Of a stretch of 64,000 nt of DNA, positions 1-64,000 are shown one piece after another. How positions within the stretch are numbered: position 1 is the first letter of the stretch; each line of letters begins with the position of its first letter. Position numbers and translations under genes: made by a program. The notes under the pieces are model-generated. The model saw only the letters and a program-made list of their open reading frames with translations. It was not told the DNA's origin and searched no databases. The stretch covers positions 386,001-450,000 of the forward strand of contig NZ_CP054840.1 in the NCBI RefSeq assembly GCF_013363755.1, in the 5' to 3' direction. This stretch comes from Comamonas antarctica (lineage in GTDB: Bacteria > Pseudomonadota > Gammaproteobacteria > Burkholderiales > Burkholderiaceae_C).

Positions 1-225
1 AGTCTTGCCCCAGGCATCGGCCGCTGCATGCGCGGCATCGAGTGCCTTCTCGATATCGGCGGCCGTGCCGCGTGCGGCCTGGGTGTAGACCTTGCCGGTG
101 ATCGGCGTGACCACGTCGAAATACGCGCCACCCGCGGGCGGCACCCATTGCCCGCCGATGAAGTTGTCGTATTTGGGCTGGTAGCGGTGCAGGGCGTCGG
201 CGGAGCCGGGGGGCGCGTATTGCAT
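1..225 (-). CDS. Aldehyde dehydrogenase, N-terminal part (runs off the window)
   Basis: Only the first 75 codons are inside the window. The protein begins MQYAPPGSADALHRYQ and continues with a YDNFIGGQWVPP segment, a 'TPITGKVY' segment and an 'ADIEKALDAAHAA' helix. This is the usual N-terminus of NAD-dependent aldehyde dehydrogenases of the ExaC/AldA type. The start is supported by a good Shine-Dalgarno (AAGGAG) about 6 nt upstream. The catalytic Cys and Glu lie outside the window, so substrate cannot be judged. A perfect 7-bp inverted repeat sits about 44 nt upstream of the start and may be its operator. The gene faces away from cca, which ends 72 nt upstream in the same orientation. Confidence 0.85.
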   Translation of the reverse strand, partial: MQYAPPGSADALHRYQPKYDNFIGGQWVPPAGGAYFDVVTPITGKVYTQAARGTAADIEKALDAAHAAADAWGKT

Positions 226-268
226 GGACTTGTCTCCTTGAAAAAGGTGGAACAGACAAGGCATGTTC

Positions 269-291
269 GGTCGAATCCCATCAATTCGACC
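269..291. promoter_or_regulatory. Inverted repeat upstream of the aldehyde dehydrogenase
   Basis: Arms GGTCGAA (269-275) and TTCGACC (285-291) are perfect complements separated by 9 nt. The site lies between the cca stop codon (298) and the aldehyde dehydrogenase start (225), both on the minus strand. It could be an operator for the dehydrogenase or a weak transcript-end hairpin for cca. It has no T-run on either side, so an intrinsic terminator is less likely. Confidence 0.35.
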
Positions 292-297
292 TGCGGA

Positions 298-1554
298 TTA
301 CCCTAGTCCTATTGAAAGCCAGCGCTGTATCGCCTGCGTGCGCGCCTGCGCCACGGCCTCGCCGATGGCTTTGCCGGTGCGGCCCTGGGCCACGGCCGCG
401 GCCGCGACTTCGGCGGTGGACACGGCCAGCGCCTGATCGAGCGCCGCCTGCAGGCGCGCGCGCGGCGCATAGTCGCGGTCTTCGAGGCCCAGCCGGCCGC
501 GCGCGTCGCACTCGCAGGCCAGCAGCGCCAACGCAAAGCGCGCCGGCTGGCGGATGGCGTCGCAGCGCTCGAACAGCCGCATCAGCGCCGCCGCGTTCAG
601 GTCGCCGCTGCGGTGGATGTTGCCATGCTCGCGCGCCACCACGTCGGCCAGTTCGCGGCAGTCGTTGGGCACGCGCAAGCGCTCGCCGACCTGCCTTGCG
701 AGCCGCGCGCTGCGCTGCTCATGGCCGATATGGCGCGGCAGCACGTCGGCGGGCGTCGTGCCCTTGCCCAGGTCATGCACCAGGCAGGCGTAGCGCACGC
801 TCAGCGGCGCGTTCAGGCGCGCGGCCTGCTGCAGCACCATCAGCAGATGCACGCCGGTATCGACCTCGGGGTGGTATTCGGCGCGCTGCGGCACGCCCCA
901 CAGGCGCGCGACCTCGGGCAGCAGCACCTCGAGCGCGCCGCAGTCGCGCAGCACTTCGAGCATGCGGTCGGGCGCGGCCTCCATCAGGCCGCGCGCCAGT
1001 TCCTGCCACACGCGCTCGGGCACGAGGTGGTCGGCCTCGCCGGCCTCGACCATCTCGCGCATCAGCGCCATGGTTTCGGGCGCGACGCGGAAATCGGCAA
1101 AGCGCGCCGCGAAGCGCGCCACGCGCAGGATGCGCACCGGATCCTCGCGGAAGGCATCGGTCACATGGCGCAGCAGCCTGGCCTCCAGGTCGCGCCGGCC
1201 GCCATAGGGGTCGCTGAGGGCGCCGCTTTGCGGCCAACCCGCGGGCGCGGCCATGGCGTTGATCGTCAGGTCGCGCCGCGCCAGGTCTTCCTCCAGCGTC
1301 ACATCGGGCGAGGACTGCACCACGAAGCCGCGGTAGCCGCGGCCGCTCTTGCGCTCGGTGCGTGCCAGCGCGTATTCCTCGTGGGTTTCGGGATGCAGGA
1401 AGACCGGAAAGTCGCGGCCCACGGGCTGGAAGCCCCGGGCCGCCATGTCTTCGGGCGTGGCGCCCACCACGACCCAGTCACGGTCGTGCACCGGGCGGCC
1501 CAGCAACTGGTCGCGCACCGCGCCACCGACCATGAGGATTTGAATGGAGCTCAT
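298..1554 (-). CDS. cca: Multifunctional CCA tRNA nucleotidyltransferase
   Basis: Adds or repairs the 3' CCA end of tRNAs using CTP and ATP in the cytoplasm. The 418-residue product is about the length of the E. coli enzyme. Visible motifs are the class II nucleotidyltransferase head [10 protein letters not shown] (10-19), the metal-binding DRD at 24-26, the RRDLTINA block (93-100) and the ERVWQEL block (180-186). A C-terminal HD phosphohydrolase domain with HD at 260-261 (CLVHDLGKG) marks the multifunctional gammaproteobacterial/betaproteobacterial form. The reading frame extends 13 codons further upstream, but the start at 1554 ([11 protein letters not shown]) puts the conserved glycine motif at the usual distance from the N-terminus. 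Confidence 0.96.
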
Positions 1555-1595
1555 GCGCCAAGTGTCGCCGGATTCGGCAACCCTGGCAGCCAATC

Positions 1596-2750
1596 TCAGA
1601 ACGCAGCCGAGTAGATTGCCAGCGCGTCGTCCACGGTCAGCGGGCGCGGGTTGTTCATCAGCAGGCGTTCCTGCAGCATGGCATCCGTGGCCAGCGTGGC
1701 GAGCATATCCTCGGCGACGCCATGGTCGCGCAGGCGCATCGGCAGCGCGGTTCTTTCGATCAGCGCCAGGATGTGGGCAATGAAGCCTGCCGCGCGCTCG
1801 GCGGTGGTGCCGGTCTGCGCCAGGCCCAGGGCCGCGCCCAGCTCGGCATAGCCATCGGGATGCGTGTGGGCATTGAAGCGCAGCACATGCGGCAGCACCA
1901 GCGCATTGGTCAAGCCGTGGGGCAGGTGGTAGCGCCCGCCCAGCGGGTAGGCCAGCGCGTGCACCGCGGCCACGGGCGCATTGGCAAACGCCTGGCCGGC
2001 GAGCATCGAGCCCAGCAGCATGGCTTCGCGTGCCGCGAGATCCTTGCCGTTGGTGCAGACCTGTTCGAGGTTGGCCGTCAGCAGCTTGAGCGCGAGCGTG
2101 GCCGCATGGTCGGACAGCGGATTCTTCAGGCGCTTGCTGGTGAAGGCCTCGATGGCATGCACCATGGCGTCGATGCCCGTGGCGGCGGTGATCGCCGGCG
2201 GCAGGCCCAGCGTGAGCGAGGCGTCCAGCACGGCCAGGTCGGCATAGAGCTGGCGCGCGACGATGCCGCTCTTGGTGGTCGCGCCCGTGGTGACGATGGC
2301 CACCGGCGTGACTTCCGAGCCGGTGCCGGCAGTGGTGGGAATGTGCACCAGCGCCAGCCGTTCGCCCTGCACCTTGTCGATGCCGTACATCGCGCTCAGC
2401 GGCTGCCCGCCCGCGGCGAGCACGGCGACCAGTTTGGCGACATCCATCGAGGAGCCGCCACCCACGCCCAGCACCAGCGTGGCACCGAAATCGCGGGCCC
2501 GCGCGGCGGCCTTCTCCACCACATGGTCCGGCGGATCGGCCTCGACGTCGTCGCAGACCAGCAGCTCCCAGCCGTGGGCACGCAGCGAGGCGAACGCGGG
2601 GTCGAGCAACCCGCTGCCGACCAGGAACTTGTCGGTCACGGCCATGACGCGGCCGGGCGTGAAGCGCTGCGACAGGATTTCTCCGATGTTTTGCGCGGCA
2701 CCCGTCTGGACGATGACTTGCGCGACGGTGCTGAATGAGAACGGCGACAT
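1596..2750 (-). CDS. Iron-containing alcohol dehydrogenase
   Basis: A 384-residue member of the group III (iron-dependent) alcohol dehydrogenases, which oxidise or reduce alcohols and aldehydes with NAD(P). The GGGSSMD dinucleotide-binding motif is at 97-103. The four metal ligands fit the family pattern: D194 and H198 in [13 protein letters not shown]264 in [10 protein letters not shown] and H278 in the following LPHGL segment. The frame is open for another 147 codons upstream, but that extension is antisense-like and reads through the neighbouring GST gene. The start [11 protein letters not shown] at 2750 matches family length. No strong Shine-Dalgarno is visible. It is transcribed in the same direction as cca, 41 nt away. 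Substrate is unknown. Confidence 0.9.
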
Positions 2751-2862
2751 GCGAGTGGAAGCGAAGTGGTGGGAGCCGCCATCCTGACGCGACTCGGCGC
2801 TCGCGTCCAGCACCTTGGCGTCACCGGGGGTGGCCCGGCCGCGGGCACTGCGGTCCTCGCAT

Positions 2863-3546
2863 TCAGCGCCGCTCGCGGTAGGGTTCCTCGAAGTCGATGA
2901 AATCCTGCTCCGCGAGTGCATCCTGCACCCATTCCTGGACCGAAGGCAGCGCCAGGATGCGTTTGACATAGGCATCGATCTGCGGCGGCACGGGCAGCGC
3001 GTAGGTCGCAATGCGCAGGCAGACCGGCGCGAAATAGGCGTCGGCAATGGTGAATTGGCCGAACAGCAGCGTGCCGCCATGCGTGGCCAGCAGCGCGCTC
3101 CACATGTCGACCAGGCGCTGCACCTCGTCGCGCACGCCGGGCTGCTCGTTCCATACCTGGGCCCCGGCCGCGGGCAGGTGGGCCTCGACATTCAGCGGGC
3201 AGTGGGTGCGCAGCTCGGGGAAACCGCAGTGCATCTCGGCGCAGATGCTGCGCGCATGCGCGCGGTCGGGCGCGAGCAGCGGCCAGAGGTGCTTTTCGGG
3301 GAATTGCTCGGCGAGGTATTCGGCAATGGCCAGACTGTCCCAGATGGTCAGGTCGCCATCGACCAGCACCGGCACCTTGCCCGCGGGGGAGACCGAATGC
3401 AGCCGTTGCTTGAAGGACGACTGCAGCGAGAAGCTGTCGAAGCGCAGCTTGACCTCCTCGAACGGAATCCCCATCTGGCGCATCAGCACCCAGGGCCGCA
3501 TGGACCATGAGGAGTAATTCTTGTTGCCGATATAGAGTGCGAGCAT
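2863..3546 (-). CDS. Glutathione S-transferase family protein
   Basis: A 227-residue cytosolic GST. The N-terminal thioredoxin-fold domain carries NKNYSSWSMRPW (8-19), giving a Ser/Tyr-rich glutathione activation site. It also has the cis-proline segment GKVPVLVDG and the DSLAIAEYL motif that contacts the gamma-glutamyl group. An all-helical C-terminal domain follows. The start at 3546 is preceded by AGGAG at proper spacing and places the beta1 strand (MLALYIGNK) at the N-terminus. It runs in the same direction as the alcohol dehydrogenase and cca and could share a transcript. The substrate cannot be read from sequence. Confidence 0.9.
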   Translation of the reverse strand: MLALYIGNKNYSSWSMRPWVLMRQMGIPFEEVKLRFDSFSLQSSFKQRLHSVSPAGKVPVLVDGDLTIWDSLAIAEYLAEQFPEKHLWPLLAPDRAHARSICAEMHCGFPELRTHCPLNVEAHLPAAGAQVWNEQPGVRDEVQRLVDMWSALLATHGGTLLFGQFTIADAYFAPVCLRIATYALPVPPQIDAYVKRILALPSVQEWVQDALAEQDFIDFEEPYRERR

Positions 3547-3744
3547 GCTGACTCCTGTCAGGTCGAAAGACACGGGCGGCCGGTTCAGCGATCATGCTAG
3601 CGGCTGTTGCGCGGCTTGTCATGGGAACTGTGCCGGCGCAGGCGCAAATGGCGGCAAAAAGCGACCGATTGCCGGCCATCGTAGAACCAAGGGGAAGAGA
3701 TTGTTTCCTGATGTATCGCTTGGCGCGGTGCTTTAATGCCCGCC

Positions 3745-4440
3745 ATGCATACCTCCGCCCTGGTTCTCTTTTCCGGCGGGCAGGATTCCACCACCTGCCT
3801 GGCCGATGCCCTTTCGCGTTACGAACGCGTTGAAACCCTGGGTTTCGACTACGGCCAGCGCCACCATGTCGAGCTTGATGCCCGGCTGAAGGTGCTGGAC
3901 GAAATCCGGCGCCAGTTTCCGCAATGGGCGCCGCGGCTGGGCGAAGACCATCTGCTGTCGCTCGACGTGCTGCAGCAGATCGGCGGTTCGTCCCTGACCG
4001 ATGACGTCGCCTTCGCGATGCAGGCCGACGGCCTGCCCAACACCTTCGTGCCCGGGCGCAACCTGCTGTTCCTGACCCTGGCCGGCGCGCTGGCCTACCG
4101 GCGCGGCCTGCAGGTGATCGTCACCGGCGTCTGCGAAACCGATTTTTCCGGCTACCCCGACTGCCGCGACGACACCATGAAGGCCCTGCAGGTCGCGCTG
4201 AACCTGGGCCTGGAGCGGCGCCTGCGCATTGCCACGCCGCTGATGTGGATCGACAAGGCCCAGACCTGGCAGCTCGCGCATGACCTGGGCGGCGCGCCGC
4301 TGGTGGAACTCATCGTCGAGCACACCCACACCTGCTACCAGGGCACGCGCGAAGTGCGCCATGACTGGGGCCACGGCTGTGGCGAATGCCCGGCCTGCGA
4401 CCTGCGCGCGAAAGGATGGGCGCGCTGGAAGAACCGCTGA
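3745..4440 (+). CDS. queC: 7-cyano-7-deazaguanine synthase
   Basis: Converts 7-carboxy-7-deazaguanine to preQ0 with ATP and ammonia in queuosine biosynthesis. The 231-residue protein has the PP-loop motif SGGQDSTTC (10-18), FDYGQRH, and the PGRNLLFL segment. At the C-terminus are four cysteines that would bind zinc (C197, C212, C215, C218 in CYQGT...GCGECPAC). An ATG nine bases upstream is in frame, but 3745 ([12 protein letters not shown]) matches the family N-terminus. It ends 3 nt before the fau stop codon on the other strand, so the two genes converge without room for a separate terminator. No preQ1 riboswitch was recognised upstream. Confidence 0.95.
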
Positions 4441-4443
4441 CAG

Positions 4444-5034
4444 CTAGCGCCGCGGGCGCTCGGCCTGCGGCCAGACCACGCCGTTGTCGTTGAGGATGGC
4501 ATCGAGCGGCAGGTCATGCGGCTCGGGCGTGAACTCGTCGACATAGCCGCAGGTGAAGCCCAGGCCCACGGTGAACGGCCGCGGCGTGAGCGTGGCCAGC
4601 GTGCGGTCATAGAAACCGCCGCCATAGCCCAGGCGGTAGCCGCCAGCGGCGTAGCCCACGCAGGGCACGAACAGCAGCGTCGGCACCACGACTTCGGTAT
4701 CCTTGGGCTTGGGAATGCCGTAGGCATCCTCTTCCATCGGACAGCCCGGATACCAGAGGTGGAAGCTCAGCGTCTTGCTGGCCTTGTCGATGACCGGCAG
4801 GCCGATGCGCCGGCGCTGGCCGTCGCGTTGCAGCTCGCCATCTTCCTTCCAGCGATGCAAGGCTGGCAAGGGATCAAACTCCCCTTTGATGGGCCAATAG
4901 GCACCAATCACGCTGTCCGGGCGGTCAATGAGCCAAAATCGCATGACCTGTTGCAACAGGTCCGCGCGGTGCAAACGATCCGTAAGGTTCAACCGCTGTT
5001 CGATCAATGCGCGCCGCAAGGCTGCTTTGTCCAT
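4444..5034 (-). CDS. fau: 5-formyltetrahydrofolate cyclo-ligase
   Basis: Converts 5-formyl-THF to 5,10-methenyl-THF with ATP. The 196-residue product has the family blocks GAYWPIKGEFD, the LPVID strand and the GYRLGYGGGFYDRTLA glycine-rich signature, followed by GLGFTCGYVDEFTPEPHDLPLD. The start MDKAALRRALIEQR at 5034 is supported by GGAGGAG seven bases upstream; the open frame continues 22 codons further but lacks a comparable site. The start codon lies only 13 nt from the start codon of the divergent slt gene, so each gene's promoter and leader must overlap the other gene. Confidence 0.94.
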   Translation of the reverse strand: MDKAALRRALIEQRLNLTDRLHRADLLQQVMRFWLIDRPDSVIGAYWPIKGEFDPLPALHRWKEDGELQRDGQRRRIGLPVIDKASKTLSFHLWYPGCPMEEDAYGIPKPKDTEVVVPTLLFVPCVGYAAGGYRLGYGGGFYDRTLATLTPRPFTVGLGFTCGYVDEFTPEPHDLPLDAILNDNGVVWPQAERPRR

Positions 5035-5047
5035 CAAATACTCCTCC

Positions 5048-7030
5048 ATGCACTGGCACAAGATTCTGACACCGCTTCTCGCTGCAACCGTCTTGACCAC
5101 CGCCGCGCCGCTGGCTGCGGCCCAAAATCGGGGTGACGATGCGTTGCTTGCAATGCAGCAAGCCTACCGCAAGGGCGACCGCAACCAATTGGCTCAGCTG
5201 TTGCCGTCCGTGCGCGGCCATGCGCTCGAACCCTGGGCCGCCTATTGGGAGCTGCGCGTGCGGCTGGACAATGCCCAGCCCGACGAGGTCCAGGCCTTCC
5301 TCACGCGCTGGGCCGGCACCTACCAGGAAGACCGGCTGCGCAACGACTGGCTGCTGCTGCTGGGCCAGCGCCGCGACTGGGCACAGTTCGCGCAATTGCA
5401 TCCGGCTTACCGCATGCAGGACGACCGCGCGGTACGCTGCTATGCGCTGACCATCGCGCAGATCGAGGGCCGTGCCAGCGCGGCGCAGGCGCAGGAAGTG
5501 CGCGACCTCTGGTATGCGCAGCGCGACGGCGACGACGCCTGCACCAACGCCGCCGCGAGCTACTACGCCGCCAAGCAGCTGAGCGCGGGCGAGATCTGGC
5601 GCAAGGCCCGGCTGGGCGCCGACGCCAACCGCCAGCGCGCGGTACGCGATGCGGTGCAACTGGTGGCGCCCGAGTCGCTGCCCCAGGTCAACGAGCTGTT
5701 TGCCTCGCCGATCAAATTCCTCACCGGCGCGCGCGTGGCACGCGGCCAGGTGCGCCAGGAACTGGGCCTGCTGGCGCTGATCCGCCTCGCGGCCAACGAC
5801 CCGGCGCAGGCCGCGTCCCAGCTCGAGGGCCGCTGGAGCGGCGTGCTCACTGCCGAGGAACGCAACTGGGCCTGGGCCGCCATCGGCAAGCAGGCGGCGT
5901 TCAAGCTGCAGCCCGAGGCCCAGACCTATTTCGCCAACGTGCGCAAGGACGAAGACCTCAACGACGAACTGCTCGGCTGGAAGGTGCGCACGGCGCTGCG
6001 CGCCGGCCAGTGGCGCCAGGTGGTGCGCGCCATCGACGCCATGACGCCCCAGGGCCAGACCGACAGCACCTGGGTCTATTGGCGAGGCCGGGCGCTGCTC
6101 GCGCCGCATGGCGGCGATGCCGAGCGCGCCCAGGCGCGCCAGCTGCTCGAGAGCATTGCCGGCTCCGGCGGCTTCTACGAGCAACTGGCGCTGGAGGAAC
6201 TGGGCCGGCGCGTGACCGTGCCGCCCGCGCCGGCGCCCGTCACCGCGCAGGAAAAAGCCGCGGCGCGTGCCAATCCGGGCCTGCAGCGCGGGCTGCAGGC
6301 GATCCAGCTGGGCCTGCGCAGCGAAGGCGTGCGCGAGTGGAACTACGCCACCAACCTGCATACGCCGGGCGGCATGGACGAACGCGCGCTGCTGGCCGCG
6401 GCCGAGCTGGCGTGCGAGCGCGAAGTCTGGGACCGCTGCATCAACACCAGCGAACGCACGCGCACCGAAGTCAACTGGAGCCAGCGCTATCCGATGCCGT
6501 TCCACGACACGGTCATCGCGCGCGCGCGCATCATCGGCCTCGACCCGGCCTATGTCTATGGACTGATCCGCCAGGAAAGCCGCTTCATCATGGATGCGCG
6601 TTCGGGAGTCGGCGCCTCGGGCCTGATGCAGGTCATGCCCGCGACCGCGCGCTGGACCGCGCGCAAGATCGGCATGAGCGACTTCACGCCGAGCATGATC
6701 AACGACCGCGAGGTCAACATCACCATCGGCACGGCCTATCTGAAGCTGGCGCTCGACGACTTCGACGGTTCGATGGCCCTGGCCGCGGCGGGCTACAACG
6801 CCGGCCCGGGCCGCCCGCGCAGCTGGCGCAACGGCCCGGTGCTCGATGCCGCGATCTGGGCCGAGAACGTGCCGTTCACCGAAACCCGCGACTATGTGAA
6901 GAAGGTGCTGGCCAACACCACGGCCTACGCGGCGCTGATCACGGGCCAGCCGCAATCGCTCAAGGCACGCCTGGGCACGGTGGGGCCGCGCCCGACCAAT
7001 GAGCCCGAGCCGATGAAGGATCTGCCGTAG
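5048..7030 (+). CDS. slt: Soluble lytic murein transglycosylase
   Basis: A periplasmic enzyme that cleaves peptidoglycan to 1,6-anhydromuropeptides. The 660-residue protein starts with a signal peptide (MHWHKILTPLLAATVL...AAA-Q). A long helical superhelix (about 30-480) follows, then a C-terminal lysozyme-like SLT domain with catalytic E510 in IRQESRF, the GLMQVMPATA motif and AAAGYNAGPGRPR. The ATG at 5048 has no Shine-Dalgarno because the bases before it are the complement of the fau ribosome site. An in-frame TTG at 5027 preceded by AAGG is a rival start that would add seven residues and overlap the fau start. No gene follows directly; a repeat region begins about 12 nt after the stop. Confidence 0.95.
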   Translation: MHWHKILTPLLAATVLTTAAPLAAAQNRGDDALLAMQQAYRKGDRNQLAQLLPSVRGHALEPWAAYWELRVRLDNAQPDEVQAFLTRWAGTYQEDRLRNDWLLLLGQRRDWAQFAQLHPAYRMQDDRAVRCYALTIAQIEGRASAAQAQEVRDLWYAQRDGDDACTNAAASYYAAKQLSAGEIWRKARLGADANRQRAVRDAVQLVAPESLPQVNELFASPIKFLTGARVARGQVRQELGLLALIRLAANDPAQAASQLEGRWSGVLTAEERNWAWAAIGKQAAFKLQPEAQTYFANVRKDEDLNDELLGWKVRTALRAGQWRQVVRAIDAMTPQGQTDSTWVYWRGRALLAPHGGDAERAQARQLLESIAGSGGFYEQLALEELGRRVTVPPAPAPVTAQEKAAARANPGLQRGLQAIQLGLRSEGVREWNYATNLHTPGGMDERALLAAAELACEREVWDRCINTSERTRTEVNWSQRYPMPFHDTVIARARIIGLDPAYVYGLIRQESRFIMDARSGVGASGLMQVMPATARWTARKIGMSDFTPSMINDREVNITIGTAYLKLALDDFDGSMALAAAGYNAGPGRPRSWRNGPVLDAAIWAENVPFTETRDYVKKVLANTTAYAALITGQPQSLKARLGTVGPRPTNEPEPMKDLP

Positions 7031-7042
7031 GGTGGTTGTTGA

Positions 7043-7111
7043 CGCACTTCGACAGGCTCAGTGCGAACGGCGAACGGCGAACGGCGAATGGCGAACGGCG
7101 AACGGCGAACG
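7043..7111. repeat. Dispersed hairpin repeat fused to a seven-copy heptamer array
   Basis: A hairpin with arms CGCACT (7043-7048) and AGTGCG (7060-7065) encloses TCGACAGGCTC. Overlapping its right end are seven head-to-tail copies of GCGAACG (7063-7111), with one variant (GCGAATG) at the fourth position. The core CTTCGACAGGCTCAG...GCGAACGG resembles a short dispersed element common between genes in many proteobacteria. A second copy is at 13546-13595. Its translation gives the spurious 'FALSLSK' peptide seen in many mis-called ORFs. It lies between the convergent slt and MBL genes, where it could also help end transcripts. Confidence 0.75.
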
Positions 7112-7154
7112 GGTGGGGGGCCCGTGCTTCAGGTGCCCGCCCGAGCTGTCCCAC

Positions 7155-8084
7155 TCAGGCGTTGAGCAGCAGCCCGGCCTCGCGCCGGGCGGCGCCCGAC
7201 GCCACCAGTTCGTCGACCAGCGTGTCCACCCATTGCGCGGCCGTGTCCTGCGCGAAATGGCGCGCATGCAGCTGCGCCATATAGGGCGTGGCCGCGGTCC
7301 AGGCCAGCAGTCCGGTCTGGTCGATGCGCTGCCACTCCAGCAGCTTGAACTTGACCAGCACCTTGGCCGCGTAGCGCGCGTGGCGCAGCGGCGACTGCAC
7401 GAAGCCGTCGAGCCGCGCGCGCGCCGCGGCCAGCGCGCCCGCGACATCGTGGAAGATCGGGCCATGGCCGGGAATCACCGTGGCGGGCGCCAGCCGTTCG
7501 ATGAGGTCCAGCGTGGCGCCGACCTCGGCAAACGCGTGTTCGCCGTCCAGTTCGGGAAACACCACGCCAAAGCCCTTTTCCCAGAGCGCGTCGGCCGAGA
7601 TCAGCAGCCGCGCCGCGGGCTCGAACAGCACCACCGAATGCGGATCATGGCCGGGCGCCGCATGGATCTGCCAGGGCCGCCCGCCCAGTTCCACCGCGGT
7701 GCCGGGCACAAGCACTCCCTCGATGCGAAAGCGCGGGCAGTGCTGGCCCGTGGGCACATAGCCCAGCGCCTGCGCGTCCCAGTCGCGCACCTGCGCGGCC
7801 TGGCCCGGCGCGATATGCGTCTGCACCTGCGGCCAGGCGGCCTGCAGCGCGGCATTGCCGCCGCAGTGGTCGCTGTGCAGGTGGGTGTTGAGGATGCGCG
7901 CCAGCGGCTGCGCGCCCAGCGCCGAGCGCACCAGTTCCAGCGTCTGGCCGGCATGGCTCCAGTAGCCGGTGTCGACCAGGGCGGCGCTGGGGCCGGTGAA
8001 CAAAACCCCGTTGGCCGACAGCCAGCCGCGCTCGAGCACGGTCATTTCCGGCCACAGCGCGCCGGGTGCGGCAGCGCGGTTCAC
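7155..8084 (-). CDS. MBL-fold metallo-hydrolase
   Basis: A metallo-beta-lactamase-fold hydrolase with the zinc motif THLHSDHCGG, a downstream HAAPGHDPHSVV histidine, ISADALWEKG and VIPGHGP. These give the standard set of zinc ligands. A helical C-terminal extension follows. Two starts are possible. A GTG at 8084 overlaps the TGA of the upstream acyl-CoA ligase as GTGA, which favours translational coupling and gives 309 residues. An ATG at 8045 (MTVLERGWL) gives 296 residues and begins at the first conserved strand. I chose the coupled start with modest confidence. The coupling suggests it acts with the ligase, perhaps as a thioesterase or lactonase-like hydrolase, but the substrate is unknown. 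Confidence 0.85.
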   Translation of the reverse strand: MNRAAAPGALWPEMTVLERGWLSANGVLFTGPSAALVDTGYWSHAGQTLELVRSALGAQPLARILNTHLHSDHCGGNAALQAAWPQVQTHIAPGQAAQVRDWDAQALGYVPTGQHCPRFRIEGVLVPGTAVELGGRPWQIHAAPGHDPHSVVLFEPAARLLISADALWEKGFGVVFPELDGEHAFAEVGATLDLIERLAPATVIPGHGPIFHDVAGALAAARARLDGFVQSPLRHARYAAKVLVKFKLLEWQRIDQTGLLAWTAATPYMAQLHARHFAQDTAAQWVDTLVDELVASGAARREAGLLLNA

Positions 8085-9766
8085 TGCGGCGAGCGCAGCT
8101 CGCGGCGCAGGATCTTGCCGACGTTGGTCTTGGGCAGCGCGTCGCGGAACTCGATGTATTTGGGCCGCTTGTAGCCGGTCAGGTTCTCGCTGCAGTAGCG
8201 CATCAGCATTTCCTCGTCGAGCGCCTCGCTGCTGCGCACGACGAACAGCTTGATGGCTTCGCCCTGCTTCTCGTCGGGCACGCCCACGGCCGCGCATTCC
8301 ACCACATGCGTGCACAGCGAGACCACGTTCTCGAGTTCGTTCGGGTAGACGTTGAAGCCGCTGACCAGGATCATGTCCTTCTTGCGGTCGATGATGCGCA
8401 CGCAGCCCTGGGCGTCCATCTGGGCGATGTCGCCGGTGCGCAGATAGCCGTCGTCGGTGAACGCGCGCGCGGTCTCCTGCGGCTGGTTGTAGTAGCCCGT
8501 CATGACGTTCGGGCCCTGGATGCAGAGTTCGCCGGGCACGTCCAGCGGCAGGTCCTGGCCGTTCTCGTCCTTGATGGCCACCGAGATGCCGGGCAGCGGC
8601 AGGCCGATGTTGCCGCTGTACTGCGGATTGGTCACCGGGTTGTTGGTGCCGATGGCACAGGTCTCGCTCATGCCCCAGCCTTCGATCATGGTGCTGCCCG
8701 TGACCTTCTTCCACTCGCGCGCCGTGCCTTCCGAGGCCGCCATGCCGCCGGCCTGGGTCAGGCACAGGTGGGAGAAGTCGAGCGCGCGGAACTGCGGGTT
8801 CTGCAGCAGTGCATTGAACAGCGTGTTCACGCCCGGCAGCAGGTGGAACGGGCGTTTCTTGAGCACGCCGACGAACTTGGCGATGTCGCGCGGATTGGGA
8901 ATCAGGCTCAGGCTCGAGCCCTGGCGGATGGCCAGCAGGCACAGCGTGAGCGCGAAGATATGGTAGAGCGGCAGTGCCGCGATGCTGTGCAGCTGACGCG
9001 GGTCGGACAGGCGGCTCAGCGCGGGCGAGAACCAGGCCTCGGCCTGCAGCGTCGCGGCAATGATGTTGCGGTGCGTCAGGATCGCGCCCTTGGACAGGCC
9101 GGTGGTGCCGCCGGTGTACTGCAGGAAGGCGATCGAGTCCAGCGTGGCCGGGCTGGGGCGCAGCGTGCGCTGCGCGCCCTGCGCCAGCGCCTCGGGGAAG
9201 GTCGTGACCTGGCGGCCGCCGGTCAGCGGCAGGGTATAGGCCGGGACCATCTTGGCGAGATGGCGCGCGGCAAAGCGGATCCAGCGGCCATAGATCGGGC
9301 CCAGCAGGTCGCCCAGCGAGGTGATGCAGATCTGCTGGATGGGCGTGCGCTCGAGCACGCTGCCCAGCGTGTGCGCGAAGTTCTCCAGGATGACGATGGC
9401 GCTCGCGCCCGAATCCTTGAGCTGGTGCTCGAGCTCGCGCCCGGTGTAGAGCGGGTTGACGTTGACGCAGGTATAGCCCGCGCGCAGCACCGCGGCCATG
9501 GCCACGGCGAACTGCGGCACGTTGGGCAGCATGATGGCCACGCGCGCGCCGCTCTCCAGTCCCAGCCCTTGCAGCCAGGCGCCGAGCCGCGCGGACAGCT
9601 GGTCGAGATCGCGGTAGTGCATCCAGCGGTCCATGCAGACCGAGAACGGCTGGTCGGCATTCTTCTGCAGCGATTCCTCGATCAGTTGCGCCACGGACTG
9701 GTAGGCGCCGGGATCGACGGTAGGGGCAACGCCGGCGGGGTAGTTCTGCAGCCAGATGGGATCCAT
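8081..9766 (-). CDS. fadD: Long-chain fatty acid--CoA ligase
   Basis: Activates fatty acids to acyl-CoA with ATP and CoA at the inner membrane. The 561-residue product has the AMP-binding P-loop motif YTGGTTGLSKGA (217-228) and the EGWGMSET motif. It also has the YLRTGDIAQMD hinge region, the DRKKDMI lid motif and a C-terminal PKTNVGKILRRELR segment with the catalytic lysine. Start MDPIWLQNYPAG at 9766 fits family length, although the frame is open further upstream. Its stop overlaps the start of the MBL gene. The beta-oxidation cluster at 52880-60557 could use its product. FadD is the best name, but short- or medium-chain specificity cannot be excluded. Confidence 0.9.
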   Translation of the reverse strand: MDPIWLQNYPAGVAPTVDPGAYQSVAQLIEESLQKNADQPFSVCMDRWMHYRDLDQLSARLGAWLQGLGLESGARVAIMLPNVPQFAVAMAAVLRAGYTCVNVNPLYTGRELEHQLKDSGASAIVILENFAHTLGSVLERTPIQQICITSLGDLLGPIYGRWIRFAARHLAKMVPAYTLPLTGGRQVTTFPEALAQGAQRTLRPSPATLDSIAFLQYTGGTTGLSKGAILTHRNIIAATLQAEAWFSPALSRLSDPRQLHSIAALPLYHIFALTLCLLAIRQGSSLSLIPNPRDIAKFVGVLKKRPFHLLPGVNTLFNALLQNPQFRALDFSHLCLTQAGGMAASEGTAREWKKVTGSTMIEGWGMSETCAIGTNNPVTNPQYSGNIGLPLPGISVAIKDENGQDLPLDVPGELCIQGPNVMTGYYNQPQETARAFTDDGYLRTGDIAQMDAQGCVRIIDRKKDMILVSGFNVYPNELENVVSLCTHVVECAAVGVPDEKQGEAIKLFVVRSSEALDEEMLMRYCSENLTGYKRPKYIEFRDALPKTNVGKILRRELRSPQ

Positions 9767-9951
9767 GCGGGTCAAGCCTCGAGTGTCTGAAAAGGGCCTG
9801 GTGGCAGGCGGGAAAGCGATGCGTTCATTCTGTCGCCTCGCAGCCTGGACCGTGCTCCGTGCTTGTCCTAGGGAATGTCCCGTGCAAGACAACGCCGCGT
9901 GCGCGCGCCTGTGGCTGGCCGTGCGCCGCTGCGCGTGGTAAACCCGAGGGC

Positions 9952-10890
9952 ATGAACGCACGCTGGCAACAGGCTTCGATTCTCGGCGGCCTGGTTCTCG
10001 CATTGGCCTGGCTGCGCTGGCAATGGCCGCAGTCGCCGGCGCTGGCGCTGGCCGGCGTGGCCGCGCTGCTGCTGGTGCCGGCGTGGAGCATCACCCTGCA
10101 GTTCCTGTGCCTGCGCGCCGCGCCGCGCGATACCGCCGTGCCCGCGGTCGGCACGCGTGCGCTGCTGCGCGCCTGGTGGGCCGAGGTGCTGCTGGCCTAC
10201 CGCATCTTCGGCTGGCGCCAGCCGTTTCGCACGCATGCCATCGGCGACGAGGTGCCGCACGGCCAGGCGCGCACTGGCGTGCTGCTGGTGCATGGCTACC
10301 TGTGCAACCGGGCGTTCTGGCAGCCCTGGCAGCGGCTGCTCGCGGCGCGCGGCATTCCCTGCATCGCGGTCACGCTGGAGCCGGTCTGGGGTTCGATCGA
10401 CGACTGCGTGCCGGTGCTCGACGCGGCCCAGCGGCGCATGGAGCAAGCCACGGGCCGGCCACCGGTGGTCATCGGCCACAGCATGGGCGGGCTGGTGATA
10501 CGCGCCTGGCTGCGCAGCCGCGGCGCGCTGGTCTGCGACGGCCGCGGCGAGGCGCAAGCAGCGCAGCGCCTGCGCGCGCTGGCCGCGCATGTGGTCACCA
10601 TCGGCACGCCGCACCAGGGCACGGCCATGGCCGACGTCAGCCGCACCGCCAACGGCCGGCAGATGCGCCGGCGCAGCGACTGGCTGCTGGAGCTGGCGCG
10701 CCACGAGCCGCAGGCGCTCGCGGCCAGCATGACCTGCTGGTACTCGAATTGCGACAACCTGGTGTTTCCCGCCAGCGCCGCCACCTATCCCGGCGCCGAC
10801 AACCGCCTGGTGCGCAATCAAGCGCACGTGCAGATGGCGTTCGACCCGCGGCTCATGCTCGATTGCGTGGCGCGGGCGCAGCAGGCGTAG
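9952..10890 (+). CDS. Alpha/beta hydrolase, lipase-like, membrane-anchored
   Basis: A 312-residue protein with two N-terminal hydrophobic segments (about 8-22 and 28-52) that probably anchor it in the inner membrane. A hydrolase domain follows with the oxyanion HG motif (LLVHGYLCNRAFW, 112-124). The nucleophile is S177 in GHSMGG, and the likely acid and base are D268 (SNCDNLVFP) and H292 (NQAHVQMAF). A GTPHQGT segment is typical of triacylglycerol lipase/PGAP1-like enzymes. It is divergent from fadD with a 185-nt gap, so a link to lipid turnover is plausible. The last 38 nt overlap the 3' end of phhA on the other strand. The substrate is not known. Confidence 0.85.
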   Translation: MNARWQQASILGGLVLALAWLRWQWPQSPALALAGVAALLLVPAWSITLQFLCLRAAPRDTAVPAVGTRALLRAWWAEVLLAYRIFGWRQPFRTHAIGDEVPHGQARTGVLLVHGYLCNRAFWQPWQRLLAARGIPCIAVTLEPVWGSIDDCVPVLDAAQRRMEQATGRPPVVIGHSMGGLVIRAWLRSRGALVCDGRGEAQAAQRLRALAAHVVTIGTPHQGTAMADVSRTANGRQMRRRSDWLLELARHEPQALAASMTCWYSNCDNLVFPASAATYPGADNRLVRNQAHVQMAFDPRLMLDCVARAQQA

Positions 10891-11722
10891 CCGATGCCAG
10901 CCCTCCATCGGCGGCGAACTCGGGCAGCTCGCGCAGTTGCGCGTAAAGCGGCGCAAAGTCGCCCGCGGTCATGTCGAACAGCTGCTGCAGGCTGTCGATG
11001 ACGAAATAGGTCTGCTGGTAGCTGTCGATCTTGTAGCGCGAACGCATGGCGCGCTCCACCGTGAGCGGCACGCGCTGCGGCAGCGGGCTTTCGACCGAAT
11101 GAACCAGTTCGCCGCCCGAGCTGAGGATGCCCGCGCCATAGGCGCGCAGCCCGCCGGCCTCGCGGATCAGGCCGAACTCGATGGTGTACCAGTACAGCCG
11201 CGCCAGCAGTTCGCAGGCGCCCAGGCCGTGCGCCTTGATGCCGCCCTGGCCATAGCGCTGCACATAGTCGGCCAGCACCGGGTTGAACAGCAGCGGCACG
11301 TGGCCGAACAGGTCGTGGAAGATGTCGGGCTCGACGATGTAGTCGAACTCGGCCGGCGTGCGGATCCAGTCGGTGACCGGAAAACGGCGCGCAGCCAGCA
11401 GCTCGAAGAAGGCCAGCTCGGGAATCAGGCCCGGCACGGCCACGATCTGCCAGCCCGTGGCGGGCATCAGCCGGGCGTTGATGTCCTCGAAGCGTGGAAT
11501 GCGGTCGTGCGCGCCCAGCGAAGGCAGGGCGGCGATGAATTCCGCGCAGGCCCGGCCCGGCAGCAGCGCCGACTGGCGCGCATGCAGCCGGCGGTAGGTG
11601 TCGTGGTCGGTTTCGGTATAGGCCGCGTAGTCCTGCGCGCAGGTGTAGTCGCCGGCCGCACGGCTGTAGTCGCCGCGCGGCGGGCGCTCGGATTGTCCGT
11701 AGACGACTGGAGCCTGTCCCAT
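10853..11722 (-). CDS. phhA: Phenylalanine 4-monooxygenase
   Basis: Hydroxylates phenylalanine to tyrosine using tetrahydropterin, oxygen and non-haem iron. The 289-residue protein has the bacterial single-domain form. Iron ligands are H136 and H141 in FHDLFGHVPLL and E182 in YTIEFGLI. It lies 13 nt downstream of hppD on the same strand, so the two form a phenylalanine/tyrosine catabolic operon. The start at 11722 (MGQAPVVYGQSERPP) is chosen because it follows hppD directly. No aminotransferase or pterin dehydratase gene is in the window. Its last codons overlap the convergent lipase-like gene by 38 nt. Confidence 0.96.
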   Translation of the reverse strand: MGQAPVVYGQSERPPRGDYSRAAGDYTCAQDYAAYTETDHDTYRRLHARQSALLPGRACAEFIAALPSLGAHDRIPRFEDINARLMPATGWQIVAVPGLIPELAFFELLAARRFPVTDWIRTPAEFDYIVEPDIFHDLFGHVPLLFNPVLADYVQRYGQGGIKAHGLGACELLARLYWYTIEFGLIREAGGLRAYGAGILSSGGELVHSVESPLPQRVPLTVERAMRSRYKIDSYQQTYFVIDSLQQLFDMTAGDFAPLYAQLRELPEFAADGGLASATPAAPAPRNRA

Positions 11723-11735
11723 GGCGTGGCCTGGA

Positions 11736-12869
11736 TCAGAGCACGCCGCGGCGCATCTGGTCGAGCTCGATGCTCTCGAACAGCGCCTTGAAGTTGCCGT
11801 TGCCGAAACCGTCGTCGCCCTTGCGCTGGATGAATTCGAAGAAGATCGGGCCGAGCTGGTTCTCGCTGAAGATCTGCAGCAGGATCGCATCCTTCTTGCC
11901 GTCGATCAGGATCTTGCGCTGGTGCAGTTGTTCGAGCGGCTCGCCATGGCCCGGGATGCGCTTGTCCACCAGCTCGTAGTAGGTGTCGATGGTGTCGAGC
12001 AGGCGCACGCCGCTGGCGCGCAGCGCGTCGACGGTCTGGTACAGGTCGTCCGAACCCATCGCGATGTGCTGGATGCCCTCGCCATGGTAGGAGTCGAGGT
12101 ATTCCTGGATCTGGCCGGCCTTTTCCTTGCCTTCCTCGTTGATCGGGATGCGGATCTTGCCGCAGGGGCTGGTCATCGCCTTGCTCTTGACGCCCGTGAC
12201 CTGGCCTTCGATGTCGAAGTACTTGATCTCGCGGAAGTTGAACAGGCGCTCGTAGAAATCGGCCCACTCGGCCATGCGGCCGCGGTGCACGTTGTGTGTC
12301 AGGTGGTCGATATAGGTCAGGCCGTGGCCGCGCGGCGCGAGCATGTCCTCGGTGGTGACGCCGGGCAGCGGCACGAAGTCGACATCGAAGAAACCGATGT
12401 TGCCGATGTCGCCGGGCTTGGCGCCGTTCTTGCCGTGCCAGCGGTCGACGAAGTAGATGCGGCTGTCGCCCACGCCCTTGATGGCCGGAATGTTCAGCTC
12501 GCCCGGCGTATGCGTGCCCTCATGGCCCCAGGCGCCCAGGTCGAGCGCGCGCTCGTAGGCCGCCTTGGCGTCCTCGACGCGGAACGCGATGGCGCAGACG
12601 CTCGGGCCATGCAGCCGCGCGAAGCGCTGCGCGAAGCTGTCGGGTTCGGCGTTGATGATGAAGTTGATCTCGCCCTGGCGGTACAGGGTCACGTTCTTGC
12701 GGCGGTGCTTGGCCACGGCCTTGAAACCCATGCTTTCGAATACCTTGCCCATGGCCATCGGATCGGGCGCCGCGTACTCGATGAATTCGAAGCCATCGGT
12801 GCCCATGGGGTTGTCCCAGGCGGCGGTGGAAGAGGGGCTGGCGGTGTTGAGTGGCAGTGGCGCGTTCAT
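11736..12869 (-). CDS. hppD: 4-hydroxyphenylpyruvate dioxygenase
   Basis: Converts 4-hydroxyphenylpyruvate to homogentisate with iron and oxygen. The 377-residue protein contains two vicinal-oxygen-chelate halves. The iron ligands are H189 (YIDHLTHNV), H268 (GEGIQHIA) and E345 (FFEFIQRKGD). The C-terminal GFGxGNFKALFESIE helix is typical of the family. The start at 12869 has AGGAG at good spacing; the frame is open far upstream through the regulator gene, but that is an antisense extension. It is the first gene of the hppD-phhA operon and is divergent from the Lrp-type regulator, with inverted repeats between them. Confidence 0.97.
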   Translation of the reverse strand: MNAPLPLNTASPSSTAAWDNPMGTDGFEFIEYAAPDPMAMGKVFESMGFKAVAKHRRKNVTLYRQGEINFIINAEPDSFAQRFARLHGPSVCAIAFRVEDAKAAYERALDLGAWGHEGTHTPGELNIPAIKGVGDSRIYFVDRWHGKNGAKPGDIGNIGFFDVDFVPLPGVTTEDMLAPRGHGLTYIDHLTHNVHRGRMAEWADFYERLFNFREIKYFDIEGQVTGVKSKAMTSPCGKIRIPINEEGKEKAGQIQEYLDSYHGEGIQHIAMGSDDLYQTVDALRASGVRLLDTIDTYYELVDKRIPGHGEPLEQLHQRKILIDGKKDAILLQIFSENQLGPIFFEFIQRKGDDGFGNGNFKALFESIELDQMRRGVL

Positions 12870-12922
12870 CGTTGTCTCCTGGTGGATATGAAGCCACTGT
12901 AGAACTTGGCAGCAATGAATTC

Positions 12923-12989
12923 CTGCATAGTTGTGCAGATGCCTGCGTTGGCGGTGCATGAAAAATGCGGAAAAAGCAGATTTCATGCA
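12923..12989. promoter_or_regulatory. Two inverted repeats in the hppD/Lrp divergent region
   Basis: The larger repeat has perfect 9-bp arms TGCATGAAA (12955-12963) and TTTCATGCA (12981-12989) separated by 17 nt. The smaller has arms CTGCA (12923-12927) and TGCAG (12934-12938). Both carry the same TGCA core. They lie between hppD (start 12869) and the Lrp-type gene (start 13053), a typical place for Lrp/AsnC binding sites. Control of both genes by the local regulator is inferred. Confidence 0.6.
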
Positions 12990-13052
12990 GTAATCCGGGG
13001 TGATTCGGGGAAACCCTGAAGGCTGGCGGCAATTTCCGTAGAATTCCGGGCC

Positions 13053-13535
13053 ATGAGCGCAACGCAAACCATCGACAAGCTGGACCGGGCCATTCTCCGG
13101 CGGCTGCAGGAAAACGGCCGGGAAACCTACGACGTGATCGGCGAGCATGTCGGCCTGTCGCCCAGTGCCGTGCTGCGCCGCGTCAAGCGGCTCGAGGAAA
13201 CCGGTGTCATCGACCGCTACGTGGCGCTGGTGCGGCCCGAAACCGTGGGCCTGGGCCTGACCGCCTACCTCAACGTGCGCCTGGAAAAATACACCGAGAC
13301 CAGCAAGCGCAACCCGATGGATGTGTTCCGCGCCAGCGTGCAGACCTGGCCCGAGGTGGTGGAATGCTCGTCGCTGACCGGCGAGATGGACTACCTGCTG
13401 TGCGTCGTGGTCAGCGACATGGCGCATTACAGCCGCTTCATCATGGACACGCTGCTCAAGCACCCCAGCGTGCAGGACTGCAAGACCAGCTTCGTGCTGG
13501 ACCGCGTGAAGGCAACCACTGCAGTTCCGGTTTGA
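13053..13535 (+). CDS. Lrp/AsnC-family transcriptional regulator
   Basis: A 160-residue DNA-binding regulator. The N-terminal helix-turn-helix reads LDRAILRRLQENGRETYDVIGEHVGLSPSAVLRRVKRLEETGVIDRY; residues are split here only by helix position (about 9-55). A C-terminal RAM/ligand domain follows (about 65-150), including the GEMDYLLCVVVSDMAHY strand-helix. These proteins bind amino acids and form octamers or dimers. It is transcribed away from hppD-phhA and shares a 183-nt divergent region that holds matched inverted repeats. It probably controls that operon in response to phenylalanine or tyrosine. The role is inferred from position. Confidence 0.92.
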   Translation: MSATQTIDKLDRAILRRLQENGRETYDVIGEHVGLSPSAVLRRVKRLEETGVIDRYVALVRPETVGLGLTAYLNVRLEKYTETSKRNPMDVFRASVQTWPEVVECSSLTGEMDYLLCVVVSDMAHYSRFIMDTLLKHPSVQDCKTSFVLDRVKATTAVPV

Positions 13536-13545
13536 CCCCGTAACC

Positions 13546-13595
13546 CCCTTCGACAAGCGCAGGGCGAACGGCCGCCCTCCGGCCGCGCCGAAGGG
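13546..13595. repeat. Second copy of the dispersed hairpin repeat
   Basis: The segment starts CCCTTCGACAAGCGCAGGG and ends with CGAAGGG, so its outer ends form a 7-bp inverted repeat (13546-13552 and 13589-13595). Inside, CGGCCG repeats flank CCCTC as another hairpin. The core corresponds to the element at 7043. There the inner stem is CACT/AGTG, here CCCT/AGGG, a paired change that keeps the stem. It lies 10 nt after the stop codon of the Lrp-type gene and may serve as a transcript-end structure. Confidence 0.7.
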
Positions 13596-13690
13596 TGTCT
13601 GCACGACAAGCTGTTGTTCCTCCGCATCGTTTCCATGCTGCGCTGCAACATGCGCTTGAGGGGATTAGGGTAATCACCTATATTCCAGGC

Positions 13691-14419
13691 ATGAACGTTT
13701 CTATTGACTGGTTGAAATCGTCCTGGCGCGCGGGCAAGCACATGTTGCGTCCGGTGACCAGTCCGTCAATCCGCTTCATCGCCTCGTGCCGTCCTGCCAT
13801 GGTTCCTATCCGTACCCTGGGTGCACGCCACCGCCACAGCGTCGGCCGCCATCTGCTCAAGCTCGATGCCGCCGACCGATACCTGCGTTTCGGTTACGCC
13901 GCCAGCGACGAGCAGGTGCTGCGCTATGTGCAGCAGCTGGACTTCGATCGCGACCAGGTCTTCGGCATCTACAACCGGCGCCTGGAGCTGATTGCCATGG
14001 CGCACCTGGCCTATGCGCCCCATCCCGAGCACCGGCGCTGCGCCGAGTTTGGCGTGTCCGTGCTCAAGCAGGCGCGCGGCAAGGGCCTGGGCAAGCGGCT
14101 GTTCGACCATTCCATCGTGCATGCGCGCACGCGCGGCGTGAGCATGATGTTCATCCATGCGCTGTCCGAGAACACCGCCATGCTGAAGATCGCGCGCAAG
14201 GCCGGAGCCGTGGTCACGCGCGACGGTTCGGAATCCGAGGCCTATCTGCAGCTGCCCCCCGCGGGCTTCGACACGCATATGGAGCAGATGGTCAATCAGC
14301 ATGTCGCGGAATTCGACTACCAGCTGAAGAAGCAGGCCAAGCAGTTCTGGCGCTTCCTGGCCGGCGTGCAGGAAGTGCGCCAGGGCGTGCGCGAAGGCCG
14401 CCACAAGGCCGGCGCCTGA
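13691..14419 (+). CDS. GNAT-family N-acetyltransferase
   Basis: A 242-residue protein with a GNAT core at about 40-185. The acetyl-CoA binding motif A appears as SVLKQARGKGLGKRLFDHSI, and a later 'HALSENTAMLKIARKAGA' helix is typical of the family's motif B. The substrate is unknown. A C-terminal helical tail (about 200-242) rich in charged residues is not part of the usual domain. Start 13691 (MNVSIDWLKSS) is the first ATG after a CAGG. Downstream ATGs at codons 18 and 37 are possible. It is a single gene between the Lrp-type regulator and corC. Confidence 0.8.
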   Translation: MNVSIDWLKSSWRAGKHMLRPVTSPSIRFIASCRPAMVPIRTLGARHRHSVGRHLLKLDAADRYLRFGYAASDEQVLRYVQQLDFDRDQVFGIYNRRLELIAMAHLAYAPHPEHRRCAEFGVSVLKQARGKGLGKRLFDHSIVHARTRGVSMMFIHALSENTAMLKIARKAGAVVTRDGSESEAYLQLPPAGFDTHMEQMVNQHVAEFDYQLKKQAKQFWRFLAGVQEVRQGVREGRHKAGA

Positions 14420-14446
14420 GGCATTGCCTAAGGCGTCGCCTGAGGC
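14414..14446. repeat. Three 12-bp spaced copies of a GCCTNAGGC palindrome
   Basis: The 9-bp palindromes GCCTGAGGC (14414-14422), GCCTAAGGC (14426-14434) and GCCTGAGGC (14438-14446) are placed exactly 12 bp apart, with 3-nt spacers ATT and GTC. The first copy contains the stop codon of the GNAT gene. Such a phased array could be a small tandem repeat or a multi-site operator. Confidence 0.6.
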
Positions 14447-14575
14447 GCCAGCGCGTGCGGCGCGCGGCAGAGGCCGTGGCGCGGCGGGGATTTCCCGCAA
14501 ATGCCACAACCCTGCCGCGGGCAATCCGCTATCCTTGCATCTTGTTCACTACCGCACGTCCTGCATTCCAAGACA

Positions 14576-15457
14576 GTGTCAGACCCGCATTCTGCTCGTT
14601 CTTCCGAAAAGGAAGACAAGCGCAGTTTTCTGCAAAAAGTCGCCGAGTTCATCCATCCGGCTCCCGAGTCTCCCGATGAACTGATCGAAACCCTGGCCGA
14701 GGCCGAGGACAACGAAGTCATCGGCGCCGACGCACGCGTCATGCTGGAGCGCGTGATCCGCATGGCCGACATGACGGCCGGCGACGTGATGGTGGCCTCG
14801 ACGCGCATGGACCTTGTCAACATCGACGATCCGTTCGATGTCATCCTGCACCAGGTCATCTCCACGGCCCATTCGCGCTTTCCCATCTACCAGGGCGAAC
14901 GCGAGAACATCATCGGCATCCTGCTGGCCAAGGACCTGCTCAAGCTCCAGCGCGCGCCCGAACTCAACCTGCGCGCCCTGCTGCGCCCCGCGGTCTTCGT
15001 GCCCGAGAGCAAGGGCCTGCACGACCTGCTGCGCGAATTCCGCGGCAACCGCAACCACCTGGCCATCGTCATCGACGAGTTCGGCCGGGTCGCCGGCCTG
15101 GTCACCATCGAGGACGTGCTCGAGGAGATCGTCGGCGAGATCGAGGACGAATTCGACATTCCCGAGGACGAGGGCGACATCTTCGCGCTGGCCGACAACA
15201 GCTACCGCGTCTCGGGCAGCACCCCGGTCGAGCGCGTGGCCGAGGCGTTTGACGTGGTCCTGCAGGCCACCGATCCCGAAGAGGACTTCGAGACCATCGG
15301 CGGCCTGATCGCGCACGAGATGGGGCATGTGCCCAAGCGCGGCGAATACATCCAGATGATGGGCCTGGGCTTCACCGTGCTGCACACCAAGGGCGGCGCG
15401 GTGCGCTGGTTCCGCGTGGTGCGCGAGCACGCGCCCGACAGCCTGGTGGGCAACTGA
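14576..15457 (+). CDS. corC: CorC/HlyC-family CBS-domain protein
   Basis: A 293-residue cytosolic-type protein with two CBS domains (about 60-185) and a C-terminal CorC_HlyC domain (about 205-285). This domain set is linked to magnesium and cobalt efflux. I chose the GTG at 14576 (VSDPHSARSSEKEDKRSF) because the family starts just before this segment. The frame is open 25 codons further but without conserved sequence. It is followed 4 nt later by lnt, the common corC-lnt pairing. The N-terminal transmembrane domain of larger family members is absent. Confidence 0.88.
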   Translation: MSDPHSARSSEKEDKRSFLQKVAEFIHPAPESPDELIETLAEAEDNEVIGADARVMLERVIRMADMTAGDVMVASTRMDLVNIDDPFDVILHQVISTAHSRFPIYQGERENIIGILLAKDLLKLQRAPELNLRALLRPAVFVPESKGLHDLLREFRGNRNHLAIVIDEFGRVAGLVTIEDVLEEIVGEIEDEFDIPEDEGDIFALADNSYRVSGSTPVERVAEAFDVVLQATDPEEDFETIGGLIAHEMGHVPKRGEYIQMMGLGFTVLHTKGGAVRWFRVVREHAPDSLVGN

Positions 15458-15461
15458 ACGC

Positions 15462-17033
15462 ATGCAATCGTCCTTGACCGGCCGCCTGGCCTTCTGGCTG
15501 GGCGCGACCGCCGCAGGCGTGGCCCAGGCGCTGTCCACGGCCTGGCCGGCCGGCGGCCAGCCGCTGTGGTGGCTGCAGATCCTGTCGCTGGCGCTGTTTG
15601 CGCACGGCCTGCGCGGCGCCATGCCGGCGCGCCGCGCCGCGGGCTATGCCTGGCTGTTTGCCACCAGCTGGCTGGCCGCGACTTTCTGGTGGCTGTTCAT
15701 TTCCATGCATACCTATGGCGGCCTGGCCGCGCCGCTGGCGGTGCTCGCGGTGCTGGGCCTGGCGGCCTTTCTCGGCAGCTACTACGCGCTCGCGGCCTGG
15801 GCCTTCGTGCGCCTGCGGCCCGCGGGCGCACGGGCGCCGGCATTGCTGTTCGCGGCCTGCTGGACGCTGGCCGAACTCGCGCGCGGCAGCCTCTGGACCG
15901 GTTTCCCCTGGGGCGCGGGCGGCTATGCGCATGTCGAGGGGCCGTTGTCGGTCCTGCCGCGCTGGCTCGGCGTCTATGGCACCGGAGCGGTGGCGGCGGC
16001 GCTGGCCTATGCGCTGGGCGGCCTGCGGCCCGTGCATCTGCGCCAGCCGCGCGCGTGGGCGCTGGCGCTGGGCGCAGCAGCACTGCTGGGCGGCCTGTTC
16101 TGGCAGCGCGGCTGCGCGCTGCGCGCCTGCCTGGCCGATGCACCCGCGGCGCAGCCGCGCGTGCTCAGCGTGGCGCTGCTCCAGGGCAATATTCCACAGG
16201 ACGAGAAGTTCGAGCCCGGCAGCGGCGTGCCGCTGGCGCTGGAATGGTATGCGGCGGCGCTGCGCTCGAGCACGGCCCAACTCGTGGTGGCGCCCGAAAC
16301 CGCGATTCCGCTGCTGCCCCAGCAGCTGCCGTTCGACTACATGCCCAAGCTGCAGGCGCATTTCAGCCAGGGCCCGCAGGCCGCGCTGATCGGCATCCCG
16401 CTGGGCAATCCGATCGAAGGCTATGCCAATTCCGTGATCGGCCTGGTGCCGGGCCAGGAGCCGGTGTACCGCTACGACAAGCACCACCTGGTGCCGTTCG
16501 GCGAATTCATTCCGCCCATGTTCCGGTGGTTCACGGAAATGATGAATATCCCGCTGGGCGACTTCAACCGCGGCGGCCTGGCCCAGCCCTCGATGGCCTG
16601 GGCCGGGCAGCGGCTCGCGCCCAACATCTGCTACGAGGATCTGTTTGGCGAGGAACTCGGGCTGCGCTTTCGCGATCCGACCACGGCGCCGACGATTTTC
16701 GTCAACGTCAGCAACATCGGCTGGTTTGGCGACAGCGTCGCCATCGACCAGCATCTGGCCATCAGCCGCATGCGCGCGCTCGAGTTCGAGCGGCCGATGC
16801 TGCGCGCCACGAATACCGGCGCCACGGTGATCATCGACCACCATGGCAACGTGACCCAGGCGCTGGCGCCGCATGTGCGCGGCGTGCTGTCGGGCGACGT
16901 CGAAGGGCGCGAAGGCCTCACGCCGTTCGCACGCTGGGTGCGCTGGGCCGGACAGCTGCCGCTGTGGCTGCTGGCGGCGCTGGCGCTGGCCGGCGCCTTC
17001 TGGAGACAGCGGACCTGCCCCCGTGGCAAGTAG
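15462..17033 (+). CDS. lnt: Apolipoprotein N-acyltransferase
   Basis: Attaches the third acyl chain to lipoproteins in the inner membrane. The 523-residue protein has about six N-terminal and one C-terminal membrane segments around a periplasmic nitrilase-like domain (about 230-480). The catalytic triad is visible: E279 in VVAPETAIP, K340 in YRYDKHHLVPFGEFIPP and C390 in NICYEDLFGEE. It starts 4 nt after corC. The window contains no lgt or lspA. The strong membrane-segment pattern and complete triad make the call secure. Confidence 0.97.
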   Translation: MQSSLTGRLAFWLGATAAGVAQALSTAWPAGGQPLWWLQILSLALFAHGLRGAMPARRAAGYAWLFATSWLAATFWWLFISMHTYGGLAAPLAVLAVLGLAAFLGSYYALAAWAFVRLRPAGARAPALLFAACWTLAELARGSLWTGFPWGAGGYAHVEGPLSVLPRWLGVYGTGAVAAALAYALGGLRPVHLRQPRAWALALGAAALLGGLFWQRGCALRACLADAPAAQPRVLSVALLQGNIPQDEKFEPGSGVPLALEWYAAALRSSTAQLVVAPETAIPLLPQQLPFDYMPKLQAHFSQGPQAALIGIPLGNPIEGYANSVIGLVPGQEPVYRYDKHHLVPFGEFIPPMFRWFTEMMNIPLGDFNRGGLAQPSMAWAGQRLAPNICYEDLFGEELGLRFRDPTTAPTIFVNVSNIGWFGDSVAIDQHLAISRMRALEFERPMLRATNTGATVIIDHHGNVTQALAPHVRGVLSGDVEGREGLTPFARWVRWAGQLPLWLLAALALAGAFWRQRTCPRGK

Positions 17034-17088
17034 ACTGTCATGTTTTGAATACCTGTGTTCTGAGGCATTTGCAGGGTCTTTGTGCTTT

Positions 17089-17113
17089 CACGGGACGCCC
17101 GTGGGCAGGATAA
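17089..17113 (+). promoter_or_regulatory. Possible fabA promoter with operator-like palindrome
   Basis: A GATAAT -10-like hexamer lies at 17108-17113. Just upstream is a perfect hairpin CACGGG-ACG-CCCGTG (17089-17103), sitting where the promoter spacer would be. The -35 match is poor. The fabA start is at 17197. A repressor or activator of unsaturated fatty acid synthesis could bind this palindrome, but that is a guess from position. Confidence 0.3.
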
Positions 17114-17196
17114 TGCGCGCCTGTGGCGCATGCGAAATGCAGCGGACCACACGACAATGAAGCGGTGACCCCCGCCGCTGTGGAGCAAGTTTGATA

Positions 17197-17721
17197 ATGG
17201 CCGATTCCTTTTCCTACCAGCAACTGATCGCCTCCGGCGAGGGCAAGCTGTTCACTCCTGATTCCGGGCGCCTGCCTTTGCCTCCCATGCTGATGTTCGA
17301 CCGCATCACGCACATCGACAGCGACGGCGGCGAGCATGGCCTGGGCAAGATCGTGGCCGAGCTGGACGTGAACCCCGACCTGTGGTTCTTCAAGTGCCAC
17401 TTCCAGGGCGATCCGGTGATGCCGGGCTGCCTGGGTCTCGATGCCATGTGGCAGCTGATCGGCTTCTACCTGACCTGGCTGCGCCTGCCCGGCCGCGGCC
17501 GCGCGCTGGGCGCCGGCGAAGTCAAGTTCACCGGCGAAGTGGGTCCTGACGTCAAGCTGGTCACCTATGAAATCGACATCAAGCGCCTGATCAAGCGCAA
17601 GCTGAACATGGCCATCGGCGACGCCCGCCTGTATGCCGACGGCCAGCTCATCTATACGGCCACCGACCTGCGCGTGGGCCTGTTCATGCGCGAAGGCAAA
17701 ACCGAAGGATCTGCAGAATGA
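17197..17721 (+). CDS. fabA: 3-hydroxydecanoyl-ACP dehydratase/isomerase
   Basis: Makes trans-2- and cis-3-decenoyl-ACP, the branch point to unsaturated fatty acids. The 174-residue product has the hot-dog core and the two catalytic residues: H68 in [14 protein letters not shown] and D82 in GLDAMWQL. Start 17197 ([10 protein letters not shown]) is preferred over an earlier in-frame ATG two codons upstream. Its last bases overlap the fabB start as ATGA, so fabA and fabB are translated together. Their pairing identifies the FabA-FabB route rather than the FabM or DesA type. Confidence 0.97.
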
Positions 17722-18938
17722 AGCGTCGGGTTGTGATCACGGGCACGGGCATCGTCTCGTGCATCGGTAACGACAATGCAACGGTCGAGGCCTCGCTGCG
17801 CGAGAGCCGTTCGGGCATCCGCGCGATGCCGGAGTTTGCAGAACTGGGCATGCGCAGCCAGGTGGCCGGCATTCCCCAGATCGATCTCGAGGCGCATATC
17901 GACCGCAAGCAGCTGCGCTTCATGGGCGATGCCGCGGCCTTTGCGCAGATCGCGCTGGCCCAGGCCATTGCCGAATCCGGACTCACACCCGAGCAGGTTT
18001 CCCATCCGCGCACCGGCCTGATCATGGGCTCGGGCGGCGGCTCGCCGGCCAACCAGATCGAAGCCGCGGACACGCTGCGCGAAAAGGGCATCCGCCGCGT
18101 CGGTCCGTACCAGGTCACGCGCTGCATGAGCTCCACGGTGTCGGCCTGCCTGTCGACGAATTTCGGCATCAAGGGCATCAACTATTCGATCACCTCGGCC
18201 TGCTCCACGTCGGCCCACTGCATCGGCTCGGCCGCGCAGCAGATCGCCTGGGGCATGCAGGACGTGATGTTTGCGGGCGGCGGCGAAGAGCTGTCCTGGG
18301 GCATGTCGCTGCTGTTCGACGGCATGGGCGCGATGTCCAGCAAGTACAACGCCACGCCCGAGAAGGCCTCGCGCGCCTATGACGCCAACCGCGACGGCTT
18401 CGTCATCGCGGGCGGCGGCGGCGCCGTGGTGCTTGAAAGCCTCGAGCACGCGCTGGCGCGCGGCGCCAACATCCTCGGCGAGGTCGTGGGCTTCGGTGCC
18501 ACCTCCGACGGCGAGGACATGGTTGCGCCTTCGGGCGACGGCGCCATTGCCTGCATGCGCCAGGCCATCGAGGGCCTCGAAGGCCCGATCGACTACATCA
18601 ACACCCACGGCACCTCGACCCCGGTCGGCGACGTGCCCGAACTGCGCGCCATCCGCGAAGTGTTCGGTGAACAGATCCCCCCGTTCTCGTCCACCAAGTC
18701 GCTGACCGGCCACTCGCTGGGCGCGACCGGCGTGCAGGAGGCCATCTACTGCCTGCTGATGCTCAACAAGGGTTTCATTGCCGGCTCGGCCAACGTCGAG
18801 ACGCCCGACCCGGCCGTCGAAGGCATGCCGCTGGTCACCGAAACCCGCGACGCCTCGCTGCGCCAGGTGCTGTCGAACAGCTTTGGCTTTGGCGGCACCA
18901 ATGCGAGCCTGGTGCTGAGGCGCTGGGAAGGCGCGTAA
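17718..18938 (+). CDS. fabB: 3-oxoacyl-ACP synthase I
   Basis: Condensing enzyme that elongates the cis-3 unsaturated acyl-ACP made by FabA. The 406-residue product has the Cys-His-His triad: C162 in [13 protein letters not shown]297 in [11 protein letters not shown] and H332 in [10 protein letters not shown]. The last block reads [13 protein letters not shown]. The start overlaps the fabA stop. A strong intrinsic terminator follows 26 nt after the stop, so fabAB ends as a unit. Confidence 0.97.
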
Positions 18939-18964
18939 GCGCCAGCGCTGCGCCCTGAAGCAAC

Positions 18965-18998
18965 AAAGCCTCCTGGCCGCAAGGCCAGGAGGCTTTTT
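18965..18998 (+). terminator. Intrinsic terminator after fabAB
   Basis: A long perfect stem (AAAGCCTCCTGGCC at 18965-18978, GGCCAGGAGGCTTT at 18983-18996) closes a GCAA tetraloop and runs into a short T-run. An A-rich stretch on the left side means it could also act on the opposite strand, for the polysaccharide operon that ends at 19020. Confidence 0.92.
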
Positions 18999-19019
18999 CA
19001 CAGGAGCTGCCGGGTTCTC

Positions 19020-21443
19020 TCAGTACAGCTCCACCTGCAGGTCCTCGACCTGAGCAGACGGCGTGTCGCGCGCGGTGAGATAGACCAGGCCCTTGAGCGC
19101 AAGCGCCGGCACAGGCACGACTTCGGTGAACGTGAGCTCATCTGCGCTGCAGTCGACCAGCCGGTAGTAGGGCTCACCCGCATCCCAGTTGATCTGTGCG
19201 ACAAAATGCCCGCCGCCGGACGCGCAACGCAGGTGCACTGTGTAGCGCGCCTGCGAAGCGCGCTGCGTGGGCACCGACGCCAGTATCTGGGGTTGCGGCG
19301 TGGCCGTGATGCCGGCCGCGGAAACCGGCAGCAGCAGTTGCTCGGCACGGGCACGGCGCATATCGAACAGCGGGCGGTAGGGGGTGGGAACCGACCCGAC
19401 ACGGTACAGCGTGAAGCTGCCTTCGCGCGCAAGTGCCATGCCATGGCTGCTCAGATACGCGTGCAGCCAGGCCAAAGGCGTGCCGTGCTTCCTGGGCGGC
19501 GCCATGTTCAGGATGATGAAATCGACTTTCTCATCATCGAGAAAGCGTGCCACGTCGGCTGTGCCGGCAATGGCGGCAAAGCGTGCCTCGCGGGCCGGCG
19601 CATACCAGTTGAGGTAGAGCGCCGTACCGTGCAGCGTGGCGCCCGAAGGCGCATCTGGGGAATACAGCACGCGCGCGCCCGGCGCGCGGCGGTTGACTTC
19701 GGCGGTCAGCACGGCTGCCGGCGCATACAGGCGCGTCAGCTGCTCCTGGCCGGCGGCCGTGTAGGCAGTCTGCGCCGCTGACTGCATGCGCCAGGAAGTG
19801 TCCTGGTAGAAATACAGGTTCAGGGCGGTGCACAGCAGCACCAGCACGGCCGGCACCGCAGGCCACCAGCGTGCCCTGCCGATGAACAGCGCCGCCAGCA
19901 GCACTCCGGCGATCGGCATGACCGGAAACAGGTAGCGCCAATACTGCGTCGCCGAGAACATGATCAGGCCAAAGCCCAGCAGCGGCAGCAATGCCAGGCG
20001 AAAGCCGGCAGGAACGCTCCGGCGCCAGGCTGCGGCAATGGCCAGCGGCAGCAGCACCAGGAACTGCCAGCCCGCGGTGAAGTCGCCGCTTTCGAAGAAG
20101 CGGGAAGTTTCAAAGAAGGCGCGCACATAGCTGCGCAGGCTGAAACCATGTATCCACTGCGTGTCGCTGAAGTTGCTCGCAGGCGCGAACGGCGAATGGA
20201 ACACGGCGTTGTACAGCGGGAAAACCGGGTTGCCGGTGAGCCGCCAGGCAACGCCGTAGGAGTGCAATGCCACAAAGCCCAGGAGCAACAGCAACAGCAG
20301 CGCCGGCCAGCGCAGGCGCGGCAGCGCGCCTGGAACGTCGGATCGCAGTTGCCACCAGCGCAGCGCCAGAGTCGCGAGCAGCATCACTCCGAGCACGGCG
20401 CCCGGCAGCTTGATGGCGGCGCACAGCGCGGCGCTGGCCAGCACGCCCAGCACATGCTGGCCGCGCCAGCCGCCACGCGCCTCGAGCGCAAGGCGCAAGC
20501 CGGCGAGCGCGACCACGGCCAGCAGCAATTCGGTCTGCAAGGAAAACAGCAGGTTGCCCAGCATCGGAGTGCTGGCCATCAATACTACGAGCAGCCATTG
20601 CACCCAGGACGGAGTACCCAGGCGCTGCAGCGTGCGCGCCATCAGGGCCAGCAGCGCCAGTGCCAGCGCGAGGTTCAACGCGCTACGCGCATCCGCATCA
20701 GCCATCAGCGACAAGCCGGCATGCAGCAAGTCGGTGGCAAACGGAGCGGTTGCCCAGATCTGGCTGCCGACATCGAACAACGCGCGGCGCTCGTCCAGCA
20801 GCTCGGTCCATAGGCGCAAGTGCAGCGCGTGGTCGTCATAGCTCAGGCTGGGGAAACTGGCCCAGCGCAGAGACCAGCCGATCACTGCGATACCTGCTGT
20901 CCAGGCCCACAGGGGAATCGACCGCATCCATCCGTGCAGGTCCGATGCGCGGGTGCGCAGATCGCTCCAGACCCCGGCCGGCAGCAGCGGCAGCCATAGC
21001 AATGGCAACAGGCCCAGGCCCAGGTACAGGCCGCGGACATTGATGGGGAAATGCAGCATCGCTCCCCAGACTGCGAGCCAGATGCTGGCACCCAGCAGCA
21101 CTGCCTCGGTGGCGCTCGCGGCACCCGCTGGTGGCTTCGAGCGCACGTGGTGCAGCAGCGCCATGCCCAGCGACCATGCGCTCAGGCCGCCGGCGGCGAC
21201 GATGGCGGCCGGACCGGTGCCGACACCGACCACCAGCCAGACCAGCATCAGGCACAGCAGCGCCAGGTGGGCGAAGCCGGGCAGCAGAACCGCCAGCAGG
21301 CCGCCACACAGCGCTACGCCGACGGGCCATGTCAGGCCGTCGCTCACCATCGCATCCAGCATGGCAGAGCTGTCGAGCAGATAAAGCGGTGCAGCCAGTG
21401 CCAGCAGGCCAGCCGCCAGTGATGCGGGGATCTTGGGACTCAT
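19020..21443 (-). CDS. Large polytopic membrane protein, probable GT-C glycosyltransferase
   Basis: An 807-residue protein with roughly 12-14 hydrophobic segments and a C-terminal soluble region (about 600-807). After several membrane segments an acidic motif YDDHAL (202-207) lies at the start of an extracytoplasmic loop. This is the usual place of the catalytic acid pair in GT-C enzymes such as ArnT and protein mannosyltransferases. It is the last gene of the minus-strand locus, 48 nt after a GtrA-type gene and a GtrB-type gene. In phage and O-antigen cassettes the third gene of such a trio is the type-specific transferase that uses the flipped lipid-linked sugar. That role fits here but the sugar is unknown. 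Confidence 0.75.
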   Translation of the reverse strand: MSPKIPASLAAGLLALAAPLYLLDSSAMLDAMVSDGLTWPVGVALCGGLLAVLLPGFAHLALLCLMLVWLVVGVGTGPAAIVAAGGLSAWSLGMALLHHVRSKPPAGAASATEAVLLGASIWLAVWGAMLHFPINVRGLYLGLGLLPLLWLPLLPAGVWSDLRTRASDLHGWMRSIPLWAWTAGIAVIGWSLRWASFPSLSYDDHALHLRLWTELLDERRALFDVGSQIWATAPFATDLLHAGLSLMADADARSALNLALALALLALMARTLQRLGTPSWVQWLLVVLMASTPMLGNLLFSLQTELLLAVVALAGLRLALEARGGWRGQHVLGVLASAALCAAIKLPGAVLGVMLLATLALRWWQLRSDVPGALPRLRWPALLLLLLLGFVALHSYGVAWRLTGNPVFPLYNAVFHSPFAPASNFSDTQWIHGFSLRSYVRAFFETSRFFESGDFTAGWQFLVLLPLAIAAAWRRSVPAGFRLALLPLLGFGLIMFSATQYWRYLFPVMPIAGVLLAALFIGRARWWPAVPAVLVLLCTALNLYFYQDTSWRMQSAAQTAYTAAGQEQLTRLYAPAAVLTAEVNRRAPGARVLYSPDAPSGATLHGTALYLNWYAPAREARFAAIAGTADVARFLDDEKVDFIILNMAPPRKHGTPLAWLHAYLSSHGMALAREGSFTLYRVGSVPTPYRPLFDMRRARAEQLLLPVSAAGITATPQPQILASVPTQRASQARYTVHLRCASGGGHFVAQINWDAGEPYYRLVDCSADELTFTEVVPVPALALKGLVYLTARDTPSAQVEDLQVELY

Positions 21444-21491
21444 CAGTCAGGTTCTCGCAGAAACATTAGGGGCCGGCGTACCGGCCGCTCA

Positions 21492-21854
21492 TCACCGGTA
21501 GACCCAGTGCTTTCCCAGCAGATAGCCATTGATGGCAACGAAGGGCAGCGAGACGATCTTTCCAGCCAGGGGCATATCCAGCCAGGCATGGAACAGCGAT
21601 ACGACAAGAAGCGTCAGCGCGTAGTTGGCAAGCACCAGCACCAGGTAGCGCGCCAGTGCGCGGTGCGAGTAGCCGGCCCGGAATGTGACATGGGCATGCA
21701 GGAGGAAGTTGACGGCCAGCCCGGCAACGAAGCCGGCGGTGGTGGCGACCATGTAGTGGGCGCCAAGCCGGCTGAGCAATTGCATCAGTCCGATATCGAT
21801 CAGTGCGCAGGCCACGCCTACGCCGATGTAAACGGCAAACTGGCGCATGGCCAT
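21492..21854 (-). CDS. GtrA-family membrane protein
   Basis: A 120-residue protein with four predicted membrane helices and the family pattern: an N-terminal FAVYIGVGVACALIDIG, a middle VNFLLHAHVTF (the usual NF...R/HxxTF block) and a C-terminal W. GtrA proteins are thought to flip undecaprenyl-phosphate-linked sugars. The ATG at 21854 overlaps the TGA of the upstream GtrB-type gene (TGATG), so the two are coupled. A second ATG two codons later (21848) is possible. Confidence 0.88.
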   Translation of the reverse strand: MAMRQFAVYIGVGVACALIDIGLMQLLSRLGAHYMVATTAGFVAGLAVNFLLHAHVTFRAGYSHRALARYLVLVLANYALTLLVVSLFHAWLDMPLAGKIVSLPFVAINGYLLGKHWVYR

Positions 21855-22828
21855 CAACCCGGCCGGCGTGCCAGGCGGGTATGGATGGGGCGCCGCGGCA
21901 CGGCGGCAATGTCATACGACATGAACGCCAGGATCAGCTGCAGGCCCATCAGCGCCGGCAAGGCGGCCAGCATGACCGTGCCGGCGGGCGTGGACAGCCC
22001 CAGATGGGTGGAGTGGCTCCAGTGATAACCGCCATAGGCGAGACCGAAGGCGAGAAACATGACGCCCAGAGGCAGTTCCAGCGACGCCAGCGACATGTCG
22101 CGCAGATAGTAGTTGTAGAAGATCCGTTTGAAGAAATTGCGCAGATGCTTCACCAGGAACTCGCCGGCAATCTTGGAGATCTTCAGGTTGCTGACCTCGT
22201 CGCCATACTTCGCATCCATGGGAATATCCACCACCACAGCCCGCAGCGTGTTGAGGCGGAACAGCATATCCGTCTCAAAGAAATAACGGCGGCTTATCTT
22301 GCCGAAAGGCAGGTGGCGCGCCGCGTTGGCGTGGATGGCGGTATATCCATTGGTGGGATCAAACAAATTCCAGTAGCCCGACGAGAGCTTGCACATCAAT
22401 GACAGCACCGCATTGCCGAAAAGCCGCATCTTCGGCATCGCGCGGATATTTTCCAGATCGAAGAACCGGTTGCCTTTGGTGTAGTCGGCCTCGCCCTCCA
22501 GGATCGGCGCGACGAAATCGCCAATCAACGCCGGGTCCATCTGGCCATCGCCGTCGACCTTGACCAGCACCTGCATGCCGTCGGCAATTGCCGCCTGATA
22601 GCCGGTCATGACCGCACCGCCCACACCCTGGTTCTGTGCATGCCGCAGCACCACGACGCGAGGATCCTGGCAGTGGGCCGCGACGAAATCACCCGACTGG
22701 TCGGGGCAGCAATCATCCACCACATAGATGCGGGTGACCTCAGGTCCGATGGCCGCCAGGACTTCCAGGATATGGGCGCGCACCTTGTAACTCGGGATGA
22801 TGACGGCGATATTCTGCGGAGTTTTCAT
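21854..22828 (-). CDS. GtrB-like polyprenyl-phosphate glycosyltransferase
   Basis: A 324-residue GT2 enzyme with a cytosolic catalytic domain (VIIPSYK at 9-15, VVDDCCPD and the VDGDGQMDP metal site) followed by two C-terminal membrane helices (about 236-300). Such proteins load a sugar onto undecaprenyl phosphate for later use on the periplasmic side. Its neighbours GtrA and the GT-C-like protein complete the usual three-gene gtr arrangement. The start at 22828 (MKTPQNIAVIIPSYK) lacks a strong Shine-Dalgarno; the 175-nt gap upstream is GC-rich and contains a hairpin that may separate it from the transport operon. Confidence 0.9.
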   Translation of the reverse strand: MKTPQNIAVIIPSYKVRAHILEVLAAIGPEVTRIYVVDDCCPDQSGDFVAAHCQDPRVVVLRHAQNQGVGGAVMTGYQAAIADGMQVLVKVDGDGQMDPALIGDFVAPILEGEADYTKGNRFFDLENIRAMPKMRLFGNAVLSLMCKLSSGYWNLFDPTNGYTAIHANAARHLPFGKISRRYFFETDMLFRLNTLRAVVVDIPMDAKYGDEVSNLKISKIAGEFLVKHLRNFFKRIFYNYYLRDMSLASLELPLGVMFLAFGLAYGGYHWSHSTHLGLSTPAGTVMLAALPALMGLQLILAFMSYDIAAVPRRPIHTRLARRPG

Positions 22829-22958
22829 GGGGTGAAGGAAAAAGGGGCGCAGAGCGGCGCAAACGGTGCGTGCGGCGGGCGCGGGGCGCTGTGCAACCCC
22901 GGTTCCGTACCGCAGGCATTATGTGAATCAAGGCCTTGCCGGATGACAGGGGATTTTA

Positions 22959-23007
22959 CTGAATCGCCGCAATACGCAGAGCCCAGTCAGCGCCGGCGGT
23001 GATTCAG
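22959..23007 (-). terminator. Long hairpin across the end of the fusion gene
   Basis: Arms CTGAATCGCCGC (22959-22970) and GCGGTGATTCAG (22996-23007) pair over 12 positions with one G-T wobble, around a 25-nt loop. The right arm includes the stop codon of the 1010-residue gene. There is no T-run, so it is not a classic intrinsic terminator. It may stall transcription or protect the 3' end of the upstream transcript before the gtr-type genes. Confidence 0.45.
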
Positions 23008-26000
23008 GGCCGATAGGAATGCGGTTTCCATGTCCCCCACTTCTTCTCGTAGATCGCCTTGTTGCGCTCGACCAGCGCGCGCCGCTTCTCGTCGTTCATC
23101 TTGTTGAAGGATGCCGACAGATGGTGGTGCACGAACACATCCTCGGCGCAGGCAATCTGCAGGCCTTCGGCTTCGACCTTGCGGCAGTAGTCGTCGTCCT
23201 CGAAGAAGCCCAGGCCATAGTCTTCGCTGATGGCGCCGCAGCGCTCGTAGGTCGAGCGCGGCAGGATCGTGCAGAAGAACGCGACGTTGTGCATCGGGTA
23301 GCGTTCGCCCATGTGGGCCAGCGTGTAGTTCAGCGCCGTGGCCGGCATGTGGGCCAGGTCGGGATAGCTGATCTCGATGCGCGCCTCGTTGCCGATGTTG
23401 CCGGTCACCGGCCCGAGCAAGCCCAGCGCAGGCTCGCGCTCGAAGTGGCGCAGCAGCGTCAGCACCCAGCCGGGGGTGACCACGGTATCGTTGTTCAGCA
23501 CCACCAGGTAGTCGCCGGTGGCAATTTCCAAGCCGACGTTGTTGCCCGCGGCGAAGCCCAGGTTTTCGCTGTTGAGCACCATGCGCACTTCGGGATGGCG
23601 CTGGCCGAACGCTTCGAGATACGCCGGTGTGTCGTCCGTCGAGGCGTTGTCGACGACGATGACCTCGAGGTTGGGATAGTCGCTGCGCTTGAGCACGCTG
23701 TCGAGGCAGGCACGCGTCAGGTCCAGGTTGTTGAAGGTGAGAATGATGACGCTGACGCGCGGCAGCTGGATTTTCGCCAGGCCCTCGAGCAACTGCTCAC
23801 CCCGGTGGCTCCAGGTCTGCTCGACCGCGAAGCTGCGCCTTGCGGCGGCGTTGCGCGCAGCTTCTTCACCCGACTCGCGCAGCGCGGCGCCGGTCAGCGC
23901 GATGAAGGCCTCGGTGGTCGCGGCACATCCCACCAGATCGCCGAACTGGCTGACTTCGGGCAGGTCGACGCAGACCACGGGCTTGCCTGCGGCGAGGTAT
24001 TCGTAGACCTTGACGGGATTCGTTGCCAGGGTCAGCGGAATTACCTGGAAGGGCAACAGGCAGACATCGAAGGCATAGAGGTAATACGGCAGCCTGGCGT
24101 AAGGCACTTCGCCGGTGAACTCGACATTGGGCAGGTCCGCGAGCTGTTTTTGCGCTCCGACCGTATCGTTGCCCACCAGCAGCACCAGGCAGTCGGGATG
24201 GGCCAGCGCGACGGCGCGCAGCAGTTCCAGGTCGAACCACTCGGCGATCGCACCGTAGTAGCCGATGATCTTGCGGCCCTTCGCATCCACATAGGTCTGC
24301 GCAGGCGGCTCGGAGAAATGCGCGTACTCGGCGGCATTGCGGACCATGGCCACGCTGGGGTTGTAGCCGCGCGCGAAGTCCTCGAGCCAGGACGAGGTCA
24401 CGGTGACCAGGTCGGCACCGGCCAGCATTTGCTTTTCGATCGCCATGAGCTTCTCGGGCACATTGCCGAAGCCTTCATGGTGGTCCATGCAGTCGTAGAT
24501 GCGATAGGTGTTCGGCAAGCGCGTGACCAGCGGATACCAGTAGGCATGCTGCACCAGGGAAAGGCTTGAAAGCGCGCCGAAATCGTGGATCACCTGCGCC
24601 ATGCTCTGTTGCAGCTGTGCCAGGGCGGCGTCGGACGGCGCATCGAAATAGATGGCCGGAGCGCCCTTGACATGCAGCTTGATCTGGTAGAGCGCAGCCG
24701 CGCCCGGCAGCTGCTCCAGCTGATAGCCGGGTTCGTCGGCATCGATGAAATGGTTGCTGAAGTAGAACACCCTGCGGCCGGCATCGGCAAGGCTGCGCGC
24801 GATGTGTTGCGGGCGCTGGATGCGAAAGCTCCAATCGATCACGGCAAACACGAAGACATCGCGTTCACTGTCGACGAACTGCTTGTCGGCCATCTGCAGC
24901 ACGGCCGCACTGAGGGGCCGCTGCTGCGGCGCCTGCGGCTGCACGGATGCGCGCAGCGGCCGGATGATGGAGAAGAACTGCTCGCGCAGGCGTTGCTTGG
25001 TGGCCATCGACAGCGGCAGGGCGCGCAGCGTGCGGCGGGCAAAACCCAGCGCCGTTTTCTTCAGCGCATAGCGGACCGGACGCTTGCCGATGCGGTCGGC
25101 CCAGTCGGAAATCTGGAACAGCGTGGCATTCAGGCTGGCCATCTGGCCCTCGCGTGCGCAGGCCTCGCGCTGAAGACTGGAAATCTGCTGGTCGCGTTCG
25201 GTCAGCGCCTGATGCAGTTGGGCAATCTGGGCATCGCGTTCGGCAAACACCTGACTGATCAGCGTGCTCTGCACCTCGATTTCGGCGGAGGCCGCAATCT
25301 GGCTGTCGCGTGCTGCCACCTGCGCGCGCAGCCAGGCCAGGGCGCCAGCGACGTCGTCGCGCCCCAGCTCGCAATCGGCCAGCGTCAGCTTGAGGGTGTC
25401 GACCCACTCGCCATCGGCATATACCAGGAAGATCTGCTCACCGCCCCACATCGTATCGGGCATCTGGCGGCAGTCGACCACGCGCGCCCAGACCAGGCGA
25501 AAGCCATTGCTCAAGGCCACGGGCACATTGCCCGGGAGGAAGGAATAGAAATGCTCGTCGATGCGCTCGAGTTCGCGGTAGGGCAGCGCCAGCACCACCG
25601 CCTTGCCGGCGCGCGTGCCCAATGCCTGCAGAACCTCCCAGGGACGGTGGAAATGTTCGAGCGTGTTCGAGGAGAAGACGATGTCGAAGCGCTCGGCATT
25701 GCCCTGCGACGGCTCCAGCCAGTTCTCGGCAACGAAGCGGATCGTCGGATAGCGGCCGGCGGCCTGCGCGATCGCGACTTCGGAGAAGTCGATGCCGGTC
25801 ACCTGCTGCGGGCCGACATGGCTGCCCAGCACATCGGTGCCGTCGCCCTGGGCGCAGCCCCAGTCGGCGAGCGTCAGGCCGCCGCGCCGCACCTGCTCGA
25901 TCAGCCATGGGGGCAGGTTTTCCATGGCCAGCCGCGCAAAGAAGCGCGATTGGCGCGGGCCTTGATGGGTTTCCCAATCGCTGGAAAAACGGCCGTCCCA

Positions 26001-26036
26001 ATAGCTGTCTGAATTGATGTCTGAACTGTTTGACAT
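23004..26036 (-). CDS. Methyltransferase / coiled coil / GT4 / GT2 fusion protein
   Basis: A 1010-residue cytosolic protein with four parts. First is a class I SAM-dependent methyltransferase (about 30-210) with motif I DWGCAQGDG (58-66), GIDFSE (81-86) and NTLEHF (124-129). Second is a heptad-like coiled coil (about 235-305) with repeated 'AERDAQIAQL'/'TERDQQISSL' units. Third is a GT4-like transferase (about 390-750) with NPVKVYEYLAAGKPVV. Fourth is a GT2 domain (about 759-1010) with VSVIILTFNN, VVDNASTDD, the LNNDT metal site and FFEDDDY. Its ATG directly follows the TAA of wzt with no gap. Methyltransferase plus coiled coil next to an extended Wzt recalls WbdD, which caps ABC-exported O-antigens and sets chain length. 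The extra GT domains are unusual. This role is inferred. Confidence 0.88.
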   Translation of the reverse strand: MSNSSDINSDSYWDGRFSSDWETHQGPRQSRFFARLAMENLPPWLIEQVRRGGLTLADWGCAQGDGTDVLGSHVGPQQVTGIDFSEVAIAQAAGRYPTIRFVAENWLEPSQGNAERFDIVFSSNTLEHFHRPWEVLQALGTRAGKAVVLALPYRELERIDEHFYSFLPGNVPVALSNGFRLVWARVVDCRQMPDTMWGGEQIFLVYADGEWVDTLKLTLADCELGRDDVAGALAWLRAQVAARDSQIAASAEIEVQSTLISQVFAERDAQIAQLHQALTERDQQISSLQREACAREGQMASLNATLFQISDWADRIGKRPVRYALKKTALGFARRTLRALPLSMATKQRLREQFFSIIRPLRASVQPQAPQQRPLSAAVLQMADKQFVDSERDVFVFAVIDWSFRIQRPQHIARSLADAGRRVFYFSNHFIDADEPGYQLEQLPGAAALYQIKLHVKGAPAIYFDAPSDAALAQLQQSMAQVIHDFGALSSLSLVQHAYWYPLVTRLPNTYRIYDCMDHHEGFGNVPEKLMAIEKQMLAGADLVTVTSSWLEDFARGYNPSVAMVRNAAEYAHFSEPPAQTYVDAKGRKIIGYYGAIAEWFDLELLRAVALAHPDCLVLLVGNDTVGAQKQLADLPNVEFTGEVPYARLPYYLYAFDVCLLPFQVIPLTLATNPVKVYEYLAAGKPVVCVDLPEVSQFGDLVGCAATTEAFIALTGAALRESGEEAARNAAARRSFAVEQTWSHRGEQLLEGLAKIQLPRVSVIILTFNNLDLTRACLDSVLKRSDYPNLEVIVVDNASTDDTPAYLEAFGQRHPEVRMVLNSENLGFAAGNNVGLEIATGDYLVVLNNDTVVTPGWVLTLLRHFEREPALGLLGPVTGNIGNEARIEISYPDLAHMPATALNYTLAHMGERYPMHNVAFFCTILPRSTYERCGAISEDYGLGFFEDDDYCRKVEAEGLQIACAEDVFVHHHLSASFNKMNDEKRRALVERNKAIYEKKWGTWKPHSYRP

Positions 26037-27371
26037 TTATGCCTCTTGCACCGATTGCTGTACCGCCGGCTGGAAGATTCCAAAGAACCGCTGATCGGCC
26101 AACGAGGAAAAATAATGCGCGCCCTCGAAATATTCGTAGTAATGGGCGACGTTGCTATGCTCGCGGTTCTCGACCGCGGCGACCAGCAGGTACTTTCCTG
26201 TAACCAGCTGGTTGTCCATGCGAAAGCGCACCCGGAAGCATTCGCTCCCGGGCAGTGCCGTGCCTGCGTCATGGGTGGTGGACACCAGCAGGTCGGTTCC
26301 CTTGAGATCCTTGATGGAGAAGGCCAGGCTCAGATGCTCGCGCGGAATGTCCGGGGGGATGCGCACATCGATGAGGATCTCCATGGGTTCCCCCCAGCCG
26401 ATGGTGTCGCGGCGCATGCCGTTGGCATCGCACACCGAGGCCGCCAGGATCACGCCGCGGTGCGACCCCCAGTGCGTGACCGGGCGCGCATCCAGGCCAT
26501 GCGCCGTGGGCGCGCCGGCAGGCGTTGCCGCAGCGTCGCCGCTGTGCGCCACGCTGCCGGCCGGGGCTTCGGCGGCCTTGGCCTGGCCTTGTTCCGCCGC
26601 GACCTCGTCGCGGAACATCATCTCCATGTACCGGCCGGAGATCGGAAAAACGTCGCCGTCCTCCACCAGCTTGCCGCTGTCGAGCCAGATCGCGCGCTGG
26701 CACAGCGTGCGCACCGAGCCGACGTCATGGCTGACGAACAGGATGGTGGCGCCACGCTCCTGGATCTCCTTGATGCGGCGCATGCACTTGGCAACGAAGC
26801 GCGCGTCACCCACGGACAGGGCTTCGTCCACGATCAGGATCTCGGGATCGACATGGATGGCAATCGAGAACGCCAGCCGGGCGTGCATGCCGCTGGAGTA
26901 GGTCTTGACGGGTTGGTCGATGAAGTCGCCCAGCTCGGAAAAGGCCAGCACTTCGTTCATGCGTGCCTGCATGCTTTCCTGCGGAAAACCCAGGATGGCC
27001 GCCGTCAGCAGCACGTTCTCGCGCCCGGTGAACTCGGTATTGAAGCCCGCGCCCAGTTCCAGCAGTGCCGCCACGCGGCCGTGCGTCGACACCGTGCCTT
27101 GCGTCGGCGCGACGGTGCCGCAGATGATCTGCAGCAGGGTGGACTTGCCCGAGCCGTTGCGGCCGATGATGCCGACGGTCTCGCCCTTTTTGACCTCGAA
27201 GCTCACATCGCGCAATGCCCAGAATTCGCGGAAATAGCGCCGTGCCGGCTTGCCGATGAGACGCAGCAGGCGGGGCACGATGAACTGCTTGAGGCGATCG
27301 CGTGGCGCGGCGTAGATCTCGTAGCACTTGCTCAGATGGCTGACGCGGATGGCGACATCGTTAGAGGACAT
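26037..27371 (-). CDS. wzt: ABC transporter ATPase with C-terminal substrate-binding domain (Wzt)
   Basis: The ATPase of an O-antigen or related polysaccharide exporter. In its 444 residues the Walker A is GRNGSGKST (70-78), the signature YSSGMHARL (158-166), Walker B ILIVDEALSV (178-187) and the H-loop SHD (214-216). The gate helix region AALLELGAGF is typical of polysaccharide ABCs. An Ala-rich linker (about 255-295) leads to a beta-rich C-terminal domain (about 300-440) like those that bind the capped chain end in Wzt proteins. The start at 27371 overlaps wzm by 11 nt; the frame is open 12 codons further. Confidence 0.95.
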   Translation of the reverse strand: MSSNDVAIRVSHLSKCYEIYAAPRDRLKQFIVPRLLRLIGKPARRYFREFWALRDVSFEVKKGETVGIIGRNGSGKSTLLQIICGTVAPTQGTVSTHGRVAALLELGAGFNTEFTGRENVLLTAAILGFPQESMQARMNEVLAFSELGDFIDQPVKTYSSGMHARLAFSIAIHVDPEILIVDEALSVGDARFVAKCMRRIKEIQERGATILFVSHDVGSVRTLCQRAIWLDSGKLVEDGDVFPISGRYMEMMFRDEVAAEQGQAKAAEAPAGSVAHSGDAAATPAGAPTAHGLDARPVTHWGSHRGVILAASVCDANGMRRDTIGWGEPMEILIDVRIPPDIPREHLSLAFSIKDLKGTDLLVSTTHDAGTALPGSECFRVRFRMDNQLVTGKYLLVAAVENREHSNVAHYYEYFEGAHYFSSLADQRFFGIFQPAVQQSVQEA

Positions 27372-28212
27372 CGGAAAAGCCCTTTCTGGTTTTCTGGAAC
27401 CAGGCAAAACCGGCCCATGCCACGAGGATGGCGCCCAGCATGTACAGCGCCCATCCGGTCCAATTCGGCAAGTGCCCCCAGATCAGCACTTCGCGCATCT
27501 GTTCGATGATGAAGGTCAAGGGGTTGGCCATGAGCCAGGGGCGGTATTTTTCCGGCAGCGCGGTGATCGGATAGAACACCGGTGCGAGGAACATCATCAC
27601 CATGGTGAGGATGCCGATGGTCTGGCCGACATCGCGCAGGAACACGCCCATCGAGGCAAACATCCACGCCAGACCCAGCGTCAGAAGCACCAGCGGCAGC
27701 ACCACCAGCGGTGCCAGCAGCACGGTCCAATGCAGGTGGCCGTTGAAGAGAAAAAACGCGACCAGCAGCACGCAGAGGCTTACGAAACTGTGGAACAGCG
27801 CCGCACCCATGCTGACCACGGGCAGTATCTCCAGCGGAAAGACGACCTTCTTGACGTAATTCACGTTGGACAGGATCAGGCCGGGCGAGCGGTTGAGCAC
27901 TTCTGCAAACAGGCCGTGCACGATCATGCCGACAAACAGCACCACGGCGAACTGGGTGCGGCTTTCGTCGCCGCCGATGCCCCAGCGGGCCTTGAAGACG
28001 AACGAAAACACGAAGGTGTAGACCGTCAGCATGAACACCGGATTGAAGAACGACCAGGCCAGGCCCATGACGGAGCCCTTGTAGCGGCCGACCACTTCAC
28101 GCCGTGTCATCTGCACGATCAGCGCCCGGTGGCGCCACAGGCTTGCTGCCAGCGCGGGCAGGGAAGCCGGCGCTGGCGCATGGGGGTCGATGGTCTGGGA
28201 AGGGGAGGTCAT
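27361..28212 (-). CDS. wzm: ABC transporter permease for polysaccharide export (Wzm)
   Basis: A 283-residue ABC-2 type permease with six membrane segments. The N-terminal amphipathic region (RREVVGRYKGSVMGLAWSFFNP) and the NVNYVKKVVFPLEILP loop are characteristic of O-antigen and teichoic acid exporters (Wzm/TagG). It works with the Wzt protein, whose gene starts before wzm ends. The start MTSPSQTIDP at 28212 has GGAA eight bases upstream; an ATG three codons earlier is also possible. A 63-nt gap separates it from the upstream glycosyltransferase gene. Confidence 0.95.
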   Translation of the reverse strand: MTSPSQTIDPHAPAPASLPALAASLWRHRALIVQMTRREVVGRYKGSVMGLAWSFFNPVFMLTVYTFVFSFVFKARWGIGGDESRTQFAVVLFVGMIVHGLFAEVLNRSPGLILSNVNYVKKVVFPLEILPVVSMGAALFHSFVSLCVLLVAFFLFNGHLHWTVLLAPLVVLPLVLLTLGLAWMFASMGVFLRDVGQTIGILTMVMMFLAPVFYPITALPEKYRPWLMANPLTFIIEQMREVLIWGHLPNWTGWALYMLGAILVAWAGFAWFQKTRKGFSDVL

Positions 28213-28275
28213 GCAATGCATTCCATGGGGTTCAGGGGGTAGCCTGGCGCAGCTGCGAGGCACGCCGGGCGGCGT

Positions 28276-29379
28276 TCACGGCAGCAGGTTCGCGGCATCG
28301 AAGCGAGCCTTCCAGCCATTGCGGGCCACGAATTCCAGGGCGCCGGCACAGTCGTTGTCCAGCATCAGCGCCGATTCGGCCAGTGCGCCGATATCCTGCA
28401 GCGCTGCGCTGATGAACGTGCCGGGCGCGTCCGCGCGAAACGCCATCTCCCCGAACTGGGTGGACATCACCGGCAGATTGAGTGCGCGGTATTCATAGAA
28501 CTTGATGGGATCGACCGAAGCGGTGAGGTCGTTCCTGAGAAACGGAATCAGGCCCACGTCGAAACCGCGCATCGCTTCCAGGGCCGCCGCGTGGTGGCAG
28601 CCCGGCAGCATTTCAATGTTGGACGGCAACTGCGTCGGCGCCGCCTGGAACACCGGACCGATCAGCCTGACCACATCGCGCGGCCGCGCCCGGGCCAGCG
28701 CGATGACCCAGTCCCAGTCGAACCAGGAAGCAATCGTGCCGACATAGCCGAACACCTTGGGCTGGGCCTGCAGGTCGCGCGCGCGCGGCGCGGGCATCAT
28801 GCTGTCGTCCAGGGCATTGGCGACGAATTGCAGATCGGGGCGCAATTCGCGCCAGTGCTGCTGCAAACGCGTGCTGGTGACCCATAAGGTGTCGGCCTGG
28901 CGCGCCAGCTGTTCCTCGCGGCGCGCCATGGCGCGGCGCGAGAACCCGTTGTAGAACGCTGGAAATTCGTCCATCGCGTCGTAGAGCGAACGCGCGTTCT
29001 TCAGCCGCTTGAGCACCGCCAGCGCCAACACGCTGGGCTTGCCCGCAGCCACCAGCGTGTCATGGCCTTCGGCAAAGCGCGCCAGTGCGTCGAGGGTGGG
29101 GCGCCAGAAGAAGGCGTTGATCGCGCCGGAGCCGGGCAGGGGCTCGATGGGAAGCGCCAGCGGCCTGAGCACGCGCAGCCAGGGCGGTGGTGCCTGCGTT
29201 GCGAGGTTCTGGGACGGGCGCGGGCGGCGCAGGTCCGCAAGCCTTGGCAGGCGCGTGGGGTAAGGGTCCACCCAGAGCACATCGCTGCCGGTGCGGGCAT
29301 GAAACCAGTCGACGAACTTCTGCGGGCGCTGCGCGAAGCTGGCCCATGGCACCGGCGACAGGTAGATGAGGCGTGTCAA
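28276..29379 (-). CDS. GT4-like glycosyltransferase
   Basis: A 367-residue GT-B transferase. It has an N-terminal half with SPVPWASFAQRPQK and YDAMDEFPAF, and a C-terminal half with VFGYVGTIASWFDWDW and the DPIKFYEYRALNLPV acceptor/nucleotide-sugar motif. It is clearly related to residues 390-750 of the neighbouring fusion protein, which carries RIQRPQ, YDCMDHHEGF, IIGYYGAIAEWFD and NPVKVYEYLAAGKPV in the same order. The TTG start at 29379 overlaps the wecB stop as TTGA, indicating coupled translation; no better start was seen. It probably adds a sugar during O-antigen assembly. Confidence 0.85.
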   Translation of the reverse strand: MTRLIYLSPVPWASFAQRPQKFVDWFHARTGSDVLWVDPYPTRLPRLADLRRPRPSQNLATQAPPPWLRVLRPLALPIEPLPGSGAINAFFWRPTLDALARFAEGHDTLVAAGKPSVLALAVLKRLKNARSLYDAMDEFPAFYNGFSRRAMARREEQLARQADTLWVTSTRLQQHWRELRPDLQFVANALDDSMMPAPRARDLQAQPKVFGYVGTIASWFDWDWVIALARARPRDVVRLIGPVFQAAPTQLPSNIEMLPGCHHAAALEAMRGFDVGLIPFLRNDLTASVDPIKFYEYRALNLPVMSTQFGEMAFRADAPGTFISAALQDIGALAESALMLDNDCAGALEFVARNGWKARFDAANLLP

Positions 29380-30488
29380 GAAAAGTGTTCCCGCAGGGTC
29401 TTGACGATGCGTCCCGAGGCCAGTCCGTCGCCATAGGGCGAGATCCCGCGTGCCATGTCGCGGTAGGCGGCCTCGTCGTCGAGCAGCCGCTGGGCTTCGG
29501 TCACGATGCGCTCGTAATTCGGCCCCACCAGCTTGACCACGCCCTGTTCGACGGCTTCGGGACGTTCCGTTTCCTCGCGCAGCACCAGCACCGGCTTGCC
29601 CAGCGCCGGAGCCTCTTCCTGCACGCCGCCGGAGTCGCTGATGATCAGATAGGCTTGCTTCATGGCCGCGACGAAAGGGGCGTAATCCAGTGGCTCGCAC
29701 AGGCGGATGTTCGGAGAATCGCCGAGCACTTCATGCGCGACATCCTTCACATTCGGGTTCGGATGCACCGGATAGAGGAATTGCACGTCGGGGTTGTTGG
29801 CGGCCAGCGTCTGCAGGGCGCGGCAGATCTCGCGGAAAGGCGCGCCGAAATTCTCGCGGCGGTGCGAGGTGATCAGCACCAGGCGCTTTTGCGGATCGAG
29901 GTCGATGCCGATCTGCAGGTCCTTGGCCGCGGTCATCAGCAGCGCGTCGATCACGGTATTGCCGGTGACCAGGATGTCCTTGTCCGGCATGCCTTCACGC
30001 AGCAGGTTCTGGCGCGAGCCTTCGGTCGGCGCGAAGTGCCAGCGTGCGAGCTTGCCGGCAATCACGCGATTGGCTTCCTCGGGGAAAGGATTTTGCATGT
30101 CCCAGGTACGCAACCCCGCTTCGACATGGCCGATGGGAATCCGGTGGTAGAAGCAGGCCAGCGCCACCGTCATCACGGTCGTGGTATCGCCTTGCACCAG
30201 CACCACGTCCGGTTTCTCGTTGAGCAGCACCTGGTCCATCTCCAGCAGCAGACGGGCGGTCAAGGTGGTCAGCGCCTGGTTCGGGCGCATGATGTCCAGG
30301 TCGATGTCGGGCGTGATCCCGAAGAAGTTGAGCACCTGGTCGAGCATGTTGCGGTGCTGCGCCGTCGCCAGTACGCGCACCTGGGCCCAGGGTTCGTTTT
30401 TCAGCGCCAGGATCACCGGAGCCATCTTGATGGCTTCGGGGCGTGTTCCGACCACGCACAAAACACTCTTTTTCTGCACCATTTGCAT
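29376..30488 (-). CDS. wecB: UDP-N-acetylglucosamine 2-epimerase (non-hydrolysing)
   Basis: Interconverts UDP-GlcNAc and UDP-ManNAc. The 370-residue enzyme has the GTRPEAIKMAP head, the QGDTTTVM block, HRRENFG and SDSGGVQEEA, all family markers. It is the first gene of the minus-strand polysaccharide operon. No ManNAc dehydrogenase (wecC) is in the window, so the product may be used as ManNAc or further modified elsewhere. Two nearby ATGs (30488 and 30482) are possible; AAGGA fits the second better, at 9 nt spacing. Transcription probably starts in the AT-rich region just upstream. Confidence 0.95.
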   Translation of the reverse strand: MQMVQKKSVLCVVGTRPEAIKMAPVILALKNEPWAQVRVLATAQHRNMLDQVLNFFGITPDIDLDIMRPNQALTTLTARLLLEMDQVLLNEKPDVVLVQGDTTTVMTVALACFYHRIPIGHVEAGLRTWDMQNPFPEEANRVIAGKLARWHFAPTEGSRQNLLREGMPDKDILVTGNTVIDALLMTAAKDLQIGIDLDPQKRLVLITSHRRENFGAPFREICRALQTLAANNPDVQFLYPVHPNPNVKDVAHEVLGDSPNIRLCEPLDYAPFVAAMKQAYLIISDSGGVQEEAPALGKPVLVLREETERPEAVEQGVVKLVGPNYERIVTEAQRLLDDEAAYRDMARGISPYGDGLASGRIVKTLREHFS

Positions 30489-31069
30489 ATTTCCTTGATC
30501 GTCGCGGATTTAATCGTTCAAAAGAGGAGCCGCAGCCATTGCGTTATTCGCCTTTGCCAACCGATGCTGCTCCCGCATTTGTCGTGAGTGGGCGGCACTG
30601 CCAATTTGAAAGCGAAGCGGCTGGCATAATTCGGGCTGCCCCACACCAGTGCGAGTAACTGATCTCCAATATCTGGCGCCAATATCTGCTGAAATGGCCG
30701 CTGGATCGGTATTGCGGATGCCGTCGAACGGATTTTCCTGCGGGAAAGCATTGATCATCAGTGGTTCGAATGCTTGACATGGTTCCCGGAGTTCAACTTG
30801 AAGTGGAGTTGGCTGTTGGCTGCCGTCTTGGGTAGCGCACTGTAGGTTTACAGTAAGCTACAAAATAAAACTCTTTGTCGTTTCAAATACTTTTTGAAGC
30901 GAAAAGCCAGGCGCAAATGCGGTGAAAAGCCAGCAATTCAAAAGTCTCATCAGGCAAATGCGCCCACGGCAAACGACGATTATGCCATCTGATCGAAGCT
31001 TCCCGGCCATCGCGGCGGGGTTGCCATTCGGTCGATTTCCGGCACGCCGCATTGGCTCCCCCGCCAGCG
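30489..31069. other. AT-rich non-coding region upstream of the polysaccharide operon
   Basis: This 581-nt stretch holds no convincing gene. It is much richer in A and T than its surroundings, most clearly around 30760-30960. It must contain the promoter for wecB and the genes after it, since these are transcribed from its left end on the minus strand. An inverted repeat is at 30832-30861. Short ORFs here have no recognisable features. The base composition suggests acquired DNA or a remnant at the edge of the O-antigen locus. Confidence 0.7.
30832..30861. promoter_or_regulatory. Nested inverted repeat in the AT-rich region
   Basis: Outer arms GTAGC (30832-30836) and GCTAC (30857-30861) enclose inner arms CTGTA (30840-30844) and TACAG (30849-30853), with a GGTT centre and 3-nt unpaired steps between. 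The whole is a 30-bp imperfect palindrome, about 345 nt upstream of wecB. It could be an operator or the end of a lost mobile element. Confidence 0.45.
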
Positions 31070-32224
31070 CTAGCGCATGGCCGACAGCAGCAGCACTGCA
31101 ACCAGCAGCGCAAACAGCACCGCCAGCGTGATCTTCACCCAGCTGTACGGCTGCTCCCCGGCAATCTGGCCGGTGTAGCCATTGGCCACGATCTGGTAGC
31201 TCTTGCGGCCGTAGGTGTAACCGACGAGCCAGACCGGCATCAGCGTGTGCTTGAAGGTGCGGCCGCGGTACTGGCTCTGCACGCGCAGGTTGCGCAGCGT
31301 GTCGCCGGGCACCTGGCGCGCGCACATCTGGCGCACCGCAGCGTCCATCTCCTCGCGGTTGAGTTCGGCGGCCTGGCCCAGGTCGACCTGGTAGCGCTCC
31401 ACGGTCCAGCCGCGCACGAACTCGGGCGTGTAGGGCTTGAGGTCGGTCGTGGTGGGGAAGGGCTCGACCTTGCGCAGCAGCGCCGCATGCACGCCCACCG
31501 TGCCCGGCACCAGTGCGTCGTCGAAGAAGTGCGCGAGCTGCCCCGCGGCCGGCTCCCAGCGCACATGCTGGACCTGGCGCGTCTGGGTGTTGCCGTTGGC
31601 GTCGCGGTAGGTTTCGGTGGTGTAGTAATAGAAGCCGGCCTCGGCCTGCCATGCCGCCTGCACATGGGCGTCGAACGTCCAGTAGGGCAGGTACAGGCCC
31701 TTGAGGGTGTCGGTCAGCGCAGCGTTCTTGAGCTTGTTCGGCGCAAACCAGCGCGAGCCATACCACTTGCGGATGGCGTCGCGGATCTGGCCGTCGCTGA
31801 CCTTGAACGGCAGGATGCTCTGCGGCGTGATCGCGTCGTTGCGCTCCTCGTGCGCGACGATGGCGGGCGAGCCGCAGAAATCGCAGCGCTGGGCCGTGCG
31901 CCCGTCGACGAACACCGAGATCGCGCGGCAGTTCTGGCACTGCACTTCATGGCGCGCCGCGCCCCAGCCGCGGCCCGATTGCGGGCTGGCAAGTGCCGCG
32001 GCCAGGTCCTGCTCGACCACGGCATTGCCCAGCTCCTCGCGCTGCGCCTCGCTCCAGGGCACCAGCGTGCCGCAGTAGGGACAGCGCAGCGATTGCGCCT
32101 TGGGGCTCCATTCGAGGTTGGCGCCGCACTCGGGGCAGGGATGCTTGCCGACCAGCGCCGGGCGGGCCGCGTCGGGCATTGCCGTATAGCCGGCGTCGGG
32201 GGAGCGGGAAGGTTCAGGAGTCAC
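31070..32224 (-). CDS. Zinc-ribbon membrane-anchored protein, partner of the SPFH protein
   Basis: A 384-residue protein with eight cysteines in four CxxC pairs: C30/C33, C48/C51, C96/C99 and C114/C117. These form two zinc ribbons. A long soluble region follows (about 125-360, no family recognised beyond resemblance to conserved 'zinc ribbon' hypotheticals), then one C-terminal membrane helix (about 364-382). It begins at a GTG (32224); an ATG 15 codons later is an alternative. It lies 55 nt downstream of the SPFH gene on the same strand. Such pairs are seen in other bacteria near YdjI-type SPFH proteins. The function is unknown. Confidence 0.8.
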   Translation of the reverse strand: MTPEPSRSPDAGYTAMPDAARPALVGKHPCPECGANLEWSPKAQSLRCPYCGTLVPWSEAQREELGNAVVEQDLAAALASPQSGRGWGAARHEVQCQNCRAISVFVDGRTAQRCDFCGSPAIVAHEERNDAITPQSILPFKVSDGQIRDAIRKWYGSRWFAPNKLKNAALTDTLKGLYLPYWTFDAHVQAAWQAEAGFYYYTTETYRDANGNTQTRQVQHVRWEPAAGQLAHFFDDALVPGTVGVHAALLRKVEPFPTTTDLKPYTPEFVRGWTVERYQVDLGQAAELNREEMDAAVRQMCARQVPGDTLRNLRVQSQYRGRTFKHTLMPVWLVGYTYGRKSYQIVANGYTGQIAGEQPYSWVKITLAVLFALLVAVLLLSAMR

Positions 32225-32279
32225 GAACAGGCCACCTTGGCGCCGCGCGGGCGCCGGTCTTCACATGCGAAAAGGCGGC

Positions 32280-33386
32280 TCAACCGCGCAGGTATTCGTC
32301 CAGCGCGCCCTGGGCAATGCGCCATTGGCTGCCGATCTTGCGGGCCTTGAGGTGGCCGGCGTCGATTTCCGCCAGCACATCGTCCAGGCCGACGCCCAGC
32401 AGCTGCGCGGCCTGTTCGGGCGTCAGCACCTGCAGCGCAGCGGGCGCCGCCGTGGTCTGGCCCGCCTGGGCGGCTGCCGGCGAAAACGCATCGGCTGCCG
32501 GGGCTGCGCCCGCGCCAGTGCCGGACGGCGGGGACTGCATGCTGCGCATCATTTCCTGCGCCATGCCAAAGCCCATGGCCATGGTCGCGGGCATCGTGGC
32601 GGCTGCGCTGCCTTCGCCGCCCGCCGCCATGGCCTGGCCCATCTGGTATTTCACATAGTCGTTGAGATTGCCGATCGCGCCCATGCTCGAGCGCTTGTCG
32701 ATGGCCTGCTCGACTTCGGGCGGCACCGAGACGTTCTCCAGCACGAAGCTGCTGATCTCCAGGCCGTACTTCTCGCGCATGGCCGGGTTGATCAGCTGCA
32801 GCAGCGCCTCGCCCAGGTCGCTGTAGCGCGTCGCCACATCGAGCACCGGCACATGCGCCTTGGCCAGCGCCTCGGTGAACACGCTGACAATGCGCGAGCG
32901 CATGGTGTCGGCAAACTCGTCGAGGCGGAAGTTCTGATCGGTGCCGGCGACTTCCTTGAGGAACTTGGGCGCCTCGACGATGCGGAAGTCGTAGCTGCCG
33001 AAAGCGCGGATGCGAACCACGCCGAAGTCCTTGTCGCGCAGCATCACCGGGTTGGCCGTGCCCCACTTGTTGCCGGTGAACAGCCGCGTGTTGAGGTAGT
33101 AGACATCGCACTTGAACGGCGACTGGAAGCCGTACTTCCAGCCCTGCAGCGTCGACAGGATGGGCACGTTCTGCGTGCTCAGCGTGTGCCGGCCGGGCTG
33201 GAACAGGTCGGCAAACCGGCCTTCGGAGACGAACTGCACGAGCTGCGATTCGCGCACGATCAGCTGCGCGCCGTTCTTGATTTCCTTGTCTTCGTCGGGC
33301 CAGCGGTAGGACAGCGTGTCGCGCGAATCATCGGTCCATTCGATGACTTCGATCAGTTGCTTGGTGATGATGTTCAGCAGACTCAT
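32280..33386 (-). CDS. SPFH-domain protein with C-terminal helix-turn-helix
   Basis: A 368-residue protein with no clear signal peptide or membrane helix. It has an SPFH/band-7-like region (about 25-245) of the YdjI or 'virion core protein' type, then a Gly/Met/Ala-rich linker (about 250-310). At the C-terminus (about 315-366) is an excisionase/MerR-like helix-turn-helix, [21 protein letters not shown]...[10 protein letters not shown]. The start at 33386 is supported by AAGG about 6 nt upstream. It is divergent from glyQ. The SPFH part suggests membrane-associated oligomers, possibly a stress scaffold. A DNA- or protein-binding tail on it is notable. Confidence 0.85.
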
Positions 33387-33564
33387 GGCGGACCTTGGCA
33401 GAGTGGAAAACAGTCGGTCCATTGTAGGGCGACCCATGGCCGCGCATGCCCATGCGTGCGGGCTGGACGCCAAACCCGGACGCCGACATAAAATCACGGT
33501 TTACGCGCTCCGCGCGCGCTACCTACCTCCGCGCAGGTCCCACCTGCCGCAAGCCCGAGAAGTC

Positions 33565-34506
33565 ATGCTGACATTCCAACAAATCATCCTGAAATTGCAG
33601 TCTTACTGGGACGCCCAGGGCTGCGCCCTGTTGCAGCCCTATGACATGGAAGTCGGCGCGGGCACCTCGCACACCGCCACCTTCCTGCGCGCGCTCGGCC
33701 CCGAGCCCTGGAAGGCCGCCTATGTCCAGCCCAGCCGCCGCCCCAAGGACGGACGCTACGGCGAGAACCCCAACCGCCTGCAGCACTACTACCAGTTCCA
33801 GGTCGTGCTCAAGCCCGCGCCCGACAACATCCTCGAGCTCTACCTGGGCTCGCTCGAAGCGCTGGGCTTCGACCTGAAGAAGAACGACATCCGCTTTGTC
33901 GAGGACGACTGGGAAAACCCGACGCTGGGCGCGTGGGGCCTGGGCTGGGAAGTCTGGCTCAACGGCATGGAAGTGACGCAATTCACCTATTTCCAGCAGG
34001 TCGGCGGCATCGACTGCAAGCCCGCGACCGGCGAGATCACCTACGGCCTGGAGCGCCTGGCGATGTACCTGCAGGGCGTGGACAACGTCTACAACCTGCA
34101 GTGGACCGACAACCTGACCTATGGCGACGTCTACCACCAGAACGAAGTCGAACAGTCGACCTACAACTTCGAGCACGCCGACGCCGACTTCCTGTTCACG
34201 GCGTTTGCCGCACATGAAAAGCAGGCCCAGCACCTGATCACGCAATCGCTGCCGCTGCCCGCCTATGAGCAGGTGCTCAAGGCCGCGCACAGCTTCAACC
34301 TGCTGGATGCGCGCGGCGCGATTTCGGTGACCGAGCGCGCGGCCTATATCGGCCGCATCCGCAATCTGGCGCGCACCGTCGCCAAGGCCTACCTCGACAG
34401 CCGCGCGCGCCTGGGCTTCCCGATGGCGCCCAAGCACTGGGCCGAGGAAGTGCTGGCCGACCTGGCCAAGGCCGAGCAAGCCGCCGCCGCCAAGAAGGCC
34501 GCCTGA
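33565..34506 (+). CDS. glyQ: Glycyl-tRNA synthetase alpha subunit
   Basis: Catalytic subunit of the bacterial alpha2beta2-type glycyl-tRNA synthetase. The 313-residue product begins [20 protein letters not shown] and contains the class II motifs [19 protein letters not shown] and [18 protein letters not shown], as well as [11 protein letters not shown]. The start is at the first conserved segment; the frame is open 83 codons further upstream without similarity. It is followed 23 nt later by glyS, so both subunits are made together. A TAAAAT -10-like element lies about 70 nt upstream. Confidence 0.98.
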
Positions 34507-34529
34507 GGCGCCGCGACAGAGACAACACC

Positions 34530-36641
34530 ATGAACCACTCGAATCTTCTCGTTGAACTGTTCGTTGAAGAACTGCCCCCCAAGGTCCTGCAAAAGCTCGG
34601 CGATGCGTTTGCCGGCGTGCTGTTCGACCAGCTCGCGGCCCAGGGCCTGACCGGCCCCGGCTCGCGTGTCACCGCCTATGCCTCGCCGCGCCGCCTGGCC
34701 GCGCACATCACCGAGGTCGCGCCGCAGGCCGCCGACAAGGCCGTGTCGCAAAAGCTCATGCCTGCCAGCGTGGGCCTGACTGCCGACGGCCAGGCCACGC
34801 CCGCGCTGCTCAAGAAACTTGCCGCGCTGGGCGCCGACGCATCGGCGGTCGCAGGCCTCAAGCGCGTGCATGACGGCAAGGCCGAGGTGCTGTATTTCGA
34901 GAGCACGGCGCGCGGCGCCCCGCTGGCCGAAGGCCTGCAGAAGGCGCTCGATGAAGCCATCGCCAAGCTGCCCATCCCCAAGGTCATGCGCTACCAGCTG
35001 CAAGACGGCTGGACCAGCGTGCATTTCGTGCGCCCGGCCCACGGCCTGGTCGCGCTGCACGGCACGCAGGTGCTGATCGGCGTCAAGGCGCTCGGCCTCA
35101 CGGCCGGCGCCGCGACCCATGGCCACCGTTTCGAGGCGGCCGTCGATCCGGTGGTCATCGACAGCGCCGACAGCTATGCGCAGCAGCTGGCCGAGCAGGG
35201 CGCGGTGATCGCCAGCTTTGCCGAGCGCCGCGCCGAGATCGCGCGCCAGCTGGCGGCCGCGGCCGAGCGCGTGGGCGGCGGCGTGCGCGCCATCGAGGAC
35301 GAAGCGCTGCTGGACGAAGTCACGGCGCTGGTCGAGCGTCCGCATGTGCTGATCTGCGAATTCGAGAAGGAATTCCTCGGCGTGCCGCAGGAATGCCTGA
35401 TCCTGACCATGAAGGCCAACCAGAAGTACTTCCCGCTGCTCGACGCCGACGGCAAGCTGACGCACCAGTTCCTGGTGGTGAGCAACATCAGCCCGGCCGA
35501 TGCCAGCGCGGTGATCGGCGGCAACGAGCGCGTGGTGCGCCCGCGCCTGGCCGATGCCAAGTTCTTCTTCGACCAGGACCGCAAGAAGACGCTGGCCTCG
35601 CGCGTCGAGGGCCTGGGCAAGGTGGTCTACCACAACAAGCTCGGCACGCAGGGCGAGCGCGTCGAGCGCGTGCGCGCGATTGCCAAGTCGATTGCCCAGC
35701 AGCTCGGCGACAGCGCGCTGGCGCGCCAGGCCGACGTGGCCGCGCAGCTGGCCAAGACCGATCTCGTGACCGACATGGTCGGCGAGTTCCCGGAACTGCA
35801 GGGCACGATGGGCCGCTATTACGCGCTCAATGACGGACTGGATCCGGCCGTGGCCGATGCCATCGAGGACCACTACAAGCCGCGCTTCGCGGGCGATGAA
35901 CTGCCGCGCAACGATGTCGGCGTGGTCGTGGCGCTTGCCGACAAACTGGAGACGCTGGTTGGCATGTTCGGCATCGGCAACCTGCCCACGGGCGACCGCG
36001 ATCCGTTCGCGCTGCGCCGCCATGCGCTGGGCGTGATCCGCATGCTGGTCGAGAAGGACCTGCCGCTGGACCTCGAAACCCTGTTGGTGAGCGCCTTGCC
36101 GTCGTTTGGCGACAAGATTGCCGACGCCACGCCGGCGCTGGTCGATTTCATCTACGACCGCCTGGCCGGCAACCTGCGCGAGCAGGGCTTCAGCGCCCAG
36201 CAGGTCGATGCCGTGCTGGCACTGCGCCCGCAGCGCCTGGCCGACGTGCAAAAGCGCCTTGAAGCGGTGCGCGCGTTTGCCGCGCTGCCCGAGGCCCCGG
36301 CGCTGGCCGCGGCCAACAAACGCGTGGGCAATATCCTGAAGAAGGCCGAAACCGCCGTGCAGGCGCGCGTCGATGCCGGCCTGCTGCAGGAAACCGCCGA
36401 GAAGGACCTGTACCAGGCGCTGCAAAACGCCGTGCCGCGCGCCGATGCGCAGTTTGCCGAAGGCGACTACACGGCCAGCCTGCAGACCCTCGCGGTGCTG
36501 CGCGCGCCGGTCGATGCGTTCTTCGACCAGGTGATGGTCAATGCCGAGGACCCGGCGCTCAAGGCCAACCGCCTGGGCCTGCTGGCAACGCTGCATGAAG
36601 CCATGAACCGCGCGGCCGACCTGTCGCGCCTCGCGGCCTGA
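34530..36641 (+). CDS. glyS: Glycyl-tRNA synthetase beta subunit
   Basis: The 703-residue tRNA-binding subunit of glycyl-tRNA synthetase. It shows the family start (NLLVELFVEELPPK), the MKANQKYFPLLD and FFFDQDRK blocks, an HD-like region, and the C-terminal anticodon-binding segment ending in VMVNAEDPALKANRLGLLATLHEAMNRAADLSRL. It is directly downstream of glyQ. Confidence 0.98.
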   Translation: MNHSNLLVELFVEELPPKVLQKLGDAFAGVLFDQLAAQGLTGPGSRVTAYASPRRLAAHITEVAPQAADKAVSQKLMPASVGLTADGQATPALLKKLAALGADASAVAGLKRVHDGKAEVLYFESTARGAPLAEGLQKALDEAIAKLPIPKVMRYQLQDGWTSVHFVRPAHGLVALHGTQVLIGVKALGLTAGAATHGHRFEAAVDPVVIDSADSYAQQLAEQGAVIASFAERRAEIARQLAAAAERVGGGVRAIEDEALLDEVTALVERPHVLICEFEKEFLGVPQECLILTMKANQKYFPLLDADGKLTHQFLVVSNISPADASAVIGGNERVVRPRLADAKFFFDQDRKKTLASRVEGLGKVVYHNKLGTQGERVERVRAIAKSIAQQLGDSALARQADVAAQLAKTDLVTDMVGEFPELQGTMGRYYALNDGLDPAVADAIEDHYKPRFAGDELPRNDVGVVVALADKLETLVGMFGIGNLPTGDRDPFALRRHALGVIRMLVEKDLPLDLETLLVSALPSFGDKIADATPALVDFIYDRLAGNLREQGFSAQQVDAVLALRPQRLADVQKRLEAVRAFAALPEAPALAAANKRVGNILKKAETAVQARVDAGLLQETAEKDLYQALQNAVPRADAQFAEGDYTASLQTLAVLRAPVDAFFDQVMVNAEDPALKANRLGLLATLHEAMNRAADLSRLAA

Positions 36642-36663
36642 TTCTTCCTGCCGGCGGTGCAGC

Positions 36664-37239
36664 ATGAAGCTTGCGATTCTCGACCGTGACGGCACGCTGG
36701 GCGCGGCCGGCCAGCTGCCAGCGAACTGGGCCGCACTGCCCGGAGCGCTGGAGGCCGTTGCCGGACTGAACCGCGCGGGCTGGCATGTGGTGCTGGCCAC
36801 CAACCAGCCCGGGCTCGGCCTGGGCGAGATGGGCATGGTGGAACTCAATGCGTTGCAGGCCTCCATGCACCGCGCGCTGGCCGCGGTCGGCGCACGCATC
36901 GAGGCGGTGTTCTACTGCCCGCATGCGCCAGGCGAGGGCTGCGGCTGCCGCAAGCCCGCGCCCGGCCTGCTGCAGCAGATCGCCGAGCGCTATGGCGCCG
37001 AGCCGCACGAAACCTGGGTGATAGGCAGTTGCGCCGATCATCTGCAGGCCGGTGCCCATCTGGGCGCCCACCTGCACCTGGTCTGCGTGCAGACCGCGGC
37101 CGCGCTGCGGGCCGGCCAGCCCATGCCGGATGGATTTCCGCCCCACGTGCAGACGCATGCCAGCCTGGCCGAACTGGCCGCAGCGCTGCTGCCCGCCGAA
37201 CCGCTGCCGCCACCGGCCGCCCCCCCAGCGCCGGCTTGA
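36664..37239 (+). CDS. HAD phosphatase, GmhB-like, with altered motif IV
   Basis: A 191-residue HAD hydrolase of the histidinol/heptose-bisphosphate phosphatase type. Motif I is LDRDGTL (6-12) and motif II is ATNQ. A zinc loop CPHAPGEGCGCRKPAPG holds three cysteines and a histidine and supplies the motif III lysine. GmhB normally removes the C7 phosphate of heptose 1,7-bisphosphate in LPS core synthesis. Here motif IV reads VIGSCADHLQAG, where the family has a GDxxxD pair, so two metal-binding acids appear changed to Ser and His, with an Asp shifted by one. A Pro/Ala tail ends the protein. It follows glyS by 22 nt and precedes plsC. Activity is uncertain. Confidence 0.8.
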   Translation: MKLAILDRDGTLGAAGQLPANWAALPGALEAVAGLNRAGWHVVLATNQPGLGLGEMGMVELNALQASMHRALAAVGARIEAVFYCPHAPGEGCGCRKPAPGLLQQIAERYGAEPHETWVIGSCADHLQAGAHLGAHLHLVCVQTAAALRAGQPMPDGFPPHVQTHASLAELAAALLPAEPLPPPAAPPAPA

Positions 37240-37278
37240 AGGCCGCGCTGCCTTTTCATTGATGGAACCGATTTCGCC

Positions 37279-38019
37279 ATGCCACTGATCCGCTCCGTGA
37301 TTCACATGCTCTGGATGGCTGTGACCTGCATTCCCTATACGCTGGCCATCCTGGTGGTGCGTTTGTTCGGCGCTTCGCCGCGCACGCGCTACCGGATTGC
37401 GCGCGCCTGGCTCAAGCTCAGCGTCGACAGCGCCGGCTGGTTTGCGGGCGTGCACTACCGCGTGCAGGGCATGGAGCATCTGCCCACCGATCCCCTGCAG
37501 GGCGTGGTGCTGCTGGTCAAGCACCAGTCGACCTACGAGACCTTTCTGATGCCGGCCATCATGCCGCGGCCGCTGGCCTATGTGTTCAAGAAGGAACTGC
37601 TCAAGGTGCCGTTCTTCGGCTGGTCGATCGGCAGCCTCGACATGATCCATATCAACCGCGCCGACGGCTCGCGCGCCTTCCACAAGGTGGTCGAGCAGGG
37701 CAAGCGGCTGCTGGCCCAGGGCACCTGGGTGATCATGTTCCCCGAGGGCACGCGCGTGCCGCGCGGCGAGAAGGGCGACTACAAGTCGGGCGCGACGCGC
37801 CTGGCCATCATGGCCGGCGTGCCCGTGGTGCCGATTGCCGTGACCTCGGCGAAGTGCTGGCCGCGCAAGGCCTTCGTCAAGCGCCCCGGCGTGATGGACG
37901 TGAGCGTCGGACCGCAGATCCCGACCACGGGCCGCAAGCATGACGAGCTGATGCTCGAAGTCGAAGCCTGGATCGAGGGCGAGATGCATCGCCTCGATCC
38001 CGAGGCCTACGCGCGCTGA
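37279..38019 (+). CDS. plsC: 1-acyl-sn-glycerol-3-phosphate acyltransferase
   Basis: Acylates lysophosphatidic acid to phosphatidic acid at the inner membrane. The 246-residue protein has an N-terminal membrane helix (about 8-30). The catalytic block is KHQSTYETF, with H82 and E87 (HX4E, a variant of the usual HX4D seen in many betaproteobacteria). The substrate-binding motif FPEGTRVPRG and later VPIAVTSAKCW complete the set. The start at 37279 is 39 nt after the phosphatase gene, in the same direction. Confidence 0.93.
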   Translation: MPLIRSVIHMLWMAVTCIPYTLAILVVRLFGASPRTRYRIARAWLKLSVDSAGWFAGVHYRVQGMEHLPTDPLQGVVLLVKHQSTYETFLMPAIMPRPLAYVFKKELLKVPFFGWSIGSLDMIHINRADGSRAFHKVVEQGKRLLAQGTWVIMFPEGTRVPRGEKGDYKSGATRLAIMAGVPVVPIAVTSAKCWPRKAFVKRPGVMDVSVGPQIPTTGRKHDELMLEVEAWIEGEMHRLDPEAYAR

Positions 38020-38026
38020 GGACTCC

Positions 38027-38965
38027 ATGGCCGGCGTGCTGCAGCGTGCCTGGGACTGGTTGGCGCCGCCCGCAGTCCCGCTGGTCGACGGGCAACTGGT
38101 GAAGCGCCGGCGCGGGGCGCCGCCAGCAGTTGCGGCATCCGCTCCACCCGCCGCGCCCGCGGCCCCCGCGGCGCTGCTGCTTGAGCCACCTCCCATGCTG
38201 CGCGCGGCACCGCCGGCCTTCCAGCATCCCCAGGCCAACCAGCATGTGCAGCTCGCGGGTGTGGCTGTCGGCTACCGGCTCGAGCGCAGCCGCCGGCGCA
38301 GCATCGGCATGACCGTGCGCCCCGAGGGCCTGCAGGTGCGCGCGCCGCTGGCCACCAGCCTGGCCGCCGTGGAGCGCGTGCTGCAGGGCAAGGCCGACTG
38401 GATCGTGCGCAAGCTGGCCGAGCAGCAGGAGCGCGGCCGGCAGTTGCACAGCGCGCGCCTGCAGTGGACCGCGCAGGCCGAACTGCCGTATCTGGGCGCA
38501 ACGCTGGTGCTGGCATTGGGCGTTCCGCTGCCGGGGCGTGCCGCCGCGCAATTCCAGTCCGAAGGCGTGTTGCAGCTGGCGCTGGCCGCCGATGCACCCG
38601 CCGAACAGATCCGCCGCCGCGTGCATGCCTGGTGGCTGCAGGCGGCGCGCCAGCATTTCACGGCGCGGCTGGACCATTTCGCGCCGCAACTGGGCGTGCA
38701 GTGGCGCAGCCTGGGCCTGTCGAGCGCTCGCACGCGCTGGGGCAGTGCGCGCAGCGACGGCGCGATCCGGCTCAACTGGCGGCTGCTGCATTACGCGCCC
38801 GAGATCATCGATTACGTGGTGGTGCACGAACTGTCCCATCTGCGCCATATGGACCACAGCCCGCGCTTCTGGGCCACGGTGGGCAGCGTGCTGCCCGACT
38901 ACCGCGCGCTGCGCCAGCGGCTGCGCGACCAGCCGGCCCCGGCTTGGGCACAAGACGAGCTCTGA
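38027..38965 (+). CDS. YgjP-type (M48/SprT-like) metallopeptidase domain protein
   Basis: A 312-residue protein with a variable N-terminal third rich in Ala and Pro and a C-terminal zinc peptidase domain. The zinc motif is HELSH (267-271) with the third ligand H277 in HMDHSPRFW. The upstream strands RSRRRSIGMTVRPEGLQVRAP and RTRWGSARSDGAIRLNWRL are typical of this DUF45 family. Start 38027 is 7 nt after plsC, suggesting coupling. The substrate is unknown. Members in other bacteria are often next to plsC-like genes. Confidence 0.88.
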   Translation: MAGVLQRAWDWLAPPAVPLVDGQLVKRRRGAPPAVAASAPPAAPAAPAALLLEPPPMLRAAPPAFQHPQANQHVQLAGVAVGYRLERSRRRSIGMTVRPEGLQVRAPLATSLAAVERVLQGKADWIVRKLAEQQERGRQLHSARLQWTAQAELPYLGATLVLALGVPLPGRAAAQFQSEGVLQLALAADAPAEQIRRRVHAWWLQAARQHFTARLDHFAPQLGVQWRSLGLSSARTRWGSARSDGAIRLNWRLLHYAPEIIDYVVVHELSHLRHMDHSPRFWATVGSVLPDYRALRQRLRDQPAPAWAQDEL

Positions 38966-39017
38966 TGGCACAGGCCCTCGCTGGCGGGTTGGCCGCAGTT
39001 CTGCGAGACTGTGCGCC

Positions 39018-39458
39018 ATGACCGAACCAACGACTTCCGATTCCTCCCCCCATTCCGCAGTACGCCCGGCCCAGGGCTATGCCGGCGATCTTCCCGCGAC
39101 GCTGGCCTGGCAATGGGTACAGCAGGGCCAGGCGGTGCTGGTCGACGTGCGCACCGATGCCGAACGCGAATGGGTGGGGCGCGTGCCGGGTGCTGCAGCC
39201 GTGGCCTGGAAGCAGTGGCCGGGCATGGCGGCCAATGCCGATTTCGATGCGCAACTGCGCGCGGCCGTGCCCGAGGGCATGAAGGTGGTGCTGCTGTGCC
39301 GCAGCGGCGTGCGCTCGGTGGCCGCGGCGCAGCGCGCGGCGGCGCTGGGCCTGGAGGCCTACAACATTCTCGAAGGCTTCGAGGGCGACGCCGACGAGAA
39401 CGGCCAGCGCGGCCGCATCGGCGGCTGGCGCCTGGCGGGTCTGCCCTGGCGCCAATGA
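39018..39458 (+). CDS. Rhodanese-domain protein
   Basis: A 146-residue single-domain sulfurtransferase. The DVRTDAEREWVGRVPGA segment and the active-site loop LLCRSGVRS (C94) are the rhodanese hallmarks. The C-terminal EGFEGDADENGQRG segment before a final Trp/Gly helix is common in small bacterial rhodaneses. It starts 52 nt after the metallopeptidase gene. A symmetrical hairpin terminator follows its stop. Confidence 0.9.
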   Translation: MTEPTTSDSSPHSAVRPAQGYAGDLPATLAWQWVQQGQAVLVDVRTDAEREWVGRVPGAAAVAWKQWPGMAANADFDAQLRAAVPEGMKVVLLCRSGVRSVAAAQRAAALGLEAYNILEGFEGDADENGQRGRIGGWRLAGLPWRQ

Positions 39459-39471
39459 ATTCGGCGCCATG

Positions 39472-39501
39472 AAACAACGGGCTCTGAGGCCCGTTGTTTC
39501 C
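39472..39501. terminator. Bidirectional hairpin terminator between rhodanese and LysM genes
   Basis: Perfect 12-bp arms GAAACAACGGGC (39472-39483) and GCCCGTTGTTTC (39490-39501) enclose TCTGAG. It lies between two convergent genes, 14 nt after one stop and 13 nt before the other. T-rich ends are inside the arms on both strands, which fits a two-way terminator. Confidence 0.8.
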
Positions 39502-39513
39502 ATCGGCTGATGC

Positions 39514-40014
39514 TTATTGTGCCGGGATGCGCAGCTTCTGGCCGGGGTAGATCTTGTCCGGGTGCGTGAGCATCGGCTTGTTGGCTTCGAAGATCACCGG
39601 GTACTTGTTGGCGTCGCCATAGTACTTCTTGGCGATGGCCGACAGCGTGTCGCCGCGCACCACGTCGTGGTACTGGGCTTCGGGTTCGGGGTTGGTGACC
39701 TTCATTTGATTGTCCACCGACGTCACGCTGGCGACATTGCCGCAGCACAGCGTGATCTTTTCCTTGGCCGCCTGGGTGGGGGCGTCGCCGGTCACGGTGA
39801 CCTTGCCCTGCGCGCCGTCGAATGTCACCTTGACATTGCTCGCGCCCAGCTTCTGGGTGGCAATGTAGGCTTCGATGGCGCTAGCGGCCTTGATGTTCAG
39901 ATCTTCCTGCGACGCGCCCGGAGTGGGTGCCGCGCCGGGCGCGGTGGCGGCCTGCGCTTCCTTGCCGCCAAACAGCTTCTCGCCAGCTTCCTTGATGAAA
40001 TTGAAAAGGCCCAT
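39514..40014 (-). CDS. kbp: BON-LysM protein, Kbp type
   Basis: A 166-residue cytosolic protein with a BON domain (about 40-105) and a C-terminal LysM domain (about 113-164, YHDVVRGDTLSAIAKKYYG...IYPGQKLRIPAQ). This is the arrangement of E. coli Kbp/YgaU, a potassium-binding protein. The N-terminal GLFNFIKEAGEKLFG helix also matches. There is no signal peptide. It is a single gene between convergent rhodanese and divergent coaX. Confidence 0.9.
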   Translation of the reverse strand: MGLFNFIKEAGEKLFGGKEAQAATAPGAAPTPGASQEDLNIKAASAIEAYIATQKLGASNVKVTFDGAQGKVTVTGDAPTQAAKEKITLCCGNVASVTSVDNQMKVTNPEPEAQYHDVVRGDTLSAIAKKYYGDANKYPVIFEANKPMLTHPDKIYPGQKLRIPAQ

Positions 40015-40176
40015 GGGATGACTCCTGTGAAAAGCAAAGAGACTTCACTCTAGCCGTGGATGCCATGCTGCCGCGTCGGATAAGTGCCTGTCCATGCGCC
40101 CCATGCCCGCAGCGATATGTCGGCCGCAGTCGCCTGCAGCGCCCCGGTCGGCGCAAAACTCCGGATAATCCGCCGC

Positions 40177-40953
40177 ATGACATTTCTGGCCATCGACGTC
40201 GGCAACACCCGCCTCAAGTGGGCGATGTACGACGCGGCGCACCCTGGCGCCACCCTGCTGGCGCATGGCGCCGAGTTTCTCGAGCACATCGATCAACTGT
40301 CTGAAACCGGTTGGGCGGGCCTGCCCGCGCCCGATCGCATGCTCGGCTGCGTGGTGGCCGGCGACGCCGTCATGCGCCGGGTGCAGCAGCAGATCGAGCA
40401 GATGGCGCATTGGGATGTCGTGCCGCAATGGGTCGTGCCCTCGGCGGCCGAAGCCGGCGTCACCAATGGCTACGACCATCCCACGCGCCTGGGCGCCGAC
40501 CGCTGGGTGGCGATGATCGGGGCGCGCCACCAGGTGCTGCGCCAGGGCCGGGCGCGCCCGCTTGTCGTGGTCATGGTCGGCACCGCGGTGACGGTCGACG
40601 CGCTCGACGCCAGCGGCCACTTTCTCGGCGGTCTGATCCTGCCGGGCCACGGCATCATGCTGCGCGCGCTGGAAACCGGCACCGCCGGCCTCCACGTGCC
40701 GACCGGCGAGGTCACGCTGTTTCCCACCAACACCAGCGACGCGCTGACCAGTGGCGGCACCTATGCGATTGCCGGCGCCGTCGAGCGCATCTACCAGCAT
40801 CTGGCAGCGCGCTGCGGCGAGGCGCCGGCCTGCATCATGGCCGGTGGCGCGGGCTGGAAGATGGCGCCCAGCATGACGCGCCCGTTCGAGCTCATCGACA
40901 ACCTGATTTTCGACGGCCTGTTGGTGATTGCCGCGCAGCGCTGGAAGATTTAA
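40177..40953 (+). CDS. coaX: Type III pantothenate kinase
   Basis: Phosphorylates pantothenate in CoA biosynthesis. The 258-residue product has the phosphate-binding motif [12 protein letters not shown] (7-18), the [11 protein letters not shown] block, [10 protein letters not shown] and the [14 protein letters not shown] segment near the C-terminus. The start at 40177 is at the first conserved strand; the frame is open 31 codons further. In many relatives it follows birA, which is not present here; upstream is the divergent LysM gene. Confidence 0.95.
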
Positions 40954-41227
40954 GCAACTGTTTGCCTTTTCAGGTTACAGAAGTTGCAGATTTACGCGAA
41001 TAAGTTGGCGGCATTTCTTTGGGTAGGATGTAAGCAATTACTTTTCGTTTTGCCGGCATATCGTCTGGAAACCAGGGCCAATGGCTGGGCAAACGCACTC
41101 TGTGCCGGCGAGCGGGGTGCTTCATCGCGCTGCACACATTACCGTCCGTGACTACCCCTGTTTCTTCGAGACAGGAGTGGATGCGATAATTTCCCGCTTC
41201 GCCAACAGGCGCCTCTTTATTTTTCCC
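40954..41227 (+). promoter_or_regulatory. AT-rich leader of the rfb operon
   Basis: The 274 nt between coaX and rfbB are richer in A and T than the genes around them and must carry the rfb promoter. A stem-loop (CCTGTTT...GACAGG, 41157-41175) lies about 50 nt upstream of rfbB, followed by a GATAAT -10-like hexamer near 41187. No ops/JUMPstart element was found. No gene is seen here. Confidence 0.45.
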
Positions 41228-42289
41228 ATGATTCTCGTCACAGGCGGCGCAGGTTTTATCGGTGCCAATTTCGTACTCGACTGGCTTGCCACCAACGAAG
41301 AGCCCGTCGTCAACATCGACAAACTGACTTATGCCGGCAATCTGCATAATCTGGCGAGCCTGAAGGGCGACGCGCGGCATGTCTTCGTGCAAGGCGACAT
41401 CGGCGACAGCGCGCTGCTGTCGCGGCTGCTGCAGGAACACCGTCCGCGTGCGGTGGTGAATTTCGCCGCCGAAAGCCATGTCGATCGATCCATCCACGGC
41501 CCCGAGGATTTCATCCAGACCAATGTGGTCGGTACCTTCCGGCTGCTTGAGTCCGTGCGTGGCTACTGGAATGCGCTGCCCGACGCGGAAAAACAGGGCT
41601 TTCGTTTTCTGCATGTCTCCACCGACGAGGTCTACGGCTCGCTCGCTGCCGACGCGCCGGCGTTCACCGAAGACCATCTCTACGAGCCCAACAGCCCGTA
41701 TTCCGCGAGCAAGGCCGCCAGCGACCACCTGGTGCGCGCCTGGCACCACACCTACGGGCTGCCGGTGCTGACCACCAACTGCAGCAACAATTACGGCCCG
41801 CTGCACTTCCCGGAAAAGCTCATCCCGCTGATGATCGTCAACGCGCTGGCTGGCAAACCGCTGCCGATCTACGGCGACGGCATGCAGGTGCGCGACTGGC
41901 TTTACGTCAAGGACCATTGCAGCGCCATCCGCCGCGTGCTCGAGGGGGGACGCCTGGGCGAGACCTACAACGTCGGCGGCTGGAACGAGAAGCCCAATGT
42001 CGAGATCGTCAACACCGTCTGCGCCCTGCTCGACGAACTGCGTCCGCGTGCCGACGGCCAGAGCTATGCTGGCCAGATCACCTATGTCAAGGACCGGCCG
42101 GGCCATGACCGCCGCTATGCGATCGACGCGCGCAAGCTCGAGCGCGAGCTGGGCTGGAAGCCGGCCGAGACCTTCGAGTCGGGCATCCGCAAGACCGTGC
42201 AGTGGTACCTGGAGAATCCCGAATGGGTGGCGCAGGTGCAAAGCGGCGCCTACCGGGATTGGGTGCAGACCCAATACGCCAGCGCATGA
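41228..42289 (+). CDS. rfbB: dTDP-glucose 4,6-dehydratase
   Basis: First modifying step of dTDP-L-rhamnose synthesis. The 353-residue SDR enzyme has the NAD motif TGGAGFIG (5-12), [12 protein letters not shown], the STDEVYGSL catalytic block and [11 protein letters not shown], with CSNNYGP near the middle. The start at 41228 lacks a clear Shine-Dalgarno; the frame is open 49 codons upstream without similarity. The TGA stop overlaps the rfbD start as ATGA. It leads the operon rfbB-rfbD-rfbA-rfbC-GT2-wecA. Confidence 0.96.
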
Positions 42290-43176
42290 AAATCGTTCTT
42301 CTGGGCCCCACCGGCCAGGTGGGCTGGGAACTGCAACGCAGCCTGGCCGTGCTGGGCGACGTCGTTCTCCTGGGCCGTCAGGGCACGCCGCACGCGGCCG
42401 ATTTCAGCGATCCGCAGGCCGTGGCGCGCAGCGTGCGTGCGCTGCGCCCCGATGTGATCGTCAACGCCGCCGCGCATACGGCGGTGGACAAGGCCGAGGC
42501 TGAGCCTGAACTGGCGCGCCTGCTCAATGCCGCGACGCCCGGTTTGCTGGCGCGCGAAGCCGCAGCCCTGGACGCGTTGCTGGTGCACTACAGCACCGAT
42601 TACGTATTCGATGGCAGCGGCAGCGCCGCGCGCAGCGAAGACGCCGAGACGGCGCCGCTGTCGGTCTATGGCCGCACCAAGCTCGAAGGCGAGCGCGCCA
42701 TTGCCGAGGCTGGCTGCAGGCATCTGATCTTTCGCACCAGTTGGGTCTATGCCGCCCGCGGCGGCAACTTCGCCAAGACCATGCTGCGCCTAGCGCAGGA
42801 GCGCGAGCGCCTTACCGTCATTGACGACCAATGGGGCGCGCCCACCGGGGCCGACCTGATTGCCGACGTCACCGCCCATGCCATCCGGCATGTGGCGCAT
42901 TCCCCGCAGGACCTGGGCCTGTACCACCTGGTGGCCTCGGGCGAGACCTGCTGGCACGCCTATGCGCAGTTCGTGATCGAGACCGCGCGCGCGTTGCGCC
43001 CCGAGCTGGCGCTGCGCGTCAGCGAGATCGCGCCCGTGCCCACCAGCGCTTTCCCGACCCCGGCCCGGCGGCCCTTGAATTCGCGCCTGGACACGACGCG
43101 GGTGCAGGACCGTTTCGGCCTGCACCTGCCCGACTGGCGCCAGGGAGTGGTCCGCATGCTCCAAGAAACTCTTTGA
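42286..43176 (+). CDS. rfbD: dTDP-4-dehydrorhamnose reductase
   Basis: Last step of dTDP-L-rhamnose synthesis. The 296-residue protein has the [10 protein letters not shown] nucleotide motif, [20 protein letters not shown] and YGRTKLEGE. It overlaps rfbB by ATGA and ends 7 nt before rfbA. Confidence 0.96.
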
Positions 43177-43183
43177 AGATCCC

Positions 43184-44071
43184 ATGACACAACGCAAAGG
43201 CATCATCCTGGCCGGGGGCTCGGGCACCCGGCTGCACCCGGCGACACTGGCCATCAGCAAGCAACTGCTGCCGGTCTACGACAAGCCGATGATCTACTAC
43301 CCGCTGAGCACGCTGATGCTCGCCGGCATCCGCGAGATCCTGATCATCAGCACGCCCCAGGACACGCCGCGTTTCGAGCAACTGCTTGGCGACGGCAGCC
43401 AGTGGGGCCTGCGCCTCGAGTACGCAGTGCAGCCCAGCCCCGATGGCCTGGCCCAGGCGTTCCTCATCGGCGAGCAGTTCCTGGACGGTGCGCCCAGCGC
43501 GCTAGTGCTGGGCGACAACATCTTCTATGGCCACGACTTCCAGCATCTGCTGGCGCGTGCCCGGGACCGCGAGCAGGGCGCAAGCGTGTTTGCCTACCAT
43601 GTGCATGATCCCGAGCGCTACGGCGTGGCCGAGTTCGATGCTTCGGGCAGGGTGCTGTCGCTCGAGGAAAAGCCGGCGCAGCCCAAGAGCAACTATGCGG
43701 TGACCGGCCTGTATTTCTACGATGGCCAGGTGGTCGAGATGGCCAGGCGCCTCAAGCCCTCGGCACGCGGCGAACTCGAGATCACCGACCTGAACCGCAT
43801 GTATCTGGAGCAGGGCCAGCTGCAGGTCGAGATCATGGGCCGCGGCTATGCCTGGCTCGATACCGGCACGCATGAAAGCCTGCTCGAAGCCGGCCAGTTC
43901 ATTGCCACGCTGGAAAACCGCCAGGGCCTCAAGGTCGCCTGTCCCGAAGAACTGGCTTACCGCCAGGGCTGGATCGATGCGAAGCAACTGGAAAGCCTGG
44001 GCCAGGCCATGGCCAAGAACGGCTATGGGCAGTACCTGCTGCGGCTGCTGAAGGAAAAGGTGAACGCATGA
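43184..44071 (+). CDS. rfbA: Glucose-1-phosphate thymidylyltransferase
   Basis: Makes dTDP-glucose from dTTP and glucose 1-phosphate. The 295-residue protein has the [13 protein letters not shown] head, [29 protein letters not shown] and [19 protein letters not shown]. Its stop overlaps the rfbC start as ATGA. Confidence 0.97.
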
Positions 44072-44616
44072 AGGCCACGCCCTTGGCAATTCCCGATGTC
44101 ATCCTGTTCGAACCCAAGGTGTTTGGCGACGAACGCGGGTTCTTCTTCGAAAGCTTCAGCCAGCAGCGTTTCGACGACGCCGTGGGCCGGCATTACGAGT
44201 TCGTGCAGGACAACCACAGCCGCAGTTCCAAGGGCGTGCTGCGCGGCCTGCACTATCAAATGCCGCCGCACGCGCAGGGCAAGCTGGTGCGGGTGGTCGA
44301 AGGTGCGGTCTTCGACGTCGCGGTGGATATCCGCCGCAGTTCGCCTAGCTTTGGCCAGTGGGTCGGCGCGCATCTGAGCGCCGAGAACCACCACCAGCTC
44401 TGGGTGCCGCCGGGGTTTGCCCACGGATTCCTGGTGCTGAGCGACAGCGCGCAGTTCCTGTACAAGACCACGAGCTACTACGCGCCGGCTTCGGAGCGAA
44501 GCATCCTGTGGAACGATCCCCAGCTGGCCATCGAGTGGCCTGTCGAGGCCGCGCCCAGCCTGTCCGCGAAGGATGCGGTGGCGCCGAGCTTTGCCGCTGC
44601 CGAAGTGTTTGCATGA
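44068..44616 (+). CDS. rfbC: dTDP-4-dehydrorhamnose 3,5-epimerase
   Basis: A 182-residue cupin epimerase. It shows the [11 protein letters not shown] segment, the catalytic histidine block [35 protein letters not shown] and the [13 protein letters not shown] block. The start overlaps rfbA and the stop overlaps the next GT2 gene, both as ATGA. It completes the four-gene dTDP-rhamnose set. Confidence 0.96.
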
Positions 44617-45392
44617 ACTCCGCCCCTGCCGGGGATGGACTGGTCGTTTCCATCGTGAGCCATGGCCATGCACCGCAGGTTGCCGCCCTGCTGTGCCAGT
44701 TGGCCGACTGCTGCGGCGCGAGCGTGGCGCGGGTCGTGCTGACCCTGAACGTGCCTGAGCCGGAAGCGGCTTTTGCCGCGCCGCCGGGCGGCTGGCCGTT
44801 TGCCTTGCAGATCACGCGCAATGCGGCTCCCCTGGGTTTCGGTGCCAACCACAACCGGGCACTTGCGGGTGCAAGCGAGCGCTTCGTCTGCGTGCTCAAT
44901 CCCGATGTCGTGCTGCTGCCGGCCGAGGGCGATGTCATGGCCGCGCTCTGCCAGGCCGCAGCCGGCGCTGGGGTGGGCATTGCCTATCCAGTGCAGGTCG
45001 ACGCCGCGGGTGTGGAGCAAGACAGCCGGCGCGAGTTGACCACGCCGCTGAGTCTGTTGCAGCGCCGGCTGCTGGGCCGCAAGCCGCGGCGTTGCGACTG
45101 GGTGAACGCCGCTTGTGTGGTTTTGCCGGCGCCGGTCTGGCATGCGGTCGCGGGTTTTGATGAAAGCTTTTTCATGTATTGCGAAGATGTCGACCTGAGC
45201 CTGCGGGTGCAGCTCGGTGGTTGGAAGCTGGCCGCGACGCCGGTGCGCATCGTGCATGCGGGACAGCGCGCCAGCGGCCGCCAATGGCAGCATTTCAAGT
45301 GGCATGTACGCAGCTTGTGGACCTTGTGGCAGTCTCCGGCCTATGCAAAGTCCCTTCGTCGCTTGCGTCATCAGGGACATATCGCTCCATGA
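44613..45392 (+). CDS. GT2 glycosyltransferase, possible rhamnosyltransferase
   Basis: A 259-residue GT2 enzyme with VVSIVSHGHAPQV, the FGANHNRAL motif, the VLNPDVVL metal site and a late FDESFFMYCEDVDLSLR block typical of the WbbL-like group. It lies between rfbC and a WecA-family gene, overlapping both by ATGA. A likely job is transfer of rhamnose to the lipid-linked GlcNAc made by the next gene's product. The acceptor and sugar are inferred from context only. Confidence 0.85.
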   Translation: MNSAPAGDGLVVSIVSHGHAPQVAALLCQLADCCGASVARVVLTLNVPEPEAAFAAPPGGWPFALQITRNAAPLGFGANHNRALAGASERFVCVLNPDVVLLPAEGDVMAALCQAAAGAGVGIAYPVQVDAAGVEQDSRRELTTPLSLLQRRLLGRKPRRCDWVNAACVVLPAPVWHAVAGFDESFFMYCEDVDLSLRVQLGGWKLAATPVRIVHAGQRASGRQWQHFKWHVRSLWTLWQSPAYAKSLRRLRHQGHIAP

Positions 45393-46492
45393 TCTGGTTG
45401 TCCGTCACTGCGTTTTTCATCGCCCTGGTTTCGGGCGGCATGATCATCCGCTGGTCGCGCCGCCTGCGTGTGGTCTACAGCGAAGACATGCCCCAGCGCT
45501 TCCACCGCGGCAATGTGCCGCGCATCGGCGGGCTGGCGATGCTGGTGGCGCTGCTGCTGGCCTGGGGCGCGGGCATGGTCTCGACCGCGTTCTTTGGCGA
45601 CGGCTCGGTGCTGCGCATGCAGGCCTGGGTCGGATGGTTCATCGTGGCCATCCTGCCGGCAGTCGTCGGCGGGCTGGCGGAAGATCTCACCCAGCGGCTG
45701 TCGGTGCGCTACCGGCTGCTGCTGACCGGGCTCACCGGCGTGCTGGGCATCTGGCTGCTCGATCTCGCGGTGCCGCGGCTGGACCTGCCCTGGATCGACA
45801 GCCTGCTGGCCTGGGCGCCCTGGGTGGGCTTCGGCATCGCGCTGCTGGCGATTGCGGGCCTGCCGCATGCGTTCAACATCATCGACGGCTACAACGGACT
45901 GGCGGGCATGGTCGCGATCATCGTCTGCCTGGCGCTGGCCCATGTCTGCCTGCAGGTCGGCGACCGCACGCTGGCCGCGCTGCTGCTCAGCACCGCCGCG
46001 GCCACGGCCGGGTTCCTGATCTGGAACTATCCACGCGGCATGCTGTTTGCGGGCGACGGCGGCGCCTATATCTGGGGCGTGGTGATTGCGTTCTCCAGCA
46101 TCCTGCTGGTGCAGCGCCATGCGCTGGTCTCGCCCTGGTTCCCGATGCTGCTGTTGATCTATCCGGTCTGGGAGACGGTGTTCTCGGTCTACCGCAAGCT
46201 GGCACGCGGCGATTCCCCGGGCATGGCGGATGCGCTGCATTTCCACCAGCTGGTCTACCGGCGCATCGTCTGGGGCGTGTTCCACGATGACGAGTCGCGC
46301 CAGATGCTGATGCGCAACAACCGCACCTCGCCCTATCTCTGGGCCTTCACGCTGCTCACGGTGCTGCCGGCCGTGCTGTTCTGGCGCAATACACCCGTGC
46401 TGATGGCGTTTTGCGCGCTGTTTATGATCGGCTACGTCTGCGCCTACCTGGCCATCGTGCGGTTCAAGGTGCCTGGCTGGCTGCAGAAGTGA
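45389..46492 (+). CDS. WecA/MraY-family polyprenyl-phosphate sugar-1-phosphate transferase
   Basis: A 367-residue membrane protein with about 10 helices. Conserved cytosolic motifs are GGLAEDLTQRL (95-105, the acid pair is E98-D99 rather than DD), NIIDGYNGLAG (163-173), GDGGAYIWG (222-230) and HFHQLVYRR (284-292). It probably starts O-antigen synthesis by linking HexNAc phosphate to undecaprenyl phosphate. The start overlaps the GT2 stop by ATGA. It is the last gene of the rfb operon. WecA itself is likely but related transferases with other sugars cannot be excluded. Confidence 0.9.
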   Translation: MIWLSVTAFFIALVSGGMIIRWSRRLRVVYSEDMPQRFHRGNVPRIGGLAMLVALLLAWGAGMVSTAFFGDGSVLRMQAWVGWFIVAILPAVVGGLAEDLTQRLSVRYRLLLTGLTGVLGIWLLDLAVPRLDLPWIDSLLAWAPWVGFGIALLAIAGLPHAFNIIDGYNGLAGMVAIIVCLALAHVCLQVGDRTLAALLLSTAAATAGFLIWNYPRGMLFAGDGGAYIWGVVIAFSSILLVQRHALVSPWFPMLLLIYPVWETVFSVYRKLARGDSPGMADALHFHQLVYRRIVWGVFHDDESRQMLMRNNRTSPYLWAFTLLTVLPAVLFWRNTPVLMAFCALFMIGYVCAYLAIVRFKVPGWLQK

Positions 46493-46510
46493 GCCGTTGC
46501 GCCCCGATAG

Positions 46511-47470
<960 letters not shown>

Positions 47471-47497
47471 GCGCGGATCGTTGCAAGAGAACTGACG

Positions 47498-48214
47498 ATG
47501 CGCCTGCTGCTGGTCGAAGACGATGTGATGGTGGCCAGCGGCATCAAGCTCGGCCTCAGCGATGCCGGCTATGCGGTCGACTGGGTCGGCAGCGCCGAGC
47601 GTGCGCTCGAGGTGCTGGCCGACGAATCCTTCGATCTGGCAGTCATCGATATCGGCCTGCCGGGCATCAGCGGCCTGGAGCTGACGCAGCGCCTGCGCCG
47701 CAGCAATATGGACAGCGCCTCCATGCCCATCCTGATCCTGACCGCGCGCGATGCGCTGCTCGACCGCGTGCAGGGGCTGGACATGGGCGCCGACGACTAC
47801 ATGGTCAAGCCGTTCGAATTGCCCGAGCTTCTGGCGCGGCTGCGCGCGCTCGCGCGCCGCTCCCAGGCCGCCACCACGGCGGTGCTGAGCTTCGGCCCGC
47901 TGGAGCTCGATACCGCGGCGCGCAGCGTGGGCGCGCGCGTGCCCGATGATTCCGCCGCCGGCAGCCATCTGCAGCCCATCGACCTGGGACCGCGCGAGTG
48001 GACGGTACTGGAATATCTGCTGATCCACGCTCCCAAGCCAGCCAGCAAGGACAAGCTGCTGCAGGCGCTCACCGGGTGGGACAAGGAAATCACGCCCAAC
48101 GCGGTGGAAGTCTATGCCTCGCGGCTGCGCGGCAAGATCGAGCCATTTGGCGTGGCCCTGCGCTCCATCCGTGGTTTCGGCTACCGGCTGGAGCTGGTGG
48201 CACCTCCCGCATGA
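47498..48214 (+). CDS. OmpR-family response regulator
   Basis: A 238-residue regulator with a receiver domain (about 1-120; acid pocket E7/D8/D9, phospho-acceptor D51 in VIDIGLPG, KP motif in MVKPFELPEL). A C-terminal winged helix follows (about 145-235: LGPREWTVLEYLL, VEVYASRLRGKIE, IRGFGYRLE). It resembles QseB/PmrA/TctD-type regulators. The sensor kinase gene begins 19 nt after the stop. Target genes are unknown. Confidence 0.93.
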   Translation: MRLLLVEDDVMVASGIKLGLSDAGYAVDWVGSAERALEVLADESFDLAVIDIGLPGISGLELTQRLRRSNMDSASMPILILTARDALLDRVQGLDMGADDYMVKPFELPELLARLRALARRSQAATTAVLSFGPLELDTAARSVGARVPDDSAAGSHLQPIDLGPREWTVLEYLLIHAPKPASKDKLLQALTGWDKEITPNAVEVYASRLRGKIEPFGVALRSIRGFGYRLELVAPPA

Positions 48215-48233
48215 TGCCGCGGCGCCGCGCGCC

Positions 48234-49685
48234 ATGACCTCCAATCTCCGCTTCCGGTTGCTGCTGCTGCTGGTGCTGCCGCTGAGCGTGCTGGCACTGA
48301 TGGGATCGTGGTTCGCCTACCGCTCGGCCGAAGCGGCCGCAGGCCAGCATGACCTGCGGCTGATGCGCCTGCTGCCGGCGCTGGCCGATGCGGTGCTGGC
48401 CGAACCCATGGCGTCCCAGGGCCCGCCGCTGGTCATGCTGCCGCCGACCATCGAGGAATTCCTGCGCCAGCGCCAGAACGAGGCCGGCTATGCCATTGCC
48501 GATCTCAAGGGCCGGGTGCTGGCGGGCGATACCTGGATCCGCGTCGAGGTGCCCACGACGCGCGTCGCCGAGTTCCACAGCCAGGAGTTCGGCGGCCTCA
48601 CCTACCGCGTGGCTGTGCTGCGCAGCGAGACCGCGGGCGCGGGCGAGATGGTGCTGGCGCTCGCCGACGGCTCCGATGCGCGCCAGCAATGGGCGCAGCA
48701 ACTGCTGCTGCGCGTGCTGCTGCCCAACGTGCTGCTGATCGCGGCCGCCGGGCTGGCCATCTACTGGTCGGTGCGCCGCGCCTTCGAGCCGCTGGTGGCG
48801 CTTGCGGGTGCCGTGGAGCGCCGCTCGCCGCGCGACCTGCAGCCCATCGATGAAGCCGCGTCGCCCGATGAGGTCAGGCCGCTGGTGCGGTCGCTGAACC
48901 GGCTGTTTGCGCTGGTCGATGCCCAGGCCCAGGAGCAGCGCCGCTTCGTTGCCGATGCGGCGCACCAGCTGCGCACGCCGCTGGCCGCGCTGCAGGCCCA
49001 GGTCGAGGCATGGGCGCTGATGGTGCAGTCCGCACCCGCGCCCGGTGCGTCCGAAGGCTCGGCTGCGGCGGCGTCCGTGGCGCAGCCGCCACGCGAGCGC
49101 ACGCTGGTGCTGGGCGCGACGCAGATCCACCAGCTGCGCGATGCGACGCGCCGTACCTCGCAGCTCGCGCGCCAGTTGCTGGCGCTGTCGCGTGCCGATG
49201 CGCGCCATGCCCAGGCGCAGCCGCTGCAGCGCGTGGACCTCAAGGACCTGTGCGAAAGCCTGCTCGAAGCCTTTTTCGAACAGGCGGCGGCGAAGAACAT
49301 CGATTTCGGCCTGGAAGTGGCGCCCGCCAGCGTATGGGGGCATGCCTGGCTGTTGCGCGAGCTGCTGAGCAACCTGGTCGACAACGCGCTCAAGTACAAC
49401 CCCGACGGCGGCCGCGTGACGCTGCGCTGCGGCGTGCGCGGCAACAGCGCCTTTCTCGAAATAGAAGACGACGGCCCGGGCGTGCCCGCGTCCGAGCGCG
49501 AGCGCATCGTGCAGCGCTTCTATCGCCTGCCGGGCGCCACGGGCGAAGGATCAGGCCTGGGCCTGGCGATTGCCGAGGAAATTGCCCAGTTGCACCAGTC
49601 GCGGCTGGAGCTGGGCGAGGGCGCCGACGGCAGGGGATTGCGCGTGCTGCTGGCCTTCCCGAAGGAACCGGTTGCCGCGCTTTGA
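48234..49685 (+). CDS. Sensor histidine kinase
   Basis: A 483-residue membrane kinase. One N-terminal helix (about 8-28), a periplasmic region (about 30-160), a second helix (about 163-185) and a HAMP-like segment come first. The H-box is FVADAAHQLRTPLAAL, the N-box LLSNLVDNALKYNPDGG, and the G boxes are EDDGPGVP and GSGLGLAIAEEIAQLH. The insert between H-box and kinase domain is rich in Ala/Pro. It is the partner of the preceding response regulator. The signal is unknown. Confidence 0.94.
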   Translation: MTSNLRFRLLLLLVLPLSVLALMGSWFAYRSAEAAAGQHDLRLMRLLPALADAVLAEPMASQGPPLVMLPPTIEEFLRQRQNEAGYAIADLKGRVLAGDTWIRVEVPTTRVAEFHSQEFGGLTYRVAVLRSETAGAGEMVLALADGSDARQQWAQQLLLRVLLPNVLLIAAAGLAIYWSVRRAFEPLVALAGAVERRSPRDLQPIDEAASPDEVRPLVRSLNRLFALVDAQAQEQRRFVADAAHQLRTPLAALQAQVEAWALMVQSAPAPGASEGSAAAASVAQPPRERTLVLGATQIHQLRDATRRTSQLARQLLALSRADARHAQAQPLQRVDLKDLCESLLEAFFEQAAAKNIDFGLEVAPASVWGHAWLLRELLSNLVDNALKYNPDGGRVTLRCGVRGNSAFLEIEDDGPGVPASERERIVQRFYRLPGATGEGSGLGLAIAEEIAQLHQSRLELGEGADGRGLRVLLAFPKEPVAAL

Positions 49686-49808
49686 CAAGTCATGAAGCAG
49701 ACATCGCGATTTTTGCAACCAAAAAAAAGCAATAACATTCGGGATCGCAACAGTAGGACATTTGGCCGGGTTGCTGTGAGAGAATAAATTACAAAATGCT
49801 GATCGCCT

Positions 49809-50519
49809 ATGTCTGAGTCTGAAGTCCTGTCCTCCCCCTTCGTGCCTGCTGCCAGCGTTGGCGACAGCGATGTTTCCTCCGCCAACGCGACGCCGGCACC
49901 GCGCAAGCGGCCCAAGCCGGGCGAGCGCCGCGAGCAGATCCTGCAAGCACTGGCCACGATGCTGGAAAAGCCGGGCGCCGAGCGCATCACGACGGCTGCG
50001 TTGGCTTCGCACCTGCAGGTGAGCGAGGCCGCGCTGTACCGGCATTTCGCCAGCAAGGCGCAAATGTTCGAAGGCCTGATCGATTTCGTCGAGCAATCGG
50101 TGTTCACGCTGGTGCAGCAGATCGTCGGCCGGGACATTCCCGCTCCCGAGCTTGTCGGCGGCCAGCAGCCGGGACTCGATGGCGCGCGCCAGGCGGCACG
50201 CGTCATTGCACTGGTGCTGCAGTTCGGCGAGCGCAATCCGGGCATGGCGCGGGTGATGGTGGGCGATGCGCTGGTGTTCGAGCACGAACGCCTGCAGCAG
50301 CGCATGAACCAGTTCTTCGACCGCATTGAATCCACGTTGCGCCAGTGCCTGCGTCCGGTGGCCGATGCGCGCGGGTCGGCCAAGCCCACGGTCGATGCGC
50401 AGGTCGCAGCCAGCGTGCTGACCTCGTTTGCGCTCGGCCGGCTGCAGCGCTTCTCGCGTTCCGGCTTTCGCCGCCTGCCGACCGAGCATCTCGAGCAAAG
50501 CCTGGCGCTGATGCTCTGA
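49809..50519 (+). CDS. slmA: Nucleoid occlusion factor SlmA
   Basis: A 236-residue TetR-fold protein that blocks FtsZ assembly over the nucleoid. The N-terminal helix-turn-helix region RREQILQALATML...AALASHLQVSEAALYRHFASKAQMFEGLI fits SlmA closely. The C-terminal domain includes ERNPGMARVMVGDALVFEHERLQQRMNQFF. An N-terminal extension of about 38 residues is present. Position near argB is common in this group. It converges with a secreted-protein gene, 10 nt between stops. Confidence 0.92.
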   Translation: MSESEVLSSPFVPAASVGDSDVSSANATPAPRKRPKPGERREQILQALATMLEKPGAERITTAALASHLQVSEAALYRHFASKAQMFEGLIDFVEQSVFTLVQQIVGRDIPAPELVGGQQPGLDGARQAARVIALVLQFGERNPGMARVMVGDALVFEHERLQQRMNQFFDRIESTLRQCLRPVADARGSAKPTVDAQVAASVLTSFALGRLQRFSRSGFRRLPTEHLEQSLALML

Positions 50520-50529
50520 AGCACCGGCC

Positions 50530-51957
50530 TCATTGCCCTCCGAGCTTGCAGTCCCGGCGCACGCCTTGCAGGTAGATATCCGAGCCCTGGGTCTGGCCTT
50601 GCTCTTCCCAGACCAGCAGCACCTGACCCGAGGGCGCCGAGGCCGAGGCCAGCCGTGACTTGTTCGTGGCACGGGTGGACACCACAAACTGGGGGCACAG
50701 GGGCGCGCCGGCAGCATCGAGCTTGATGCCCTGGATGCTGTTGGGTTGGCCGGGGTTGGTCTCGATCCAGAAGGCCAGCGTGCCGTCGTCCGCAGCAATG
50801 CTCTGCAGGTCTCCGATGTCATGCAGCGCCAGCGGCCGCAGCGGACGGCCGGTCTCGCCCCATTGGCGCGCTCCGCTGGCGTTGATCCTCTGCGCATACA
50901 GGCCGCGGCGGTGCTGCGCCATGGCGTTGTCCAGTTCGGTCCACAGCACGGTGATCTCGCCGGTGGCTGGCTGGTAGGAGACAGCCGGACTCACGCGCGC
51001 CTGTTGCACGTCGGTTGACACCGGCACGCCATTGGCCGCAAAAGCCAGCTGGCCGTTGGCCAGCACATGCTGCGCAAAGACCTGGAGCTTGGGATCGATG
51101 CTGTACCAGGCAAACACTGCGCCGCCCTTGCCATCGGCCACGAAGCGCGGGAAATTGCCTTGCTGCAGCGAGCCGCCTTCAAAGACCTTCACATGGTTCG
51201 ATCCCCAGAGCAGCTGGCCGCTGGGCGAGATCTTGTTGGCATAGAGATGCTTGGCGCCGGAAAAGCCCCGGCTGCGCACAAAGGAAACGATCACCGAGCC
51301 GTCAGCCGTCGCCTGCAGATCCGCGAGGGCGTAGGTGAAATTCGGCTCGGCCAACAGGAAATCCAGCGGCGCGCCGGAATCGTCGTGCCACACCGGGCGT
51401 CCCTGTGCATCGAGCTTGCGCAGCCGCACGCTGTTCTCGGTGTCGGCGCTCCAGCCGATGAATGACTGGCCGTCGGGCAATATCGAAACGTGGGGCGCGT
51501 GGCCGGAATGCGCGGTCTGGGCGTTCCACAGCAGTTTGCCGGCGCTGTCGATCTTGCTGGCGCTGATCGCGCGCTGGGGGGGATTGGGGCGATCGTCCTG
51601 GAACGTCAGCACGGCATTGCCCGGGACATCGGCGGCCAGGCCGTAGTCTTCGGTCCAGCCCACGCCCAGCTTGGCCACTTGGACGCCTTGGTGCGCGAAC
51701 TGTTCCCTGCCGTCAGGCCCCAGGCGTTGCAGATACACGTCATAGCCTTGCGGCGGCGTGCCTTGCGGATGCAGCGCGAGCCAGCTGATCCACCAGTAGC
51801 CATCTTCCCGCACGGCAATCTGCGGCTGGACCTGGGCCGCGCCGGCAACATTGGCAAGCGGCGTGTTTTTCTGCGGATCCACGCTCCATTGGCTCCAGGC
51901 ATTGGCGCTCAGGCACAACGCCAGCGTCAGGGCGGCAGAGGAAAGATGGCGGTTCAT
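50530..51957 (-). CDS. Secreted repeat protein, possible beta-propeller, unknown function
   Basis: A 475-residue protein with a signal peptide (MNRHLSSAALTLALCLSANAWSQ). The mature part has several repeats of a strand-rich unit: 'xxxxL(G/D)xxGxxxW/F' followed by 'P.v..dG.g.....W'. Examples are YLQRLGPDGREQF, ASKIDSAGKLLW, LRKLDAQGRPVW, YANKISPSGQLLW, FAQHVLANGQLAF and YAQRINASGARQW. This pattern suggests a propeller or sheet fold. AAAGGAG precedes the start at 51957. It is divergent from a TetR gene, and the shared 214-nt region holds a palindrome. No function is recognised. Confidence 0.75.
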   Translation of the reverse strand: MNRHLSSAALTLALCLSANAWSQWSVDPQKNTPLANVAGAAQVQPQIAVREDGYWWISWLALHPQGTPPQGYDVYLQRLGPDGREQFAHQGVQVAKLGVGWTEDYGLAADVPGNAVLTFQDDRPNPPQRAISASKIDSAGKLLWNAQTAHSGHAPHVSILPDGQSFIGWSADTENSVRLRKLDAQGRPVWHDDSGAPLDFLLAEPNFTYALADLQATADGSVIVSFVRSRGFSGAKHLYANKISPSGQLLWGSNHVKVFEGGSLQQGNFPRFVADGKGGAVFAWYSIDPKLQVFAQHVLANGQLAFAANGVPVSTDVQQARVSPAVSYQPATGEITVLWTELDNAMAQHRRGLYAQRINASGARQWGETGRPLRPLALHDIGDLQSIAADDGTLAFWIETNPGQPNSIQGIKLDAAGAPLCPQFVVSTRATNKSRLASASAPSGQVLLVWEEQGQTQGSDIYLQGVRRDCKLGGQ

Positions 51958-52139
51958 GGCACTCCTTTCAAATCCAGAGGGAGGACGTCGCACCGGCTGG
52001 TGACGAAAAGATTTCAGCATGGCCGCGCAAGGGAGCGCGCGCATTGCCCTTGCCGCCGCGGTCGGCATGGCCGGCGCGGAGCATGTGCATCTAGGTATTT
52101 ACCCCTGTGGCGCATCCAGGTCAGAAATTTGTCGGGCAG

Positions 52140-52163
52140 AATAGAACGAACGTTCGTTTTATT
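52140..52163. promoter_or_regulatory. TetR-type palindromic operator
   Basis: A perfect 14-bp palindrome AACGAACGTTCGTT (52145-52158) extends to 24 bp with a single mismatch (AATA/TATT ends). It lies 13 nt before the TetR start at 52172. This is the usual arrangement for an autoregulated TetR gene. It could also affect the divergent secreted-protein gene and the beta-oxidation genes downstream. Confidence 0.75.
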
Positions 52164-52171
52164 TCCTTGCC

Positions 52172-52843
52172 ATGCCTGTTTCCTCTGTGCTTTCCGACCA
52201 CCCCTCCACTGCGCGCAGCGAGCCGCGCGGGTTGCACAAGGGGCAGCAGACCAAGGCCCATATCCTCGACGCGGCGCTGCACCTGGCATCGCAGGCGGGC
52301 CTTGAGGGCCTGTCGATAGGCGCGCTGGCCGCGGCCACGGGCATGAGCAAGTCCGGCGTGTTTGCCCATTTCGGCTCGCGCGAGGAACTGCAGATTTCCG
52401 TCGTGCGCGAGTACCACCAGCGCTTCGAGCAGGAGGTGTTTTTCCCGGCCATGCAGGCGCCGCGCGGGCTGCCGCGCCTGCGCGCGCTGTTCGACCTGTG
52501 GATGAAGCGCACCTCGGTCGAGCTGGATTCGGGCTGCATCTATATCAGCGGCGCGGTGGAATTCGACGACCGCACCGGTCCGGTGCGCGATGCGCTGGCC
52601 GACTCGGTCAACACCTGGCATGCCGCGATGCGCCGCACCATCGTTCAATGCCGTGAGCAGGGCGACCTACATGCCGATACGGATGAAGCCCAATTGCTTT
52701 TTGAGGTCCATGGGCTCATTCTGGCGTTGCATTACGAGGCCCGTTTCCTGCGCGCCCAGGGCGCGATGCAGCGTGCACGCCAGGGCTTCGAGAACATTCT
52801 GGCGCGCTTCAGCAACGCGCCTTCCGCCCCGCGCAGCATCTGA
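52172..52843 (+). CDS. TetR-family regulator of the beta-oxidation cluster
   Basis: A 223-residue protein with an N-terminal helix-turn-helix (TKAHILDAALHLASQAG...GALAAATGMSKSGVFAHFGSREEL, about 27-75) and a helical ligand domain. Its operator-like palindrome is directly upstream. It is the first of seven same-strand genes for fatty acid breakdown, 36 nt before the acyl-CoA dehydrogenase. It probably senses an acyl-CoA or fatty acid. The inducer is inferred from context. Confidence 0.92.
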   Translation: MPVSSVLSDHPSTARSEPRGLHKGQQTKAHILDAALHLASQAGLEGLSIGALAAATGMSKSGVFAHFGSREELQISVVREYHQRFEQEVFFPAMQAPRGLPRLRALFDLWMKRTSVELDSGCIYISGAVEFDDRTGPVRDALADSVNTWHAAMRRTIVQCREQGDLHADTDEAQLLFEVHGLILALHYEARFLRAQGAMQRARQGFENILARFSNAPSAPRSI

Positions 52844-52879
52844 GCGCAACCATCACCATTTCATTGGAGGAGACAACCC

Positions 52880-54676
52880 ATGCCCAGCTATCAACCGCCC
52901 CTGCGTGACATGCAGTTCCTGCTGCACGAAGTGTTCGAGGTCACGCAGGAGTTCCAGGCCATGCCGCGGCATGCCGAGGTCGATGCCGACACCATCAACG
53001 CGGTACTGGAAGAGGCGGGCAAGTTCGCGGCCGATGTGGTCTTTCCGCTGAACATCAGCGGCGACGAGCAAGGCTGCACGCTCGACCGCGACACCCATGC
53101 AGTGACCACGCCCGAAGGTTTCAAGCAAGCCTATGCCCAGTATGTCGAGGGCGGCTGGGCGGCGCTGAGCTGCGACCCCGAATACGGCGGCCAGGGCCTG
53201 CCGTTCGTCGTCAACCAGTGCCTCTATGAAATGCTCAACAGCGCCAACCAGGCCTGGACCATGTATCCCGGCCTGTCGCACGGTGCCTATGAAGCCCTGC
53301 ACACGCATGGCACCGAGGCGCAAAAGCAGCTGTACCTGCCCAAGCTGACCAGCGGCGAGTGGACCGGCACCATGTGCCTGACCGAGGCCCACTGCGGCAC
53401 CGACCTGGGCCTGCTGCGCACCAAGGCCGAGCCGCTGCCCGACGGCAGCTACAAGCTCACCGGCAACAAGATCTTCATCAGCGCCGGCGAGCATGACTTC
53501 ACGGAAAACATCGTGCACCTGGTGCTGGCCCGCCTGCCCGATGCGCCGGCCGGCTCCAAGGGCATCAGCCTGTTTGTCGTGCCCAAGTTCCTGGTCAACG
53601 CCGATGGCAGCCTGGGCGAGCGCAATCCGATCTTCTGCGGCGGGCTCGAGCACAAGATGGGCATCCATGGCAACGCCACGGCCCAGCTGAACCTCGATGG
53701 CGCTGTCGGCACGCTGGTCGGCCAGCCCCACAAAGGCCTGGCAGCGATGTTCGTGATGATGAATGCCGCGCGCCTGGGCGTGGGCAACCAGTCGCTGGGC
53801 CTGACCGAAGTCGCGTTCCAGAACGCGCTGGCTTATGCCAAGGACCGGCTGCAGATGCGCAGCCTGTCGGGCACCAAGGCCAAGGACAAGCCGGCCGACC
53901 CGATCATCGTCCATCCCGATGTGCGCCGCATGCTGCTCACCGCCAAGGCCTATGCCGAAGGCGGGCGCGCGCTGTCCACGTTCTGCGCGGTGCTGATCGA
54001 CAAGGAATTGCACCACCCCGACGAGAAGGTGCGCAAGGACAGCGCCGAACTGGTGGCGCTGCTCACGCCGGTGGTCAAGGCCTTCCTGACCGACAACGGC
54101 TGGACCGCGACCACGCTGAGCCAGCAGGTCTATGGCGGCCACGGCTACATCAAGGAATGGGGCATGGAGCAGTTCGTGCGCGATGCGCGCATCAACATGA
54201 TCTATGAAGGCACGAATGGCGTGCAGGCGCTCGACCTGCTGGGCCGCAAGGTGCTGGGCAACCAGGGCGCGAGCCTGAAGAAGTTCGGCAAGCTGGTGGC
54301 GCGGCTGGTGGAGGAGGAGGGCGTCAACGAGAAGATGGCCGAATTCATCAACCCGATCGCGCTGCTCGGCGAGCAGATGACCAAGTTCACCACCGAGATC
54401 GGCTTCAAGGGCATGCAGAACCCCGATGAGGTCGGTGCGGCCTCGGTCGACTACCTGCGCGTGGCCGGCCATCTGGTGTTCGGCTACCTGTTCGCGCGCA
54501 TGGCCCAGGTCGCGCTGCGCGCGATCGCCGCCGGCAACAGCGACCCGTTCTACCTGGCCAAGCTGCAGACCGCGCGCTTTTACTTTGCCAAGCTGTTCCC
54601 CGAGACCGCGACGCTGATGCGCACCGCGCGTGCCGGCAGCCGGGTGCTGATGGACAGCGACGCGGCGCTGGCCTGA
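52880..54676 (+). CDS. Acyl-CoA dehydrogenase
   Basis: A 598-residue FAD enzyme that starts beta-oxidation by forming trans-2-enoyl-CoA. It is longer than the classic 380-residue form and belongs with the DmdC/FadE-like large dehydrogenases. The flavin segment MCLTEAHCGTDLGLL, the QVYGGHGYIKEWGMEQFVRD block and the catalytic E443 in MIYEGTNGVQALDLLG are visible. The start at 52880 (MPSYQPPLRDMQFLL) is preceded by GGAGGAG. An intrinsic-terminator-like hairpin follows at 54677. Confidence 0.94.
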   Translation: MPSYQPPLRDMQFLLHEVFEVTQEFQAMPRHAEVDADTINAVLEEAGKFAADVVFPLNISGDEQGCTLDRDTHAVTTPEGFKQAYAQYVEGGWAALSCDPEYGGQGLPFVVNQCLYEMLNSANQAWTMYPGLSHGAYEALHTHGTEAQKQLYLPKLTSGEWTGTMCLTEAHCGTDLGLLRTKAEPLPDGSYKLTGNKIFISAGEHDFTENIVHLVLARLPDAPAGSKGISLFVVPKFLVNADGSLGERNPIFCGGLEHKMGIHGNATAQLNLDGAVGTLVGQPHKGLAAMFVMMNAARLGVGNQSLGLTEVAFQNALAYAKDRLQMRSLSGTKAKDKPADPIIVHPDVRRMLLTAKAYAEGGRALSTFCAVLIDKELHHPDEKVRKDSAELVALLTPVVKAFLTDNGWTATTLSQQVYGGHGYIKEWGMEQFVRDARINMIYEGTNGVQALDLLGRKVLGNQGASLKKFGKLVARLVEEEGVNEKMAEFINPIALLGEQMTKFTTEIGFKGMQNPDEVGAASVDYLRVAGHLVFGYLFARMAQVALRAIAAGNSDPFYLAKLQTARFYFAKLFPETATLMRTARAGSRVLMDSDAALA

Positions 54677-54710
54677 GGCCTGGGGCTGGGTCCCCGCCCC
54701 GGCCCTTTTC
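54677..54710 (+). terminator. Terminator-like hairpin after the acyl-CoA dehydrogenase
   Basis: Arms GGCCtGGGGC (54677-54686) and GCCCCGGCC (54696-54704) pair with one bulged T, and CTTTTC follows. It lies inside the cluster and may reduce read-through from the dehydrogenase into the genes downstream. Confidence 0.55.
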
Positions 54711-54746
54711 ATCGGACTTTTGCCTTTTTTCTTCAAGGAGATGCTC

Positions 54747-55181
54747 ATGTTCAAAGCTTTTGCTACGCTGGTCTGCCTTGGCATTGCCGTACCCGCCTGG
54801 GCGCAGATGACGCCCGTGGGCCTGTGGAAAAGCGTCGACGACAAGACGGGCGAGCCCAAGTCGGAGATCCGCATCACGGAGCAGGGCGGCGAGCTCAGCG
54901 GGCGCGTGGAAAAGCTGCTGCGCCCGGGCGCCGATGCGGCCGCGCGCTGCACGGCCTGCACCGACGAGCGCAAGGACCAGCCCATGGTCGGACTGGAAAT
55001 CATCCGCGGCGCGAAGAAGGCCGAAGGCAAGGAGGTCTGGGAAGGCGGCAAGATCCTCGACCCCGAATCGGGCAAGTCCTACACCCTGCGGCTCACGCCC
55101 ACCGACAGCGGAGCCAAGCTCGATGTGCGCGGCTCGATCGGGCCGTTCGGCCGCACCCAGACCTGGGTGCGCGTGCAGTAA
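54747..55181 (+). CDS. DUF2147 secreted protein
   Basis: A 144-residue protein with a signal peptide (MFKAFATLVCLGIAVPAWAQ). The mature domain, VGLWKSVDDKTGEPKSEIRI...GRVEKLL...GGKILDPESGKSYTLRL...VRGSIGPFGRTQTWVRV, is the DUF2147 beta-barrel-like family. A Cys pair (CTAC) may form a disulfide. AAGGAG lies six bases before the start at 54747; an ATG two codons upstream touches the ribosome site and is less likely. It sits between the acyl-CoA dehydrogenase and fadN-type genes. Its function is unknown. Confidence 0.88.
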   Translation: MFKAFATLVCLGIAVPAWAQMTPVGLWKSVDDKTGEPKSEIRITEQGGELSGRVEKLLRPGADAAARCTACTDERKDQPMVGLEIIRGAKKAEGKEVWEGGKILDPESGKSYTLRLTPTDSGAKLDVRGSIGPFGRTQTWVRVQ

Positions 55182-55235
55182 GCCCTCTGTTTCGCGGCCC
55201 CGCGCCAGGCGCGGGGCGCATTACCTGGAATTCCC

Positions 55236-57644
55236 ATGTCACGATTTGCAGTGAAGAAAGTCGCCGTGCTTGGCGCCGGCGTGATGGGCGCGCAGATTGC
55301 CGCCCATCTGGTCAACGTCAAGGTGCCGGTCATCCTGTTCGACCTGCCGGCCAAGGACGGCCCGAAAAGCGGCATTGCCGAAAAGGCGATCGCCAACCTG
55401 AAGAAACTCAAGCCGTCGCCGCTGGGCGTGGCCGGCGATGCCGATCTGATCCAGCCCGCGAACTACGAGCAGCACCTCAAGCTGCTCAAGGGCTGCGACC
55501 TGATCATCGAGGCCATTGCCGAGCGCATGGACTGGAAGACCGACCTGTACCAGAAGATCGCGCCTTTCGTCGCGAAGCACGCCATCGTCGCCAGCAACAC
55601 CTCCGGGCTGTCGATCACGCAGCTGGGCGCGGCCTTGCCCGAGGCGCTGCGGCCGCGCTTTTGCGGCATCCACTTCTTCAACCCGCCGCGCTACATGCAA
55701 CTTGTGGAGCTGATCGCCACGCCGGCCACCGATGCCCAGGTGGTCGACCAGCTCGAAGCCTTCGCGACCAGCACGCTGGGCAAGGGCGTGGTGCGCGCCA
55801 AGGACACGCCGAACTTCATCGCCAACCGCATCGGCATCGCCGGCATGCTGGGCACGATGCAGGAGGTCGAGAACTTCGGCCTCGGCTACGACGTGGTCGA
55901 CGACCTCACGGGCAAGAAGCTGGGCCGCGCATCGAGCGGCACCTTCCGCACCGCCGATGTCGTGGGCCTGGACACCATGGCGCATGTGATCAAGACGCTG
56001 CAGGACAACCTCAGCGCCGACAGCGATCCGTTCTACGCCAGCTACGCCACGCCGCCGGTGCTGCAAAAGCTGCTCGACCTGGGCCAGCTGGGCCAGAAGT
56101 CGGGCGCGGGCTTCTACAAGAAGGTCGGGCGCGACATCCTGCGCTTCGAGCTCGACAGCGAGGACTACGTGCCTGGCGGCGCGAAGGCCGATGAGGTCTA
56201 TGCGCGCATGCTGAAAAAGCCCGCGGCCGAGCGCCTGAAGCTGCTGCGCAATGCCGAGGGCGCGCCCGGCAAGTTCCTCTGGGCCATCCTGCGCAACAGC
56301 TTCCATTACGCGGCCGTGCATCTGGAGGGCATTGCCGAGAGCGCGCGCGACGTCGACCAGGCGATGCGCTGGGGCTTCGGCATGCGCCAGGGGCCGTTCG
56401 AGCTGTGGCAGGAAGCCGGCTGGCTCGAGGTCGCAAAAATGGTGCAGGAAGATATCGATGCCGGCAAGGCGCTGAGCCGCGCCCCGCTGCCGGCCTGGGT
56501 GTTCGAGGGCCCGGTGGCCGAGGCCGGCGGCGTGCACACGGCCGCAGGCTCGTGGAGCCCGGCGCAGCGCCAGTTCGTTGCGCGCCGCGATCTGCCGGTC
56601 TATGCGCGCCAGCTGTTTCCCGAGCGGCTGCTGGGCGAGGCGGGCGAAGGCTTCGAGACCGCGGGCACGACGCTCAGCGAAACCGATGCGCTGCGCGTGT
56701 GGACGCTCGATGAAGGCGAGGACCGGGTGCTGATTGCCAGCATCAAGAACAAGATGCATGCGATCAGCCCGGCCGTGATGGAAGGGCTCATGGAAGCGCT
56801 GGAACTGGCCGAAGCCGAGTATGCGGGCATGGTCATCTGGTCGGGCGACGCGCCGTTCAGCGTCGGCGCCGACCTGCAGGCCACCATGCCGGCGTTTGTC
56901 GTCGGCGGCGCCGATGCGGTGGAGAGCATCGAACAGGAGCTGCAGCAGCTGATGCTGCGCCTGCGCTATGCGCAGGTGCCGGTCGTGGCCGGCATCCACG
57001 GCATGGCGCTGGGCGGCGGCTGCGAGCTGGCCGTGCACTGCGCACGCCGCGTGGCGCACATGGAAAGCTATATCGGGCTGGTCGAAGTCGGCGTCGGCCT
57101 GGTGCCGGGCGCGGGCGGGCTGACCTACATCGCGCGGCGCGCGGCCGAGAACGCCGCCACCTCGACCGGCAAGGACCTGCTGCCCTTCCTGACAGAAGGC
57201 TTCACGGCCGCGGCCATGGCCAAGGTCGGCACCAGCGCGCTGGAATCGCGCCAGCTGGGCTATCTGCTCGACAGCGACATCATCGTCGCGCACAAGGACG
57301 AAGTGCTGTTCGTGGCGCTCAACGAAGCCCGGGCGCTGGCTTCGAGCGGCTGGCGCGCGCCGCACAAGCGGCTGTTCCCGGTCGCCGGGCGCAGCGGCAT
57401 TGCAACGATCCGCGGCTCGCTGGTCAACATGCGCGATGGCGGCTTCATCAGCGACCACGACCAATACATCGCGACGCTGATTGCCGGGGTGGTCTGCGGC
57501 GGCGATGTCGACGCCGGCACGCTGGTCAGCGAGGAGTACCTGATGCAACTCGAGCGCAAGGCTTTCTGCGGGCTGATTGCGCACCCGAAGAGCCAGGAGC
57601 GCATCCTGGGCATGCTGTCCACCGGCAAGCCACTGCGCAATTGA
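55236..57644 (+). CDS. 3-hydroxyacyl-CoA dehydrogenase / enoyl-CoA hydratase (FadN type)
   Basis: An 802-residue bifunctional beta-oxidation enzyme. The order is dehydrogenase first (about 5-400, LGAGVMGAQIA NAD motif, SNTSGLSI, HFFNPPRYM), then hydratase (about 490-720, IHGMALGGGCELAVHCARRV oxyanion motif and VEVGVGLVPGAGGLTYIARRA). This order is FadN-like and differs from FadB/FadJ, where the hydratase is first. The start is at 55236, with the thiolase gene 19 nt after the stop. Confidence 0.94.
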   Translation: MSRFAVKKVAVLGAGVMGAQIAAHLVNVKVPVILFDLPAKDGPKSGIAEKAIANLKKLKPSPLGVAGDADLIQPANYEQHLKLLKGCDLIIEAIAERMDWKTDLYQKIAPFVAKHAIVASNTSGLSITQLGAALPEALRPRFCGIHFFNPPRYMQLVELIATPATDAQVVDQLEAFATSTLGKGVVRAKDTPNFIANRIGIAGMLGTMQEVENFGLGYDVVDDLTGKKLGRASSGTFRTADVVGLDTMAHVIKTLQDNLSADSDPFYASYATPPVLQKLLDLGQLGQKSGAGFYKKVGRDILRFELDSEDYVPGGAKADEVYARMLKKPAAERLKLLRNAEGAPGKFLWAILRNSFHYAAVHLEGIAESARDVDQAMRWGFGMRQGPFELWQEAGWLEVAKMVQEDIDAGKALSRAPLPAWVFEGPVAEAGGVHTAAGSWSPAQRQFVARRDLPVYARQLFPERLLGEAGEGFETAGTTLSETDALRVWTLDEGEDRVLIASIKNKMHAISPAVMEGLMEALELAEAEYAGMVIWSGDAPFSVGADLQATMPAFVVGGADAVESIEQELQQLMLRLRYAQVPVVAGIHGMALGGGCELAVHCARRVAHMESYIGLVEVGVGLVPGAGGLTYIARRAAENAATSTGKDLLPFLTEGFTAAAMAKVGTSALESRQLGYLLDSDIIVAHKDEVLFVALNEARALASSGWRAPHKRLFPVAGRSGIATIRGSLVNMRDGGFISDHDQYIATLIAGVVCGGDVDAGTLVSEEYLMQLERKAFCGLIAHPKSQERILGMLSTGKPLRN

Positions 57645-57663
57645 TGTGGCAAAGGAATAGAAC

Positions 57664-58860
57664 ATGAAACAGATCCAGGACGCCTATATCGTTGCCGCGA
57701 CGCGCACGCCCATCGGCCGCTCGCACAAGGGCTTCTTTCGCAACTACCGGCCCGACGACCTGCTGGCCACGACGCTCAAGAGCGCGCTGGCCCAGGTGCC
57801 CGGGCTCGACCCGGCGAGCATCGAGGACATCGTCTGCGGCTGCGCGATCCCCGAGGCCCAGCAGGGGCTGAACGTGGCGCGCATCGCGGCCGTGCTCGCG
57901 GGCCTGCCGACCAGCGTCGGCGGCATCACCGTCAACCGTTTCTGTGCTTCGGGCCTGTCGGCGGTGCAGATGGCGGCCGACCGCATCCGCGTGGGCGAGG
58001 CCGACGTGATGATTGCCGCGGGCGTCGAGAGCATGAGCATGGTGCCGATGATGGGCAATGCGCCCAGCCTGTCGCCCAGCATCTTCGCGCGCGACGGCGA
58101 CGTGGGCATCGCCTACGGCATGGGCCTCACGGCCGAGAAGGTCGCGCAGCAATGGAAGGTGAGCCGCGAGGCCCAGGATGCCTTCGCGCTGGCCTCGCAC
58201 CAGAAGGCGCTCGCGGCCCAGGCTGCGGGCGCATTCGCCGACGAGATCACGCCGATCGAAGTCACCGACCACGCGCTGGACCTGGTCTCGGGCGAGATCG
58301 CGCTGAACACGCGCACCGTGTCGCTGGACGAAGGCGCACGCCCCGACACCAGCCTCGAAGGCCTGGCCAAGCTGCGCACGGTGTTTGCGGCGCGCGGCAG
58401 CGTGACCGCGGGCAACAGCTCGCAGACCAGCGATGGCGCGGGCGCGCTGATCCTGGCCAGCGAGTCGGCCGTCAAACGCTTCGGCCTGACGCCGCTGGCG
58501 CGTTTCGTGAGCTTTGCAAGCAAGGGCGTGCCGCCGGTGATCATGGGCATCGGCCCGATCGAGGCGATTCCCGCAGCGCTGCGCTATGCCGGCCTGAACC
58601 AGCAGGACATCGACTGGTTCGAGCTCAACGAAGCGTTTGCGGCGCAGTCGCTGGCGGTCATCAACACGCTGGGCCTCGACCCGGCCAAGGTCAACCCGAT
58701 GGGCGGCGCGATTGCGCTGGGCCATCCGCTGGGCGCGACCGGAGCGATCCGCGCGGCCACGGTGGTGCATGCGCTGCGCCGCAACCAGCTCAAATACGGC
58801 ATGGTGACCATGTGCGTCGGCATGGGGCAGGGGGCCGCAGGCATCTTCGAGCGCGTGTGA
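57664..58860 (+). CDS. fadA: Acetyl-CoA C-acyltransferase (thiolase)
   Basis: A 398-residue thiolase that splits 3-oxoacyl-CoA to acetyl-CoA. The acyl-accepting cysteine is C94 in NRFCASGLSAVQ. The C-terminal motifs GGAIALGHPLGATGA and MCVGMGQGAAG carry the other catalytic His and Cys. It forms a pair with the FadN-type enzyme upstream, so it is likely the degradative thiolase. Confidence 0.94.
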   Translation: MKQIQDAYIVAATRTPIGRSHKGFFRNYRPDDLLATTLKSALAQVPGLDPASIEDIVCGCAIPEAQQGLNVARIAAVLAGLPTSVGGITVNRFCASGLSAVQMAADRIRVGEADVMIAAGVESMSMVPMMGNAPSLSPSIFARDGDVGIAYGMGLTAEKVAQQWKVSREAQDAFALASHQKALAAQAAGAFADEITPIEVTDHALDLVSGEIALNTRTVSLDEGARPDTSLEGLAKLRTVFAARGSVTAGNSSQTSDGAGALILASESAVKRFGLTPLARFVSFASKGVPPVIMGIGPIEAIPAALRYAGLNQQDIDWFELNEAFAAQSLAVINTLGLDPAKVNPMGGAIALGHPLGATGAIRAATVVHALRRNQLKYGMVTMCVGMGQGAAGIFERV

Positions 58861-58916
58861 GCGCTACAGTCGCCAAAACGACCGCCGTCCCGGCTTTTCC
58901 CGCCCACACTTGCGCC

Positions 58917-59741
58917 ATGACCATGACCCATCCTCTTGATTCGGCATTACAACTGCAACCGGTGTCCCCAGGCCAGTACGAAGGACAAACCAGCCCCGGC
59001 TACTGGAACATGGTGGGGCCGTTTGGCGGCATCACCGCGGCCACGCTGGTCAAGGCGGTCATGGACCATCCGCAGCGCCTGGGCGAACCGCTGTCGCTCA
59101 CCGTGAACTACGCCGGCGCGCTCACCGCGGGCACGTTCACGCTGCAGGTCACGCCGGTGCGCACCAACCGCTCGACCCAGCACTGGACGCTGTCGGTGCT
59201 GCAGGTCGATGGCGAAGGCGAACTCGTCGTGACGACCACGGCCACCGTCGTGACCGCGGTGCGGCGCGAGACCTGGAGCATGTCCGACGAACCCATGCCC
59301 GAGGTGGTGCCGCCGGGCGAACTGCAGCGCATTGCTCCGGGCTTTGGCGTCGAATGGCTCTCGCGCTACGAGATGCGCCCGGTGCAGGGGGCGCTGCCCA
59401 AGGACTGGGATGGTGCGGTCAGCTCCAGCCTGTCGCAGCTGTGGATGCGCGACGACCCGCCGCGGCCGCTGGACTTCTGCGCGCTGGCCGCGCTGGCCGA
59501 TGTGTTCTTTCCCCGCGTCTGGCTGCGCCGCGCGCGCCGGGTGCCGGCGGGCACGGTATCGATCACGGTCTATTTCCACGCCAGCCAGGCGCAGCTGCAG
59601 ACCACGGGCACGGGCTATCTGCTGGGCCAGGCGCGCGGCCAGGAGTTTCGCAACGGCTTCTTCGACCAGACGGCGCAGCTCTGGAACGAGGCCGGCTATC
59701 TGCTTGCCACCAGCCACCAGATTGTCTATTTCAAGGAATGA
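58917..59741 (+). CDS. Acyl-CoA thioesterase, TesB-like
   Basis: A 274-residue double hot-dog protein of the acyl-CoA thioesterase II/TesB-like group. The N-terminal half has SPGYWNMVGPFGGITAATLVKAV and TVNYAGAL; the C-terminal half has the PLDFCALAALADVFFPRVWLRR and VYFHA segments. It would release fatty acids from CoA. The frame upstream is open, but 58917 (MTMTHPLDSAL) fits family length and lies after the thiolase stop. Confidence 0.88.
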   Translation: MTMTHPLDSALQLQPVSPGQYEGQTSPGYWNMVGPFGGITAATLVKAVMDHPQRLGEPLSLTVNYAGALTAGTFTLQVTPVRTNRSTQHWTLSVLQVDGEGELVVTTTATVVTAVRRETWSMSDEPMPEVVPPGELQRIAPGFGVEWLSRYEMRPVQGALPKDWDGAVSSSLSQLWMRDDPPRPLDFCALAALADVFFPRVWLRRARRVPAGTVSITVYFHASQAQLQTTGTGYLLGQARGQEFRNGFFDQTAQLWNEAGYLLATSHQIVYFKE

Positions 59742-59771
59742 AACGCGCGCCGCGCAAGGGAAAATGACGCC

Positions 59772-60557
59772 ATGACAGCTACCACCTCCTCCGACATCCT
59801 GGTGCACACCGAAGACGGTGTCTGCACGCTCACCTTCAACCGCGCCGCGAAGAAGAACTCGATCACTTCCGAGATGTATGGCGCGATGGCCGATGCGCTG
59901 GCCGCCGCGCGCGAAGACGCCGCGGTGCGCGTGCTCGTGTTCCAGGGCGACCTGGCGATCTTCAGTGCCGGCAACGACCTGGGCGACTTTCTCAACGCGG
60001 CCCAGAACAGCGTGGCCGGCGACACCCCGGTCATGCGCTTCATGCACAACCTCGCCGACTTCCCCAAGCCGGTCATCGCCGCGGTCTGCGGCCCCGCCGT
60101 GGGCATCGGCACCACCATGCTGCTGCATTGCGACCTGGTCTATGCAGGCGACAACGCGGCGTTCTCGCTGCCTTTCGTGAACCTGGGCCTGTGCCCGGAG
60201 TTCAGCTCCAGCCTGCTGCTGCCCCAGCTGATGGGCTACCACCGCGCGGCCGAGGCCCTGTTGCTGGGCGAGCCTTTCCTCGCCGAAGCCGCGCTCGAAG
60301 TCGGCCTGGTCAACCGCGTGGTGCCGCCCAGCGAATGCAACGCCCTGGCCCAGCGCCAGGCGCGCAAGCTGGCCGCCAAGCCGCTGTCGGCGCTGGTCGA
60401 GTCCAAGCGCCTGATGAAATCGGGCCAAGCCTCCCTGGTGCGCACCCGCATGGCCGAGGAAGGCCAGAGCTTCGGCCGCATGCTGCATGAGCCTGCGGCG
60501 CGCGAAGCCGTTTCGGCCTTCCTGGAAAAGCGCCACCCCGACTTCAGCAAGGTGTAG
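59772..60557 (+). CDS. Enoyl-CoA hydratase/isomerase family protein
   Basis: A 261-residue crotonase. The oxyanion-hole segments are FSAGNDLGDF and CGPAVGIGTTMLLHCDLVYA; the LPFVNLGLCPEFSSSLLLPQLMG block places a Glu where the hydratase/isomerase acid would be. It ends the beta-oxidation cluster. A hydratase or isomerase activity for unsaturated or substituted acyl-CoA is plausible. Confidence 0.9.
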   Translation: MTATTSSDILVHTEDGVCTLTFNRAAKKNSITSEMYGAMADALAAAREDAAVRVLVFQGDLAIFSAGNDLGDFLNAAQNSVAGDTPVMRFMHNLADFPKPVIAAVCGPAVGIGTTMLLHCDLVYAGDNAAFSLPFVNLGLCPEFSSSLLLPQLMGYHRAAEALLLGEPFLAEAALEVGLVNRVVPPSECNALAQRQARKLAAKPLSALVESKRLMKSGQASLVRTRMAEEGQSFGRMLHEPAAREAVSAFLEKRHPDFSKV

Positions 60558-60609
60558 GTCCGGCGACAGGTCTGTCAGCCAAGCACTTATAGATGTGTAA
60601 TCAAGAAAC

Positions 60610-60619
60610 GCTTGCAAGC
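60610..60619. promoter_or_regulatory. Perfect palindrome upstream of the bactofilin gene
   Basis: GCTTGCAAGC is a perfect 10-bp palindrome 98 nt before the bactofilin start, in a 159-nt non-coding stretch that is richer in A and T. It may be a protein-binding site. A chance occurrence is possible. Confidence 0.25.
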
Positions 60620-60716
60620 AGATGCGTCTCTCGAAGGACTTGGTTACTTTTATTGCGTGATGAGGGGAATTATTGCCAAGATGGGGCTCTAGCATGGACG
60701 CTTTCTAGGAGAGACC

Positions 60717-61349
60717 ATGGCTGTGCAGAACCCCTTTTTTGGCAAGCGTGACAACGACAGTTTCACCCCCCGTACTCCCGCAACCGGTCTGGCATCGACC
60801 GGCAACAGCTATGGCGCATCCCAGGCCAGCACCCCGAGCGGCAGCACCCAGGCTGTCCAGGGCGCCGCTGCGGCCCAGGGGCAGAGCCAGGGCGGCAGCC
60901 GCCTGATCGTCGGCCCCAACATCAAGCTCAAGGGCGTTGAAATCACCGATTGCGACACGCTGGTAGTCGAAGGCACGGTCGAAGCCACCATGGATTCGCG
61001 TGTGATCGAGATTGCCGAACAGGGCGCTTTCCACGGCACGGCCGAAATCGATGTGGCGGAAATCCGCGGCGTGTTCGACGGCACGCTGGTGGTGCGCGAG
61101 AAGCTCGTGATCTACGGCACGGGCAAGGTCAGCGGCAAGATCCGCTACGGCAAGGTGGTGATCGAAGAGGGCGGCGAACTCACGGGCCAGATCGAGGCCG
61201 GTTCTTCGGCGCGCAGCGCCGCGCCCGCCATCGCCCTGGGCAACAGCACGCCGGCCGCCATTGTCACGCCGGCGGCGCCGGCTGCGGTCGCCAGCAGCCC
61301 GGCCACGGTGGCCAGCCAGCCACGCCAGGTGGCCGGCGCTACCGCCTGA
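60717..61349 (+). CDS. Bactofilin-family cytoskeletal protein
   Basis: A 210-residue protein with a Ser/Thr/Gln-rich N-terminal tail, a central beta-helical bactofilin domain (about 62-150: LIVGPNIKLKGVEITDCDTLVVEGTVEATM..., EIRGVFDGTLVV, GKVSGKIRYGKVVIEEGGELTG) and an Ala/Pro-rich tail. Bactofilins form filaments without nucleotide and often recruit cell-wall enzymes. AGGAGAG lies upstream of the ATG. No peptidase partner gene of the LmdC type is adjacent. Confidence 0.93.
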   Translation: MAVQNPFFGKRDNDSFTPRTPATGLASTGNSYGASQASTPSGSTQAVQGAAAAQGQSQGGSRLIVGPNIKLKGVEITDCDTLVVEGTVEATMDSRVIEIAEQGAFHGTAEIDVAEIRGVFDGTLVVREKLVIYGTGKVSGKIRYGKVVIEEGGELTGQIEAGSSARSAAPAIALGNSTPAAIVTPAAPAAVASSPATVASQPRQVAGATA

Positions 61350-61401
61350 GCCAGGTTTTGCCTTCCAGCCGCGGCCAGCATGCCGGGGCTGGCCGCAACG
61401 T

Positions 61402-61866
61402 TCAATCGGTTTTTTGCGCCGCGTTGCGCGCTATCGCCGCGCGCCACGCGGCGATCTGCGCGTTCTCGGGCAGCGCCTGCGGCTTGCCCTGCGCATCGAT
61501 GGCGACATAGGTCAGCAAGGCCTCGGTCACCTTGACGAAGCGCCCCTGGTCGGCAAAGCGCTCGGCATAGACTTCGACATCGACCGTCACCGAGGTGCGG
61601 CCCACGCGTTGCACGCTCGAATAGAACGACAGGATGTCGCCGACGCGCACCGGCTGCTTGAAGATGAATTCATTGACCGCCACGGTCACCATGCGCGGGC
61701 CCAGGCGCGAGGGCAGCACCGAACCCGCAAGATCGACCTGCGCCATGACCCAGCCGCCGAAGATGTCGCCATTGGCGTTGACATCGGCAGGCATGGGAAT
61801 CACCTTGAGCACGAGAACCTTGTCTGCGGGCAATGGGTGGGGAGGAAGGTCTTGACGCGGTGGCAT
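61402..61866 (-). CDS. Acyl-CoA thioesterase, YciA type
   Basis: A 154-residue single hot-dog thioesterase. The hallmark NANGDIFGGWVMAQVDLAGS contains the catalytic Asp/Asn region, and VNEFIFKQPVRVGDILSFYS and the later EALLTYVAID fit YciA. A GTG two codons upstream could also start the protein. It is divergent from the ABC exporter gene; only 38 nt separate the starts. Confidence 0.92.
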   Translation of the reverse strand: MPPRQDLPPHPLPADKVLVLKVIPMPADVNANGDIFGGWVMAQVDLAGSVLPSRLGPRMVTVAVNEFIFKQPVRVGDILSFYSSVQRVGRTSVTVDVEVYAERFADQGRFVKVTEALLTYVAIDAQGKPQALPENAQIAAWRAAIARNAAQKTD

Positions 61867-61904
61867 TGGCACAATCGGAAATATAACAACCGAAATTGTC
61901 CCCG

Positions 61905-63746
61905 ATGCGCCGCTCCGCCGAGTCTTCTCAGGATTTACCCTTATCCGCTTCTCCAGCTTCCCGCGCCGGCTGGTCCACGCTGCAACGGCTGCTGCCCTAT
62001 CTCTGGGAGTACAAGTGGCGCGTGCTCGCGGCCTTGCTGTTCATGGTGGCCGCCAAGCTGGCCAATGTCGGTGTGCCCCTGCTGCTCAAGCAACTGGTCG
62101 ATGCGCTGACGCTCAAGCCCGGCGACCCGGCCGCGGTGCTGGTCGTGCCCGCGGCGCTGCTGCTGGCCTATGGCGCGCTGCGCTTTTCCACCTCGCTGTT
62201 CACCGAGCTGCGCGACCTGGTGTTCGCCAAGGCCACGCAGGGCGCGGCGCGCAGCATCGCGCTCAAGACCTTCGAGCACCTGCATGCGCTGAGCCTGCGC
62301 TTTCACCTCGAGCGCCAGACCGGCGGCATGACGCGCGACATCGAGCGCGGCGTGCGCAGCACCGAGTCGCTGATCTCGTATTCGCTCTACAGCATCCTGC
62401 CGACGCTGATCGAGATGGCGCTGGTGCTGTCCATCCTCGCGCTGCGCTTCGATGCCTGGTTCGCGCTGATCACGCTGGCCGCTCTGGCGGTGTACATCGT
62501 GTTCACCGTGCAGGTCACGGGCTGGCGCACGCGCTTTCGCCGCGAGGCCAATGCCCAGGAGTCGGCGGCGCACACCAAGGCCGTCGATTCGCTGCTGAAC
62601 TACGAGACCGTCAAATATTTCGGCAACGAGGGTTTCGAGGCGCGGCGCTACGACGAGAACCTCGAGGAATTGCGCCGCGTGCGCCTGCGCAGCCAGACCA
62701 CGCTGAGCCTGCTCAATGCGGGCCAGCAGATCATCATTGCCTCGGCGCTGGTGGCCATGCTGTGGCGCGCGACGCAAGGCGTGGTCGACGGCCGGCTGAC
62801 GCTGGGCGACCTGGTCATGGTCAACGCCTTCATGATCCAGCTCTACATCCCGCTGAACTTCCTCGGCGTGATCTACCGCGAGATCAAGCAGAGCCTGGTC
62901 GACCTGGACCGGATGTTCGAGCTCATGGACCGCGCGCGCGAAGTCGCGGATGCGCCCGGCGCGCCCGCACTGCAGCTCGCCGGCACCCAGGCGGTGCGCT
63001 TCGAGAACGTGCACTTCGCCTACGACCCGGCGCGGCCCATCCTGCGCGGCGTCGATTTCGAGATTCCCGCGGGCAAGACCGTGGCCGTGGTCGGGCCGTC
63101 CGGATCGGGCAAGTCGACGCTGGCGCGGCTGCTGTTTCGTTTCTACGATGTGCAGCAGGGCCGCGTGACGATCGCGGGCCAGGACATCCGCAGCGTGACC
63201 CAGGCCAGCCTGCGCCAGGCCATCGGCATCGTGCCCCAGGACACGGTGCTGTTCAACGACAGCGTCGAATACAACATTGCCTACGGCCGGCCGGGCGCAA
63301 GCCACGACGAGGTGGTGGCCGCGGCGCGCGCGGCGCGCATCCATGACTTCATCGATGCCACCCCTGAGGGCTATGCCACGCGCGTGGGCGAGCGCGGGCT
63401 CAAGCTGTCGGGCGGCGAGAAGCAGCGCGTGGCGATCGCGCGCACGCTGCTGAAGAATCCGCCCATCCTGATCTTCGACGAAGCCACGTCGGCGCTGGAC
63501 TCGGCCAACGAGCGCGCCATCCAGGCCGAGCTGCAGAGCGCGGCGCGCAACAAGACCACGCTGCTGATTGCGCACCGGCTGTCGACGGTGGTCGATGCGC
63601 ATGAAATCCTGGTGCTCGAGGCCGGGCAGGTGCTCGAGCGCGGCACCCATCGCCAGCTGCTGGCGCTGGGCGGGCGCTATGCCAGCATGTGGGCGCTGCA
63701 GCAGAGCCTGGCCGTGGACGACGGCACCGCGCCGGCGCTGGCCTGA
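61905..63746 (+). CDS. ABC exporter, Atm1/HMT1 type
   Basis: A 613-residue half-transporter. Six membrane helices (about 25-325) carry the family segments LRDLVFAKATQGAARSIALKTFEHLHALSLRFHLERQTGG... and NYETVKYFGNEGFE. The nucleotide-binding domain (about 370-600) has Walker A GPSGSGKST, the signature LSGGEKQRV and Walker B ILIFDEATSALD. Atm1-like proteins export glutathione-linked sulfur or metal species. The ATG at 61905 is chosen; a TTG three codons earlier is possible. Confidence 0.93.
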   Translation: MRRSAESSQDLPLSASPASRAGWSTLQRLLPYLWEYKWRVLAALLFMVAAKLANVGVPLLLKQLVDALTLKPGDPAAVLVVPAALLLAYGALRFSTSLFTELRDLVFAKATQGAARSIALKTFEHLHALSLRFHLERQTGGMTRDIERGVRSTESLISYSLYSILPTLIEMALVLSILALRFDAWFALITLAALAVYIVFTVQVTGWRTRFRREANAQESAAHTKAVDSLLNYETVKYFGNEGFEARRYDENLEELRRVRLRSQTTLSLLNAGQQIIIASALVAMLWRATQGVVDGRLTLGDLVMVNAFMIQLYIPLNFLGVIYREIKQSLVDLDRMFELMDRAREVADAPGAPALQLAGTQAVRFENVHFAYDPARPILRGVDFEIPAGKTVAVVGPSGSGKSTLARLLFRFYDVQQGRVTIAGQDIRSVTQASLRQAIGIVPQDTVLFNDSVEYNIAYGRPGASHDEVVAAARAARIHDFIDATPEGYATRVGERGLKLSGGEKQRVAIARTLLKNPPILIFDEATSALDSANERAIQAELQSAARNKTTLLIAHRLSTVVDAHEILVLEAGQVLERGTHRQLLALGGRYASMWALQQSLAVDDGTAPALA

Positions 63747-63801
63747 GCGCGGCAGACGTGGCGAGGGTGGACAATGTATTTTTTCTGTTGCGCCATCCGC
63801 C

Positions 63802-64000
63802 ATGAAACCTGTACTGCTTGCGTTGAACTTCCTTTCCCCGGAGCACCGGGCCCAGCTGGCCCAGGCCTTTCCCACGCTGGAGCTGGTCTACGAGCCCGAC
63901 GCGGCGCAGTGCGCCGCGGCCATCGCCACCCATGGCGCGCGCGTGCAGGTGGTGCTGACCATTGGCTCCACGGGCCTGAGCGCGGCGCAGATGCAGGCCC
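63802..64000 (+). CDS. 2-hydroxyacid dehydrogenase, N-terminal part (runs off the window)
   Basis: The first 66 codons are present. The protein begins MKPVLLALNFLSPEHRAQL, then a short helix and VQVVLTIGSTGLSAAQMQA. This resembles the N-terminal catalytic-domain lobe of D-isomer-specific 2-hydroxyacid dehydrogenases. The NAD motif and catalytic residues lie beyond the window, so the substrate cannot be stated. Confidence 0.7.
   Translation, partial: MKPVLLALNFLSPEHRAQLAQAFPTLELVYEPDAAQCAAAIATHGARVQVVLTIGSTGLSAAQMQA

Follow-up and report, generated by a model that had tools for sequence, protein, structure and literature searches.

Directly beside an ABC-exporter gene pair of Comamonas antarctica, a single gene encodes a methyltransferase, a coiled coil and two glycosyltransferases in one chain. 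The question raised by this locus is whether a polysaccharide can be polymerised, measured and capped by one protein, and how far such an arrangement differs from systems already described. We examined the gene within the window, the whole 64,000-nucleotide stretch of DNA that was analysed, and among its relatives. The fusion probably acts as a single-chain terminator, ruler and polymerase for a polysaccharide exported by the adjacent Wzm/Wzt.

Domain composition and gene neighborhood

The open frame, Pfam and AlphaFold2 confirmed the original prediction of one 1010-residue frame holding a methyltransferase, a coil, a GT4 and a GT2. The parts of the fusion are as follows:

23004..26036, reverse strand: fusion gene, 1010 residues, in the order methyltransferase, coiled coil, GT4, GT2 (single open frame; Pfam; AlphaFold2)
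25392..26036, reverse strand: class-I SAM methyltransferase head, residues 1-215, proposed chain terminator
25101..25373, reverse strand: coiled coil, residues 222-312, proposed ruler (AlphaFold2 helices, pooled heptad periodicity, length variation in relatives)
25119..25244, reverse strand: three degenerate 14-residue units (AERD-QI-LH type), residues 265-306 (lag-14 identity)
24939..25085, reverse strand: basic segment and amphipathic helix, residues 318-366, at the polymerase end of the coil (charge, hydrophobic moment)
23781..24860, reverse strand: GT4-type (GT-B) glycosyltransferase module, residues 393-752 (Pfam, fold)
23007..23762, reverse strand: GT2 (GT-A) glycosyltransferase module, residues 759-1010 (Pfam 109 bits, fold)

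The methyltransferase head is under selection, since its SAM-site residues are invariant in 63 relatives. Its fold matches indicate a class-I methyltransferase and nothing more specific, and a structure search with the fusion returned generic methyltransferase and glycosyltransferase relatives only, WsaE not being among the structures found. WbdD is absent from the best 60 of the 92 solved-structure matches to the head and from the matches listed in a second search, a result with which a likeness is still compatible. A methyltransferase-kinase identity of the WbdD type was rejected, as Pfam finds no kinase family in the fusion and AlphaFold2 predicts only helices for residues 215-390. More specifically, helices are predicted in the coil region at 229-254 and 265-318, with low confidence. 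Both glycosyltransferase modules lie on the opposite side of the coil from the head (Pfam, fold), the GT4 module being TuaH-like at a score far below the equivalog cut-off (95 of 550 bits). A fusion arising by chance or through an assembly error was also rejected, the domain order being kept in 95 relatives among the best 120 of 1844 matches.

The basic segment holds 13 K/R versus 1 D/E, and its net charge across 63 relatives has a median of +10 (5 to 15). Ordered by hydrophobic moment, its best helix comes 4th among 993 helix windows. From these properties we infer a possible membrane contact, at the place where WbdD, in the available part of its description, has its membrane and polymerase contact (PMC11231755).

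The fusion is surrounded by genes of polysaccharide synthesis and export:

26037..27407, reverse strand: wzt, ATP-binding subunit, start uncertain, perhaps M13 (ABC_tran 87.6 bits, Wzt_C 69.6 bits)
26073..26477, reverse strand: Wzt_C domain, residues 311-445 of wzt, proposed cap reader (PF14524 69.6 bits, cut-off 30.4)
27361..28263, reverse strand: wzm, permease subunit (ABC2_membrane 83.3 bits)
28276..29700, reverse strand: GT4-like glycosyltransferase, start overextended, overlaps wecB (TuaH-like 28 bits; no Pfam match)
29376..30488, reverse strand: wecB, UDP-GlcNAc 2-epimerase (PF02350 410 bits)
21854..22828, reverse strand: GT2, polyprenyl-phosphate sugar synthase type (PF00535 65.7 bits)
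21492..21857, reverse strand: GtrA-type membrane protein (PF04138 68.6 bits)
19020..21443, reverse strand: 807-residue frame, membrane-protein-like by eye (no Pfam match)
41231..44616, forward strand: rmlB, rmlD, rmlA, rmlC, dTDP-rhamnose supply (NCBIfam equivalogs above cut-off: TIGR01181, TIGR01214, TIGR01207, TIGR01221)
44613-45392, forward strand: weak GT2 (PF13641 24.2 bits, below cut-off)
45383-46492, forward strand: WecA-like glycosyl-1-phosphate transferase (PF00953 105 bits; TIGR02380 58.9 bits, below cut-off)

The cluster order is wecB-GT-wzm-wzt-fusion-GT2-gtrA, with the fusion directly downstream of wzt. The predicted position beside wzt thus held, and this wzt carries a Wzt_C domain at 69.6 bits versus the Pfam cut-off of 30.4; its NBD matches the solved Wzt 8dku. 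The GT4-like gene at 28276..29700 matches part of the fusion's GT4 at 32%, while the 807-residue frame, gtrA and the GT2 gene possibly form a periplasmic side-sugar system.

Acidovorax sp. CCYZU-2555 has the same cluster order, beside glyQ, and a coil-containing linker 102 residues longer than that of the query (279 vs 177). In three other genomes of the family (L104, L105, L106), the fabB-glyQ interval spans 72, roughly 5,360 and roughly 2,470 bases, and no match to the cluster's proteins was found within it. At the set threshold, fabB was matched in 4 of the 12 genomes searched, the own genome included.

The rmlBDAC genes and the wecA-like gene, 11 kb from the cluster, fit an O-antigen route. 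They argue against the polymer being a different kind of surface glycan exported by an ABC transporter (capsule-like, S-layer-like or other) rather than LPS O antigen, which we regard as rather unlikely. Such a product would suit a relative from Bacillota, Desulforamulus putei, which has 55% identity and a Wzt_C, and the S-layer glycan made by WsaE. This alternative bears on the product and leaves the mechanism untouched; it is compatible with a terminator, ruler and polymerase in one chain.

Coil length among the relatives

Scoring of the 7994 candidates sharing most words gave 1844 relatives with E up to 0.001. Linkers were compared in 95 of the best 120 of these, each with all three catalytic parts and a nearly complete head. 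The linker between head and GT4 measures 129-393 residues, with a median of 201 and an sd of 54.7 (query 177), while the catalytic modules keep their lengths in the same proteins, at 348-352 residues for GT4 (sd 0.9) and 249-253 for GT2 (sd 0.7). The coil alone, measured in the 68 of 96 proteins with a findable landmark, spans 49-315 residues, compared with 94 in the query. Linker length variation by itself also fits a relaxed, unselected linker.

The linkers carry a heptad and a 14-residue period. Mean self-identity over 112 linkers is 0.217 at lag 14 and 0.190 at lag 28, versus 0.078 in shuffles, with lag-14 identity above 0.25 in 31 of the 112. Hydrophobic power at period 3.5 reaches 4.70 versus 1.00 +- 0.07 (97 linkers), a heptad signal that is weak in the query by itself and clear in the pooled family. 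Despite the 14-residue period of the protein, no DNA-level tandem repeat was detected in the query's coil, and this reading was discarded.

Close relatives illustrate how the coil changes. Two Pseudomonas aeruginosa proteins (P0012 and P0013) have identical GT4 modules and heads 99% identical, and their coils differ by exactly one 14-residue unit, a difference of the kind that can also come from repeats collapsing in assembly. Together with P0009, P0010 and P0011, these proteins share GT4 modules 98-100% identical and heads 81-100% identical. Their linkers, in the order P0009 to P0013, measure 251, 251, 223, 181 and 167 residues, and all differences are multiples of 14. Coil length is unequal in 12 of 16 close pairs chosen without overlap; three of these 12 differences are multiples of 7 (p 0.24) and the same three are multiples of 14 (p 0.049), in a test that dropped the 28 of 96 proteins lacking the landmark. 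Strict change by whole units therefore holds in P0009-P0013 and was rejected as a general rule.

These numbers bear on whether the coil measures at all. Terminator and polymerase could share a chain in which the coil is an oligomerising linker only and enzyme ratios or export determine the length, as has been suspected of WsaE from Geobacillus stearothermophilus. The mostly non-heptad differences between close relatives are what a neutral linker might show, and WsaE methylates in vitro independently of chain length (PMC2943079, as available in part). Against this stand the heptad period, kept through all length change, and the proven ruler coils of WbdD and, according to the accessible portion of PMC11231755, of O12 WbbB. 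We consider a linker without measuring function unlikely, and a coil that acts as ruler remains our reading of the family.

Heads and their exporters

Different heads are found on nearly the same polymerase. P0009 carries the query-type methyltransferase head, and the polymerases of P0049, P0028 and P0064, each without this head, are 100%, 99.8% and 99.2% identical to its own; the P0028 head is GT4-like and the P0049 head is another methyltransferase. All three are metagenome proteins, in which near-identical coil repeats are sites where assemblies can cross over. In named genomes, head exchange of the same kind is visible at greater distance.

A scan of 20 heads found other methyltransferases in L018, L035, L049, L060, L061 and P0049, with a match below cut-off in L075. 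GT4 heads occur in L013, L046 and P0028, GT17 plus a methyltransferase in L057, DUF4915 in L042 and L043, and Capsule_synth plus hexapeptide in L054. Sulfotransfer_3 matches under the cut-off were obtained for L048 (26.5 of 27) and L058 (22.8). The scan gave no family match for the heads of L062, L069, L081 and L083; by clustering, L062 and L081 group with L048 and L058, and L083 with L061. Conversely, the query-type head sits on other polymerases in the second cluster of L054 and in L110 and L124, precedes a GT4-like module alone in L120, and belongs to a methyltransferase-coil protein without glycosyltransferase in L122, L125 and L126.

The query-type head is rare. Among 398 genomes of the phylum the head profile (A5) found it in 2, among 250 of the family in 5, and among 247 of the family of G439 likewise in 5; each count includes the own or centre genome. 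In the order, a single-sequence search matched 10 of 399 genomes, with only 29-43 bits in the nine that are not the own genome.

To relate heads to exporters, we took 80 of 162 contig relatives plus the window, yielding 91 GT4-GT2 frames. A same-strand wzt accompanies 62 of them, and in 54 this wzt has at least 380 residues and lies within 3,000 bases. A Wzt_C scoring over 45 bits was called window-like. It occurs in 17/17 frames with the query-type head and in 1/37 without, the exception being L063, where the head is a separate frame cut by an N gap. After reassignment of L063, the polymerase-anchored pairs give 18/18 with the head and 0/36 without it, and for pairs with comparable NBD identity (55-62%, wzt shorter than 600 residues) the counts are 9/9 and 0/12. 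Scoring left out three loci with the head: in L010 the wzt is cut and its Wzt_C matches (58%); the contigs of L012 and L077 carry no wzt. Headless loci have a Wzt_C above cut-off in 9 of 10 scanned, from other subfamilies.

Anchoring on the head instead gave nine loci besides the own, two already in the set and seven new. Of the five new loci with a wzt, three have the window-like Wzt_C (L110, L121, L124), L120 has a wzt of 262 residues without Wzt_C, and L122 has a different Wzt_C; L125 and L126 show no wzt within 16 kb. The head on polymerases of other than GT4-GT2 type (L110, L124 and the second cluster of L054) is still accompanied by a window-like Wzt_C. L120 and L122 led us to reject a fixed partnership of the head with this Wzt_C subfamily.

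Normalised bit scores (n=21) show the head tracked by Wzt_C with r 0.95 and by the polymerase with 0.24, in a set that includes three remote heads only 17-21% identical (L035, L045, L052). Distances from alignments of the strict set (n=18) give 0.81 for head-Wzt_C, 0.83 for head-NBD, 0.69 for head-Wzm and 0.60 for head-GT4, and did not uphold a specific co-evolution of Wzt_C and head. Since the head tracks the NBD as well as Wzt_C, and the partial r for Wzt_C given NBD is only 0.30 (p 0.016; NBD given Wzt_C 0.46), joint inheritance of neighbors accounts for much of the association. The genes wzm and wzt and the head travel together, the polymerase more loosely.

The accompanying Wzt_C subfamily speaks against a methyltransferase that decorates internal sugars, or some acceptor that is not the growing end, and whose fusion serves channelling alone. 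So does the position of the head at the far end of the coil, where all characterised terminators are located according to PMC11231755, as available in part. The unspecific class-I fold matches would permit such a role, as would L120, in which the head occurs near an exporter without Wzt_C; we judge it very unlikely, and a head that terminates the chain is the reading retained here.

Taken with the exchanged heads, these patterns lead us to suggest, tentatively, a plug-in family: a conserved GT4-GT2 polymerase with interchangeable heads, a coil of drifting 14-residue units and an exporter reading domain that changes with the head, by which cap chemistry and chain length would be changed. The heads in view would be the query methyltransferase, other methyltransferases, GT4, DUF4915, KpsS-like and, perhaps, sulfotransferase.

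Known systems and the proposed mechanism

We likened WbbB, O7 ORF6 and WsaE to the fusion by their published descriptions, not by sequence; the papers are cited from the parts accessible to us. WbbB (Raoultella terrigena, Klebsiella O12) joins an N-terminal transferase, a helical spacer and two polymerising C-terminal glycosyltransferases in a single chain beside Wzm/Wzt, and its N-terminal terminator adds the terminal residue to chains of sufficient length, creating the epitope for the carbohydrate-binding module of the cognate exporter (PMC9587256, PMC11231755). It differs from the fusion in having a GT99 Kdo transferase instead of a methyltransferase, and GT102/GT103 instead of GT4 and GT2. 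Klebsiella O7 ORF6 is similar in its N-terminal methyltransferase, central coil, two C-terminal glycosyltransferases and adjoining wzm/wzt, but places a kinase and a CBM fold between its methyltransferase and its coil and uses GT2 for both glycosyltransferase modules (PMC11231755), whereas the fusion is without room for a kinase and combines GT4 with GT2. WsaE resembles the fusion in its N-terminal O-methyltransferase (2-O-methyl cap), two rhamnosyltransferase domains and upstream wzm and wzt with overlapping codons; in contrast, it makes an S-layer glycan, and the accessible description gives it no coil (PMC2943079, PMC3898925).

Two further proteins share only the terminator side. E. coli O9a WbdD carries a terminating methyltransferase on a ruler coil (PMC5082667), but also a kinase and no glycosyltransferase, its polymerase WbdA being separate. 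The MT protein of E. coli O101/O162 combines a methyltransferase with a C-terminal coil, with no kinase mentioned in the part of the paper available; it is required for O-methylation and is a proposed ruler, in a chain that, unlike the fusion, is without glycosyltransferase (PMC13168486).

The original prediction that capping, measuring and polymerising are combined in one chain stands in so far as head, coil and polymerase lie downstream of a wzt with Wzt_C, the setting where these functions are joined in characterised systems. Its view of the arrangement as a departure from the separate WbdD and WbdA did not survive: WbbB, O7 ORF6 and WsaE already join terminator and polymerase, and the combination of these two with a ruler in a single chain has already been published.

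The mechanism that we propose draws on the computed patterns (the parts and their order, the family coil, its variable length with fixed catalytic lengths, the accompanying Wzt_C) and on WbbB, O7 ORF6 and WbdD (PMC11231755, PMC9587256, PMC5082667). The polysaccharide, putatively an O antigen, would grow in the cytoplasm on a lipid carrier and leave through the neighboring Wzm/Wzt. Its repeat units would be added by the C-terminal modules GT4 and GT2, while the coil would oligomerise and keep the methyltransferase away from polymerase and membrane, thereby setting chain length. With a helix rise of 0.15 nm per residue, a coil of ~94 residues would measure ~14 nm as one straight helix. The WbdD coil measures about 20 nm (PMC5082667). 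A chain end long enough to reach the methyltransferase would receive an O-methyl group on its non-reducing end, extension would stop, and Wzt_C would bind the methylated end for export. The closest proven case of Wzt reading a methyl cap is the binding of a 3-O-methyl cap by the Wzt-CBD of Aquifex (PMC9445017, as available in part); the Wzt_C of the solved Aquifex Wzt aligned weakly (20.7 bits), so cap-pocket residues were not transferred.

As far as searches of the open-licence literature show, the new elements are the methyltransferase-only GT4+GT2 layout, the variable coil of 14-residue units and the variety of heads carried by a single polymerase type; no paper on repeat-number control of coil rulers or on sulfotransferase terminators was found there. 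These elements are computed patterns, not functions, and the methyltransferase-only layout with GT4 and GT2 is a further layout for an already described mechanism. If the proposal is true, the DUF4915 and sulfotransferase-like heads point to terminators absent from the cited papers. Furthermore, natural sets with the same polymerase and different heads or coil lengths would make both the ruler rule and cap-gated export testable on natural variants.

Head domains of the related chains

Some relatives of the fusion, the 1010-residue protein with a methyltransferase head, coiled coil, GT4 and GT2, carry other heads on the polymerase chain. DUF4915 occupies the head position of a coil-polymerase chain like that of the fusion in the loci L042:8642-9982 and L043:8966-10432 (90 bits each), and in both a wzt with a Wzt_C domain adjoins the chain. 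Judged from sequence, this DUF4915 head is a candidate terminator of the chain.

Sulfotransferase-like heads were found on the coil-polymerase chain at L048:8969-10429 (26.5 bits) and L058:8609-10780 (22.8 bits), both scores falling below the cut-off of 27, and clustering grouped the heads of L062 and L081 with them; these heads hint at a sulfated chain end. By eye, the head of L075:8462-10342 resembles an acyltransferase with a methyltransferase behind it, the latter with a Pfam score of only 20.1 bits. In L122, L125 and L126, found by the methyltransferase head alone, this head and a coil occur without a glycosyltransferase, a layout resembling the E. coli O101 MT protein.

The polymerase modules

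The usual GT4 motif is E-x7-E. In the GT4 module of the fusion (window 24860-23781, minus strand), E679 is invariant but the position eight residues ahead of it holds an equally invariant Ala671, so that the first Glu of the motif is missing. The relatives P0037, P0038, P0044, P0053 and P0118 are 1194-1317 residues long, with approximately 200-300 extra residues C-terminal to GT2, which perhaps constitute a third polymerase module.

Genomic setting

The polysaccharide cluster (window 19020-30488) is flanked by fabB and glyQ. In three genomes of the same family, the fabB-glyQ interval lacks this cluster, which agrees with an exchangeable island. Outside the window, the same genome encodes a second Wzt_C domain (G000:C1:4123017-4123388, in stretches L103 and L107; 33.4 bits against a cut-off of 30.4), with sugar-nucleotide dehydratase-like genes nearby. 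On sequence grounds, the organism likely possesses another cluster for an ABC-exported glycan.
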